This document shows positions 1-64,000 of a DNA stretch of 64,000 nucleotides, piece by piece. The translations under genes were made by a program, and so were the position numbers. Positions within the stretch are counted from its first letter, which is position 1; every line of letters starts with the position of its first letter. The notes beneath the pieces are model-generated. The model was given only the letters and a program-made list of their open reading frames with translations. It was not told where the DNA came from and searched no databases. Location of the stretch: the NCBI GenBank assembly GCA_946811185.2, contig OX328106.1, positions 5,144,746-5,208,745 on the forward strand, read 5' to 3'. The DNA comes from Hippopus hippopus (taxonomy: Eukaryota; Mollusca; Bivalvia; Cardiida; Cardiidae).

Positions 1-599
1 GCCAACCTTTCTAAGTCACTTGGTAAAGTTATACATCATGTATTTCTGTTCTCCTTTTTTTCTTCTACATCATGTTGTATCTATACATACTGCACTCAAT
101 ACTAATTTTTATGCCAACATTATTCAAATAAATTTCACAAACACCATACGGAAAAAACAGCCTAAAGTTCTGCAGAGTAACGTCACTTTACACTAAGATA
201 ACGCCCTAGCTCACAAAGCCGCGCTTGGACAGGAAACGTTGCAAAAACTAAACATAGAAACACTAGCCAACGCCCCTTAAAATTTAGTCCCGACTCCATG
301 TGACATCTGATTTGTTACTGTTTTGAAAGATTCTCTATGTGGCACGCACTACAAGAGCAGAGAGGAGCTAACCCTCGCTATGACCGTGTCCTTGAGAGTA
401 ATGTCACGTGACGCGCTCGCACACTGTTTCGTGCGTGGAAATCAAGAATTAATAAGTGCATAGAACTCAAAGGAGGTTACTTTCAAAAATAGAAAAAACT
501 CCAAGTTGTTTTTTATAACGATATTCCGATACCAGCACTGGTCCACGTTCTTTCTGATCACCCCACGTAAATCCAGAGCAAGTCAAAATTGACAATGAA
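1..599. other. No gene recognised
   Basis: No coding exon, RNA gene or repeat family could be recognised here on either strand. Exon 6 of gene A would be expected around or left of this stretch by comparison with gene B. I looked on the minus strand for a phase-1 acceptor followed by a hydrophobic C-terminal reading frame and found none. Confidence 0.5.
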
Positions 600-1724
600 A
601 ACAATGTTTAAACCCTGAATTAGAAAAAAAGGGCAACGACAAAAATGTATAGTTCTTAAATTATGCAAAGTGGACAGATACAGAACTGTATAGGTGTGAA
701 ATTAGCCAAAATGGACAAAGATAGTACCCTAAAATCTGACATAAGACCACATGAACAAATACAGTACTTAATGTATAAACTTGGAATTAGGAAAAAGAAT
801 AAGCCAAAGATAAAATGATGTAAATCTGAAACTGACCAGAAGACAGGTACTTTTAGTAACGTATATATAAATCTGAAATTATCTTATAATGAATGAAAAA
901 AAAAAAAAACTTTTCTTTTTCAGATCAGGCAAAAAGGACACAGGCAAAAATGTACAAATCTAAAATTGAACAAAGGGTTAAAAATATTACTGAATAAAAT
1001 CTCAAGTATGCCAAATGATTATGAATTCTGTGACGTCAGCACATGGCGATCCGGAAAATGTAAAAGTGTTTACAAAACGCGTGAGATCGGCGCCATTACT
1101 TTGTTACAAGAGTCGTTTGAAACCTTCGAATATCAGGAAATAAAAGAAACCTAATTCCTGAACTCATCTACATTGACAAACAGGTTGTTTTGTCCGTTTT
1201 CGGTTAGGCATTCTCTTTCAACAGGGGCAGTGGGTAAACTTTTCTTCGATTTTGCCGCACACCTCGTGTTTTTAAATAACATATTATAGAGGCATTGCAC
1301 AAATGTGCTATTTTTAGTAACGGTGTCCGAGAGCAATGAACATTTTGCTGTATCATGATGGAGCTTCAAAGACCTGTGGTATAAAACAACTGCAGTTCTA
1401 GGATGTAAAATCTCGTACAAAAAAATAAAAAAAAACGGCTTTGTAAACTTTTTCATTTTCCTTGTAGTAAAGAACCTTCAATATGAGCATTATTTCGGTC
1501 AGCGGATGTGGTATAAAAGGAATACTAGTACCACATTCGTAACCATTTTGACTGTGTTTTTATCTAACTCATTATTCGGATATGATAAAAACTCGTCAAG
1601 GTCTTATTTTTTATCGTTTTTTAGGATGACACTTTACGTGCAGACGATAAAAAATGGCTATTCAAGTGATTACCTTTTTTGAGGGGTCAATATATCTCCC
1701 GCATCCATCATCAACGTTCGTGAA

Positions 1725-2590
1725 GTTAGCTGCCAGTTGACAGTTGACAATTCAATCGTCAACTGGCAACTGTCAGCTAACTTTACACGTGGCTGCCTAT
1801 TCAAGTTTTTCATCCAGCTGCCAGTTCAATTTTTGGAACGCAAAAGGCGAACTGTCAACTGTCAGCCAACTTCACGCTTCAGCTGCCAATTCGTTTGTTA
1901 TTAAAATTTTGTGTTTTAACCGAATCGTCAACTGTCAACTGTCAGCTGGTTGCCAATTCGAATTGAATATGCTGAAACAACGAATTGTCAACTGTAAACC
2001 GTCCGCCGACTTCACTTTTCAGCTGCCAATTCGTTTTTAATGAAAATATTGTGTTTTAAACGAATCGTCAACTGTCAGTTGGCTGCCAATTAGAATTGAA
2101 TATGTTAAAATAGCGAATTGTCATCTGTCAACCGTCAGCCAACTTCACACTTCAGCTGCCAATTTGTTTTTAAAAGAAATATTGTGTTTTAACCGAATCG
2201 TCAACTGTCAGCTGTCAGCTGGCTGCCAATTCAAATTAAATATGCTAAAACAGCGAATTGTCAACTGTCAACCGTCAGCCAACTTAACACTTCAAGCTGC
2301 CAATTCTTTTGTTATTAAAATTTTGTGTTTTAACCGAATCGCCAACTGTAAACTGTCAGCTGGCTGCCAATTCGAATTGAATATGCTGAAACAGCAAATT
2401 GTCAACTGTAAACCGTCAGCCGACTTCACACTTCAGCTGCTAATTAATTTTTAATAAAAAGTATTGTTTTAACCGAATTGTCAACTGTCAACTGTCAGCT
2501 GGCTGCCAATTCGAACTGAATATGCTATAACACCGAATTGTCAATTGTCAACCGTCAGCCAAGTTCACACTTCAGCAGCCAATATTGATC
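1725..2590. repeat. Tandem repeat, about 137-140 bp period
   Basis: Five to six imperfect units. The phrase TTTTAACCGAATCGTCAACT recurs near 1914, 2053 (one change), 2188, 2329 and 2466, each followed by CTGTCAGCTGG and CTGCCAATTCG. Sub-repeats of CAACTGTCA occur within units. The open frames at 1744-2040 and 2164-2454 come from the repeat and are not genes. Confidence 0.85.
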
Positions 2591-2744
2591 AGTGAGGTAG
2601 AACAGTCCTTTGGCATTTAGAAGATTCAATAGCTGGAAAAGTTTTCGACCTAGGATGGGTCGGTACTTTGTGCAGGTGCATTAAGGAGAGTAATGTAATT
2701 TTTATGCTGTAAATCAAAATGTCTTATAAAACAACAACAACAAC

Positions 2745-3325
2745 AGGGCCATGACGGCCCTGAAGTCGTTCATCTGAGCCTTGTACCAAACATGACCCAT
2801 TTTCAATCTCTTTTGAGATATCATGACAAACATTCTACTAAGCTTTCATAATTATTGTTCTGAAAATTTGGCCTCGAGCATGTACACAAGCTTTTTCTAG
2901 AATTTCTCTCAGTGACCTACTTTTTAGCCAAACGTAGCCAATTTTTCCATTGTAGATATTATCAAAAAAAGATCCTGACCACCTTTCACAAGTATTGGTC
3001 AGAAAATGTGGCCTATAGAGCATACACAGGGTTTTTTTAAGATTTGGCCTACTGACCTGACTTTTAACCCAACATGACCGATTTTCAAATTCGTCTGAGA
3101 TGTCATCAAGACAAACAATCTGACCAAGTTTCATTGAGTTTTGGACTGAAAATGTGGCCTCTAGAGTGTACACAAGGTTTTTCTAAGATTTTCCGTTGTG
3201 AAATAGTCTTTTACCCAACATTAACCATTTTCAAACTCGTCCGAGATATCACCAAGACAAACATTTTGACCAAATTTCAAGAGATTTTGACTAAAAATGT
3301 TGCCTCTAGAGCGTACACAAGGTAG
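2745..3325. repeat. Dispersed 'GTGGCCTCTAGAG' repeat, about four units
   Basis: Units of roughly 130-150 bp recur with the phrases 'gacaaacattctgacc', 'aaaatgtggcctctagag', 'tacacaaggtttttctaa' and 'acttttaacccaacatgacc'. This resembles a repeat family widespread in bivalve genomes (recalled, not checked). Frames at 2838-3173 and 3074-3325 are incidental. Confidence 0.7.
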
Positions 3326-3778
3326 GGCTTATATATTTTTTTTCAATCATGTAGAAACTGTAACGTTTCTATCAGCAAAAAAGGAACAATATTTGGCGTT
3401 AGTTTTACGCTGGTCAATTTGCAATGGGTAATTCTTTCTAATTCTATCATATTAGATATGACCTCATAGTACTGATTTAAATAAGAATCCTGGTAATCGA
3501 CGAGTGTTATACGTCATGTGACATTGCCACAAGTCTTTTGTCAAATTCTGGCGCGATATCAAAAAAATACTGTAAATGGCCTCGAATCCTATTAAGGAAG
3601 TACCGCATATTTCTTAATTTTGTCTTTTTTCTTTACTGACGATTTGCATGCTATCGTTTTAATTGATTCAGTAAAAAATCATTATATAAGTATGGCGAGC
3701 ATACAAAACCTGATTAGTTCCCTTTAAACCTTCCTTTAACTGAACATGACTCATATTATTCATAAATAAGTCAATATT

Positions 3779-4455
3779 AAGTTTTTTTCATGAACATTGG
3801 CGAGTTCTGATTGGCCGAAAATTTTTTTTCATAGCTCCAGGAAAAAAAAAGCAGTGCCGGAACTTCTTTTGCAGTCAAAGTAATGTAAACAAACATGTAT
3901 ACGACATTTCATAATGTTTTTCTCTCTGATTTTAGATCTTCATCGAGTCCGAATTTGAAATTGCTAGCTGAATTTATTTTCTCTGAATATTGAAAAAAAT
4001 ATCCAACAGTAAATTCAAAGAGAGAGCTGAAAACTCACTGTCACTTTGCTCGGCCCTAATAATTTTATTTTCAACTTAGTTCTAGCGTATTGAACTTCTA
4101 ATAATAAATCTACTAAACCTGCAAATGTTCAATACTATAATGACGTCACGAATTTACGTCATTTTTACGTCATGAACGAGCAGTTTTACCGCGCTATGAA
4201 GTATGAATGAAATGAACATTAAATAAATATGCAAATATGTTTGATTTACAAAATAAAGCAGTTAGTATTATTTAAGTGCATTTTTGTCGTCTGTGATATT
4301 GAATTATAAGGAATGAAGAGAACTTTTTTGTTTTCATGGAGGTATGAAAAAAAAACCTAATCACCTTTTTGTGATTCGCGGCGGTTTCATATAAAAGTGT
4401 GATTAGGTTTTTTTTCATACCTCCATGAAAACAAAAATAGTTCTCTTCATTCCTT
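3779..4455. mobile_element. Non-autonomous element with terminal hairpin, copy 1
   Basis: A body of about 530 bp (3779-4310) is followed by a hairpin (4310-4455). Its arms read inward from 'aaggaatgaagagaac' and return as 'gttctcttcattcctta', around a GC-rich loop near 4378. The body matches 15571-16198. It is inserted just downstream of the exon 5 donor of gene A. Gene B lacks it at the matching place (31490-31510), so it postdates the duplication. Confidence 0.75.
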
Positions 4456-4476
4456 AAATATCAAATACAAGCTTAC

Positions 4477-4601
4477 CACACGTCTGTGGAAATATAGCGG
4501 CAAATGTGTGCTGAAGTAAATCTTTTATTAGTGAAGCCTCTTCCTCGCCACAGTGTACTCTCACAGTATTCTCCATGCATTGGTTGACCTTCTGCAGTCC
4601 G
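4477..4601 (-). CDS. Gene A exon 5 (second half of module 2)
   Basis: The acceptor TTTTGTGTACAG precedes 4601 and the donor GTAAGCTTG follows 4477. The exon has 125 nt (1+123+1) and enters in phase 2, leaves in phase 1. It encodes GLQKVNQCMENTV..., a second cysteine in VHCGEE, and a third at the end in PQTC. It is 77 percent or more similar by eye to gene B exon 5, including splice sites. Confidence 0.85.
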
Positions 4602-7600
4602 CTGTACACAAAACATGACTTTCATTCATTCTCATTTTATACTAAACCCTTAACCTGCTGAATTAGTTAAATGAAATTTTTAAAACGATAGCAAAAACGC
4701 GAATGTTGCTTTTTCATACTTATGTTTTGTAGAAAAATATCACCTTATCGGACAGTGTAGATCCAAGATCAGACTGCATTTTCTTTGAAATCTAATATAG
4801 ATGTATATTGTCCCAAAAAGATCATTGAACTGCACTTAGCAATCTATTGGTTAATTATCGAAATGTGTCACTTGTTTATAGACAAATATTCCAAAACAAA
4901 GAACGGGTAAAATGAACTTTAGAATTATTGTCAATGTATATTTCAAAATCTAGTTAATCGTGTAAAAGATTTATCTAAGTTTCATTTTATGTATTGCGAT
5001 CGAAAAATGCTTTGGTAAAACCCTTACCACGTGACAGGCTGTCAGCGTTTTGTTATAGTTGCTGGTGTTATATAACGCGTTTGATAAATATAGAAGAAAA
5101 TAAACCAAACAAACCAAGTCGATCGTTTAGTATAGGTAAGATAAAAGTAAGTAACACTCGCTTTTTTTTCCTCGGCTATTTATAGAATGTACATTTTGTA
5201 TATCTTCACACAGAAGTGGTATGAGCCGAAATTTATTATGCGTTTATCAACACATTATAGTGTGTCTTTGAGAATTGTACGTTAACAAACACCACCAGGG
5301 CGCGTTTATATTTAGTAAGTTGCAATAATATGTATTACTTTTATATGTTTTACTAATTTCTCATGCATGACAACAGAAATATAGAAATTGTTTGTCAAGA
5401 GCGATTTCTCTATTAACTCATATTTTCACAGAGTGGTCTGTGTAACAAAGGAAGCCGTCGACAAGTGGCAGAATCGCAATGAACTAATAGTTTCAATAGA
5501 CATAATTTCAATACATCGTGCCTAATGTTGTAGAAATTATATCTAAATTTGTATTTCAGTCATACTCTGGCAAAAGGGGTTTGATACATCTAATTATAGC
5601 AAGTAAATCATCATATACATGTCAATTATGAATCCATAAAATCCAGTATATCCAACAACAGACTGAATATTGAGGTGGAATGGTCTTTTGACATGCAAAA
5701 AATGTTTGCAAATTGCAAAAGGTTTCGGTCCACGTCAGACTGCGAGGGTAAAGTGGGTCGATACTTTGTGCAGATGCATTGAACTCTTTTTTTCACAGAG
5801 CGTGGTCCATTTGCAGCCAGCTGCTTGAGAAAAATTACATATTAATTCACGAGACCGAAGGTGTCAAACTTTCTTCTAGAAGCGATAGAGTATAGCTTAT
5901 TAAAAGTCTAATCTACATGTACCTACCTACAGTCCGGTGTGGGACCCTCAGCACTGGTGACATTAAATGTGGCGCAATGGTTCATACCATCCTGAACCTG
6001 ATCATTGTTCCAACAGCTAGCAGATGATAACATAGCTGGACAAAAAAAAAAGAAGAAATAATCGTCTTTTTATCGTAGTTTATCGTTCAATAAAACCACG
6101 GTTGTGAGTTATGAGGCACAATAAATAATCCACGAGGGCGATAGCTCGAGTTGTTTATTCATTGTGCCTTATAACTCATAACGTGGTTTATTGAACGATA
6201 AACCACGATAGAAAAAAAAAAAAAAATTTCGATTCTAACATGACCAACTCTTAATGAAAGGAAAACAAGTTCATACTTAGAGTAAAAACGCGGATGCAGA
6301 TTATATTCCGCTGAATAACTAATTTACTTTATACAGAATGACGTCACTCTATATAGAATGACATAGATTTTACCACGCTTTCGTTGCACTGTGTTTATAG
6401 AGCCGAATTCACGTGTCATGTTAGAATAAATGTTTTTACGCTTTCCAAACAATCTTAAAATGTAACAATATGAAGGGAGACAGCTTTTTCATCAGTGTTA
6501 TCCCTTTCCTAACAATTGATTTTACCCTCTTTAAAAACAATTTCCATCATATAAGGAATACTTTTTTGTCATCTGCTAACACTGTGTCGTCTGGTAACGT
6601 TAAATGCCGAAAGTTTCTATGGAATTACGGTCTAACATGAGTGTACATTGTATGTTTTGTTTTTACCACAATGCTTGTTGTAAGTTTGGTTCTCTATTGT
6701 AACCAAAGCTTCGTTTCGTGATGCCCCTATCTTTGTCTTGTCTTCATATGTACTTATAACTACATATAAGCCATGTCCTAGTAATAAGGGGCATAATGCA
6801 TCTCCGTGGTGCATTATGCCAAGCAAATCATCACATAATTATAAATCTATGAAATCCATTTATTGTAACAACTGACTTGATCATGAGGTAGACTAAGTCT
6901 TTTCTTTTGTCATGCAGAAAATTGACCGATAGAAAAGAAATTCGAACTTCAACTGCGCAGGCTGACTTGGATCGATACTTTTTGTAGATGCATTAAACAC
7001 CCTTTTTCACAGAACAAGGCTCATACTTATTATATACCTACAGATGCTGTGACTAAAATACGGACGTTTTCCTAAACACATCCACAACAGACAAGAATAC
7101 GTTTTCCGCATCACGTAGGTGTAGGTTTGGGTTTTTTTGCATCACGCTTGTATTGCCTACTTCATTTAACCTGATCCTGGCCTTTATGCTGAATATATAA
7201 GTAGATATATAAATAGAACTTGGACTGTTTTCCGGAAATTACATGTATATAAACACAGGAAGAAACAGGTAAGCGATTCAATTCGTGGATACCGTACGGA
7301 ATATTTCCGTGACCATTCGGGACAAAACCGATGCAGCCCCGTGTGATGCCGAGGGTAATGATAAAATTTTTATCTGTGTAAATGATGTTGACCTGGGTTT
7401 TGTTAAATAAAGTAAGTAATGCTCTATGTAGGCTTTTTCCGTATCACGCATGTATTGTGTGTAGATTTTTTTCCGTATCACTATTATTTGACATCACTGA
7501 TTCACGGACTACTTCTTGCGATTTCATCCTATTTCTTTTCGGTGGAAAATTTCACTTATTATAAGACAGTGGTCGATCAAGATCATACTGCACGTTCTGT

Positions 7601-10600
7601 GCAGTCTAATCTTGGTTTACACCGTCTGCAAAAGCGCACTTTGTCGCGCTTATCACCCTACGGGTTAAATAGCACTGACAAACCTGCGTATTTATCCTCG
7701 CACAAGTACTTCAGTGTCGAGTATAATCGATGTATCTGAAGCACATCTGAGCTACCGCTACATTCGGCCATTGGAGTCTCAACACAAAGTTTGAAACGTT
7801 GGAAAGCCCTGTAGAAAACAGAAAACACGGTGTAGCACACGGTGATGAAAGAAAACAAAGAAACATATGTAAGAAAAAAAAGGTTAATAAATCAATAAAG
7901 AAAGAAAAAAAGTAAGAAAGAAAGAAAGAAAGAAGAAAGAAAGAAAAAGAAAGAAAGAAAGAAAGTAGGAGAAAGAAAGAAAGAAAGGAAAAATGGAGTA
8001 AAAGCAGAAGAAAAAGAAGACGTGGAAGAAGAGAGAGGGAGAGCAGGAGAGGTGAAAGAAAACGGAAACAACAACAGTAATAGCAACTGTAATGGGACAA
8101 GGTCGGACGTGCCCTCTGTCCATACTCGGTTATCTCCGTACGCTTATATTAATATTATTATTATAGCCGATAACCGTTACGAAAGTAAATGGAGGGCAAG
8201 TTGAATTTTGTTTCCTGATAAAACAATAACAGGAAATAGAATAAAAGGACAGAAGCACACAAACGATAATCATTCACTCTTTACTGGATGACAAAATTCT
8301 AGACTTGTTCAAATCGAAAGCCTTCAGATAAAGTGTGATGATACTTAAGAGGATAAGCATGGTGATAGAGATGTAGTGGTAGTAATCTGACCTAGAAGTA
8401 TTAACAATCTAATGTTGTAGTAATAGTGATGTAATTTCCTTCATTTCCTCCAACCTATTTAAGCTCTGTTATCTTGGAAGAAAATGCAGTTTTTTTTTTA
8501 TTTCATGCTTTCCGGTAGGTTATCGAGAAATGTCGGTGAAATATTTTTCGATATTTCAGGGTTACAACCAGTGAAAATACCGATTTTTATATTCTAACTT
8601 TTCAATTGAATGCGGAAACAGTTGTTCCCGCGCACTAGTTACCTAGGTAAAATGCTCTCAACCAGATGGAAATATGACGTAATTTACCTTACATTTCTCG
8701 CGCTTGACGTAATATTGTAATGCGTTGCTATGCGGAGGGGGTACGCAACGGGGAATAACCGAAAAAAACTGTACCTGATTTTGATTAAGTTCCCCCCAGA
8801 AAGGGTTAAAAGCATGAAATAAATAGAATTTTTTTTTGGGGGGGGGGGCAAAAGTTCGAAATTTATTTCATCTCGTGAACATCATCGGTAATATTTTCAT
8901 GAGTGGCTGCGCCACTCGTGAAAATATTACCGATGTTGTTCACTCGATGAAATGAATTTCGATTTTTCACCTTAAAAAAATATATATCCCATATGTAATA
9001 GCCCTCGCGGCTTGGTCGGCTGCGTCCTCGTCGTCCAAAAACTTTGAAATTTTGTGATACATCGATTTCTACTATTACTAAAGATATTTACTTCAAACTT
9101 GAACAAGTTCTTATGTATAAAAAGGAGAACTTATTTAATTGGGGTGGGTAACCATCAAAATATTTTTCACAGACTTTATGCCCTTTTTTCGACTTGGAAT
9201 TTTTCATCGAAAATGAGGCAATTACAGCTGAACGTTGGCACCCCCATGCAGTACTCTTGTTTTGTTTGGTTATATGCCTACCTACATAATGATTGCAGTT
9301 TCTCTATCGGGGGTACGCCCTTAACGTCTGGTAGACCATCATCACCGAAGTTGTTTCCCACGCAGCCGAGAACTGCCAATGTATCACAGAGAAAAACAGG
9401 ATCTGAGAGCAAACATAAACTTTCATTAGTATTGCTCAATAAAATTGACCTGTCACTCCTTTACTTTTGTAAGTATTCGGTGTATTTTGCAGGGTCATAC
9501 TCAAACTTCTATCGTACAATTTCATATCGGGTTTTTACAAACAAAATTTGTCATTTAATAACCCCGCGAAATTTACCGAGAACTGACGAAAGTAAATGAA
9601 TATTGTCAATTTTGTTGAGTTATACTTTAAAGATACTTTAAAAAATAATATTAAAATGATAACCAAAGCCAGATTCAACTCTATGACCCCAAAATCGAGA
9701 GCCAATCACCTAACCAGAGTAGTTATTCATCTGTACTGTTGGAAGGCGTATTTTTGTAAACGATAATTTGAAAACCTATATATAGAAAATTCGAACCGAC
9801 TATTAATGAAAAAGGAATATAAATGAGATACAGATATACAGGTGAATTCTGTTGAGCAATAGAAGCGTTCTAAATGTGAAAAGGGGGAGGCTATGAAACT
9901 GGTCTCCATTGTATATAGACTCAGCAAAACTTCTAACCGGCCACTTTTGTTTCTCCTGTAAATTTGACAAAGTAATTGACAGGTAAACAAAAACAACTTA
10001 TAACACATATGTTAACGTTATACATGGCATTGAAATAGATAAAATCTCGATTTTGCCGACAGAAGGCACCTCTTTTTTAAAAAAGGGAAAACAGATGGTT
10101 TTGCGCATGTGTAGTGTCTATTAGCCAAACCAGGTCAAAAAGAGAAGCAAAAATTACTTAAATTTTGTCAGCAATAAGGAAAAACATAGAAGTTATTTTC
10201 TGCACAAAATGGTAAACTGAAAGAGCGTGAAGTTTAGAAAAAGATGATTTTTCAATTTTCAATGTTGAGTGAATGAATGTTAAATAAGTTCCTTTCAAAC
10301 GAACAAGTCGAAAAATTATTTTCAAACTTAGGCTGGAGTTTACTTTTAGACTGTTTAATCATCCTGCAAAAAAAAGCAACTAAAATAACTGTCTCTTTTC
10401 CGGACAGCGGATGCCAGAAAAGGTCAACGGGGAATTCCAGTTTAAAAGTGGCCGTTTAGAAGTTTTGTTTAGTGTATACACATGTGTACAGCTGGTACAC
10501 AGGCTATATTGTGACGATCGTTTTCGTTGGATAAGCTAGATTAGCTGGACGAGCAATTCGGATGGCCTTATATATACGAGTGAGATTTAAAAAATACGTA

Positions 10601-13600
10601 GACACTTCTGATATTTACACTTTGGCTCGATGAAAATTCATGAAAATTGGTAGAGATAAGGTGCAACTTAATTCCAGTTCATTAATAAACATCGTTATGA
10701 TATCCTTATATTTTACCCAAAACTATGGCTGTTGTAGCAACAGAAGTTAAGACACACGGCACAACCCACAGATATTCGACATCTGATTTTTTACATCACA
10801 TGGCTGAGCTCATATCTACTAACATACAGTCGGCGTTTTATAGAGTTTTATGGAAATTAAATCAGACGCTGCTCCGTGGCTTCGGACAACGTCATTTTTT
10901 TTTTTTTTTATTTTCCTCTGATTGCTTTGGTCAATGAACAGTTTTCAAATTTCCCTTGCGAATTTGATGTTGAAATTCAAAACAAACAACGATGCAAGAT
11001 CATGCTAAATGCATGCACTGTTTTACAACGTTTTGTCAAGTTTTGCTGAAAACTAATAAATTCAAATAGGTTTACTATAGTTGTTGTTGATAAGAAGAAA
11101 TTTCAAGGACGTCGCCATGTTTAAGATTATGTGATGAAAGTAGATTCATTGGCAACCTCCTTGTTACGGACGCTGTTAGATGTAGCCACGGAATCAGCCG
11201 AGTTGTGACGCGTGTTGCACTGCACGGACGTCTACACAGCAGGGAATTGACGTTATTATACCTATAGCGTATACCCTTGGACAGTTTTATTATTTACATG
11301 TTTAACGACGTATATCACAAATTTTACTAACGGACAGATTTTTTTAAAAACTTACAACGCTCATCATGTCTTTAGGAGATTACAGTAAAAAAGATATGCT
11401 CGTTTTTGAGAAATTTGTCTATGAAAAGGGTATATACAGTTCCAAAATTCAGCTTATATTCGATTTTAAGACGCTTTTATTTAATAGTCGGTTAAACAGG
11501 AAAATTACCGGAAGATTGTACAAATATACATGATTTTAATGAAAAGTCATTTAGTTTTGCACAAAAAATATATAACAGCCTGGTTTTGAGCATGGTAAAT
11601 GTACAAATATGCATGTTATATATAGACCATTGAGGTAAAAAAGGAGATAATTTGACCGAATTAAAGGTTAACCTTTAATAAATACACACTTTCTAACGGA
11701 CAGATTTTTCTTAAAATTTCAAGACTTATAGTATTTGTAATTCTAAACAATAAGAAAAAATAAAAATGGCACCTATCCGTGTTTATTTCTTCGGAAAACA
11801 GGGATGAAGGTCACTGTGGAAGTTACTTTTTTCAGGGAAAAAAAATAGGATAAAAGCTCTGCAGACACAGTGGGAAAAGGAGAAATTGCTCAATAGGAGC
11901 GATTTCTCCTTTCCAAACAATGATCTTCAAAGTGGAAATAACTATACTTCCACAGCTTTAAATTCCCTGCTTTTGTTTGCTTGTTTGGTGTGTAACGCCG
12001 TGTAAACGGTATTTTAATTTTTTGACTGTGACAGTTCACAGAAACACTTTTTTCTCTTCACTAATACTACCCGATGAAAGTTCTACTCGTTTCAGTGCAC
12101 CAGTGGTATTACCATATGTGCGAAAAATACATAGGCGAACTTTTGATTCACTATCCATGACACAACACATGCGCATTAGGATGCACGCAAACAATTGTTG
12201 TATACATCGTTAATAGCAACATGCATTGGTGCGATAGTTATCTGTAACAATCAACAGAGTTGTTGAAATAACTTGGTTTAATGTCTCAAGAAACTGGTTC
12301 ATTCTAATTTCGATGTGATGTCTTAGAGCTGTCTTCTTGTGTATAACCTATGGTCAACATTCATGAGCCATGGTCTCACAATAAGGGAGTAAATATAAAA
12401 AATCTCCGTGATGCATCATACCAAACGAGTCATCAAATAAATAGAGGATATTTGTTTTTTACGGTGAAAGATCGAAATTTATTTCATTGAGTGAACATCA
12501 TCGGTAATATTTTCACGAGTGGCGCAGCCACGAGTGAAAATATTACCGATGACTTTCACGAAATGAAATAAATTTCGATCTTTCATTCTATTTATTTCAT
12601 GCTTTTAACCCTTTCGGGGGGGGGGGGAAACTTAATCAAAATCCAGTACAATTCTTTTCGGTTATTCCCCATGGCGTACCCCCTCCGGATAAAGGGGTCC
12701 TGTGTGGCTCAGTCGTAAAGTGTAGGACTCGTGACCTGGAGGTCCCGGGTTCGAGCCTTCCTGGCTCCACTGGGTCTTTCACAGGAGTATCCTTGGGTAA
12801 GACACTTCAGAGCCCCAGCCTAGTACTGGTGAAACCCAGGGAAACATGAATATGTGAGCTGTCGCCGTGATATGACTGAAATAATGTTGAAAGCGGCGTT
12901 AAACACCATTCAAACAAACAAACAAAACCCTCTCCGCATAGCAACGCATAACAATATTACGTCAAGCGCGAGAAATGTAAGGTATATTACGTCATATTTC
13001 CATCTGGTTGTGAGGCACGCGCATTTTACCTAGGTAACTAGTGCGCAGGAACAACTGTTTCCGCCTTCAATTGAAGAGTTAGAATATAGAAATCGGTATT
13101 TCACTGGTCGTAACCATGAAATATCGAAAAATATTTCACCGACATTTCTCGATAACCTGCCGGAAAGCATGAAATAATTATGGATCCTTAAAATTCATTT
13201 TGTATAACAACCGACTGAATCATTAGGTACACTGGTCCTTTGAAAGGCAGAAAATTGACAAAACGTTTCGACCAATGTCAGCCTGCACAATCCGCGCAGG
13301 CTGACATGGGTCGCTTCATTTTGCAGATGCAGAGTCGCCCCGGCCAACATATTGTCAAACCGAACTACACTGACAATCATGAACCTGTAAACGGTTAATA
13401 GGCTAAATGTGAAGATGCAGGATGCTTAAGTTCGTCTGTCATCCGATTTATTTGATAAACGAAACCTCAAATTTGTGGTTTTGTCATATCATTTTGATTC
13501 ATTGTGTCAACTAAAATGAATATGAAGCTCGCAAAGTCAACTAGTTTTAATAAAAAATTATAATACATAAAGTACATGTAAGATAATCTGTTTGAGTCAT

Positions 13601-15800
13601 GCTATGTGATAAGGGAGCTAAATACATCTGAAAAAAAAAAAGTATCTACCTATGTCAGTTTGTACAGGCTCACATGGATCGAAACTTTTTGCCGATGGTT
13701 AATTTTCTGTATGGCAAAGGGACCATTCTACCTCCAGATCCAGTCAATTTTTAGAGAAAAATCGATTTGATGGATCCGTGAATATGTCATGTTTTGCTTG
13801 GTTAAATGCATCATAGAGATGTATTATATTTCATGTGTCTATTTTTAGAAATGTTTTGGGTAAAGAAATGTCGTAATTTAAGCTGGGGGGAATTATTTCC
13901 CCGTCACAGTGAATATTTTCCTCCTGCCGAAAATCTGGAACTACTTTTTTAAGTTTTTAAGTTTTGAAAGTGGGATATCCATGACAAAATAATCAGAGGA
14001 AATATAACATATAATTTATTTCATCAGCTTGTGGTTAATATGGGGAAATATTTGCCTCAAAAAGGAAAGGTCCGCGAAAATAACTCGTGCCTTACGGCAC
14101 TCGTTATTTTCGCATACCTTTCCCTTTTTCGGCAAATATTTCCCCATATTAACCGCAAGCTGATGAAATAAACTCTATGTATTCAGGGGTCAAATTTAAC
14201 TTTTTTTTCAACTAGAAAAAATTTGCTAGTGACCATTTTTTCTACTAGCCAAAATCGATTTTGTACTAGCAATATTTTAACCCATTGCCACTCAGTCCCG
14301 TGTTTTAACGACTCTGAAATGAGAAACTTATGAAAACATTGTGGCAAAAGGAGAAATTGCTCATAATGAGCAATTTCTGCATTTCCCACAATGTTTTCTA
14401 TATTATTAGAGAATTAACTTTCCTTTGTACCAAATGCAGACGCTTTCAATTTGGGAGAGTCTAAATATTGTTGAGTGGGTCTCCTCTGTTTGCTCATACA
14501 ATATTATAGCTCAAACTCTACACATTCTGCATGGCAAAGAAATATCGTTTGTTTGGACAAACTGTTTGATCATTAATTTATATTAAATAAATATTCCGGC
14601 GATGTCACGGAATCCGGCCTATTGCCGAAAAAACTGGATATTTTCCGCTCCATACTCTCAGCGAAGCAATGCAGACGTATAAACAACGTCAGAATCGTCT
14701 ACGCGCTTTAAATATCGGATACATGTATTTACAATATCGCAACAAGCGTCTCTACGAATACCGGTCACGTGCTCGGTGATACTCTCAAAGGATAGTTTTA
14801 CACCGCATACGGCAATTCAGTGTACACGAAAAACGATCGCATTTATGGATTAATTCAGATTTTTAAGTGGTAGGTTTGCCCATTTTCCGGCGCACTCGCA
14901 AATTATTTCGAGTGCTAGAATTTGGCACTCGCATTTTTTCATTTCAGCTCGCATTTTGCGAGTTTGCGACCGTTAAATTTGAACCTTGGTATTAACCCCT
15001 CTTCTGCTAGAGCATTCTCATTTCTTTCTGACAAGCATGTACCAGTAAAATCCTGAAAAACTCAGTTGCTTTGAATTCAACCAAGGGAAGTAAAGAGCGC
15101 AGTGCCATGATTTACGCCTAAACGAGTTATTCGCATATTGCCGATAAGATGAGACCGACTAGGTAAGTTATTGCTGCCTATAGATCTATACGGGAGTCCG
15201 CGATTGAATCTACATGAGTCTGACCAAACAAAAATCTGCCAAGTGAAGTATTTATTTCGTGCTTCTTCGTAATTTATTAGGAAATAATGGTGGATTATTG
15301 TTTGATAATTCATGGTTACGACCAGCGAAATTTGCCGATTTGATAAGTACCAATACGGGACTACTTAGGTCCTTGCACCATAATAATAACTTTGCCATTT
15401 CAAATTTCAGACAGTGATTCAATCGAATATTTTAGAAAAAAATCCTGTTACATTCAGGTTTATGAGTTTTGTTGATTTATTGTGTCAAATGCCGAAGGAT
15501 ATATTTGGTAATCATAAGACTAAAGATTAAAAGAAAAATGTTATTTTTTTTTTTGGAATAATTCAATATTACTTTTTTTCATGAACATTGGCGAGTTCTG
15601 ATTGGTTGAAAAAAAAAATTCATAGCTCCATAGAAAAAGAAAATTAAGCAGTGCCGGAACTACTTTTTCAGTAATACTAATGTAAACAAACATGTTTACG
15701 AGATTTCATTATGCTTTTCTTTCTAATTTTAGATCTACATGTATATCGAGTCCGAAGTTCAAATTTCTAGCCGAATTTATTTTCTCTGATTATTGGGGAA

Positions 15801-15898
<98 letters not shown>

Positions 15899-16780
15899 AG
15901 TATTTTCAACTTAATTCTAGCGTATTGAACTACTAATAATAAATCTACTAAATCTGCAAATGTTCAATACTATAATGACGTCACGAATTTACGTCCTTTT
16001 TATGTCATGAAAGATCAGTTTTACCGTGTTATGAAATATGAATGAAATGGACATTAAATAAATACGCAATGTTTGATTAAAAAAAAAAAAAAAAAGCAAT
16101 TAGTATTATAGTAAGTGCATATTTGTTATCTGTGATATTGAATTATAAGGAATGGAGAGAGTTTTACTTTTTTTTTTTATCATTGAGGTATAAATAACTC
16201 GCTTAACATGATATTCAGTCAAATTAATAGAAACACAGTCCTGTCATAATTCTGGTCTATAGCAACAAACTGTGTCCTTTATGAACTGGCAAACACATTC
16301 TCATTGTAATGCGGTCCTACGTGGGGGGCAGCCATAAGGAATTACCAAAAACAATTGTACCAGATTTTGATTACGGCCAAACAAAATGGGGTTAGAGGCA
16401 TGAAGCAAAAGATTTTTTTTTGGGGGGGGGGTCAAAGATCGAAATTAATTTCATCGAGTGAATATCATACGATATTTCATGCTTTTCAGTAGTTTATCGA
16501 AATATTGGAACCTTTTTTCATTTTCCTTTTACAACAGTATCTTTTAGACCTAATAAGGTAAAATTCAATATACGTATCTAGTGAAGAAAAGAGAGACAGA
16601 GAGAGATAAACAGATGGAGACGGACGGACTTGACGAGGGACAGAGACAACATAGAAGTCAAAAGGGGCGGAGCGACGAACGTATGAACGGACGGACAAAC
16701 AAACAACAAGAAGTCGTACCCATTTGAATGACGAGGATTCCTACAACACAGAGTGTCCGAATGGAAAATAGAGACGCCAT
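4477..16780 (-). CDS. Gene A: secreted 12-cysteine protein, exons 1-5, 3' end missing
   Basis: Split gene spanning 16780-16720, 9402-9282, 7808-7684, 6035-5927 and 4601-4477. Every boundary is GT-AG, with phases 1, 2, 1, 2, 1. Joined, the exons read without a stop for 180 codons plus one base. Residues 1-20 form a signal peptide. Cysteines fall at about 26, 34, 60, 69, 77, 97, 110, 123, 138, 147, 156 and 180, three per exon, giving two six-cysteine modules. An N-V-T glycosylation sequon lies in exon 4. The last exon, which in gene B encodes the membrane or GPI tail, is not found here and may lie left of position 1. The protein is probably secreted or cell-surface. I do not recognise the family; the pattern loosely resembles small six-to-eight-cysteine domains of the DUF19/T20D4.11-like type. 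Function unknown. Confidence 0.82.
4667..4670. other. Empty TTAA target site
   Basis: The text GAATTAGTTAA here aligns with GAATTAG-TTAA at 31702-31712 in block B. There an 845-bp element is inserted and TTAA is present on both sides. The single copy here is the preinsertion state. Confidence 0.75.
5572..5822. mobile_element. MITE family with TGTCAGCCTGCGCAGG palindrome
   Basis: The left part reads 'ggggtttgatacatct...aatccataaaatcca' and the right part 'gaggtggaatggtcttttgaca...gatgcattgaac...cacagagcgtggtcc'. Related copies lie at 6786-7018, 12385-13345 (interrupted), 13612-13745, 34180-34400, 44626-44800, 45020-45235 and 47748-47880. This copy has a degraded central palindrome. Confidence 0.6.
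5927..6035 (-). CDS. Gene A exon 4 (first half of module 2)
   Basis: The acceptor TTTTTTGTCCAG precedes 6035 and the donor GTAGGTAC follows 5927. The exon is 109 nt (2+105+2), the same length as in gene B. It encodes SSASCWNNDQVQDG, a cysteine in NHCATF, the sequon N-V-T and a final PTPDC. It enters in phase 1 and leaves in phase 2. Confidence 0.87.
6066..6425. mobile_element. Foldback element 'CGTGGTTTATCGTTCAATAA', copy 1
   Basis: Long hairpin at 6066-6213. The left arm reads TTTATCGTTCAATAAAACC, TGTGAGTTATGAGGCACAAT, ... and the right arm is its complement, with an AGGGCGATAGCTCGAG centre. An attached body (6230-6425) is shared with 17765-17860. Other copies: 17606-17860, 18343-18430 and 54530-54611. 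Confidence 0.75.
6786..7018. mobile_element. MITE family with TGTCAGCCTGCGCAGG palindrome, copy
   Basis: Reads 'aaggggcataatgcatctccgtg ... catcacataattata ... gaggtagactaagtc ... cgatactttttgtag ... cattaaaca'. It keeps both ends of the family, with the central palindrome worn (GCGCAGGCTGACTTGG). Its intact 'ATAATTAT' segment shows the preinsertion sequence for the hub MITE at 12441-13174. Confidence 0.6.
7570..7625. repeat. GATCAAGATCAGACTGCAC palindrome fragment
   Basis: Short inverted repeat around GCACGTTCTGTGC, one of a dispersed family. Related copies: 4748-4790, 19115-19205, 25050-25150, 33430-33480, 36060-36125, 38755-38825 and 48315-48385. Confidence 0.5.
7684..7808 (-). CDS. Gene A exon 3 (second half of module 1)
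   Basis: The acceptor TTTTCTACAG precedes 7808 and the donor GTTTGTCAG follows 7684. The exon is 125 nt (1+123+1). It encodes FKLCVETPMAEC and, near its end, YLCEDKYA. It enters in phase 2 and leaves in phase 1. The intron just upstream carries a long polypurine tract (7862-8060). Confidence 0.87.
7862..8060. repeat. Polypurine (GAAA)n microsatellite
   Basis: Almost pure A/G on the + strand with GAAA and GAAAG units. It lies just upstream (in gene sense) of the exon 3 acceptor, so the pre-mRNA has a long pyrimidine run before exon 3. The matching intron of gene B has an expanded version at 36650-37110. Serine/phenylalanine-rich frames here are antisense artefacts. Confidence 0.85.
8275..8335. 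repeat. Snapback MITE fragment
   Basis: Reads 'tctttactggatgacaaaat', 'tctagacttgttcaaatcg' and 'aaagccttcagataaa', the terminal part of the abundant snapback family. It aligns with the fuller copy in block B at 37205-37420, so it predates the duplication. Confidence 0.55.
8501..8985 (-). mobile_element. Hub MITE (composite hairpin element), inverted copy
   Basis: Begins TTTCATGCTTTCCGGTAGG after a T-rich run ending in TTA. It runs through 'tcgagaaatgtcggtgaaat', a CACTGG/GTTACAACC segment, 'ttacctaggtaa' and a G-run at 8838-8848, and ends in a hairpin of about 130 bp around GTGGCTGCGCCAC (8850-8985). Gene B lacks it at the matching intron site near 37560. Confidence 0.8.
9282..9402 (-). CDS. 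Gene A exon 2 (first half of module 1)
   Basis: The acceptor TTTGCTCTCAG precedes 9402 and the donor GTAGGCATA follows 9282. The exon is 121 nt (2+117+2), identical in length to gene B. It encodes PVFLCDTLAVLGCVGNNFG, then DDGLPDVKG, and ends KLQSLC. It enters in phase 1 and leaves in phase 2. Confidence 0.86.
9924..10469. mobile_element. Possible short TIR element
   Basis: CAAAACTTCTAACCGGCCAC (9924-9943) returns inverted as GTGGCCGTTTAGAAGTTTTG at 10448-10467, giving terminal inverted repeats of about 24 bp around 500 bp of non-coding sequence. Only this copy was seen, so the family is not confirmed. Confidence 0.45.
11306..12209. mobile_element. TTAA-flanked non-autonomous DNA transposon, copy 1
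   Basis: Flanked by TTAA at 11302-11305 and 12210-12213. The left end is CGACGTATATCACAAATTT; the right end is a degenerate inverted match (ACAATTGTTGTATACATCG). The interior matches 31713-32557 throughout ('taacggacagattttt', 'gctcatcatgtcttt', 'cagttccaaaattcagctta'). No transposase frame is present. Confidence 0.75.
12441..13174 (+). mobile_element. Hub MITE, split by a SINE
   Basis: Runs from ATAGAGGATATTTG to GCATGAAA, with TAA at 12438-12440 and 13175-13177. Parts: hairpin 12460-12600 around GTGGCGCAGCCAC, TTTATTTCATGC, G-run at 12618-12628, body with 'cctaggtaactag' and GAAATATCGAAAAATATTTC. Removing the element and one TAA restores the 'AAATAATTATG' text of the host MITE, supporting a 3-bp TAA duplication. 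Confidence 0.85.
12694..12928 (+). mobile_element. tRNA-derived SINE
   Basis: The 5' head is tRNA-like, with an A-box-like TGGCTCAGTCGTAAAG and a B-box GGTTCGAGCC at 12748-12757. A conserved body follows ('gggtaagacacttcagagcc', 'tatgactgaaataatg', 'gcggcgttaaacacc') and the 3' tail is (CAAA)n at 12910-12928. Flanks ACCCCCTCCG and AACCCTCTCCG are an imperfect target duplication inside the hub MITE. Related copies: 22464-22698, 22755-22970 and the 3' fragment at 37740-37795. Confidence 0.85.
13612..13745. mobile_element. MITE family with TGTCAGCCTGCGCAGG palindrome, rearranged copy
   Basis: Contains 'agggagctaaatacatctg', 'ctatgtcagtttgtacagg', 'cgaaactttttgccgatgg' and, inverted, 'atggcaaagggaccattcta'. 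The parts are in a scrambled order relative to other copies. Confidence 0.45.
14018..14172. repeat. Foldback element, about 155 bp
   Basis: Near-perfect hairpin. The left arm reads 'ttatttcatcagcttgtgg', 'ttaatatggggaaatatttg', 'aaaggaaaggt', 'cgaaaataactcgtgcc'; the right arm is the complement, ending 'ccgcaagctgatgaaataa'. The centre is GCCTTACGGC. Confidence 0.8.
14290..14480. mobile_element. Snapback MITE copy
   Basis: Central hairpin 'aggagaaattgctca' / 'tgagcaatttct' at 14352-14385, flanked by GAAAACATTGTGG and CCCACAATGTTTTCT, then a terminal segment 'gacgctttcaatttggg' and 'agagtctaaatattg'. Confidence 0.6.
15571..16198. mobile_element. Non-autonomous element with terminal hairpin, copy 2 (half hairpin)
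   Basis: Aligns with 3779-4350: 'catgaacattggcgagttct', 'cagtgccggaact', 'gaatttattttctctga', 'aatgacgtcacgaatttacg'. Only one arm of the terminal hairpin is present (16150-16195). The body is interrupted by a compound microsatellite at 15799-15895. Confidence 0.7.
15799..15895. repeat. Compound microsatellite A(n)-(TA)n-(TC)n
   Basis: A run of A, then about 13 TA units, then about 25 TC/CT units. It lies inside the hairpin-ended element, where copy 1 has none at the matching place (near 3995-4015). Confidence 0.95.
16290..16510 (-). mobile_element. Hub MITE remnant with internal deletion
   Basis: Carries inverted hub text ('aattaccaaaaacaattgta', 'ccagattttgatta', G-run at 16421-16431, 'tcaaagatcgaaattaattt') and ends TTTCATGCTTTTCAGTAG. 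Most of the body and one hairpin arm are gone. Confidence 0.6.
16720..16780 (-). CDS. Gene A exon 1 (signal peptide)
   Basis: Start ATG at 16780 lies in a strong context (AAAATGGCG). The exon has 61 nt encoding MASLFSIRTLCVVGILVIQM plus one base, then the donor GTACGAC. A short basic/polar start and a hydrophobic core fit a cleavable signal peptide. Length, phase and the TLCVVG core match gene B exon 1. Confidence 0.85.
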
Positions 16781-16856
16781 TTTCTCTGAGGTGGAATGTG
16801 CAACGTGCTGTCAATGCGAAGTTTTGCTCTGTGCCGCGCGCTCGTCGCACTTAACG

Positions 16857-16866
16857 CCTTTTATCT
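16857..16866 (-). promoter_or_regulatory. TATA-like box of gene A
   Basis: GATAAAAGGC on the minus strand, about 80 bp upstream of the start codon. The same box, spacing and downstream AGCGCGC-type sequence occur before gene B (49533-49542). Conservation in both paralogues supports a core promoter, with transcription starting near 16825-16835. Confidence 0.6.
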
Positions 16867-17116
16867 CTTATAGGCGGAACAAATTTACCACCGTCCAAAC
16901 TGAACACTTGTGCAAACGACAAAGAAGACTGATTGTTGCTAATTTTAAGGTGTAATACTAAAAATGATCAGGATTTCCTTGTCTTTGAGGAAAAAAATAA
17001 TAATAACCATCGTGGAAAGGAGGTTTTGCTGGTAATCAGCTCACTTATATTTTTCATATAATTATGATATAGCTTCTTCCTCTGAGTTGTAGATTTTCGA
17101 GAGCTTTTTGCAAAGG

Positions 17117-17345
17117 GTGAACTCTTTACCAGACGACAAAATTTTAGACTTTTCCAAATTGAAAGCATGTGCAGACGACAAATTAAAAGTGGCTGAATAA
17201 TCAGGCTTTTCTTTGAAATGGTAGAAAACGTTGTTGGAAAAGGACAAAAAGCTGGTAACCAGCATTTTCTCCTTTTCCAACAATGTTTTCAAAAGTTATT
17301 TTTTCTGGGTCGTTAAAACATGAGATCGTTTGGCAGAGGGTGAAT
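17117..17345. mobile_element. Snapback MITE copy shared by both duplication blocks
   Basis: Runs from CTCTTTACCAGACGACAAAA through the central CTGGTAACCAGCATTTTCTC hairpin near 17255 to GATCGTTTGGCAGAGGG. The same copy occupies the same position upstream of gene B (49782-50000), so it predates the duplication. Confidence 0.75.
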
Positions 17346-17605
17346 CAGAAACGGTAGTTGGATCAATACTCTGCCACTGCACTGTGTTTATCAAGTCCTT
17401 GATAATCGAATGACCCCAAGGAAGATTAATTTTGAAAACATTGTGAAACAGGAAAAAAATCTTACAACGTTTTCCCGCTGTTTTCTGCTTTGCTAAAAGA
17501 AATTCAATAATTTGAGCCACAATTAAAGTATATTTTAGTCAAAATGTAGAGAAAACAAAACAATTAAAAAAGCACGGATATCATTTAAGAAAAAAATCTT
17601 CTGTC

Positions 17606-17860
17606 TATAGTGGTTAATTGTTCAATAAACCACGGTTGTGAGTAATGAGGTACAATAGTTAATCAACAAGGGCAATAGTCCGAGTGTTTTTTTTTTTTTT
17701 TTTTTTGCGCCTCATAATCACAACCGTGGTTTATTGAACGATAAACTACGATAGAAAGAAGATTATTTCGATTCTATCAAGAACATGTCTTGTTCATAGG
17801 AAAACAAGTTCATACTTAGTGTAAAAACGCGGGTGCGAACTATATTCCCTTGAATTACTC
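17606..17860. mobile_element. Foldback element 'CGTGGTTTATCGTTCAATAA', copy 2
   Basis: Hairpin arms at 17615-17690 and 17700-17755. The loop is replaced by a T-run (17685-17706). The attached body ('ggaaaacaagttcatactta', 'gtaaaaacgcggg') matches 6255-6330. Confidence 0.75.
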
Positions 17861-18342
17861 ACGGCTGTTCCACTTACTAACCAAAACAAAACCCCACTGC
17901 CCAGGCAGTAAATACAAGAAGAATCAAAGTTCAAAAAAAAAAAAAAAAAAAAGTTCGGCATCAAACACAATATAAAAAAACCGTACTGTTTTACTGTTAT
18001 ATTTTCTCCCTTACAAATGACAAAGAAAGTATCGTCAAACAGTAGAGTCGCGGTCACTTCAAATGCTTTGAATATTATCCCTCAAACTCCCAATCCCATT
18101 TCCGATGCAAAACCGAACAATTTTGAACTAATCTTTAACATGAAAAGACACTTGATTTACAGTTGTTTACTGGTAACATTTCAAATAGTTTCATCGTTGT
18201 CAACTTTTATCAAAAACAGTTTTCATCGTCAGTAAATCTTTAAGTTTTTCCTTCCTCCCTAGTTGAGTAGCTGAAAATGATGATTTGTTTGTAAACGTCA
18301 AGTGACTTTCATGGGTAAAATATCGGTAGAAGGAGACATGGA

Positions 18343-18430
18343 ACAACCACGGTTTATCGTTCAATAAACCACGTTTGTGAGTTATGAGGCACAATAAGTA
18401 ATCCAAGAGGGCGAAATCTCGAAGGTTTAT
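18343..18430. mobile_element. Foldback element half copy
   Basis: One arm only: 'ggtttatcgttcaataaacc', 'acgtttgtgagttatgaggc', 'acaataagtaatcca', then 'gaggtttatttatt'. Confidence 0.6.
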
Positions 18431-18510
18431 TTATTAAAAAGATCTTCGGTCTCGCGCCATATCGAATTTTCTCACGCTGCTCGAATTACAAGCAACAGGA
18501 AAGTTACTAC

Positions 18511-18968
18511 ATAGAGGATATTTGTTTATTTTTTTCGGTGAAAGATCGAAATTTATTTCAACGAGTGAACATCATCTGTAATAACCGATAATGTTCACGA
18601 GATTAAATAAATTTCGATGTTTTACCGAAAAAAAAGCAAATATTCTATTCATTTCATGTCTCTAACCTCCTTTTTTTTGGGGGGGGGGCTTAAAATTCTT
18701 TTCGGTAATTCCCCGAGGCGTATCCCATCCGCATAACAACCCATTATAATATTACGTAAATCGCGAGAAATGTAGGGTAAATTACGTCTTATTTCCATCT
18801 GGTTGAGTGGCACGCACATTTACCTAGGTAAGTAGTGCGCGGGAACTACTGTTTCCGCCTTCATTTGAATAGTTAGGAAATAAAATCGATATTTTCACTG
18901 GTCGTAACCGTGAAATATCGAAAAATATTTCACCGTTATTTCTCGATATACTACCGGAAAGCATGAAA
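18511..18968 (+). mobile_element. Hub MITE copy
   Basis: Starts ATAGAGGATATTTG, ends GCATGAAA, followed by TAA. The hairpin (18535-18640) has lost its GTGGCGCAGCCAC centre. G-run at 18679-18688; 'ttacctaggtaagtag' at 18818. Confidence 0.8.
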
Positions 18969-19114
18969 TAAAACATGATGTTCCGTTTGTCTTGCGAAAC
19001 CTTTTTTTTCTAACCATGTATGTAAAATATCGCTCAAAGAGAGATAACTCTGTCTGACTGTCTATAGTAAGTAACAATTGTCGCTCGCAAATGCATAACT
19101 TTTAAAATGCTACA

Positions 19115-19205
19115 TATCTCCTTATCGGACAGTGTAGATCCAAGATCAGACTGCACGAAAAGTGATCTTGATCTACATTGCCCGCAAAAGGTCCATGAGT
19201 ATCGC
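19115..19205. repeat. GATCAAGATCAGACTGCAC palindrome family
   Basis: 'cttatcggacagtgtagatc', 'caagatcagactgcac', inverted 'gtgatcttgatctacattg' and 'cccgcaaaagg'. Same family as 25050-25150 and 36060-36125. Confidence 0.6.
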
Positions 19206-19554
19206 TAAGCAGCTTAAGAATTAATAGGTGGAAAAGCCGAAAGCTTTCTAGACTGATAAAGTGTGACATAATTGCGAAAGTCAAGAATAGCCTTATCAAC
19301 AGTGGAATTTGTTTTGCCTGACAAGTGTTCGATTTTCATAGACTTGAAAAACAGACCATAAAAAACCGGAACGACATCAGCAATTGCTTTGAAGGCCTTT
19401 AAAACATGAAACACCGTGGAAATCTATGCAGTCGTGCAGCCGTCAGGGGCAACATCTGGCACGAAGATACAAGAACGATTATAGTTTCATAAAATAGGGA
19501 TGAAATGGGTTAAAACTGTATGATAACGAGTAGAGATGTGTCTTTAACTCACTA

Positions 19555-19715
19555 CCTGGCGACGAAATTCTAGACTTGTCAAAACAGAAAGCATTTGCAG
19601 ACTAAAATTTAAAATTGAGTCAATTGATAAAATTTGTCCTTGATAAATAGAAAGCATTGCCCGCAAGGTTTTGAAAGGCCTTCGTCCTCAAGGTCGTTAA
19701 AAGTCGGGATTTTTA
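19555..19715. mobile_element. Snapback MITE copy, central hairpin lost
   Basis: Left end 'cgacgaaattctagacttgt', 'aaagcatttgcagac'; right end 'gtcgttaaaagtcgggat'. The AGAAAATGCTGG hairpin is missing. Confidence 0.55.
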
Positions 19716-19954
19716 TTGACTTTTCATTACAATGAAATTATAAACAATGTACAAGACTAAATGAAACATCTTTTGATACAATGAGAATTGTATAAAAATC
19801 AACTATCAGAGAAAATAATCTATATCTACATATATACGCTAGAATTGTCATGAAATAACATAGCTCGCCTGTGGGAGCATAGGTTGAATCATGGCAAGTA
19901 ATTAGAAATGCAAGACAACAGATGAAAAAAAAAAAAAAATAGTTTGAGAAAAGT

Positions 19955-20290
19955 TAAGCAATTTTCTTTTACAAAATCAAACTGGTGTATAGGATTTTAA
20001 AGTTAGATGAATGGTATGCAATGTATACCCATGCAGATAGGATGTCATGCCATGAATCTTTTACCTTAGCAAATAAAATACTTGTTTTTCGGTTCACTGA
20101 TGAGTTATCAGTGAACAGAAAACATTCTGTTTTCTAGGCTAATAGAATCATGGCAGGACATGGCATGACATCCTATCTGTAAGGGTATACCGGTACATTG
20201 TATACAATGCATCTGACTTTAAAACTCTATATACCACTGATTTTGTGAAAGACTATCATGAAAAATTTTCTGATAGAATTAATCTTTCTC
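19955..20290. repeat. Foldback element, about 330 bp
   Basis: Left arm 19965-20085 ('aaaatcaaactggtgtata', 'gatgaatggtatgcaatgta', 'gataggatgtcatgcca') pairs with right arm 20155-20260 ('ggcatgacatcctatctgta', 'cattgtatacaatgcatctg', 'tataccactgattttgtg'). The centre is itself a hairpin: 'cactgatgagttatcagtg'. Confidence 0.8.
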
Positions 20291-21399
20291 AAATCATTTC
20301 ATTTAGCGTTAAGTAAATATTATTCTTAGATCGAAGCAATTTTAAAATTGAAGGTCAAGGCGATCTGGGCGGGTGTTACAAGAAAAAATTAAGTCTCTTA
20401 TTTTGCTCAAGTCTGCTTGACTCATTTTTCGACTTAAGTTGAGCTCGTTATTTCAGACGCATTTCAATCATATAAAGAGACTTTAGAAACATTCTCCAAT
20501 CCTAAACTCACAAAACGTTGCAGACTCAGTTCAGCAAAATGAAGGACTTAAGTCATTTTAACACACCTGTGTCCGTTATTTTGCCGAGTCGAGTGAAATG
20601 TTGGGTCAACTTCATAAGTCTGTTGATATTAGTAAAATGGGTCTCAAGTCACAAACTCAACAAGAGTCGGAAAATGTGTGTAAGCAGACTTATGCAAAAT
20701 AAAAGACTTAAGTTTTTTTTGTTAAACTGGGCCCTGTACCTTATGACCTGAAAAACGTTAAGAGTCATCTGGTCATGCTAACCACAATATCAAGTCTGAA
20801 GAGTCTAGGCCACACCAATTTGAAGTTATAGATAGGAAACCATTCTACGTTTAAAGGTCATAGTGACCTTAATATGATTTAATGACTAAAGGTCACAGTG
20901 AACCTTGACCATTAACCTGGCACATAGGAGCTAAAAATACAAAGGTAATTGTTATGAACAATTTACACAATGTCATACTAAGTGCTGAATATTAAACATT
21001 ATCTGGCTTTGTCTGTACATAAAATAAAGCAGTCATTCTCATGAAAATGAATAAAAAGAAACTGAAAAAAAAAAAAAAGAAAAACCTACACAAACTGTAA
21101 TGACTGCTTTCAATCATTAAGTAACTGTGTTTAGACACTAAACGAAAATTTAGTCCTTTTAAAAATTAAAGCAGGTGGAACTTAAAGTTCCAGGGAATAC
21201 TATACCCAATCAAGAGTTATTTTCAGTGCTACCTTTTGTCACTTGTGTAAAACTAATTTTAAAGGATTTATATTCAAGAACGAAACTGAATATTCCTTTT
21301 ACAGTTATCACTCTTTGTGAGAAACAGATACTCAAACAGAAAGAGCTTGACAATAAAATTGCATAAAAGTTTGTCCTAAAACTGATTATGAAGTTCTAA
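20291..21399. other. No gene recognised; CTTAAGT-containing repeats
   Basis: 20340-20750 holds related phrases ('aagtctcttattttgctcaa', 'ggacttaagtcattt', 'gcaaaataaaagacttaag') that suggest a MITE with CTTAAGT-rich ends. No boundaries could be fixed. 20760-21399 shows no gene or family I recognise. Confidence 0.4.
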
Positions 21400-21402
21400 T
21401 TA

Positions 21403-21992
21403 GCAATTTTCAAAAGGGTCCTGGGAGGAGGGTGTTTCTAGTTGTAAGCTGCTAGAATGTTGATCATCAACAACTTCTTCTTTAGATGTTCCTATTTGTG
21501 TGTTATAAGACAGTTCAGTATCAATCAACCTCTTCTTGCAAGCTGGTGATGCTGGAGAATCCATGTCATCGTCGAACATGTCACCAAACTTCTCCATTTT
21601 CACTTCCATCTGTCGCTTGGTTTTCTCAAGAGACATCAGTCTCTGATGCAGATCTGCATTGCTTTTTTTTACAGACTGCATATGGAAATTAATATCCTTC
21701 TCTCTCCTGTTTTCCTCTGTCGCATAGTCTCTAGAACACTGGCAGCTTCTTGGTTTTCTTTCTTATGAATGTGGTAAAGTGCTATCTTCATCTGGCTGTC
21801 CGCATAGCCGAAGTGGTCCTTCAGACACTTCTCCAATCTCACCTAGGCATCAAAGTCTGGTGAACTTATACTCTGGCTTGAACTGGGTGATGGCTGATCA
21901 CCGCTAACAGGTGTGGGAGTAAAGAACTTTACAGGGGAACACATCACCACATGCTGACTAGATCCAGCTGAGTCACTTTCACTGCTAGACAT
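21403..21992 (-). pseudogene. Intronless broken coding sequence, acidic/coiled-coil protein
   Basis: The reading starts at ATG 21992 (MSSSESDSAGSSQHVV..., serine-rich) and meets one in-frame TAG at about 21846-21844 (after SSPDFDA, before VRLEKCLKDHFGY). It then needs a frame change near 21720-21745 to enter the 21681-21403 frame. The C-terminal part (MQSVKKSNADLHQRL...) has heptad-like spacing for a short coiled coil, then an acidic FDDDMD stretch and a Ser/Gln-rich end. Because TAG could derive from TGG and one indel restores the frame, this looks like a recently disabled gene or retrocopy of about 195 residues. A GTGAG directly after the TAG could alternatively be a splice donor. The family is not recognised. 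Confidence 0.5.
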
Positions 21993-22463
21993 GATTGTTG
22001 TAAGGTAGTGATTTTGTCAGTAAATATTTGTTCAGTTTATTTTCAGTTTGATTTTGGCAGTAAGAGATAGTAGGTTCAAGTTTTTCTCAGTTTAATATCT
22101 TTAGTCTGAAAGTATTAAAAAAGTACAAATACACATATATGTATAATACTGGTGCAAAATATAAGATACAAACACTGAGGTATAAGTTCTGTATCTGGTC
22201 AGCTGTACACTTATACCCAGCTGCAGGGATCCATCACCTCTACAAGCATACAAAGCCATGAATTAATGTAATTCCATGGCATTTACCCATAGCAGAAAAT
22301 GCACAGTTAAGATGATAGCTCAAAAAGCAATTGTGAGCATCATCTCACACATGCAACAAAGCCAAGTTTCCACTACAAAACATACATATTATACAAGTGG
22401 TGATACTACAAATTGTACATCTTACATAGTTGTGTTATATAGTTTAACAACACAATATACCAT

Positions 22464-22698
22464 TGATTGATCGATCGATTGAATGGTGTTTTACGCTGTT
22501 TTCAACATTATTTCAGTCATATCACTACGACAGCTGACATATTCATGTATTTCCAGGGTTTCACCAGTACTAAGCTAGGGCTCTGAAGTATCTTGCCCAA
22601 GAAAACTCCCACGAAAATCCCATTGGTCCAGTGAGGCTCGAACCCGGCACCTCCTAGTCACGAGTCCCACACTTTACCACTGAGTCATGCAGGACCCC
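22464..22698 (-). mobile_element. tRNA-derived SINE
   Basis: Minus-strand copy of the SINE at 12694. The head has a B box GGTTCGAGCC near 22637-22646 and GGGGTCCTGCATGACTCAG at the right end. Body: 'cagtcatatcac' and 'aagctagggctctgaagta'. The tail lies at the left (CAATCGATCGATCAATC). Confidence 0.8.
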
Positions 22699-22754
22699 AC
22701 AATGTAACAAAAGTGACTACAAAAAGGTGAGTATAAGTACTTGCTAGTTCTTGG

Positions 22755-22970
22755 GATTGAAATTAATGTTGTTTTACGCTGCTTTCAACATTTACTTCAG
22801 TCATATCACGGTGACACTTCAAATTTTCATATATTTCCTAAATTTCACCAATACTAGCTAGGGCTCTGAAGTGTCTTGCCTAACGACAATCCCATGAAAA
22901 ACCCAGTAGATCCAGTGAGTCTCGAACCAGGTATCTCCAGGTCACGAGTCCTTTACCACCACAGGACCCC
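22755..22970 (-). mobile_element. tRNA-derived SINE, second copy
   Basis: Same family and orientation as 22464-22698, about 60 bp apart. It retains 'gttttacgctgctttcaaca', 'tcagtcatatcacgg', 'ctagggctctgaagtgtctt' and the right-end GGGGTCCTGTGG. The tail is degraded. Confidence 0.75.
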
Positions 22971-23589
22971 GCAGTTCCACGCCGGACCTTGCTTGTTAGT
23001 TGTCCGAGTGCATTTTTTGTTTCAACTTTTCCGCTGAATGGTTGGTGTGACATTCTGAGACATTGCACCTATAGAGCCAATGGTGAATTCTAGTGTATAT
23101 GAACGATAATTATATCACTCGGCGGTTCAAGTGTTTGATTCCAACTACTGCCATTTTATGACTTCATCCTTCCACCATTCCTTTTTCCTTAATCTTAGAT
23201 GGTGTAACGTCATTTTCTAGTCTACGTAACATAAGAAAGGCATGTAAGCATCTGTATTACAGTAGACAATATTTCGATGATTTCCTCATTCCATGGCGAA
23301 AATGTGGAAAAATCTTAAGGATACAGTTGCAATTTTATTGTTTTGTATGTGTTAGAATCAAAATAGATCATCTCTAGTGCGTAATTTGTTATTGAGTCAC
23401 AAATCAGTGTTTTGTCAATCACTAGTAAGAAGATAAATCACTCATGCTGTGCACTCGTGATTTGATCTACTGTACAACTGACCTTTAAACGTTGATGTAT
23501 TACTCAACAAATCTGAAACAGATCTATTTCTAGACTATGCCACAAACACTGCAAGAGAACTTCCTCAGACACTGTTTGTACTCTGAAAG

Positions 23590-24005
23590 AACGCTATTAG
23601 CCAGTGCACTAAATCAATATATGACCTTTAAGTGTGATATTGACCTTTGACATGTAGACCTGAATTGTGTGTGTGACACGCTTTATTCACTTGATAAAAA
23701 GTGTAACTATGTAGCTACAGCAAGTTTGATGAAAATTGGATAATTAGTACTGGAATTGTGGCTGATGAAAGATATACACTTGACTTTAACTGTGACCTTG
23801 ACCTTTGGCGTACAGACCTGAATGTTGCAGGTGCTACACCTTCTTCATGTGCTTTATGATATTAGCAAGTTTGATAAAAATTGGATTATCAGAAATGAAG
23901 TTATGGCTGAGACACAATCAACCGGATGGACAGACTAAAGGACTACTAGGTACTTACCAACGGACTAACGGACAGTACAATTACTCTATGCCTCCCTAGG
24001 GGAAT
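23590..24005. repeat. Dispersed 'GACCTTGACCTTTG / GGACGGAC' repeat
   Basis: Two or more partial units: 'gatattgacctttgacatg' and 'gtgaccttgacctttggcg', each followed by 'gaaaattggat' or 'aaaaattggatt', then 'accggatggacagac' and 'ctatgcctcccta'. This resembles a repeat common in bivalve genomes (recalled). The frame at 23805-23999 is incidental. Confidence 0.6.
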
Positions 24006-24574
24006 GAAAAGTATAGACAAGAAATTATTGATGCATAACATCAATGGCGCCGCAAATCAGTTGTTTCTGAAATAGGGCACATTACAGCGGGTTAATTTTT
24101 TACGTCAAGGGCATCACTTGAACAAACTTCGTAGAGGTCCACGTGGTCATATTACAAGACAAAGATTTAAACTCTGGGCTATCTGGGAAACGATCTGGTT
24201 TTTATCGATCTGGCAATGAAAGTTCGTTATTTTACATGTTAAGAAAAAAAAATAATAATCAGTCCAAATAGAAAAACAAAGTTGGTACGGGCTCGATCTG
24301 GTAATGAAAGTACCGTATTTTTACATGTATGTTAAAAAAAACAAAAAACACTGAACCAGTCAATATAGCAAACGATATGGCTACTTCCACAGATACTTTT
24401 CAAAAGCGAATAAAGATATAATGCCGCCGCTCATGCGGCGCGACAATAAGGTATGGAATAGAAATACTAAAAGTAGACCTCTACTTTAAGAGCAATGAAC
24501 TCATACAATGCCTTTAATACTAACTCCTTGATACTCTGTAAAACCTCTCCAATACTCAAACACCACAAAACATG

Positions 24575-24865
24575 CATTAAACGATATGCAAAGCACCCAT
24601 ATATCACATCACGCTAATCTGGCAAATAAGAAGTGTGCTTCTAAACAAAGCTGCTGGTAGCCTCAAGCACCCCGTCCATCACATCACACTAATCTGGTAA
24701 ATAAGAAAAAACGTTTCTAAACATAGCTGCTGGTAGTCTCAATATCTCAGACATCACATCACACTAATCTGGTAGATAAGAAAAAAGTTTCTTTACATAG
24801 CTGCTGGTAGCCTCAAGCATCCGGCCATCTTAACACACAAATCTGGTAAACAAGAAACTATGTAA
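24575..24865. repeat. Tandem repeat, about 70 bp period, four units
   Basis: Each unit carries 'catcacatcacactaatctg', 'gtaaataagaa' and 'agctgctggtagcctcaagc'. Units start near 24602, 24675, 24750 and 24829 with small changes. Confidence 0.85.
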
Positions 24866-25049
24866 ATTTTAGTAATAGTTAAGAATGACTGGCTTTTGAC
24901 TACAACTAGTGAGGTTGTATAGTTATGAATGTGACTGGATGCATGAAGTCCGGCACCACGACGAGGACGTAGCCATATCCAAGCTAAGTAAACTTCCGCA
25001 TATCGAAACAAAAGGGCTATTTAACTCTTAGGCTGCTGAGCGCGACTCA

Positions 25050-25150
25050 CTGACCTTTTGCGGGCAAAGTAGATCAAGATCACACTGCACGTTCTGTGCA
25101 GTCTGATCTTGGATCTACGCTGTCTGATAAGGAGCTATCATTCTCCAAAA
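25050..25150. repeat. GATCAAGATCAGACTGCAC palindrome family, good copy
   Basis: 'aagtagatcaagatcacact', 'gcacgttctgtgc' (centre), 'agtctgatcttggatctac', 'gctgtctgataaggagc'. The inverted repeat spans about 65 bp. Confidence 0.65.
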
Positions 25151-25639
25151 CATAGCTTTAAAATAGCAATATTTAGGTTTTTACTATCTAATTGAAAATT
25201 TCATTTTATTCATTTAGAAGGATAGGGGTTAAATAGCAGTTAAATAGCCTGAAATCCTGCTATCTGTGCAGTAAGTCACTATACTTCAAAGTCTAGTATC
25301 TCTCTGATTTGTTTAAATTTTGCTACAACATTGATATACTAGATTGCACACTGAGCTTGAATGGTGCCATGTTATTTGAAGCTATGTTAAGCTCTACAAA
25401 ATCCCAATTTGAGATGAGTAATACTTACATTGAGAATTGATTAATTCAAAGAAAACCGGTATACCGATAAAATTTCTTGATGATATATCTAAAAACACGA
25501 AATCCCCAAACACAAAATTCACGAACAAGAAAACCGCGAACATGAAACCCCAGCTTCAAACATTAGATCCACGACTGGGACATTGACTATCAATTTTGAC
25601 CTTAAACGGCCATGGATATGTGTTCCGCAGATTTTCTTT

Positions 25640-26190
25640 TACTGAAGTTATTATGTTAAATTTGTAAAATAAATAAGAATAATGACTCCATAAACAATGA
25701 ATACAAAACTTTGTGATTCTTGTGCACTGCACTTGTCCTCAATAAAATCTATCTGCATATGAAATTGTCAATAGCTGTTACATTTTGTAAGTTATGCCTT
25801 GACAAAAATCCAATTTGTAAAATAACAACGGACAATAAATCCAAAAACAATGAAGAGAGAGTTGTGGATTTTGTGTACTGTACGTGTCCTCAACATGTTT
25901 TATTTGTATATGAAGCTTGAAGCCAGTAGCAGTCCCATTTGTAAAATAACAAAGGGCAATTACTCCAAAAACGAAGACGGAGTAATGGATATTATGCACT
26001 GCACACCATCTTACCGAGACGTACATTTGACCAAAGTTTGATAAAAATCTTTCAGAGGGTTCAGGAAATATCGAGCGGACAGGAAAGTGTTACGGGCGGA
26101 CGGGTAGACGGACAGACGAAGGCCCTTCCTGGACGGGCAGATGAAGGCCATTCCTATAATCCCCTTCTGCTTCACGGTGGGGGACTAATG
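25640..26190. repeat. Dispersed repeat with three units and a GGACGGAC end
   Basis: 'atttgtaaaataac' followed by 'ataaatccaaaaacaatgaa', 'tgtgtactgtacgtgtcctc' or variants recurs near 25658, 25815 and 25938. The stretch ends 'cgggcggacgggtagacgg' and 'ggtgggggactaat'. No coding frame is convincing. Confidence 0.65.
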
Positions 26191-26639
26191 AATTAATTCT
26201 TGAAGTGTGAAACTGGATGTCGGTTTGTAATTCGCACATACTTTTTAAGTACATATAAAATCTAATTAACAGCCAGCTGACAGTTGGCCATGCGGTTAAA
26301 ACTAACTTTTCTGTTGGACATACGTTACGTTTACAAAAATGAGTTGGCAGCTTTTAATGACGTATTATCGGGTTGTCAGTGCGCAACTTTTCCGCCCATG
26401 TCTCTTCCTTTCTTTATTTTCCTTGCGCGTAATTTTGTTCCATTGTAATACTATCATCGGACTGTCAGATGAAAGCAGCTACAAATGACTAATTAAAAAT
26501 GCTTCAAATTGAAGTTGAAATTTTGATTGTGTAGAATATATTGTGGGGAAATGCAAAATTGCCTATGAGCAATTCAACCTTTTACCAATTGTTTTACTAA
26601 ATCCGTCCGATAAGGATGTTAAATCAAGTATATGTCAGG

Positions 26640-27305
26640 GAAAGGATTAATAATTTCATCTTTGTTGTGAAAAAGACATGATTTTGTGCTAGAAAATATA
26701 CAACTAAGTATAAAATGGAGTTTTGTATGTTTCTGTGTCATTTTCATTTTTCCAAAGGGAGGTAATTGAGTTCAAATATTGGGAAAAGTAGCCAGGTAAC
26801 CTAACATTTTTTTTCTTTTTTTTTTTATGAAGGATATGATTATGTATATTACATAAACAAATGAGAACAATCTCTGGGCTAGAGTTTTTTTGAAGGTCAA
26901 ATGATGTCTTAATTTTCACTAATAAAATGAGCATTTTCGTGGGCTAAGGGTTTGAGCAAGTACACCTTTTTCAAAAAAGTTTTCTAAAGCTATCCCATAA
27001 CAATGTTACATCAAGTATATATATCCTCTTTATTGTGAAAAAGACATGATTTTGTGCTAGAAAATATACAACTTACTACGTAATTTGACTCTTCGATGTT
27101 TTGTGTCATTTTCATTGTTCCAAGGGAGGTAATTGAGTTCGAATATTGGGAAAAGTAGCCTGGCAACCTATCTTTTTTTTCCCATTTTTTGATAAAGGAT
27201 ATAATCATGTATATTTCTGAGAAAAATCTTTGCGCTAGATTTTTTTGAAGGTCAAATAATGTCCTAATTTTCTGTGATAAAATAAGCATTTTTGTTGGCT
27301 AAGGG
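26640..27305. repeat. Direct duplication of about 290 bp
   Basis: 26655-26945 and 27020-27305 share 'gaaaaagacatgattttgtg', 'ctagaaaatatacaact', 'gggaggtaattgagttc', 'attgggaaaagtagcc' and 'gcattttYgtKggctaaggg' with moderate divergence. The minus-strand frames here are copies of one another and are not evident genes. Confidence 0.8.
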
Positions 27306-27843
27306 TTTTATTGAAACATAGATAGCGTATCATTAATTTGAAATATCTGTTAATTTCTCATCAGAGTCAGAGGATCCATTGGTTCACTGTGAATTTAAAA
27401 CACAGAGAACATGATTTGACTGAAATTAAAGATTTTAATCACAAAATTTTGACGCATGTTGCAATAATTGGGTTTTTGTGTGATTTGAAAAAAGGGTTAT
27501 GTTCTTCGTGGGTTCAGAACTTTTTGGTTCATCAGGCAACGTCTGATTATCTCTTCGCATATTGAAAGAACATACTTTAAAAGTGTTTCTGTGTCAAATT
27601 TCACGAAATTCTCTGTGCTAGAAATAACTCGCTGAAACGCCTTTAAGTGTGAAATAAGCGGACATTTGCCGTTTTGTAGTCTTTCTAGACGTTTTCCTTA
27701 GTATACCATAGATGCTCGATATGTGATAGGTGTTGGTTCATCTCTGGCCATGGAAAATGTCGGATATTTTAATACACTCTTTCAACTACTGCACAAATTA
27801 CCCTTACATTTTTCACACTCAAGATGAGCATGGGCCTGTGTCT

Positions 27844-28059
27844 TAACCCTTTATTACACAATCCTGACCTGTAGGAGAAGTTTTTTTTGAAAATATTGTG
27901 GGAACAGGAAAAATGCTGGTAACCAGTATTTTCTCCTGTTCTGACAATGTTTTCTAGCCAATAAAAGACAGAAATCACCGTTTGAGCTGCTTTTATTTTG
28001 TCGTCTGCAAATGCTTTCACTTTGTGTCGATTTCAAAATTTTCTCGTTTGGTAAAAAGT
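27844..28059. mobile_element. Snapback MITE copy
   Basis: Starts 'ccctttattacacaatcctg'. Central hairpin 'aatgctggtaaccagtattt' at 27913-27932. Ends 'gtctgcaaatgctttcactt', 'ttttctcgtttggtaaaaag'. Confidence 0.75.
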
Positions 28060-28703
28060 TGTAGTAAAAGGAAAACATACATTCGTTGACAGGGGGCTGC
28101 TTTCTGTGGCTAGATTCGTAGTCTATGTTTGTGTATTTATATCGAGATGACAGGAAAAATTTACATGTATAACTCAATATTGATAATCCTTTCATTATCA
28201 ATTGATATCATTGTTTGTTTTTGAGAATGCAGGTTTAAAATCATGTACATTGACGAGTTAGTATAAACATGATAGATGAGATTTATGAATTATCTCATCA
28301 TGGTACGTGTTTTTAAACCTGTCATCCCAAAAAAAACCAATAATATAAACTGATAATGGAAGGTTCATCGAGTGAGAGCTATACCAGCAGCTTTAAAGGC
28401 CCTATAGCTGCCAAAGCTAAACAATGGGTTGTTAAAATGCATCTAAGTTTAAATCATACCATTCAAAAGTATGGAAATTATTGTGAATATAACAGTCTGT
28501 TATCTGTTGCTGAACAGCACTCCAAGTGTAAGTCGCTGGCAGAAAAATGAATTTGTAAATCAGGTAAAAAAAGGACAAAATATAGAGCGACCTTACCTAG
28601 ATATATTTTACTAAGCACCGAAAACGCATTCTTCCTAACATGCGACAAGTAAAAGTAGTAAGAAATTGATTCAGTATAATGATAGATACTAAAAATGATA
28701 TAA

Positions 28704-29158
28704 ATAGAGGATATTTGTTTTTTTCGGTGAAAGATCGAAATTTATTTCATCGAGTGAACATCATCAGTAATATTTTCACGAGTGGCGCAGCCACAAGTGA
28801 AAATATTACTGATGGTGTTCACGAGATAAAATAAATTTCGATCTTGAACCGAAAAAAACAAATACTCTATTTATTTCATGCTTTTAACCCTTTCTGGGAG
28901 GAACTTTATCAAAATCCAGTACAGTCTTTTCAGTTATTCCCCGTGGCGTACCCCCTCCGCATAGCAACGCATTACAATATTACGTCAAGCGCGAGAAATG
29001 TAAGGTAAATGACGTCATATTTCCATCTGGTTGTAAGTCACGCGCATTTTACCTAGGTAACTAGAATATAAAAATCGGTATTTTCACTGGTCGTACCCGT
29101 GGAATATCGAAAAATATTTTCACCGCTATTTCTCGATATCCTACCGGAAAGCATGAAA
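28704..29158 (+). mobile_element. Hub MITE copy
   Basis: ATAGAGGATATTTG to GCATGAAA with TAA on both sides (28701-28703, 29159-29161). The full hairpin 28725-28855 has the GTGGCGCAGCCAC centre. The G-run after TTTCTGGGAGG is short. The 'gtgcgcgggaac...' segment present in other copies is deleted. Confidence 0.85.
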
Positions 29159-29176
29159 TAAAACGTAAATCCATGG

Positions 29177-29390
29177 AATTTTTACCAAACGACAAAATTT
29201 TAGATTGGTCCAAATTCAAAACATTGACAGACGACAAGTTGAAGATGTCTAGATTGATTGAAGGTGTCATCGAAGAGCTAGTAAACATTGTTTGGAAAAA
29301 GAAAAAAACAAAATACTAGTTATCAGCATATTATCCTTTTCTCCTTCTTTTGGTTGTTAAAACACGTGATTGCTTGTAAATCGGTTAAGC
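29177..29390. mobile_element. Snapback MITE copy
   Basis: 'accaaacgacaaaattttag', 'aaaacattgacagacgac', degraded hairpin near 29313-29345, right end 'gttgttaaaacacgtgattg'. Confidence 0.6.
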
Positions 29391-29549
29391 CATGGTATCA
29401 CTTTACTACTGGTAACAAGATTGGTGATAAGATATTTGTGTATTGTTTCTACATAAAATGTTGTTCATCTAATTCAATCTGGGGCATGTTTTATATTATA
29501 CATGTACATTGTATATGTCTTTTCTCCTGCCCAATTCTTGTTCGTGAAC

Positions 29550-29665
29550 CTAAAGCAGTGGCTGCCCTTGTCTATTTCCGTACATCACCAGCACAGCAAC
29601 AACAAGAGCAAGAAGCAAACTCGTCAGTTCTGGCCGAAAAGCCGTCACGCTACTCGCATTGAAAT
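29550..29665 (-). CDS. Gene B exon 6 (C-terminal anchor)
   Basis: The acceptor TTTTTCTGTAACTCTTCAG precedes 29665. The exon has 116 nt (2 bases completing Asp183, 37 codons, stop TAG at 29552-29550). It encodes FNASSVTAFRPELTS, then LLLALVVAVLVMY, then GNRQGQPLL. The phase matches exon 5 exactly. No AATAAA was seen within 150 bp downstream, only weak AATATAAA. An open frame on the opposite strand (29288-29662) is its antisense shadow. Confidence 0.8.
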
Positions 29666-32600
29666 CTGAAGAGTTACAGAAAAACCCATTTTACACGAAC
29701 ATCTGAAATTCGCAATTTTGGACAAAGCACGATATAAATATAACAAAAATGAACAAAAAGAGCAACATGTTAACCTAATATTTATTAAATTTGACATAGA
29801 CAGCTTTATATAAATGTGAAAAAAGGAAAAATAGACAAATTCCTCAGTGTATGAATCTGAATTAGACCAAAATAATCAAAGACAATAAGGTATTCTCATG
29901 ACTCTTAAATTCCCCAAACTAGAGGAAGCAGTAATATACATGAATTAATTTGAAAGTAACCAGAAGAATAAGCCAATAAGGACAAAGGCACCAATGTTAA
30001 AACCTTGTACTAGAAGAATAGGACAGGAAAAAAAAAGTATAGTTCTTAAATTAGCCCCAGTGGACAGATACAGTGCTGTAAAAGTGTGAAATAAGCCAAA
30101 ATAGACATAGACAGTACCTTATAAGTCTGACATAAGACCACATGTACAAATACAGTACTAAATGTAAAAATCTTGAATTAAAAAAAAAAAAAAAGCCAAA
30201 GACAGAAAGATGTAAATCTGAATTTGACCAGCACAGACAGAGATACTCGTAGTAATGTATAAATATGAACTTATCCTAAAATGGAAAAAAAAAAGGAACA
30301 ATCTTTTTTTCTTAAATCGGGAAAAAAGAACACACAAAAAATGTACAAATCTAAAGTTGGCCAAAGAGTGCAAAAAATATTACAGCATAAAGTCTAAAAT
30401 AAGGCACAGGAGCATGAATTGTGTAAAGTCAGCGCATGGCGATCGGGAAAATGTAAAAGTGTTTATTAAACTCATGAGATCAGCGCCAATGCTTGTTGCA
30501 AGAGTGGTTTAAAACCTTCGAATGTCAGTGAACAAAAGAAAACTCGTCTCTGAACCTGTCTTTACTGACCACCAGGTTGATTTGTCCGTTTTCGGTTAAA
30601 TGTGCGTTGTATATTATATAGGGATAGGAGCTAAAGTTTTCTCTGACTTTGGTGCACACTTTGTGTTATTATATGGCTTGCAACACGCGAAAAGGGGCAT
30701 TTGGACATTTGCGTTAAGTGTCGTCTCGGATCAGCCTAATCCGAGACGGCACTTTACGACTACATTGGATTTTGTGCTACAATAGACTTGTGCAAAACAG
30801 GAAATTACATAAAAACGGACAGTGCCGTCTCGGATTAGCTTGTGCAGTCCATGCAGGCTAATCCGAGACGACACTTTACGCAAATGTCCGAATGTCCCTT
30901 TTCGCGTGTTGCAGGTCATATACCATACAGAGGCGATCCGCAAATGTTTTTAGTAACGATTTGTTCCATGATCTAGCGATGAAAATTTTGGTGAGTCGTA
31001 ATAGACCAATAGAGCTTCAGTTGCAATTTTAGGGTGTAAATTCTCGTTCAAAAAAAAGTTTCTTTGCATACTTTTCCATTTTTCCTTACAGTAAAGACGT
31101 ATCAATATGAGCATTATTTCTGTCAATTAACTCCTTTTAATTCATTCGGTGACATATCAATATAATTGACTTGCAACACGCCAAAAGGGACAGTTAGACA
31201 TTTGCGTAAGTTGTCGTCTCGGATTAGACTGCGCAGTCCGCGAAGGCTAATCCGAGAGGGCACTTTATGGCTACATTAGACTTTGTTCTATAGTAGACTT
31301 GTGCAAAACAGAAAATTATTGAAAAACGAAAAGTGTCGTTGCGGATTAGTCAGCGCGGAGTGCGTAAGCTGATCTAGGACTGCACTTTACGCAAATGTCC
31401 GAATGCCCCTTTTCGCGATTGCATGCCATATAGGTTTGGTTAGCATATAAAATACTGATAAGCTCCCTTTAAACCAGAACATAACTCATTAGTCAAAAAT
31501 ATAATACAAGCTTACCACACGTCTGTGGAGAAATAGCGGCTAATTCCGAATGCTGAAATATGTCCGTTATGACTGTAGCCGCTTCCTCGCCACAGTGGTC
31601 TCTTACAGTATTCCCTATGCATTGGTTGACCTTCTGCATTCCGCTGTATACAAAACATGACTTTCATTCATTCTCATTTCATACTAAACCCTTAACGTGC
31701 AGAATTAGTTAACGACGTATATGACAAATTTTTCTAACGGACAGACTTTTTTTATAAAACTTTGCACATACAAAGCTCATCATGTCTCTTGGAGATTACA
31801 GTAAGAAAAGATGTGGGTCACCGTGCTCGTTTCTGAGAAATTTGTCTTTGAAAAGGGTATATACAGTTCCAAAATTCAGCTTATATTGGATATAAAGCGC
31901 CTTTCTTTAATACTCAATTAAACGGGAAAATTATGTACATCATTTTAATGAAAAATCATATATTTTTGCATAAAAATATACAAAAGCCTTGTTTTGAGCA
32001 TGGTAAATGTACAAATGTGCATGTTATATATGGATCATTGGGTAAAAAAGGGAGATAATTTGACCGAATTAAGGGTTAATCTTAAATAAATAAATACTTT
32101 CTAACGGACAGATTTTTCATAAAATTTCCACACTTATAGAATTTATAATTCTAAACAATAAGAAAAAATAAAAATGGCATCTGTCTGTGCTTGTTTCGTC
32201 AGAAAAACAAGGTTGAAGGTCACTGTATAAGTTATAAATGATCAGACATAGTGGGAAAATGAGAAATTGCTCAATAGGAGCGATTTCTCCTTTTCCAACA
32301 ATAATTCTCAAAGCGGAAACAGCTATACTTCAACAGCTTTAAATTTAGTAAGCAGCGTTTTAATTATTTCACAGTAACAGTTCAAAGATCCATTTTTGTC
32401 TCTTCACCAATACTACCCGGAGAAAGTGCTACTTGTTTCAGTGCACCAATAGTATTACCATTATGTGCAAAAAATATATAGGTGCAGTCTTGATTCAATG
32501 TCAACGACAAAAATACATGCGCAGTAGGATGTGTGCGAACATTTGTCATATACGTCGTTAAATTAAACTCTCAAGCCGACAGTAAAAATTCGAATGTTGC

Positions 32601-35600
32601 TATAGGTTATAATAGTTGACCTGGCAGGGCGGATTTACATGTATTATCGAGAATGTTCACGAGATGAAATAAATTTCGATCTTTCAGCGGAAAACAATCT
32701 ATTTATTTCATGCTTCTAGCCCCCATTTTTTCGCGGGGGCGGGGGGGGGGGAGGACTTACATCTTACATCAAAATCAAGTACACTTGTTTTCGGTAATTT
32801 ACGTTGCGTAACCGCTCCGCATAACAACGCATTACAATATTACGCAAAGAGCGAGAAATGTATGGTAAATTACGTCATACTTCTATCTGGTTGAATGGCA
32901 TACGCTGTTTACCTAGGTAACTAGTGCGCGGGAACTACTGTTTCCGCCTTCAGTAGAAGAATTAGAAAATAAAATCGATGTTTCTCACTGTTTGTAACGA
33001 TGAAATATCGAACAATATATTAAATTTTCACCATTATTTCTCGATAAACTACCGAAAGGCACGAAGTACAAAATATATTGACTGAAGCTCTGTCGAGGAC
33101 TAAATAAATGGTGTAGAATTATTGTTATCTTACAGGCTGGAATACACAAGCTGGCAATATAGGTCCAAGACCTTCTGAGCAGCCTGATCATGGTCTCAAC
33201 CGTCCGCGACAGGACCTTTTTCGCTTTCAAATGGCGTGGAAAATGCCAACTTAACATATAGCAGACGACAAAAATTGAGTCCAACATTTATTAGGGTCAT
33301 TACATCCCCATGTAACAAATCAACTGTAGCTAACATTTAAGGGTGTGTCACCATAACGTGATAACATAGAAATTGTTCGTCAAGACAGATTTCTCTATTT
33401 AACCCTTGAGATACTAAACGCAACTAACGGATCTTTTGCGGACAGTGCAGTCTAATCTTGGATTTACACTTCTCGATTCGGAAGATTATCTTTACCCCAA
33501 AAAATACCTTAATAATAAGCAAAGTTCAGATTTTACTCACGGCTTGAAAGTTTCATTTCACTTATTTAGCAGGAAAAGGGTTAACTCGTGTTTCCACAAG
33601 TTGTCTGTACAGGAAAGGAAGCCGTCGGCAGGTGGCAAAATCGCAATGAACTAATAGTTTCTACTGACATTATTTCAATACATCATGCTGAATCCAAGAA
33701 TATTGCACGCATGTTGTAGAAATAGACTAGTTGACAATACAGGTCCAAGACCTTCTGACCAGTCTGATAGCGATCCTTATGGAGTCACGGTCTAACAAAA
33801 GGGAGTTTGATGTATCTCCGTGATAAAATAATTATACCAAGTGTTACCGGAGACCACTCCTTCATGCATGGCTTCATCCCGGTTTAAGTACAATACATAA
33901 CAACTGCGTTAGGGAGAATTCTCTTTAGCTCAGTGGTTATGGTGTTGGCCTTTCGTCCGGACGTTCTAGGCTCGAATCCTGCCCGATCCCTGTATTTCTG
34001 CTATGCATTTGTTCCTTTGTTTCTTTGTTGAGGACTTTGTTCGTAAGATGGGGAATCGTCCGGGATTGGCCATTGAGCCATTTATCCCATTTGTTGTCCA
34101 AAAACGGACTTTCTGCCCATTGAGGCTTTGATCAATCAATTTGTTTCTTTGTTGCGAACTTCGTTCGTAAGACAAGCAAATCACATGCATGGTAGGTCTA
34201 ACTATGAATCCATAAAATCCAGTTTGTCCGACAACACTGAGACAGTTACATGAGGTGGCATTGTCCTTGGACATAAAGAAAATATATAAATAGAAAACGA
34301 TTACGACCCACACGTCAGCCTGCGTCGACTGCGCTGGCTGACATTGGTCGACACTTTTGTAGATGTATTAAACCCCTTTTTCACAGAGTGTGGTCCTTTT
34401 GCTGCAAAGTTGCGTGTTTTTTTATGGGGGGGGGGACTTAAATAAAAATCCAGTACATTTGTTTTCGGTAATTTCCCGTGACGTGTCCCCTCTGCATAAC
34501 AACGCATTAAAATATTAGGTAAAGCCTGAGAAATGTAAAGTAAATTACGTCATATTTCCATCTGGTTGAATGGCAAGCACTGTTCACCTAGGTAACTAGT
34601 GCGCGGGTACTACTGTTTCCGCACTCGGTTGAAGAGTAACACAACAGCCGTATCCGACTGTAAGGTGCCCGTTTCGCGCTGCACAAACATTACGACGATT
34701 TGAGAGCGTAAGGTTTGTGCTTCACGAAAGTTTACGAAATCGTGAAATTTACCAGTCTAATACAAAGAGTGCAACACGAGAAACAGTAATTATTACTCGA
34801 ACAAATTGACCTGAAATTGACCTTTATGCAAAGAATAATTAGAGAATGAATATTTTTATCATCACGTATACTCGGACGTTACGGGAATTCTATTAACAGT
34901 AAATGTCGGGTTCGACCCTTTCAATGCCGCAGTCAAAACAAGAAACTTTCGCAGATGACATGGATGAAGATCAGAATACACAGAAAGTGCATCTTTGATC
35001 ATTGTCATTCGCCACGACTTACCTATTCAAACTAACAAAATCATTTTATTCAGGTTTCTTAAAAGTATTATTTAAAGACAAGATAAATCTAGTAACCGCA
35101 TAAAGAGTTGAAAATCGTTCACATATTTCCGCATTTAGACGACAATAGCCGAAGCTAAGTTTGGACAGTAAGTCAAGCGTGTAATATATGGTGATAGAGG
35201 TCATTTATTTAATGTCAATTTATTCGGGTAATACCAGTCGAATACGGCTAATAAAATCGGTATTTCTCACTGGTCGTAACCATGATATATTCCACCATTA
35301 ATTATCGATAAACTACCAAAAAGTAATATGAGTTATTGAAGTTCTAACCTACATACCTGCAGTCTGGTGTCGGTCCGTCGTTATTGATGGTTGTGGTTTT
35401 GGCACATTGGTTGATTCCATTCTGAACCTGGTCATTATTCCAACAGCTGGAGTGTGATACTATAGCTGTACAATAAAAAAAATTTGCTTTCTTAACCTTC
35501 TACCAAAAAAATCCCAAAACAAAACGATCTGTTTGGAGACGGAAATTGCAACAGCGTTATCCATTCACCGACAATTGATTTTACCCATCACTTTTCGCGT

Positions 35601-38600
35601 GTGCCAATAGTAAATGCCGTTGAATGATTTTTCTTTTTTTTTTATTTAGTTTTTTGAAAACTGCATTACTACAAAAAAAATCACAGGGTTTAACGATCTT
35701 AACAATGAAAGTTTCTTAAAGAGAGTTTGTAAGAAGAGGAGAAAATGTTGATAAGAAGCATTTTCTCCTTTTCCTACAACTTTTCTAAACCGTTTCGAAA
35801 CAATAAGCATTATTTTCGGTTTGGTCGTAATTCATCAAAGGCGCAGCATACGTAACGCACATTATGCAAAATTGCGTATTTATAGAAAAATGGTGACAGG
35901 CCAATTTTTTTTATCGCTTTATAGAACAAAGCCATCTTCATAATAAAGCCTAAAACTTCGAAATAAAAAGAAACAATTTAATAAAAAATCCGCCCCATAG
36001 TGGAAAGCCAAATCTTGCAATTTCATCCTGTTTCTTTTCGGTGGAAAATGTCACTGTTTAGGACAATGTCAATCAAGATCAGACTACACGTGCTGTGCAG
36101 TCTGATCTTGATTTACATTGTCAGCAAAAGAATGGTAATTAGCAGTCTAAGAGTGAAGCAACATTCCCGATTGGGAGTGGGCAATGGTGCTGAACCCTTG
36201 GTTACGCCCCTCTACCCAACACTAGAAAAAAAAAAGATAAAAGTGTAGCAACCAGTTTTGCAATAAAAACGAGAACTGCAATAAATTATTGCTAAACTCG
36301 TTGCGATGACAATATTTATTACATTTCACTTCATGTTTTATTGCAAAACTGGTTGTGAAGTGAAATGTAATAAATTTTCTGTCATTGCAACGAGTTTTGC
36401 AATAATTTATTGCAATTCTCGTTTTTACTGCAAAACTGGTTGCTACATAGCATACCGTCGTATTGATCCTCGCACATGTATTGAATAGACGAGAAATAAA
36501 GACGAACTGCTTGGATTTTATCTGAACTAACTGGACAGTCGGCGATCTCAGTCTCCACACAAGGTTTGAAAGTTGTGAATCCACTGTAGGAAACATAAAA
36601 ATTGGTGAAATACACGTTGATGAAACAAAAGTGTAAAAGAAATGTAAAGAAATGTAAAGAAATGTTAAGAAAGAAAGAAAGACAGACAGAAAGAAAGAAA
36701 GAAAGAAAGAAAGAAAAAAAATGAAAGAAAGGAAAATGGATAAAAGAAAGGAACAGAATAAAAGAAAGGAAAGAAAGAAAGAAAAAGAAAACAAAGAGAA
36801 CGAAAGAAAGAAAGACAAAAGAAAGAATGAAAAAAAGAAAGACAGAAAAAGACAAAGAAAAGAGAAAAAGAAAGAATAGGAAACAAAGAAAGAAGTTAGA
36901 AAAGAAACGAAAGAAAGGAAAAAAGGCAAAGAAAGAAAGTGAATGGAAGGAAGGAAGGAAGGAAGGAGACAAGCAAATAAACAAACAAAGAAGGGAGGAA
37001 GGAGAGGAACAACAGCAAGAAATAGAAGTTGAAACAGAAGAAATAAAAGACGGAGAAGAAGGACAAATATCGGGAAGGAGAATTAAGAGGTCAAAGAAGA
37101 CGAAAACAACAACAACAATAACAACAACAATTACAGTCATTGCAACCTTAAACAATAACAGGACATAAGACATGAAACATCAGAAGAGAAGCATATACAC
37201 GCTAGTCATTCACTTTTTACCAGATGACAATTTTGACACCTGTTCAAAATGAAAGCCTTCAAATAAAATGCGTCTCAAAACATGAAATTTGCCTTTCATT
37301 GGGTAGCAAAAATAGTGGGAAAAGGAGAGAACGCTGGTTACTACCATTGTTTTCCTTTTCCTATATTTTCAAAAGTCTCAGCCTCAGGATTCGTAAAAGT
37401 CTGGAATGTTTTGTAATGGGTGAAAACTTCAAGAAGAAGAAACTGAGAATGGTAGAGGGAATGAAAAAAAGAACACAGCAAGTGTGATAGTAGTGAAAAG
37501 TAGCAGAAATAATCTGATGTAGTAGAAGTAATCCTATGTTGTAGTGGTTTAATTTCCTCCATCTCCTCCACGAATGTCTTTTAGCGCGACTGTCTTCGCA
37601 GAAAACGTCCAGTTATTGTGATAGCGATGTCGTCGTCATCTGATACATGTGAGGAAAGTAGTCAGTGACTTGGAAAGAAAGTTGTGTCAGTACTGGTGTG
37701 AGAAAACCAGGAAACACATGCGTAGTTGTACTGACCGCAGTGATAAGACTTTAGCTTTTAATTAAAGCGGCGTTAAGCTCCAATACAAACAAAATGTCTG
37801 CGTCGTGAAAATCTTTGTCATTCTGTAATTAATATCTCAATCATTACTGCAGATATTTACTTCAAACTTGGACCAGATGTAAACTGAGGAGAACCTATAC
37901 GACCGTGGTAAGTAACCATCAAAATATTTTGACAGTTATGCCTCTTTTTTGACTTAGAATTTTTAATGAAAATGGAGCGCTTGCAGTCGAGCGTTGGCAC
38001 CCGCATACAGTGTTCTTGTTCTGTTAAGTTGTATACATACACATACCTACAGAATGATTGCAGTTGACTTGCAGCGGGTATGCCAGTAAATTGTGGTATA
38101 CCATCATCACCGAATGAGTTTTTTACGCATTGTTCAATTGCTGCTGAGTCACAAGAAAGTACGGGATCTGAAAGTAAAAGTGAACTTTCATTAGTAGCGG
38201 TGCTCTAAATTGGAAAAGGGTGGGGGGACTGGCTATTCCGTTTTACATAGACATTGCCAACTTCAAAACTGTATCGACAGTGAGTTTCTAAGGAAATAGC
38301 CGCTAAACCATCGAAGAATGAGAAACAAAAGTGCCTTTACAAAATGAGCATAAACTGGATTTTGACCCTTACTTTTAGGGGGGGGGGGGTTGGTATTTTG
38401 TATAGCATGGAAATTTCGTAACGGGCTGCCGTTTTCTCTCAAATGGGGGGGGGGGGGGACAACAACACCAACAAAAATTGCGTCTTTAATTTACGACATT
38501 CAAAATCATAGTAGGCGACCCTAACACTTTGTTATGGACCTTTTTAATAACTTATTGTGAAAAAAAAAAACATGCTCAGTGTCAATTTTCCGCATGTCAG

Positions 38601-39739
38601 GTTATGCTGGTTACAGGCATTTTCTAGTCTTCCCACTATATTTTCAAGAGCCGTGCGTATTTGGGGCGTTAAAACTCGGGATTGTGTGGTAAGCGGTTAA
38701 ATGAAAAATAAGTCAATTGCAAAAACACAAATTTTGCCAGAGTCATTCTGCACCAGTCTTTACAGTGTAGATCCGTGATTGCACCGCACGTTTTGTGAGG
38801 TTTGATATTGATCTACACTGCCAATAAAAGCGTCTTAGGGCGAGCTTATCAGCGTTTTGGTGATAATATGTAATGATGGACGACATAGGAAGATGTCAAA
38901 TTCCATTTTATCTGCGTCTTTTGATTGCATAAAGTTTGCCAAACAAAACTTTATAAAACTCATCCAGCTTTTAAGTATCAATTATCACATAAAACCGCCT
39001 CCAGCAATATGATAAAACCCATGACTCATTCTACACTGTCCACGAGTGTATAAATCGTTTTCGTTGCGCCCTCACTGTCTCTGTAAAACTCTTGAACGGG
39101 TGATAAACAGCCGATTTGTCTGTTTCTTAAACACCAAAATCTTACTGTTGATGTTCAGAGTGGTTTTCGCCGAAGAGTTGACTACGCTGTCCGCTTCGAA
39201 CTTGTAATCGAGAAGCCTTTATTAATAGATAACATGTTATGCCTGTGTTCTTTGACCTTGAAAGTGCTAATAACATCACCTGGAAATATGGAATTTTAAG
39301 TCTCAGACGCTGCCTTCCCCTTTAGATCTCTGCCTTCTTAAACGAACGGCTCTTTCGAGTCCCCATCGGTAACATCTTATAAGGCGCTCGAGAACAGGAC
39401 CTCGGTGTACCACAGGGTTGTATTCTATCTGCAACTCTTTTTTAGTATTAAAATCAATATAATTGTAAAAACTATAAACCCAGGGGTTGACAATACCCTA
39501 TATGTAGACGACTTTTTCATATGTTTCAGGGCTCGAAACATGAACAATGTAGAGGGACAAGTACAGCAATGTCTCAGTAAGTTCCTGTCTCGGTCTAAAG
39601 AAAAAAGTTTCAAGTTTTCTAAAACTAAAACTAGGTGTATGCACTTTTGCAACCTTCGACGTCACGATGCAAATCCTGATCTTTTCTTGAATAAAACATG
39701 CGTTGATGTTGTCTCTGAATTTATTTATTTATTTATTTA

Positions 39740-39781
<42 letters not shown>

Positions 39782-42700
39782 GTGTGTGTCATTTTTACCC
39801 AAAGCTTACATTTATTCCACAGATCATAAAGAAATAAAAAAAAAAAAAAGGCCATCAGTCTTCTCAAAGTCTTCGCCTATTCTGAATGGTAGGGGAGTAA
39901 AAGAAAAGTTCTTCCTCGCCTTGATCGTTTCTTGTCCGTTCCAAATTAGACTATGGATCAATTGTCTACGAATCGTACCTTGAAGGTCTTCATTAAATGA
40001 AGGCTTGTCCGTTTAGTTGCCTCTATGTCGAGACGAATGAACCATTTCAGTACGCAAAAGATGGCCCCTAAATACCTTTTAAAACTTAAATCTTTCCCTT
40101 GTAATCCTACTCATAAGGTTGTTAAGGAAGCCTGATGCAACACTGCATTTTGGAAGTCGCTTAGAACAACACATAAGTAATTTTAATGTGGATCTGGATA
40201 CTATTGCACAATATAAATCTGCAGATATCAAACTATTGAAACGGCGGTGTTTCGTTTTGACCTTACTTCCGATAAAAAATCAGTAACAGACCACAGTACT
40301 ATCTAGAGTTCGATGTGTACAGTGAGATGAAGGAACAGTGCTTCTCCCTCAAGTCTATTTCACGAATGGGTCTTAAGATGTTGATTCACATGCAACAGCC
40401 GCTGTATACGAGACGAAAATTAAAAGCGTCGCCTTTCCAATAAATCTTCTGTCTTTTCGGCAACTCCCTTGTTACATAAGCATAAGGGCAATGACAAGGC
40501 TGACGTAACTGCCAAGTCGACATTGTCCCTTCCCCAATCCAAGTTCCATATGAAGGTTTTAAAACACTCGATTAGTGAATACAATCAGATCAATTTTGTA
40601 CAAAATGTACATTACCGAATCTAAAAAGTAGTGTTTGGGTTTGGCTTTTAAAGGTATAATTTGGACTATGTACCATTTATAAGAGTAACCCTATTTTAGG
40701 ATGTTATAAAGGTTCATTGACATTTCAGATACTTAAAGTATTTCTGTAATTTTTCTTCCTAAATAAGGTCGACAATTAAAAAACTTACTGTCATTATTTT
40801 ACTGCAACCGAGCTGATTTCATTCTATCCCATAGTCAGATGTGATCAGGTGAAATAACAATATCCCGTCACCTCTTCATATTACCGACGCAGTCCGCGCA
40901 GGCTAATCCGAGATGACAGTAAATCCTGGAATACTCAATTGCTTGCATTCATCCAAGGGACGTAAAGAGGGCAGTGCTGTGATTTTTACCTAAACGAGTT
41001 ATTCGTAGTTGCGACCAACTTAGTAAGCTGCTGCCAAAACGAGTTTCCGTTGCAGAATCCACATAATTATGTTAAACGAAAGAAATATTTCCAAAGGAAG
41101 TATTTATTTGTTGATTTATACGTGACCCGTCACGCGGAAAGGGACAATCTGGGAATTCCGTACATCAATTAGATGAAAACAGATCAACGATAGTGCTGGT
41201 CAATTTAAGTTGACAGTTCAGAAATGATTGTATAACAATGTAGAATGACCACTTTTCATACAGAAAATATCAAAAAAGCGAAAAGTGTCGACCCTGGTCA
41301 GCCTGCGCAATTCGCGCAGTCTGATCAGGGTTGACATTTTTCGCAGTTCCCAGATGGTCCCTTTTTGCGTGACGGGTCAATTATTATTTCTAAAAGCATC
41401 CGTCTTTAAACACTAAAACACTTGTAACACAATTAAACTAAACGAGGCTCAAAAGGATAGCATTGAAGGCTTATTACAATATCACGAAGTAGCAAATACT
41501 TTGAAAAATATGAAAAATGACAAAAGCCCCGGCATTGATGGTTTTACGACAGATTTTTATAAGGTATTTTGGGGTAAAATAGGAAAGTTTGTTGTAAGAG
41601 CTTTAAATCATGCTTTTTTAAATAAATCCTTTTCTAAAAATATAAAATTAGGAACAATCATATGTATACCTAAGGAAAATCAACCAAAACAGTTTTTAAA
41701 AAGTCTGAGACCCATTACTCTCTTGAACGTATTATACAAACTTGCGTCAGGCAGCATTGCAAATAGATTAAAGTCCGTTTTAAATCAAATCATATCAAAA
41801 GAACAAACTGGCTTTCTAAAAGATAGATTTATAGGAGAGAATACTAGATTAGTGTATGATATTATGCAATACTGTGATGAAAGAAATAAACTTGGTCTTT
41901 TAATGTTGATAGATTTTGAAAAAGCCTTTGATTCAATTTCTTTCAAGTTCATAGAAAAGACACTAGAGTTTTTTAACTTCGGCCGAACTTTTAAAAGATG
42001 GATTAAATTATTTTTATACAATACCGACGTTTGTGTACAATTAAATGGCTTTTTGTCAGAATAATTCACCGTAAAGAGAGGTTGCCGTCAAGGTGATCCA
42101 ATTTCCGCGTATCTATTTATTCTATGCACGAAAATTCTAAATATCAAATTAAAAAATAATGAAAATATCAAAGGTATACAAATACAAAATAAAGAATACT
42201 TAATCTCACAATTCGCTGACGACACGACACTCTTCCTAGACGGTTCACAAAAGACGCTGAACAGTACTTTAGATTTATTACAAAATTTTTCACACATTTC
42301 AGGCCTTAAAATTAACTTTGACAAAACAAAACTGATTTGGATTGGTAATATGAAGTACATGTATAGTACTCGCTCAATAAAAACTAAATGGAAATTATCA
42401 TGGGGAGAAACCCAATTCAAGTAACTCGGTATTTTATTTGACGTTGATCTAAAAGAAATGGTAAAATTAAACTTTGAACCAAAAGTACAAAGCATGAGTA
42501 ACTGTATACGATATTGGAAAAAAAGAAAATTAACACCTTTTGGAAAAATAGCTGTAGTAAAAAGCATTCTAGTATCCATCTTAACTCACTTATTCGTAAG
42601 TATTCCGTGTCCATCAAATAACTATTTAAAACAAATTAGTGACATGTATGGGACGGAACGTGTAATAAAATTAAACAAAAAGTGCTAATTAAAGATTATG

Positions 42701-45700
42701 AAGAAGGCGGCTTAAAGATGATTGACTTATTTAATTACAATCTGAATATGAAAATTAAATGGATAAAACAACTCATTTCCGATGGTAACAAAGACTGTTA
42801 CGAATTTACCAACAATATTTTCGATATTAATAAACTATTCAATTCTGGCAGAAAGTATTGTGAACAGCTCTGCAAAATAATAAACAATGAATTCTGGAAA
42901 GACGTTTTATACACACTTATGACGTATATGTCAAAATGTTATTTTACAAATTGGACAGAACTAATCAATATGCCTCTATTCTATAATGAAAACTTAATGA
43001 TTGGCTCTAAGCACTTTTTTAATCACGTTCTGTACAATGGTGGAATAAGGTATGTTAAAGACATGTTAAATGAAGATGGTAGCTTTAAAACCTTGAATGA
43101 CATGAAAAATACCATTAATAACGGAATCAACTTTTTAGATTTTTATAGCAAAACATAACATCACTAACAAGAATAAGTCATTACAAGGTTTCCATAACCC
43201 AAATATAAACTGCTATTTTTATCAAATAATTATTAAGTCTTGTAGTAACAAATTCACATATAACGTTCTGATGAAGAATAACGAAAAACCGTCATTTCAT
43301 AGTAAGTGGAACAGCACTTTTCCAAACTCTAATATTAATTGGAATGTTATACACAGTAATGTTTTTAAATATTTAAGTGACTGATACTCCCAATGGTTTC
43401 AAACAAGAATAATACACAGAATTCTTCCAACAAACTCGCTTCTTTCTAAAATGAACTTGGTCGAAACAAATATGTGTTCTTTTTGTAACAGATGTGAAGA
43501 TACTATAGCACATTTATTTTATGAATGTCAAAATATTAAACCTATTTGGGAGCGCATTTTAATACTTGTTAATAATTTAGATCAGTTGATGTCAATAAGC
43601 AAACAGAACGTGCTTTTGGGTTCAAATGAAACAAATCTGAAGCTAGACAGATTACTTCTTGAAACAAAAAAATATATTTACAAATGTAAAAACAAAGATA
43701 TTAAACCATCTTTATTAGGCCTGAAAAATAGTCTCTTCTATAATCTTAGCATCATTAGAAGCTCAAAAAATTATGAAAATGAACGACGGCTTACGACAAT
43801 TGTAGAATACATCAGTCAAAACCTCCCATAAACCAAAAGCATTTTTTTTCCATGCACACGAACATGCTGCAGCGCTGAAACCTCAAAAGAGTACCTACCT
43901 TATGTTACGTTTCCTGCTTGCTTTTGACGTTTCAGTACTGTACATTGAACCAAGATCAAAGTAACACTTTATCAACACAATCACTTTCACACTGACGCAA
44001 CTCTCACACAATTTGTTTTTTTTTTTTAAACACATTTATATATAAAAATAAGTTTTTTTGTCCACATATTAAAAAAAAAAAAAAAAAAAAAAAAACTGTG
44101 ACAAATAAGAAAATTAAACCTGTTATTAGTCATTATTGTTAAAATCTTCTTATTTTAGTAGCCATATCAATATAGTAGTACAATAGTAGCTGTAAAAAAT
44201 CTGGAATCTGTAATTACGACTTTTGTTTCTATTTTAATGTTCAATTACTAACACGGAATACTAACAACGATCTGTAAGGTGCATTGAGGGATGGCCACGA
44301 CCCTCAAGTACCATAAAGACGTGGACAATAAAGTTTAACCCTTTACCACACAATGACGCCTTTTAACGCCCCTGAAGAAGAGGCCTTTTGAAAACATTGT
44401 GGGTAAAGGAGAAAATGCTGGTAACCATTTGAGCCACTATGAAATTGTCGTCTGCAAATGCTTTCAATTTGGATAGGTCTTAAATTTTGCCGTGTGGTAA
44501 AGGGTTAAAAAAAAAAAACAAAAAAACACGGTACTTCAGGTTGTCTTCAGGCAGCCAAAAACAAGCCGGAATGCATCCTTCTTTTTCAAAAAAAAAATTA
44601 ACTGTGCTCTTATATTTAGGGGGTCAAGTGCATCTTTCTAATGCACCATACCAAATAAATCGTGGCACAAAATGGATTCATTTTGTCTCAAAAAATGTCG
44701 GATCATGAGGTAAAATTGTCCTTTGATATGCAGAAAATGTACGAAAAGTAAAAAAGGTTTCGAATCATGTCAGCCAGCGCATGGGTCTCAGACTTTTTAA
44801 AAACTGTTTTGGTTGATTTTCCTTAGGTATACATATGATTGTTGATCTATGAAATTGTCGTCTGCAAATGCTTTCAATTTGGATAGGTCTTAAATTTTGC
44901 CGTGTGGTAAAGGGTTAAAAAAAAAAAAGAAAAACACGGTACTTCAGGTTGTCTTCAGGCAGCCAAAAACAAGCCGGAATGCATCCTTCTTTTTCAAAAA
45001 AAAAAATTAACTGTGCTCTTATATTTAGGGGGTCAAGTGCATCTTTCTAATGCACCATACCAAATAAATCGTGGCACAAAATGGATTCATTTTGTCGCAA
45101 AACATGTCGGATCATGAGGTAAAATTGTCCTTTGATATGCAGAAAATGTACGAAAAGTAAAAAAGGTTTCGAATCATGTCAGCCAGCGCAGGCTGACATG
45201 AGTTAGTACTTTTTGCAAATGCAAACACCATTTTTGACAGAACATGCTCGATACAATTTCTTAGGGCATTCCGCCAAGACTGTCTTCACTGAATTTACGC
45301 AGTTACGTCGGCCTTTCCGAAATGATACCTTCCGTTTTTATGTAATTTTCTGTTTTGAGCAAGTGTACTGTAACACAAAATCTAATGTATTCGTAAATTG
45401 CCATTTCGGATTAGCCTGCGCGGGTTGCGCAGGCTAATCCGAGATGACACTTTACGCTAATGTCCGAATGTCCCTTTTTGCGTGTTGCAAGCCATATGTC
45501 TTCTATATTAAAAATTTATATTTTATATTGAAATATTTATTGTCTATAAAATATATTTATTATGTATGATCATATATAACAATTGTGTATAAAATATATT
45601 CATTGTGTATAAAAATATTTATTGAGTAAAAAAGTATATATTGGGTTGGGTAAAAAATATATTTACAGTGTAAAAAAGTATTTATTTGGTTAAAATATAT

Positions 45701-45876
45701 ATAAATCGTGTTTAAAAAATATTTATTGAGTATAAAAATATTTATTGAGTAAAAAATATATATAAGGTATAAAAATATATTTATTGTATATAAAAAATAT
45801 TTATTGGGTTAAAAGATATATATCTTGTGTATAAAAAATATTCATTCTGTATAAAAATATTTATTGGGTAAAAAAA

Positions 45877-45958
<82 letters not shown>

Positions 45959-48900
45959 GTGTATGAAATAAATTTATTGTGTATAAAAATAGTTATGGAG
46001 TGAGAAAGTATATATTGTGTATAAAATAAATTTATAGTGTATGAAATATATATCGTGTATAATTCCCGAAAATGTTTACGTGCGAAATTAAAATTCATTT
46101 GCTAGAAAAAAGATATACATATGGTATCAGGAGACCTCGTACCCTGGAGAACTCGTAAGCTTAACTGGACGGTAATGAGTTTTTATGCGTCTTCCGCTCT
46201 CCTGTCGAACGGGCATCTGACTCGGCTACAAGGCCTGCAGTGTTAACAAGCAAAATTGCAGTTCAAAACGAATGCAGTGCTTTGCTAGGATCAGGATTCA
46301 GTAGTTATTATCAACAAATATACACCCCCACCCCCCCAAAAAAAAACCCTTATGCAATGCGTTGATTGATTGTTATATGGTGTTTAACTCCGTTTTCAAC
46401 AATATTTTAGTTACATAGCGGCGGCCATTGCACCTATCTGTGCTTGCCTGGAGTTTCTTTTTATCAGTACTCCGCACAATATTCTTTCCAAGCCACTGGC
46501 TGATTTCCCAAATAACCGTCGTCGAAACATTGGTCAGCAGTGAGAGAGGAATGAATGCTGTTGCAGTGACTATCATCAATCCTTGGAAATAGATTGGCTG
46601 AGCCGGAGATCCAACTTGCGACCTCCAGTTCTCAAGTCCTGTACGCTACCGAGTACCGAATGAGCTACCAGGGCTCGGCTCCAAAGCCAGAGGGAGCAAG
46701 TCAGCACACAACTTCAAAATACATTATGCCAAACAGATAAATTACCAAATAATGAGAATTTCTATGTTTTGACACATTTTCTTACAAGCCCTTTCGTGCT
46801 TATAGATTTTTTAGTTTCCATGGTAAATGCCAGTATCTCTGAGACACCTGACGGAACAATTTTGGACTTGTCAAATTCAAAGCATTCAAAGACTGCATAT
46901 CAAATATGGTTCAAATTGTGGAATATGATTCTGGAATAGAAATCATTACTAGAAAACGAGAAAAGGCTTTTGAGAATATATTTGGAAAAGGATAAAATGC
47001 TGGAAACCAGCATTTTATCGTTTTCTAATAAATAGAGGATATTTGTCTTTTTCGGTTCAAGATCGAAATTTATTTCATCGAGTGAACATCATCGGTAATA
47101 TTACCGATGGTGTTCACGAGATGAAATAAATTTCGATCTTGAACCGAAAAAAACAAGTATTCTATTCATTTCATGCTTTTAGCCCTTTCTGGGAGGAACT
47201 TTATCAAAATCCAGTACAGTTCTTTTCAGTTATTCCCCGTGGCGTACCCCCTCCGCATAGCAACGCATTACAATATTACGTCAAGCACGAGAAATGTAAG
47301 GTAAATGACGTCATATTTCCATCTGGTAGTGAGTCACGCACATTTTACCTAGGTAACTAGAATATAAAAATCGGTATTTTCACTGGTCGTAACCATGAAA
47401 TATCGAAAAATATTTCACCGATATTTCTCGATAACCTACCGGAAAGCATGAAATAATGATTTCTATTCAAGAGACGCATTCTACAATTTGACTTAGTGAT
47501 TCATGAGTTTAGAATGCAAATGGATCGTTTGCTTGCATCCTACATCCTATATCGTCATCTATGAACCACGCAGGATCCTGCAGAGATATAAATAATAACT
47601 CTGAAGGCTCAAAAATACTACATCATATTTATTTATCCATTAAATTATAACAAATATTATGCTATGCATTCAACATACTTTATAACAACTCTTGAAATAC
47701 ACATGCGATGATATGTTAATAAATGAACCAAGCTCTGGCAAAAAGGGGCTAAATGCATCTCGGTGACACATGATGTTAAGCATAATTTTTATAATTATGA
47801 ATATATAAAAATCCGTTATGTCTTAGTACCAACAAAATCATGAGATAGGATGATCCTTGGACATGCAGAAAACTCTGCTAACCAGCATTTCTCCGTCTTC
47901 CACCCTTTCAAAGACAAATCTTTCCTTTCAGCCTATTTGGAGATATCTAAAATTTTGCCATCTGCTAAGGATTTACTATTTACAAGCTGGAAAAATTTTA
48001 AAATGCGAATGAAAATCTTTGTAAATTACAAATTAAACGTGGCTCAAATTACCAGGAATTGTATTTAAAAGATTAGAAATCATTGTGCGAAAAGGAGAAA
48101 ATGCTGGTTTTCCTCCTTTTCCCACTATGTATTCAGAGACCTTTTTCAGAGTCATGAAAACTCAGGATTGTTTGTACAGGGTTAAAGTTATTCCAGATAT
48201 ATTTATAATGTTATCATGTCAACCCTTAGAACTCCAAAGTGACCCAACATTTTCAGTCTTCTAAAGGCCAGTAAAATTAGATTTCAATGTTGCTATTACC
48301 CACGATGTCTCAAAGAGGACAGTGTAGATCACAGATCAGACTGCAATGTTGTGTAGTCTAATCATGATCTTAACAGGCTGCAACCTCAACTACAGTTGTG
48401 AAAAGTGCTACAACAATAAGACTTTACCAAATAACTTATTTTAGACTTGTCCAACTTTGAAGGACTTGCAGAGAATGGAATAAATGAGACTGAAAGTTGC
48501 TGGACATGTAGAAAACATTGTGGCCAAAGGAGAAAATGCTGGTTACCAATGTTTTTGGAGGTCTGAGTCAGATGCCCGTCCGACAGAAGATCGGAAGGAC
48601 GCACAAACACTCACTACCTTCGAGATTAGGGTACGAGTTCTCCAGGGTACGAGTTCTCCTGACACCCATATTTTTTTTCTAGTAAATGAATTTTAATTTC
48701 GCACATAAATATTTTCGTGACTTATACACAATAAATATTTTTTATACACAATAAATATATTTTATAAACGATGTATATATATTTTTTAACTCAATAAATA
48801 TTTTTTATACACAATATATATATAATTTTACCCAATAAATATTTTATACACAATAAATACATTTTATACACAATATATATATTTTTTTACTCAACAAATA

Positions 48901-49448
48901 ATTTCTATACACAATATATATTTTTAACCAATATAGTCTATATATTTGTTACTCAATAAATATCTTTATACACAATGAATATAATCTTATACACAATATA
49001 TATACATCATACATACATAATGAATTTATTTGTAGACAATAGATATCTTAATATAGAATATAAATCTTTAATATGGAAGACATATATTACCAGATACAAT
49101 ATTACAACGTATTTCACGCCATAGAGGGGTATATTATTCCTGGTTCCAGTCTGATTTTTTTTCCTTCCACATATTCTAACGTTACTTTGTCAAAATTAAG
49201 GACCCTTTTTCCCTTTTACAACAGTGGTTTTTTTTTTAGACGTGATAGGGTGAAATCAAATATACGTATCTGGCAAAGAATAGAGATAGGCAAAGAGAGA
49301 CAAATAGACGGACGGACGGACGTGACGAGGGACAGAGACAATGTGGAATTCAAAACGGGCGGACAAGCAAATAACAAAAAGTCGTACCTATTTGAATGAC
49401 CAGGAATCCTACAACACAGAGTGTCCCAATGAAAACTCGAGTCGCCAT
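29550..49448 (-). CDS. Gene B: secreted, membrane-tethered 12-cysteine protein, complete
   Basis: Six exons: 49448-49388, 38167-38047, 36583-36456, 35465-35357, 31643-31516 and 29665-29550. All introns are GT-AG with phases 1, 2, 1, 2, 1. Joined length is 663 nt, exactly 220 codons plus stop. Residues 1-20 form a signal peptide (core TLCVVGFLVIQI). Cysteines at 26, 34, 60, 69, 77, 98 form module 1; 111, 124, 139, 148, 157, 182 form module 2. A sequon N-A-S lies at 185-187. A hydrophobic run at 199-211 near the C-terminus fits a GPI-attachment signal or a single membrane span with a nine-residue tail. Family not recognised; a DUF19-like cysteine module is possible. Likely a cell-surface binding or defence-type protein, but that is a guess. 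Introns of 11.2, 1.5, 1.0, 3.7 and 1.9 kb are full of transposons. Confidence 0.86.
30672..30920. mobile_element. TIR MITE 'TTGCAACACGCGAAAAGGG', copy 1
   Basis: Terminal repeats TATGGCTTGCAACACGCG and CGCGTGTTGCAGGTCATA. Inside are two inverted CGGATTAGCCTG...CAGGCTAATCCG palindromes ('gtcgtctcggatcagcc', 'aggctaatccgagacgac'). Inserted in intron 5 of gene B; absent from block A near 1270. Confidence 0.8.
31161..31431. mobile_element. TIR MITE 'TTGCAACACGCGAAAAGGG', copy 2
   Basis: Ends TTGCAACACGCCAAAAGGG and CCCCTTTTCGCGATTGCATG. Internal 'cggattagactgcgcagtcc' and 'cgaaggctaatccg'. Same arrangement as 30672-30920. A partial third copy ends at 45490 and a fragment lies at 40885-40920. Confidence 0.75.
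31516..31643 (-). CDS. Gene B exon 5 (second half of module 2)
   Basis: The acceptor TTTTGTATACAG precedes 31643 and the donor GTAAGCTTG follows 31516. The exon is 128 nt (1+126+1), one codon longer than gene A. It encodes GMQKVNQCIGNTV, HCGEEAATVI and a final PQTC. Confidence 0.87.
31713..32557. mobile_element. TTAA-flanked non-autonomous DNA transposon, copy 2
   Basis: TTAA at 31709-31712 and 32558-32561. Terminal repeats CGACGTATATGACAAAT (left) and ATTTGTCATATACGTCG (right) match perfectly over 17 bp. Interior as in 11306-12209. The empty site survives in block A at 4667-4670. TTAA duplication is typical of piggyBac and Kolobok; the ends do not identify which. Confidence 0.85.
32640..33070 (+). 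mobile_element. Hub MITE copy, 5' hairpin truncated
   Basis: Only the right hairpin arm remains ('gagaatgttcacgagatgaa', 'ataaatttcgatctttca'). G-runs at 32735-32752, 'ttacctaggtaactagtgc', end 'aactaccgaaaggcacgaag' is worn. Confidence 0.7.
33925..34000 (+). mobile_element. tRNA-derived sequence (SINE head or tRNA pseudogene)
   Basis: A-box-like TTAGCTCAGTGGTTATGG at 33931-33948 and B-box GGCTCGAATCC at 33970-33980 are correctly spaced for RNA polymerase III. No acceptor stem pairs convincingly, so a functional tRNA is not claimed. CTTTGTT-rich sequence follows. Confidence 0.5.
34180..34400. mobile_element. MITE family with TGTCAGCCTGCGCAGG palindrome, copy
   Basis: 'atgaatccataaaatccagt', 'tgaggtggcattgtccttgg', 'acgtcagcctgcgtcgactg', 'cgctggctgac', 'cccctttttcacagagtg'. 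A hub MITE follows at once. Confidence 0.6.
34425..35325 (+). mobile_element. Hub MITE interrupted by a CCGTATYCGACTG element
   Basis: Hub body at 34425-34636 (G-run, 'ttttcggtaatttcccgtg', 'cacctaggtaactagtgcgc') resumes at 35248 ('ataaaatcggtatttctcac', 'tggtcgtaaccatgat') and ends near 35325. The insert (about 34648-35246) has inverted ends CCGTATCCGACTG and CAGTCGAATACGG and no evident gene. Confidence 0.75.
35357..35465 (-). CDS. Gene B exon 4 (first half of module 2)
   Basis: The acceptor TTTTATTGTACAG precedes 35465 and the donor GTATGTAG follows 35357. The exon is 109 nt. It encodes SSCWNNDQVQNGINQCAKTT and ends PTPDC. The CWNNDQVQ core is identical in gene A. Confidence 0.88.
35700..35790. 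mobile_element. Snapback MITE core
   Basis: Hairpin 'aggagaaaatgttgataaga' / 'agcattttctccttttcct'. Only the core remains. Confidence 0.5.
36060..36125. repeat. GATCAAGATCAGACTGCAC palindrome family
   Basis: 'gacaatgtcaatcaagatca', centre 'cacgtgctgtg', inverted 'cagtctgatcttgatttaca'. Confidence 0.65.
36246..36446. repeat. Foldback element next to exon 3 donor
   Basis: Near-perfect hairpin of about 100-bp arms: 'gtagcaaccagttttgcaat', 'aaaaacgagaactgcaataa', 'cgttgcgatgacaat' ... complement ... 'ttttactgcaaaactggttg', 'ctac'. An internal sub-hairpin reads 'acatttcacttcatg'. It lies within ten bases of the gene B exon 3 donor (36455). Confidence 0.85.
36456..36583 (-). CDS. Gene B exon 3 (second half of module 1)
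   Basis: The acceptor TTTCCTACAG precedes 36583 and the donor GTATGCTATG follows 36456. The exon is 128 nt (1+126+1), one codon longer than gene A. It encodes FKPCVETEIADC and YMCEDQYD. The FK-CVET and YxCEDxY cores are shared with gene A. Confidence 0.88.
36650..37110. repeat. Expanded polypurine (GAAA)n tract
   Basis: About 460 bp of A/G-rich sequence with GAAA, GAAAG and GGAAGG units, upstream of the gene B exon 3 acceptor. It is the same position as 7862-8060 in gene A but over twice as long. Long Phe/Ser- and Lys/Glu-rich frames here are artefacts. Confidence 0.88.
37205..37420. mobile_element. Snapback MITE copy
   Basis: 'tttttaccagatgacaattt', 'aaagccttcaaataaaatg', core 'ggagagaacgctggttacta' / 'ttgttttccttttcc', right end 'gattcgtaaaagtctggaat'. 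Its left end is shared with block A (8275-8335). Confidence 0.6.
37740..37795 (+). mobile_element. SINE 3' fragment
   Basis: 'gtgataagactttagctttt' then 'aaagcggcgttaagctccaa' and 'tacaaacaaa', matching the 3' end of the SINE at 12694-12928. Confidence 0.6.
38047..38167 (-). CDS. Gene B exon 2 (first half of module 1)
   Basis: The acceptor TTTTACTTTCAG precedes 38167 and the donor GTATGTGTATG follows 38047. The exon is 121 nt. It encodes PVLSCDSAAIEQCVKNSFG, DDGIPQFTG and a final QLQSFC. The NxFGDDGxP core is shared with gene A. Confidence 0.87.
38590..38700. mobile_element. Snapback MITE half copy
   Basis: 'tgctggttacaggcattttc', 'cttcccactatattttcaag', 'gcgttaaaactcgggattgt', 'gtggtaagcggtt'. 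The left half is absent. Confidence 0.5.
39120..40660 (+). pseudogene. Decayed LINE: reverse transcriptase and RNase H remnants
   Basis: Fragments in shifting + frames follow the order of a jockey/I-group pol protein. The catalytic region is readable in one frame at about 39405-39720: NPGVDNTLYVDDFFICFRAR (YVDD motif), followed by FKFSKTKTRCMHFC. Downstream come a YLLKLKSFPCNPTHKVV segment (near 40065-40125) and an RNase H-like GNDKADVTAKSTLSLP (near 40488-40535). Many stops and frameshifts interrupt it, and a (TTTA)n expansion (39717-39780) sits inside the coding part. It lies in intron 1 of gene B and is certainly inactive. Confidence 0.75.
39717..39780. repeat. (TTTA)n microsatellite
   Basis: TTTATTTATTTA runs with TTTTATTT variants, inside the decayed LINE. 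Confidence 0.9.
41123..41379. mobile_element. TIR MITE 'TGACCCGTCACGC'
   Basis: Ends TGACCCGTCACGCGGAAAGG and CCCTTTTTGCGTGACGGGTCA. Internal palindrome 'tggtcagcctgcgcaattcg' / 'cgcagtctgatcagg'. Adjacent to the 5'-truncated LINE at 41430. Confidence 0.8.
41430..44336 (+). pseudogene. 5'-truncated Tx1/L1-like LINE
   Basis: Readable from about 41440. The RT finger KNDKSPGIDGF (41516-41548) is followed by SLRPITLLNVLYK, LIDFEKAFDSI and, after one nonsense TAA at 42062-42064, RGCRQGDPISAYLF and the catalytic QFADDTTLF (near 42210-42235). A second TAA interrupts at about 42421. Frames then change near 42675 and near 43150. A C-terminal zinc-finger-like region MCSFCNRCEDTIAHLFYEC ends with a stop at 43831. 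A non-coding 3' part follows to an AATAAA near 44328. FADD and the C-x2-C...H...C tail fit the Tx1/L1 group. No endonuclease is present. Two stops and two or more frameshifts mean it is inactive. Confidence 0.8.
44338..44510. mobile_element. Snapback MITE copy
   Basis: 'ccctttaccacacaatgacg', half hairpin 'aaaatgctggtaacc', right end 'gtcgtctgcaaatgctttca', 'ttgccgtgtggtaaaggg'. It abuts the LINE 3' end. Confidence 0.65.
44439..45190. repeat. Recent tandem duplication, about 343-bp units
   Basis: 44439-44782 and 44849-45190 are almost identical: 'atgaaattgtcgtctgcaaa', 'cacggtacttcaggttgtct', 'aacaagccggaatgcatcct', 'aatcgtggcacaaaatggat' and 'tcatgtcagccagcgca' in both. Differences are few and mostly in homopolymers. 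A spacer of about 66 bp separates them. Confidence 0.9.
45290..45490. mobile_element. TIR MITE 'TTGCAACACGCGAAAAGGG', partial copy
   Basis: The right half is intact: 'cggattagcctgcgcgggtt', 'gcgcaggctaatccgagatg', 'aatgtccctttttgcgtgtt', 'gcaagccatat'. The left terminal repeat was not found. Confidence 0.65.
46353..46683 (-). mobile_element. tRNA-derived SINE, different family
   Basis: On the minus strand the head reads GGAGCCGAGCCCTGGTAGCT, CATTCGGTACTCGG and a B-box-like GGTCGCAAGTTGGATCTC. The 3' end is 'aacggagttaaacaccatat' then CAATCAATCAACG. The body differs from the SINE at 12694. Confidence 0.65.
46838..47031. mobile_element. Snapback MITE interrupted by hub MITE
   Basis: 'gagacacctgacggaacaat', 'caaagcattcaaagactgc', core 'ataaaatgctggaaaccagc' / 'attttatcgttttct'. 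The hub MITE at 47032-47453 cuts it off. Confidence 0.65.
47032..47453 (+). mobile_element. Hub MITE copy
   Basis: ATAGAGGATATTTG to GCATGAAA, with TAA at 47029-47031 and 47454-47456. The hairpin (47050-47160) lacks the GTGGCGCAGCCAC centre. Body is nearly identical to 28860-29158, including the same internal deletion, so these two copies form a subfamily. Confidence 0.85.
47748..47880. mobile_element. MITE family with TGTCAGCCTGCGCAGG palindrome, left half
   Basis: 'aaaaaggggctaaatgcatc', 'cggtgacacatgatg', 'atcatgagataggatgatcc', 'ttggacatgcagaaaa'; then truncated. Confidence 0.5.
47881..48560. mobile_element. Cluster of snapback MITE copies
   Basis: Copy one: 47895-48180, with 'tttggagatatctaaaattt', core 'gagaaaatgctggttttcct' and right end 'gtcatgaaaactcaggattg'. 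A GATC-palindrome fragment lies at 48315-48385. Copy two: 48415-48560, with 'tttaccaaataactta', 'aaggacttgcagagaatgg' and 'gaaaatgctggttacca'. Confidence 0.6.
49388..49448 (-). CDS. Gene B exon 1 (signal peptide)
   Basis: ATG at 49448 in strong context (AAAATGGCG). 61 nt encode MATRVFIGTLCVVGFLVIQI plus one base, then the donor GTACGAC. Same length and phase as gene A exon 1. Confidence 0.86.
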
Positions 49449-49532
49449 TTTATTTTCCTTCTCTCAGGTCAAATGTGAAAGGTGCTGTCAATGCGAAGGT
49501 TTGCTCTGTGCAGCGCGCTCGCTGCATTTACC

Positions 49533-49542
49533 GCCTTTTATC
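49533..49542 (-). promoter_or_regulatory. TATA-like box of gene B
   Basis: GATAAAAGGC on the minus strand about 85 bp upstream of the start codon, matching 16857-16866. Surrounding sequence (49460-49640) is conserved with block A more than the introns are. Confidence 0.6.
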
Positions 49543-49781
49543 TTTGCCAGACGAAAGAAATCCTTTCCCACCGTCCAAACTGAACACTTACGCAGACGAC
49601 AACGTATTCTTTGCTAATTGTAAAGTGTAATACTGGGAATAATCAGGGTTGTCTTGTCTTCGAGAAAATAGAAAAAAATTCGTGAAAAAAGGAGGTTTGG
49701 CTTGTAATCAGCTTATTTTTACAATTATATATAACTTTTCCTCCGGCTCGTAAAATCAAGAGAGCGTTTTGCAAAGGGAAA

Positions 49782-50000
49782 ACTCTTTACCAGACGACAA
49801 AATTTTAGACTTGTCCGAATTGAAAGCATTTGCAGACGACATATGAAATATGACAGAAACAATTAAAATTTTCTTTGAAATGGTAGAAAACGTTGTTGGA
49901 AATGGAGAAAATGCTGGTTACCAGCATTTACTCCTTTTCCAACGATGTTTTCGAAAGTATTTTTTATTTTTTTGTAGTTAAAACTCAAGATCGATTGGCA
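49782..50000. mobile_element. Snapback MITE copy shared with block A
   Basis: 'ctctttaccagacgacaaaa', 'gaaagcatttgcagacgac', core 'agaaaatgctggttaccagc', 'taaaactcaagatcgattgg'. Orthologous to 17117-17345. Confidence 0.75.
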
Positions 50001-50199
50001 AAAGGTCAGTCAGCACTTATGTCACTTGAAAACCACTTGAAAACTAAGCCACATCCTCCAACCTGAGAAGTCGGAAGTCGACCCACTTTACAATTTCCCG
50101 CAAATTTCACAATGGATAAAGATAAAGAAAGGGTGCCATTTTCGAAAAATCACCCCCATTACCAAACAAATCCGTAGTTCCAACGACCCTGGAACAAAC

Positions 50200-50720
50200 G
50201 GTTTTTGGAAACATTGAAAGAAAAGGAGAAAATCGTATTCTACCCTGTCAAAGGTAGAAATTATCAACTCAGCAAAATTTGATCTGTTGTCTGCAAATGC
50301 TTTCAATTTGGCCTAGTCAAAAATTTTGCTGTTTGAAAAAGAGTTAAAGGGAGCAATCAAACAAAAATTCTTGAATGTTCTTTTGTTTTCAACAGTTTGG
50401 TTAGATAATAGTTAGCAAACCATCAATAAATAAAGTTTCTTTAATGGGCTACGTAGCCTAATAAGATATTTTTAGGTTTTGTGCCATTATTTCGCAAAGA
50501 CTTATTGGAAAGTCAAGTGATCATCATGGGTGGATTACATGGGATCGTATTCAAATAAGCATGATGGTATCACATCTGGTATTATGAATTTTCTCCTTTT
50601 CCCACGATGTTTTCTACTCTATCAAAGACAAATTCCATCATTTGAGCCCCATTCAAATTGCCGTCTGCAATTGCTTTCAATTTGGAGAAGTCTACATTTT
50701 TTGTCGTTTGGTAAAGATTT
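50200..50720. mobile_element. Two partial snapback MITEs
   Basis: 50200-50345 ('tggaaacattgaaagaaaag', 'gtctgcaaatgctttcaatt') and 50575-50715 ('tgaattttctccttttccca', 'cgtctgcaattgctttcaat', 'gtcgtttggtaaag'). Both are right halves. Confidence 0.55.
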
Positions 50721-50737
50721 AGAGAAGATGACTGTTT

Positions 50738-51060
50738 AATTGAATCAAATGCTTAAGGCTGTGAATATTGGACAACTTTCCTCTAGACGTTTAAGGATAG
50801 GGCTATTGGGATTTGTGTAACATCGTCTTTCATCGCCACAATTGTACGGATTCGGCTAAGACTCGGGTAATCCGTAATCGTTGCGGAGAACCAGCGCCTA
50901 TAGTCGGATCGATTACAGATTACCCGAGTCTTAGCCGAATCCATACGTTTTTCGGCGATGAAAGACGATGTTACACGAATCTCATTAGGGTGCCCTATCC
51001 TTAAGTAAACGTCTAGAGGAAAGTTGCCCAACATTCACAGCCTTAAGCATTTGATTTGAT
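50738..51060. repeat. Long foldback element, about 320 bp
   Basis: Arms of about 140 bp: 'aatcaaatgcttaaggctgt', 'gacaactttcctctagacgt', 'gtaacatcgtctttcatcgc', 'ggattcggctaagactcggg' return inverted at 50920-51058. The loop is near 50880-50915. The minus-strand frame 50783-51034 is a product of the palindrome. Confidence 0.88.
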
Positions 51061-51124
51061 AGGGGTGACTTATCCTTAATACATCTTTGTTTCTGTTTCG
51101 TCGCACTAAATCCAAAAATTCCTT

Positions 51125-51350
51125 AACTCTTTACCAAATGACAGAATTTTAGACTAGTCTAATTTGAAAGCATTTGCAGACAACAAAATAAATGTGATTG
51201 AAAAATTGAAATTTGTAATGGGAAGGGTAGAAAACTGTTTTGGGAAAAGGAGAAAATGCTGGTTACCAGCATTTTCCCCTTTTCCCAAAATGTTTTCAAA
51301 AGGCTTTTTTCTCAGGGTCGTTAAAACTCAGGACTGACTGGTAAAGGATT
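51125..51350. mobile_element. Snapback MITE, best-preserved copy
   Basis: 'ctctttaccaaatgacagaa', 'ttttagactagtctaatttg', 'aaagcatttgcagacaac', core GAAAATGCTGGTTACCAGCA flanked by TTTTGGGAAAAGG and CCTTTTCCCAAAA, right end 'gggtcgttaaaactcaggac', 'tgactggtaaaggatta'. No transposase. Ends TTTACCAAA.../...TGGTAAAGG form short inverted termini. Confidence 0.8.
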
Positions 51351-51539
51351 AAGATTGTGAATTGTGGGAAACTTTCCTCTTGCATAATGCATGTCTGTTC
51401 CTGTTTCTGTTTCGTTTTGTGATATCGTAAAATACCTTAAAGTCCCAGTAGCTTCCAAAATTGAACAACATGTGTGCTAAAATGCATTTACATGTAAATA
51501 ATATCATTTAAAAGTATGGAAATTATTAGGACGACGACA

Positions 51540-51610
51540 TAACAAATATTCTATTTATTTCATGCTTCTAACCCCCGTTTTGTTGGGTCTTTTGTCAAAA
51601 TCCAGTACTG
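51540..51610. mobile_element. Hub MITE fragment
   Basis: 'aatattctatttatttcatg', 'cttctaacccccgttttg', 'gtcaaaatccagtactgg'; the middle of the hub family only. Confidence 0.55.
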
Positions 51611-52080
51611 GCGGTTCTTCATAATGACCAGTACAGCAGACATAACTGGACAAGTGCATGACTTCAGTAACCTCACTTTAGTTAAATATGGGGTCCTGCA
51701 ATGTTTTTGGTACCGATAATATAGTTCTATATCTTACTTTAGATATCGCTTTTGTCACTTTCATTCAAATCTTCGAAGTCTGAAATAATTTGTCTAATGT
51801 TCTTTTATATGGTGTCTGTTCTCCAATGTTTGGTCTCAATTTTATTTCCGACATGGCTTCACGTTTTATACCACTTCTGTTGAGATATGTTTTCGAAACT
51901 ACCTGAAACTTAGACTCGAATGTCTTTCATGGGATGTTTTGAATTGTTTTTCGCTATGATTTTTACAGTTCGCCTAAAATTAGCCCAACCGCATTTTGGT
52001 CACACTCATAGGGTGGTAATCTTAAAGACGCTATGTCCCTTTGACCGCAAAAATTCATATACAATAATAATGTAGAGTTC
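51600..52080. repeat. Direct repeat, partner of 54205-54760
   Basis: Shared phrases: 'actggacaagtgcatgactt', 'tatcgcttttgtcactttca', 'tctgttgagatatgttttcg', 'catagggtggtaatcttaaa', 'aaaattcatatacaat'. No coding frame. The copies lie about 2.6 kb apart on either side of the left arm of the large inverted repeat. Confidence 0.75.
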
Positions 52081-52879
52081 GTTTATGGAACTATACCAGT
52101 TCATATAATTTACTCTTCTTCATTTTACGCTATACCACATGAAGTAGGCCAAATTTTGGCTAGGTTTCAGGAAAACACTTATGTTTGGGCCTTGGAAAAG
52201 AAAAGAAAGGGTAAACAAGTTCGTGCTGGTCTACGATATTGAATCATTAAATTAAACCCAATTAATAAACGAGATTAGGGACTCAAAACTAGAAGTTTTT
52301 GCTGTCCAAACAATAGACGACTACAGTTACTGTGCTTGCATGAGAATTGTTTTCATGAACAGGTAAACTCTTTACTCGGAGTAGTCGTCAACCCTCCAAC
52401 CATTTTTAAGCTGTTTTGTTCATAAATTTTGACACTGCATGGAATGAAAAAAAAAAAAAAAAAAAAAAATCAAACTAAGTCCTGAAAAATTCTGAAAACT
52501 TCACCCAGAATTGGTAAAGGTAATGTCATTAACGACGTTCGCGACAGTTTCCATTATCACGCTTCGTGTAACTATCACGCTCACCTTTTACTCGAAAAAC
52601 GGTGAGCACCTAACACAGTTCATCTTACCACACTTGTAAATGTCTGCAGAGTGGATAAACCAAGAACCAAAACGGATTGTTTCATGTCAGCAAAATGAAG
52701 AAAAAAAAGTATTTGAATCAAGCCAAATAATTATATGCGAAGCAAGAATCCAAAATTACGCTTTCAAAAGGTCGGACTGAAAGTCAAAGTAAATCACCTG
52801 ACTACGTCACCTAACAACGGAAATGTGGACACAGGTCATGCTTTTACTAGCGCTCTATCTGGCAGACGTATCTTTGAGC

Positions 52880-53215
52880 TAAAACATCTTTTCAGATGCA
52901 GATGCTTTCAGTTTGGTCTAGTCCAAAATTATGTCACTTGGTAAAGACTTGCAGAAAACGAGGGGCTGTACATAACTCTTTCTCCTTTACCAGGTTGTCC
53001 CTTAGCTTGATGAGTCTGCAGATGACAAGCAGACAACATTAGAAAACATTGATGTCAAAAGGAGAAATTGCTCCTAACGATTGATTTCTCCTTTTCGCAC
53101 AATGATTTCTGACCCATCAAAGAACTGTGATACTTGAATACCAGGTTTTAGTTTAGCGTCTGGAAACGCGTCAAATTTAGAAGAGTCTAAAATTAGTCGT
53201 TTGGAAATGGGTTAA
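52880..53215. mobile_element. Two snapback MITE halves at the inverted-repeat edge
   Basis: 'gcagatgctttcagtttggt', 'atgtcacttggtaaagac', core 'aaaaggagaaattgctccta' / 'ttgatttctccttttcg', right end 'gcgtcaaatttagaagagtc', 'agtcgtttggaaatgggtta'. Confidence 0.6.
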
Positions 53216-53925
53216 TGCTAACATCAATATTACATTTACATGCTATGAATTGGTTTATTATGACCAACAAACTTGATTCTTATAAAAAATTGTTGTATTA
53301 TTGAAAAAAGGGAGATAATTTACTTCATATAATGTCTTTGTCTTTGACAAACGTTACATGTATTCATTAGTTAGTGCCCCACCCACAAACTTAAAATGTA
53401 TTTTCTGAAAAAATAAAGCTGGTGACCTATTTGTTTTAAGCCTGATTCATTTAGTTTAGTACCTGAATATTATTTATAGAAAAAATAAGAAAAATCTGAA
53501 TGTTAGAACATTAAAAATAAAAAACTTTAAAAGATACTCTTTTTTTTTTTTTTTCCCCCCAAAATAAAGGTGTTTTAGCCATAAGTTAAGGGCTTTTTTT
53601 TTAAATATTGATACTCAGTATACTCTAAATTATTTTTTTTCATTAAATTTGATGTTTCACCAATACAATGACATAAAATTTGCTTATAATTGTTGTCATT
53701 TAAAAAAAATATACATAGACTTAGTTTTCATAGGTGAAATTTCATCCTGAACTGCCGCAATGCAGGGTGTACTAAAAGAAATATTCATAGAATTTTCCCA
53801 AAGCTGGTGACCCCCTCTTTTTATCTCCTATTTTTGTATATCAGATAATAAACTATCACCAAACAAAGTTTCGTGAAATTCTGAATGTTTTAAAAAAATG
53901 GCGAAACTGTAGCGATCGTCTCTAA
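53008..53925. repeat. Left arm of large inverted repeat
   Basis: TGATGAGTCTGCAG (53008) to GCGATCGTCT (53921) is repeated inverted at 58453-59169 and 63793-64000. Shared landmarks: 'catgctatgaattggtttat', 'ttagttagtgccccacccac', 'ttgatgtttcaccaatacaa', 'catcctgaactgccgcaatg'. The arm may extend further left, since the right arm runs off the window end. Confidence 0.9.
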
Positions 53926-53949
53926 GTATGCAAATTTTCAGTATAACAG

Positions 53950-54060
53950 CCAAAGCAATTTTTGAGATATTTCAAAATTCAGGGGGTCCCTATGAAGCCC
54001 AAACCACCTATAATCTGGAGTTCATTGGGACCCCTGAATTTTGAAATATCTTGCAAACTC
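53950..54060. repeat. Short palindrome in the loop
   Basis: 'gagatatttcaaaattcagg', 'gggtccctatgaa' pairs with 'ttgggacccctgaattttga', 'aatatcttgc'. Confidence 0.8.
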
Positions 54061-54204
54061 GCGTATCATTTTTGTGAAACTTTTCAATGTCTTTCAAAAT
54101 GACCTTACCAACCCTCAAAGCGAAAATTAAATTTTTTCTTCATCAAGAAAGAGCATTTTACCCATTTCAGTAGTGTTAAATTTTTGTTCTGAAACTTAAC
54201 TTTC

Positions 54205-54760
54205 TCCGGCGGTTTAGCACAATGACCAGAACAGCACAAACCTAACTGGACAAGCACATGACTTCAGTTTCTTATTTTAATTAAATATAAGGCCCTGAAA
54301 TTATTTTTTGTACAATAGTTGTATACCTTACCTTTGATATCACTTTCGTCACTTTCATACAAACCTTCTAAGTCTTAAATGATCTGTCCCATGTTACCTT
54401 GTATGGTGTCTGTTCTCGAATATTTGGTCTCAATTCTATTCATGGATTCGTGTTTTTGTACCATTTCTGTTGAGATATGTATTCGAAACTACCTTACACT
54501 TAGACTTGAAGGTCTTTCATGGTTTGTTTAAGAAATAATCTTCTTTCTATCGTGGTTTATCGTTCAATAAACCACAGTTGTGAGTTATGAGGCACAATAA
54601 ATAATCCACGAGGTCTTTCATGGTTTGTTTTGAATTTTCTCTATGATCTTTTCAGTACGCCCGAAATTAGCTCAACTGTATATTGGTCACAACCATAGGG
54701 TGGTAATCTTAAAGACACAGTCTTCCTTTGACCGTAAAAATTCATATACAATGTTTTATA
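54205..54760. repeat. Direct repeat, partner of 51600-52080
   Basis: See 51600-52080. This copy is interrupted at 54530-54611 by an 82-bp foldback-family fragment flanked by 19-bp direct repeats. Confidence 0.75.
54530..54611. mobile_element. Foldback element fragment with long flanking duplication
   Basis: Contains TTTATCGTTCAATAAACCAC and TGTGAGTTATGAGGCACAAT. Flanked by GGTCTTTCATGGTTTGTTT at 54511-54529 and 54612-54630, perfect over 19 bp. The paralogous repeat at 51928-51945 has the sequence once. Confidence 0.75.
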
Positions 54761-54976
54761 CTTAAAGGGCAAATCAACAAGTTTCAGATATGGTTAATTT
54801 TCAAATCTACACTTATCAAATGGTAACCTGGTAATGTTGTAATTAGAAAAAAAAATTAGTAAAAGTACTTTTTTTAAATTCATATTTCTGCTTATTAATT
54901 TTTATTGCATCGCTTATCTCCCTTACTTATTGTTGCGTCCCTTGATTTGTGACGTCATAGGAGAGCTTGTTTCAAT

Positions 54977-55168
54977 ATGGACGTTGTTTACGATAGTGAA
55001 CTGAGCGATATTGAAGACGAAGAAATAGACGGTTCTGGGCCGGTAAGGCCGTACATGTACAAGGCAATTTTTAAAGAAACTTATTAAGTTTCTGATGATG
55101 AGGATAACAGTAACTTTTCGCCCACTGATGACGAAAATGACGATGTTGTGCCGGACTTTTCAACGTGT
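54977..55168 (+). pseudogene. Acidic N-terminal coding fragment with PYMY motif
   Basis: From ATG 54977: MDVVYDSELSDIEDEEIDG, then SGPVRPYMYKAIFKETY, an in-frame TAA (55085-55087), then VSDDEDNSNFSPTDDENDD and a second stop near 55168. The Asp/Glu-rich start with a PYM(F/Y) motif recalls N-termini of P2X7-C-like proteins found near such transposons (recalled, low confidence). It lies 20 bp after the TGACGTCA site. Confidence 0.45.
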
Positions 55169-55889
55169 TGAGCATTGCGCGCTATTGCAATACGTCTATT
55201 ACGGGGCGAACATCGCTTACAGAAATATTATTCTATACATGATAAAATTAAGTGTATGGCATAAACTTTGTTTCACGTGAAGCATTTTCAGTAGATTAAC
55301 GGGCGGAATTAAACAAAAAAAAAAAAAAAAAACGGTTTCAAGACAGTTCCACGACAAGACAGTTCGCCGACACTTTTGAAGACATTTCCCCGACACTTTA
55401 GTTTCATGTCAAATAACCCTTTTCTTGACTTTTACGATTGATAATCGTGAGATGTTAGTTCTAACTATTTGTTGATGGGTCCTTGTTGATATTTGTACCT
55501 TGTAAAGAATTCTGTAAACATTGACGGATACAAGTTTATTCCCTCGTGGGTGAAGGGTTACACAATAAATCACGATTTTCATGAGATTAAGAATATTTTG
55601 AAATGCTGTTAACCAGCATGAAATTTGATGAAAGAATATGTTCCGAGATTATTAAGAGTTAATTCTCAAAATTATTTTGAAAATTATTTTAGATGTATTT
55701 CTTACCATACAGAAATACATGAACATCAGAGAGAGGGAGAGGGGATCTACCTGTGTGAAATACTTTTTTGCTGTTTACCTTGTCCACATGATACATTCAA
55801 TGCAAAAATTTATCATACATGTATAGCTATTGTATGTTCCATATAGAGCTTCTCTGTGGAAGTCTTTAACTCTGAATTGTAATTTTTTC

Positions 55890-57690
55890 AGTTCTTATTT
55901 GTCTTATGCAAATTGTTTCAATTTGGGTAAGTCTCAAATTGGTCTACCGTCTACAAGGGACTGAGCGGTTAATTATGACATTCCGGTCAAATTGCAGTAT
56001 AGACGACTTCAGATTCATTGTAAAAACATAGAAAGAGCTGGTAACTATCAATTGGTCCTTTATCAACAATATTTTCTATTTTTAACTCTTTACCAAACGA
56101 CAAAATATTAAACAGGTCCAAAGTGAAATCACTTGCAGACGACAAAATAAAGTTAAATATTTCAAAAATTGAAATTTGTTTCCAGCAGAGTAGAAAACAT
56201 TGTGGTTAAGGGAGAAAATGCTGGCTACCAGCATTATCTCCTTTTCCTACAATGTTTTTAAAAGGCTTCTGTCTCAGGGTCGTAAAAACTAGGGATTGAT
56301 TGGTAAAGGGTTAAATATAAATCCCACAGATTGGGCACGAGTTTTGTTTTGGTTCCCAGGAAGCAGTATCCGAAGAGATTAGTACGAGTTGTATGAGCTT
56401 GTTTCTCAAGAGATGTAAAATACATATTTAAATTGTTACCAAACGTCAAATTTATTGACTCAACCGAATTGAAAGCATTTGGAGTCAACAAATTAAATTT
56501 TACTCACATGTTTAGACTTGTCTTTGGTGGGCTAGAAAACATTGTAGAAAAAGGAGAAAATACTGGATACCAGCATTTTCTCCTTTACCTACAATGTTTT
56601 CAAAAGGTTTTTCTTTCTTCACAAGGGTCGTTAAAACAAAGGATTGTTTGGTAAAGGGTTGAACTAAATTAAACTAAATTCCAATAAACAATCACATCTT
56701 ATCGGTCATATTTAAATGCTGTGGATTTGAAATATTCTAATTTTTTATCATTTGGGTTAGGGTTAGGCTAAACCCTTACACAGATGGCAAAACTTTAGAC
56801 TTGTCCAGTCCACACCGAAAGTATTTGCAGACCATAGATCAAATGTGGCCTTGACAATAGGTTTGAGGGTAGAAAATATTGTAGGAAAAGAAGATAACTC
56901 GGGATATCAGAACTTATTCCTTTTTTCACCCTGTCCTCTAAAGCCATCTCCATCAGGGTGGTTGAAGGTCGGAATTTTGAGGTAAAAGAATTGGTGTGTG
57001 AGACTGGTCAAAAACATTCTGTTTCCTAACTTAAAAAAAAAATGTGTTATTTTTAATTTTCTCACTTTTGTCTGATTATCAGAGAAAATGACTTGTGTCA
57101 AATGTGCATTTTCAAGATTTTCGTACCGACATGTTCAAAACATTTTTCTCAGTAGCCTGTCTAGAAGACATAATATGGATAGGAAAAGGCAAAATTTGTT
57201 CAAAATGCATGTAAGTTGTCATATCATTTTTAAGAGGGAAATGTCAAAGAGAATTAGTGTATGGGATAAAAGCTGTAACATGGGTTTACTGTCACAAACA
57301 AACATTACAGTGTAAAGGGGTGAGATATGCACATGTTATGTAATCATTTCCTGTATTGTTTCAACTGGTCGGTGATGGATTAACATTTATGATCATGACT
57401 AGGGGTAACCAGATACTGACTTCACCCTTTACAATACAAACCCTAGATCTAGTTTCCAATACCCAAAGAAAGAGTGTTTGAAAAACAGTTTGGGAAGAAA
57501 ATGATGTTTGCTATTCAAAGAATGATTATTATCCCTTGAAAGTTTACATCATTTGAACAATGTCGACTTTGTTATTTGCAAAAGTTATGTTATGAATTTG
57601 GATGAATCTATACTTTTGTTAAATGCTGAAATCATTTGGAAAAGGGAGAAAACGGCAGCAATTTCTCCTTTGTTCAGAATGAAGCGATAA
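55890..57690. mobile_element. Cluster of snapback MITEs inside the Kolobok-like element
   Basis: Copies at 55890-55975 (half), 56087-56312 (core 'gagaaaatgctggctaccag'), 56432-56662 (core 'gaaaatactggataccagca'), 56770-56985 (core worn) and 57615-57690 (core only). The two central copies are nearly full length, with 'accaaacg(a/t)caaa' starts and 'tggtaaagggtt' ends. They have replaced or split whatever coding sequence lay here. Confidence 0.7.
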
Positions 57691-57788
57691 TGTAGAAAAG
57701 GGTAAAATAGTACGAATAACAATTCATGTATTCCAATTTCAAGAAAAAAAGAAATTACCTACTTCATGTTGGATTTTCTTTTTGGAAA

Positions 57789-58136
57789 TTACCGTTGCGG
57801 AATGTCTGTCTTTCGGAGTTTCGGTTTAAGGCCTATCTCCTTTCGACTCGGAGTTTCGAATAATGTCGGCACAGCGTCAGGTTTTAACCGCAGCCTAAAA
57901 TTCCTATAACCAACTTCTTTTGCGAGTTTTGGACTTATTAAGAATTGACTGTCATCGAAGTATTTCAGACACAATTTCGAATGAACCGATGGCAAAAAAT
58001 CCGTCGCTACTTTCCGGCCCCGGTTTAAACGTGGAATCCGTAGTTTCCTCCTTTTTAATTCCTTCGGAAATTTGAAAATACTAATTCTATGAGTTCCCGA
58101 ATCGACGTTGCAGCCATAGGCTGCACAATTTACCAT
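57789..58136 (-). pseudogene. THAP-domain first exon, degenerate
   Basis: The 115-codon frame begins MVNCAAYGCN and runs to SVHSKLCLKYF. Known THAP zinc fingers follow C-x(2-4)-C...C-x2-H with an invariant tryptophan and an HF after the last ligand. Here Cys4, Cys9 and Cys56 are present, but the final ligand is Tyr59 (LKYF), and the tryptophan position reads Leu/Arg. Residues 60-115 are basic with no further domain. The frame stops at CGGTAATTTCC, which doubles as a plausible splice donor (CG/GTAATT), so it could be exon 1 of a longer protein. It starts about 310 bp inside the right terminus of the TTAA element, pointing inward. Zinc binding is doubtful. The frame itself is intact. Confidence 0.65.
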
Positions 58137-58452
58137 TTTTTCGGCTCAATTCTCAGTTAATACTCAGATATCTGCATACAATCATCCGCGTTCCTACTTT
58201 ATGTCTACTGACGGTATACACAGAGTGACTCGACAATGACGTCACACGTGCACGGGAGATAAGCGAATCAGGGGAAGTAAGCCATGTACCATTTTTAGGG
58301 CCGTATATCAGAGTGACAATTCGGCCGTGGTTTATGGCATGTTACAGGGAGGTATTTATGAAAAATGACGGACACATGTTTAACTGACATCATATGCAGC
58401 TGATTAAAGGACAAAAACAGTCTGGTCAAAATATTTTAGGATTTGCCCTTTA

Positions 58453-59169
58453 AAGACGATCGCTACAGTTTCACCATTTTTTCATAACATTCAGAATTTC
58501 ATGAAACTTTGTTTGGTGATAGTTTATTATCTGATCTACAAAAAATGGAGATAAAAATAGGGGGTCACCAGCGTCGGGAAAATTATATGAATATTTCTTT
58601 TAGTACACCCTGCATTGCGGCAGTTCAGGATGAAATTTCACCTATGAAAACTAAGTCTATGTATATTTTTTTAAATGACAACAATTATAAGCAAATTTTA
58701 TGTCATTGTATTGGTGAAACATCAAATTTAATGAAAACAATAATTTAGAGTATACTGAGTATCAATATTTAAAAAAAAAAAACCTTAACTTATGGCTAAA
58801 ACACCTTTATTTAAAAAAAAAACAAACAAACAAACAAAAAAACCAACGAGTATCTTTTAAAGTTATTTTTTCAAATGTTCTAACATTCAGATTTTTCTTA
58901 TTTTTACTATAAATAATATTTAGGTACTAAACTAAAAGAATCAGGCTTAAAACAAATAGGTCACCAGCCTTATTTTTTAAGAAAATACATTTTAAGTTTG
59001 TGGGTGGGGCACTAACTAATGAATAAATGTAGGGTTTGTCAAAGACAAAGATATTATATGAAGTAAATTATCTCATTTTTTTCAATAACACAACTTTTTT
59101 TATAAGAATCAAGTTTGTTGGTCATAATAAACCAATTCATAGCATGTAAATGTAATACTGATGTTAGCA
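58453..59169. repeat. Right arm of large inverted repeat, proximal part
   Basis: Inverted copy of 53215-53925. The arm is interrupted at 59170 by the LINE and resumes at 63793. The frame 58509-58748 is an incidental product. Confidence 0.9.
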
Positions 59170-59916
59170 ATTCAATTCAATTCAATTCAAATTCCTTTAT
59201 TTAGCTCAGATCTTAAAATTTCAAGATATATGAGCATTTCCAACAATTCGTAATAATTTAGTGTGACAACGAGGGGTTTCTTTCCGATAGTAGGGGAAGT
59301 CTGAATTTGCAAACAATATAGAGTTCTTCCAAGAGACACCTTAATTTGTAGAGCATTTTAAATCTTTATTCCGCATCCCAAACGATGTAAGATGGACCAA
59401 AGATGCAAAATGCTCTTGAGAAAATCCCTATGACGTTAGATGGCCTTGACATTGCCAGCAGCCGAATTATCGCTTATACCTTTATTAATTAAGATAATTA
59501 ACACAGACACCGGTACACGTGAATTTGGATACCTTACTCAAGATTTGCGAAAAAAGAGTGATTTGTGTGCAATAATTGCGCTAGATCTGCCTGAAAAAAA
59601 CATTAAAAAAAATACTGTAGAAGTTAGTTATTACGCTATCAAAAGTTTAAAACACTTGAGGGATTTCAATAACAGATTTGTGCTCTTCTGATTTGATCAG
59701 TAATGTTTATAAATGTATATCCAACGGAAATAGTGTGTTGAATTAGCAGGAATGTTAAGTTTGTATGAAAAAACAGTGTTTTTCTGCTTCACTTCTTCAA
59801 GTACTTAGCACCACTGTATTTTATCAGATTTAGATCGCAGTGCAGGTCAGGATCCGACAGCATAATAAGTGTTGTTTGATCCTAAACTGCAATGCCTGAT
59901 AATGAAGAAGTAATGC

Positions 59917-62900
59917 TTAGTTTTTAAAATAGCTTGTAATTATGTTTATTAACTTACACAAGTTTTTCAATTGCTTAACTGATTTGCTATTCATTAATTG
60001 CAGGAACTTAATAATGTTTGGCCTTGTGTAGTAATACTTTTTTATGAGTGAAGCTCGACTTGTGTTAAAGAGGGGACATTTCAATAGATAATGCATCTCA
60101 TCACCAGTGTCATTTTGGATACAAAGTGGACATTTTCTTTCACTTATATGGATATTATTCCATCTACCTGTTTCAATAGGTAAGTAATGGTTAGATGTCC
60201 TAAATTTGCCAAAGTTAGGTAGTCTTTTTTTGGTAAAGAAGTAAGATAGTTTTCAAATTCTATTTTATCCTTAAACAAGCCATAGTTAATGCCTTTACTA
60301 GACTTTTGTAAACTGTTATGCCATTGTTGTTGATATTGATCAATTAGAATTTTTTTCACCATCTTATGTGTATCATCATTTATGTATGTAGATTGATTTA
60401 TCCAAATGTCTGGCCGTCCTATTCCATTTAGTATACTTTTTATATGTTCAATCCATTTGGACTTAAAATCAGTGGTATGAATCATGATTTGATATAATTT
60501 ATATGCAATTTTGCTCTGTTTTCCTGTAATTAATCTACTCCAATAAGCTATCATTCTTGTTTTTATCATTATTTCCAAAGGGAACCTCCCTGTTTCTTCA
60601 TATAACATATAATGTAGAGTACTCTGTTTTAAGTGTAAAATTTTCCTAAGGAATGCACAGTGTAATTTTTCAAGGATTTTATTATCTTCATATCCCCATA
60701 CCACCGAGGAGAATGTTAAAATTGGTAAAATAGTATGGTCAAATAACTTAAACACAAGATCAACAGCTAAATTCAAATTGTTAACTCTTCTGTAAAAATA
60801 ATAGAGTGCCTTTGTTGCTTGTTGTACAAGATATTTCCTATTTGTTAAGAAACTCCCAGTAGAATAAAAATAAATACCCAAATATTTGCATACACTAACG
60901 GTCTCTAAATTGCTGTTACCAAGTTTAAAGGAATATCTATTTTTCTTCCTACTGCCAAATATCATGATCTTAGTTTTATTAGTATTTACCTGTAATTTCC
61001 AAGTTTTACAATATTCTGAGAAGCTATTTAGACATAACTGTAACTTTTTTGGGTCATCTGCAAGTATAACTGTGTCATCTGCATACAACAGAATTAATAT
61101 TTTTAGCATTATATCAATTTCATTGCAGCGTAGGGTTATACCATCATTATTGTTGTCGATGAGATGACACTCAAGGTCATTCAAAAACAGTGAGAAAAGA
61201 ACTGGTGACAGATTTTCGCCTTGCCTGACTCCGCAGTTGCATAGAAAAAATTCAGAAACATTACTGTTTACTGATACACATGATTTGATATTTTGGTACA
61301 TATTCCTAATAAGATGAACAAATTTACCATTTATGTCATATTTAAGTAATTTGGACCACAATCCGACCCTCCATACAGAATCAAATGCTTTAGAGAAGTC
61401 TATGTAGCAGCAAAAAAGCCTTTTATTGTAAAACTTGAACAGTTCAATAATAGAGTTCAGGGTAAATTGATGATCAGTTATAGAATAACCTGCTCTGAAG
61501 CCAGCTTGATTTTCTGATAAGAGATTGTGAGATAATATAAAGTGTTGTAACCGGTCATTCAAGACAGAGGTAAAAAGGTTACTAACACAGCTTAAGAGTG
61601 TAATAGGGCGATAATTTTCCGGGTCAGTTCTTTCACCCTCTTTTTTGTATATTGGTATAATAACACCTGACGACCATTCAGTTGGAAATATCCCTAAATC
61701 TAGGATTTTGTTAAAGAGGTTTATATAAACAGGTAATAATTTTTCCTGTGAATATTTAATGTACTCATTTTTGATATTATCTAAGCCTGGTGATTTATTG
61801 TTATTTAATTTTTTAATGCTCTTTTGAATTTCCTGTGGTGTGAAGGGAGCATTCAAAATTGGGTCATCATCTAATGTCATGTTTTCAAAGTTGATGGTAG
61901 GATCCTCATTGTCATGTGACTCATCATTACTGACATTTTTAAAATGTTTATATAGTGATTCCAAACCGGGTTTTTCCCTTTTATCCTGATCATTCAGAGA
62001 ATTTAAATATTTCCAGTAATCTCTAGGGTTACTAGTATGTAAAGATCTTAAATTCTTTTGAGTTTTATTATTATAGATTTATATATATTTATTCATTGTT
62101 TTCTTATAAGCTTTACTCTTTTGTTTTAGTTCAATTTTAGTCATTATAGAAGGATTTTTGATGTAATTTCTTCTTGCCTTACTATAGATACTTTTTGCCT
62201 TTTTGCAATTTGTGCCATACCAAGGTTTGTTTTGGGTATTTACATTAAAACTTAATTTTTTTTGTGGAAAGGTTTTCTCTGCACTTTTTATATATATCTG
62301 TGATAGAATATCAACAGCTTTGTCAAGGTTAAATTGAGTTGAAACTTTATCTGTACTTTTATATAGGTTGTTTAGTTCACTTTGTATAATAGCTATATCA
62401 TTATCTGAAATATTGTTCCTAAAAGTTTGCTTTGTATCTTCATTCCAATGTTCAGTTTGTTTTTTATTAGATTTTGTAATAATTTTTTCTTGTAGCTTTG
62501 TAGTTAGCCTAAATTGTAAAAGTGTATGACCAACATAATCAATAACAGATGTATTTCTAAAGGTCATTTTTCCTGGTATATCCCCAGTAATTCTCCCATT
62601 TGCTATAATCATATTATTACATTTGCACAAGTCTATTAACTTATGTCCATGGTTATTAATTTTTTTTGTCAGAGGACTTTCTCACTAAGTTAATACCTTT
62701 TTCGCGTAACATTTCTTCTTGGTTAAAATAGCTAATTAATTCAGCATCCAAATCCAGGTGTTCCGGCATAAGCTCATTATTACTAGTATAATCGTGCAGG
62801 TTACCAGTCTGTGCGTTAAAATCTCCGCATAAGTACAGGTATTCATACCTGGAATTCATGTCAACTACTTCATTTACAAACAATTCATATTGATCATTAT

Positions 62901-63318
62901 TAAAAAAGGTTGACTGAACAGGAGGTATGTACGCTATACCAAGTATAAAAGGAAAATTGGGAGATGACTTATTACTAAATTTCAGCCACAAAATATATTC
63001 ACTGGAGGACTCAATTACCTGAAAACAATGAAATATGCTATCCTTTATAAATACTGCAAGGCCACCAGATTTTCTGATGAACTTCTGTTTCCTTGGAGCA
63101 TTTATGAAGGTGTATCCTGGGACTTTAATGACATTAAATTTATCAAGTTTAGTTTCACAAACTGTGAATATATCATATTGTTTCACCAACTCAATGAAAT
63201 CTGGGTACTTGGATCTCGTTTTTAAGCCACAGACATTGAGAGTTGCAATTAACACACTGTTCTGAATAGGAATAATGTTTATGCTTTTATTTGGATTTAT
63301 ACATTGTTTTGCCTGCAC
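59917..63318 (-). pseudogene. LINE ORF2: endonuclease plus reverse transcriptase
   Basis: About 1,130 codons. The endonuclease (63318-62656) has ATLNVCGLKTRS, the catalytic CETKLD, RKSGGLAVFIK and YLCGDFNAQTG of APE-type nucleases. An extra A in an A-run near 62662 shifts the frame. The linker (62630-62079) includes PWYGTNCKKAK and ends in one in-frame TAA (62081-62079). The RT (61964-60144) shows NNKSPGLDNI, YRPITLLSCVSNLF, AGFRAGYS, CYIDFSKAFDSV, GVRQGENLSPVLFSLF and the catalytic LLYADDTVILA, then CKYLGI. Another A-run shift near 60225-60235 leads into a C-terminal CPLC...MHYLLKCPLF zinc-knuckle-like end, stopping at 59917. All catalytic motifs appear intact. The indels are in homopolymers and could be sequencing errors. 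Confidence 0.88.
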
Positions 63319-63369
63319 AGGGGGTGTCTCAATATGAACAAAATTATTGTCAATTCTTCCCCCACAATC

Positions 63370-63741
63370 CTAAAGATATGTACCGCTCTGTACATCAGAT
63401 ATGGTCAATATTTCTCTGTTCTTCACTGGTATAGGTTGGGTCTGTGGTACCTGCATGGTTGTTTTATTGTTGGGAAGACTGAAGTCTTCAGAGCCGCTAC
63501 TTTTCGGTTGGTGGTCACAGCTTTTGCTCGATGTGGAAGAGTCCATTAATGAGATAGGTGTTACTGAATCAATCCCCTTAGCTAGAATTTCATTTTCATG
63601 CTTGTCGGACAACTGTACTTGATGATCAGACTGCTGTTCGGATTGCTGATGGGTATTTTGTTGAACTATTTTTCTCGTACGAGGCTGCCTAATATAATGA
63701 TTCCAGTTTGGAAACTCGTCTTGCACAGTTCTACTCATCAC
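63370..63741 (-). CDS. LINE ORF1-like frame
   Basis: 123 codons, beginning MMSRTVQDEFPNWNHYIRQP. Gln- and Ser-rich (QQNTHQQSEQQSDHQ), with no RRM, zinc knuckle or coiled coil visible. It is shorter than usual ORF1 proteins and starts only about 50 bp from the element end, so it may be the C-terminal part of a truncated ORF1. It stops 51 bp before the ORF2 start. Confidence 0.6.
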   Translation of the reverse strand: MMSRTVQDEFPNWNHYIRQPRTRKIVQQNTHQQSEQQSDHQVQLSDKHENEILAKGIDSVTPISLMDSSTSSKSCDHQPKSSGSEDFSLPNNKTTMQVPQTQPIPVKNREILTISDVQSGTYL

Positions 63742-63792
63742 TATTAACTTGGTGGGATATCTAATGTATACAGAATTTGGAGGATTTCTTGA

Positions 63793-64000
63793 GTTAGCAT
63801 TTAACCCATTTCCAAACTACTAATTTTAGACTCTTCTAAATTTGACGCGTTTGCAGACGCTAAACCAAAACCTAGTATTCATGTATCACAGTTCTTTGAT
63901 GGGTCAGAAATCATTGTGCGAAAAAGGGAAATCAATCGTTAGCAGCAGTTTTTCCTTTTGACATCAATGTTTTCTAATGTTGTCTGCTGCAGACTCATCA
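63793..64000. repeat. Right arm of large inverted repeat, distal part
   Basis: Inverted copy of 53008-53215 including a snapback MITE half ('ttagactcttctaaatttga', 'gcgtttgcagacgc', 'ttccttttgacatcaatg'). Continues past the window end. Confidence 0.88.

Follow-up and report, generated by a model that had tools for sequence, protein, structure and literature searches.

We ask whether six short exons separated by long introns, found at one locus of the bivalve Hippopus hippopus, constitute a working gene, and if they do, what kind of protein the gene encodes and whether that protein is held at the membrane. The window is the whole stretch of DNA that was analysed, 64,000 nucleotides of contig OX328106.1, and all positions refer to it. 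The original prediction consisted of six exons with the lengths listed in Table 1, GT-AG borders and a join of 220 codons plus a stop, and the same structure, here called gene A, was rebuilt from the minus strand. The four internal exons were chosen from open AG..GT segments of the predicted lengths, each with at least two cysteines. The joined exons total 663 nt, they start in phases 0, 1, 2, 1, 2 and 1, and they are separated by introns of 11220, 1463, 990, 3713 and 1850 nt, all five with GT-AG borders; intron 1 bears out the claim of introns up to 11 kb. The precursor has 13 cysteines, one of which lies inside the signal-peptide-like start, so that the predicted count of 12 is correct for the mature part.

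Table 1. Positions of the two gene copies and of other features in the window.
Feature	Positions	Strand	Description
Gene A exon 1	49388-49448	-	61 nt; start codon and signal-peptide-like segment; ends in phase 1
Gene A exon 2	38047-38167	-	121 nt; cysteines 1-3 of the first half
Gene A exon 3	36456-36583	-	128 nt; cysteines 4-6 of the first half
Gene A exon 4	35357-35465	-	109 nt; cysteines 1-3 of the second half
Gene A exon 5	31516-31643	-	128 nt; cysteines 4-6 of the second half
Gene A exon 6	29550-29665	-	116 nt; C-terminal hydrophobic tail and stop
Gene B exon 1	16720-16780	-	61 nt
Gene B exon 2	9282-9402	-	121 nt
Gene B exon 3	7684-7808	-	125 nt; one codon fewer than gene A
Gene B exon 4	5927-6035	-	109 nt
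Gene B exon 5	4477-4601	-	125 nt; one codon fewer than gene A
tblastn matches corresponding to gene B	16780-16703, 9418-9284, 7816-7688, 6036-5929, 4603-4478	-	
Upstream of gene A start codon	49450-50013	-	543 bases align to 16782-17348 (upstream of gene B) at 83.6% identity
Non-LTR retrotransposon	60147-63369	-	ORFs with Exo_endo_phos (2.6e-7) and RVT_1 (2e-36)
Broken LINE-like element	41417-43831	+	RVT_1 (9e-17) in first ORF; reverse orientation within gene A intron 1
THAP-domain ORF	57792-58145	-	5.5e-10
Part of interspersed repeat	28690-29165		matches about 10 other places in the window, in both orientations (for example 47028-47456, 88%; 8496-8997, 80%)
Charged 120-residue ORF between genes A and B	21403-21762	-	no Pfam match at 0.01

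The gene has a second copy in the same window, gene B, which is new relative to the original prediction. Gene B lies 3′ of gene A on the same strand, and a low-stringency tblastn search of the window with the joined gene A protein returned it as five collinear minus-strand matches besides gene A itself, with E values between 0.011 for exon 1 and 7e-14 for exon 5. Exons 1-5 of gene B keep the splice borders and phases of gene A, and their join is open for 180 codons. At the protein level the copies are identical at 106 of 180 aligned positions and have all 12 mature cysteines in common; at the nucleotide level they agree at 53 of 61 bases in exon 1 and at 105 of 125 bases in exon 5. Profiles built per exon matched strongly at genes A and B only, among the matches listed, the next best match having an E value of 0.013 (exon 1 profile). 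The likeness of A and B extends over the 564 bases preceding the start codon, so that a likely promoter region was probably duplicated along with the gene.

Two intronic stretches of likeness stand apart from this pattern. Just upstream of exon 5, positions 31645-31712 and 4603-4670 are 94% identical over 68 bases, which is above the identity of exon 5 itself and could reflect local gene conversion or a splicing element. A block in intron 4 of gene A (31709-32561) is 88% identical over 829 aligned bases to a block in intron 1 of gene B (11302-12213); it is not collinear with the gene duplication and is probably a shared mobile element. The window holds further elements of this kind (Table 1). 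The broken LINE-like element inside intron 1 of gene A helps to explain the 11-kb length of that intron, and the interspersed repeat, which matches itself in inverted orientation at 28690-28886, resembles a non-autonomous DNA element. For the LINE ORF at 60147-62078, relatives of up to 57% identity occur among the 120 listed of 2948 matches; the 14 of these 120 that are labelled with an organism are without exception bacterial assemblies (Candidatus Thiodiazotropha in 10 cases, Sedimenticola sp. in 3 and a symbiont of Lucinoma myriamae in 1), and most of them are named for symbionts of lucinid clams. Clam-symbiont assemblies can contain host DNA, which makes a bivalve or related mollusc a plausible source of the element.

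We now turn to the comparison of the two copies, and to noncoding controls, to establish whether the pair is coding. The controls consist of hand-picked blocks of noncoding DNA, limited to what BLAST could align. Between A and B the lengths of exons 1-5 differ by 0, 0, 3, 0 and 3 nt. Of 147 overlapping homologous 109-base pieces of noncoding DNA, 37 differ in length by a multiple of three, and at that rate five whole-codon differences out of five have a chance of about 0.001. For the cysteines, given 93 identities in 160 mature positions, the presence of all 12 among the identities has a P of about 0.001. The open frame of gene B adds little, because new stops appear in 35 of 2147 noncoding triplets and a 180-codon frame would remain open by chance with a P of 0.05.

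Other common measures of coding were less discriminating. The dN/dS ratio between A and B is 0.589 (bootstrap 0.40-0.86, with 0.35% of the replicates reaching 1 or more), the corresponding ratio for noncoding pseudo-codons is 0.78, and 224 of 2000 noncoding samples of 180 fall at or below 0.589. By dN/dS the exons thus cannot be told apart from noncoding DNA, and purifying selection was dropped as a main argument. Using one nucleotide aligner throughout, we counted 12 gaps in 419 aligned exon bases (7 of them frame-breaking, largely compensated) and 66 in 2400 noncoding bases; the rates are alike, so the gap rate does not decide coding and it was likewise dropped. The exons are not more alike between A and B than their 60-base flanks. 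The notion that the exons evolve faster than the introns was also abandoned, as gapped alignment of the flanks has a noise floor of 0.71 identity for unrelated 60-mers.

Taken by themselves, a dN/dS ratio and a gap rate not clearly different from those of noncoding DNA, together with an exon identity no higher than that of the flanks, are compatible with a pair that is not a working gene, that is, with a noncoding segmental duplication or a decayed pair whose open six-exon join arose through selection among many possible joins. Such a pair would nonetheless have to show, by accident, whole-codon length differences in five exons of five, 12 of 12 mature cysteines and the same splice borders in both copies, and A and B would have to match CPG4 and DUF19 independently, which none of eight shuffled sequences did. 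We judge this explanation very improbable. On the strength of the frame, the cysteine scaffold, the common splice borders and the Pfam leads, we take the gene as real. The original join is more than a chance construct for exons 1-5, whose collinear second copy differs from it by whole codons and has the same phases and GT-AG borders. The picture drawn from the aligned copies is one of a fixed frame and cysteine scaffold within which the remaining residues may change freely. More generally, support for a short-exon, long-intron gene can come, without transcripts, from a diverged copy nearby in which the splice borders, the cysteines and the whole-codon exon lengths are preserved.

The mature protein is organized as two halves, each with six cysteines and each coded by two exons. 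In gene A the cysteine spacings are 7, 25, 8, 7 and 20 in the first half, 12 between the halves, and 12, 14, 8, 8 and 24 in the second half; in gene B they are 7, 25, 8, 7 and 19, then 12, then 12, 14, 8, 8 and 23. Introns 2 and 4 share phase 2, and each interrupts the codon that directly follows the third cysteine of its half. When the halves were compared with each other, shuffled sequences scored as high in 76 of 2000 cases for gene A and in 16 of 2000 for gene B; for the two cross pairs, they did so in 676 and 516 of 2000. An old internal duplication is therefore suggested by the intron phases and the order of the cysteines, and not by sequence similarity. Modelled alone, the exon 5 piece forms two helices with a mean pLDDT of 77, and the exon 3 piece gives a poor, non-helical model (pLDDT 58) that was not used. 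A fold search with the exon 5 piece produced 27 matches, none at E <= 0.001 and the best at E 5.7, a result that is meaningless for 42 residues.

To which protein family does the pair belong? The original prediction left the family unnamed; the matches now point to the vicinity of CPG4, DUF19 and DUF1397, with all scores below the curated cut-offs. Both copies have weak similarity to CPG4 and DUF19; gene A is also similar to DUF1397, and gene B to RGM_N. For gene A, the Pfam matches are DUF1397 (PF07165) at 4e-4 with 20.3 bits (mature part alone, 1.4e-4 and 21.8 bits; cut-off 25.7), CPG4 (PF15481) at 5e-4 with 21.0 bits (mature part 21.9; cut-off 32.7) and DUF19 (PF01579) at 6e-3 with 16.9 bits (mature part 18.3; cut-off 23.2). 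For gene B, they are CPG4 at 7.1e-5 with 23.7 bits, DUF19 at 0.01 with 16.1 bits and the RGM N-terminal domain (PF06535) at 0.013 with 16.1 bits (cut-off 24.2). A fourth gene B match, at 0.1, was judged surely noise. None of eight shuffled mature sequences matched DUF1397, CPG4, DUF19 or RGM_N, and three of the eight had some other weak Pfam match, the best at 0.056. No curated cut-off is reached, so we do not claim formal membership in any family.

Each lead combines a likeness with a difference. The match to DUF19, or T20D4.11-like domain, extends over the greater part of the ectodomain (residues 51-170 in A and 57-172 in B), but the scores lie under the cut-off and gene A may carry a C-terminal membrane tail. 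DUF19 has about 12 conserved cysteines in a single secreted domain; genes A and B have 12 mature cysteines in common, an agreement in count. CPG4 (chondroitin proteoglycan 4) is the best lead for gene B and nearly the best for gene A, at residues 53-126, but it is below cut-off and its 94-position model spans only about half of the ectodomain. DUF1397 matches gene A in two stretches, whereas it has no match in gene B. Given these results, a distant relation of the gene pair to this extracellular cysteine-rich group is likely.

The RGM_N match of gene B, weak as it is and confined to residues 57-96, raises a different reading, in which the protein would be an RGM-like cell-surface signalling co-receptor whose helical, cysteine-rich N-terminal module binds a growth factor. 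Such a reading would be in keeping with the GPI anchor of RGM proteins and with the disulfide-bonded helical bundle that forms their N-terminal domain. But the score is well under the cut-off, gene A has no RGM_N match, and the remainder of an RGM protein, a von Willebrand type D module, is absent from the 220-residue protein. We regard an RGM-like co-receptor as very improbable.

Broader searches identified no relative. In a word-based search of 5.8 billion proteins, the joined protein had 209 word-sharing candidates and the A+B alignment had 153, none of them at E <= 1. The PDB, searched by sequence and by profile, contained no relative up to E 10; gene A had no match in NCBIfam; and nothing in the window reached the Rfam gathering score. 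Pattern scans of IMG/VR (134, 76 and 114 matches over three scans) and of GTDB genomes (51 and 19 over two scans) yielded no match that was confirmed as a relative. In the collections searched, few animal genes split into exons would be expected, which limits the no-relative result.

Earlier work describes the neighbouring families as follows. In C. elegans there are 51 DUF19 genes, of which 42 have a signal peptide and 14 are up on infection, with proteins of 140-220 aa; for the 17 DUF families of that study as a whole, homologues outside nematodes are typically lacking (PMC3534327). Eleven of the C. elegans DUF19 genes are in a single cluster on chromosome V, single-gene RNAi gave no phenotype, and overexpression of the DUF19 gene T20D4.11 lowered brood and growth and, in one line, left adults shorter (PMC8410859). 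Two C. elegans DUF19 genes are also listed in PMC3527274. In a table entry, Pacific oyster K1PB63 is given as DUF19 domain-containing, with the 19 sitting in what appears to be the mass column (PMC10058639); as far as that entry goes, the DUF19 name has been applied in bivalves. One list of secreted mosquito proteins includes a DUF1397 protein that has an orthologue in the peritrophic matrix (PMC5865745), and DUF1397 is listed in centipede venom studies (PMC5869384). The passages searched in a lucinid transcriptome report (PMC6836662) contain nothing on the gene A/B family, and a literature search that combined bivalve, cysteine-rich and 'DUF19 domain-containing' found no paper. A starfish paper (PMC10448888) was rejected as a DUF19 source, as it concerns another DUF number caught by a word-start match (e.g. 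DUF1943).

It remains to consider whether the protein is tethered, which depends on exon 6, the least certain part of the gene A model. With the other five exons fixed, and with 31515-29400 searched, two last exons of 116 nt close the frame, one at 30525-30640 and one at the position adopted here; the adopted exon encodes a strongly hydrophobic tail and the other does not. Scored by a small matrix trained on the eight other acceptors of the two genes, the exon 6 acceptor reaches 0.8 vs 10-16 for those eight, and a score at least as high occurs at 5.8% of 3251 AG sites. Three alternative AG acceptors score 6.7-11 but would yield tails of just 7, 4 and 1 residues. We compared the tail of exon 6 with phase-1 terminal tails of 15-80 residues that have an acceptable acceptor; between 31475 and 16800, 19 out of 323 tails qualified, and that of exon 6 is the most hydrophobic of the 19. 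Window-wide, 2 of 133 such tails match its near-end hydrophobicity, exon 6 itself being one of the two.

In gene B, no counterpart of exon 6 was seen at positions 1-620 of the window, and no last exon of gene B was found within the window. The homology between A and B 3′ of exon 5 stops at A 29970 and B 580, so exon 6 of gene B may lie beyond the window start. Consequently, gene B neither confirms nor excludes exon 6.

The gene may thus be real and its last exon wrong, with the true terminal exon elsewhere or with a read-through of exon 5, in which case the protein would be soluble and secreted instead of tethered. Several observations agree with this: the acceptor of exon 6 is the weakest of the model, gene B offers no counterpart in the window, read-through of exon 5 meets a stop after 7 more residues in both A and B, and C. 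elegans DUF19 proteins are counted among large putative secreted families (PMC3534327). Set against them, exon 5 has a good donor in both copies, which makes read-through unlikely; the hydrophobicity of the exon 6 tail is rarely matched by the comparison tails; and the missing exon of gene B may simply sit outside the window, given where the homology ends. We consider a wrong last exon unlikely, though it is a serious contender.

A membrane tether of the gene A protein, predicted from exon 6 only, is accordingly described here as possible. A GPI-anchored surface protein would have an N-terminal signal peptide, an omega site with a small residue and a C-terminal hydrophobic segment that closes the precursor. 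In exon 6 the hydrophobic stretch has a 13-residue mean Kyte-Doolittle value of 3.1 and is followed by 10 residues; by inspection, a hydrophobic run of about 16 residues precedes about 9 mostly polar ones. A short run with a polar end is at least as compatible with a short membrane anchor as with a GPI signal. The original prediction of a cell-surface or GPI-anchored extracellular protein therefore divides into two parts: a secreted, cysteine-rich product of a spliced gene, upheld by the second copy, the 12 of 12 mature cysteines and the Pfam leads, and a tether, which hinges on the last exon.

In the explanation that we find probable, the window contains, in two tandem copies, a real spliced animal gene, whose product is a signal-peptide precursor with a mature 12-cysteine ectodomain of two six-cysteine halves and a presumed role at the surface or outside the cell. 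The protein would enter the ER, where six disulfides would form and clamp short helices. The C-terminal hydrophobic tail from exon 6 would then display it at the cell surface; if exon 6 is unused, the protein would be released instead. The family would expand by tandem duplication, and its members would diverge while the cysteine frame stays fixed. Arguing by analogy from secreted nematode DUF19 and insect DUF1397 proteins, we consider a stable extracellular binding or barrier protein the most likely product, and our best guess is that it would act in binding or as a barrier at an epithelial surface.

A bolder proposal can be made from the same comparison. The pair may represent a lineage-specific, fast-diversifying family of bivalve surface proteins, built from two six-cysteine helical units and expanded in tandem, in which selection would fix the frame and the cysteines while the rest changes about as fast as the neighbouring introns; it would then be a candidate recognition family, with possible roles in immunity, gametes or symbionts. 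We hold this proposal to be improbable. The gene pair looks like an ordinary relative of little-studied secreted cysteine-rich families, and the original prediction was right for exons 1-5. The locus thereby adds a probable mollusc gene pair near secreted cysteine-rich families that are known mainly from nematodes and insects.
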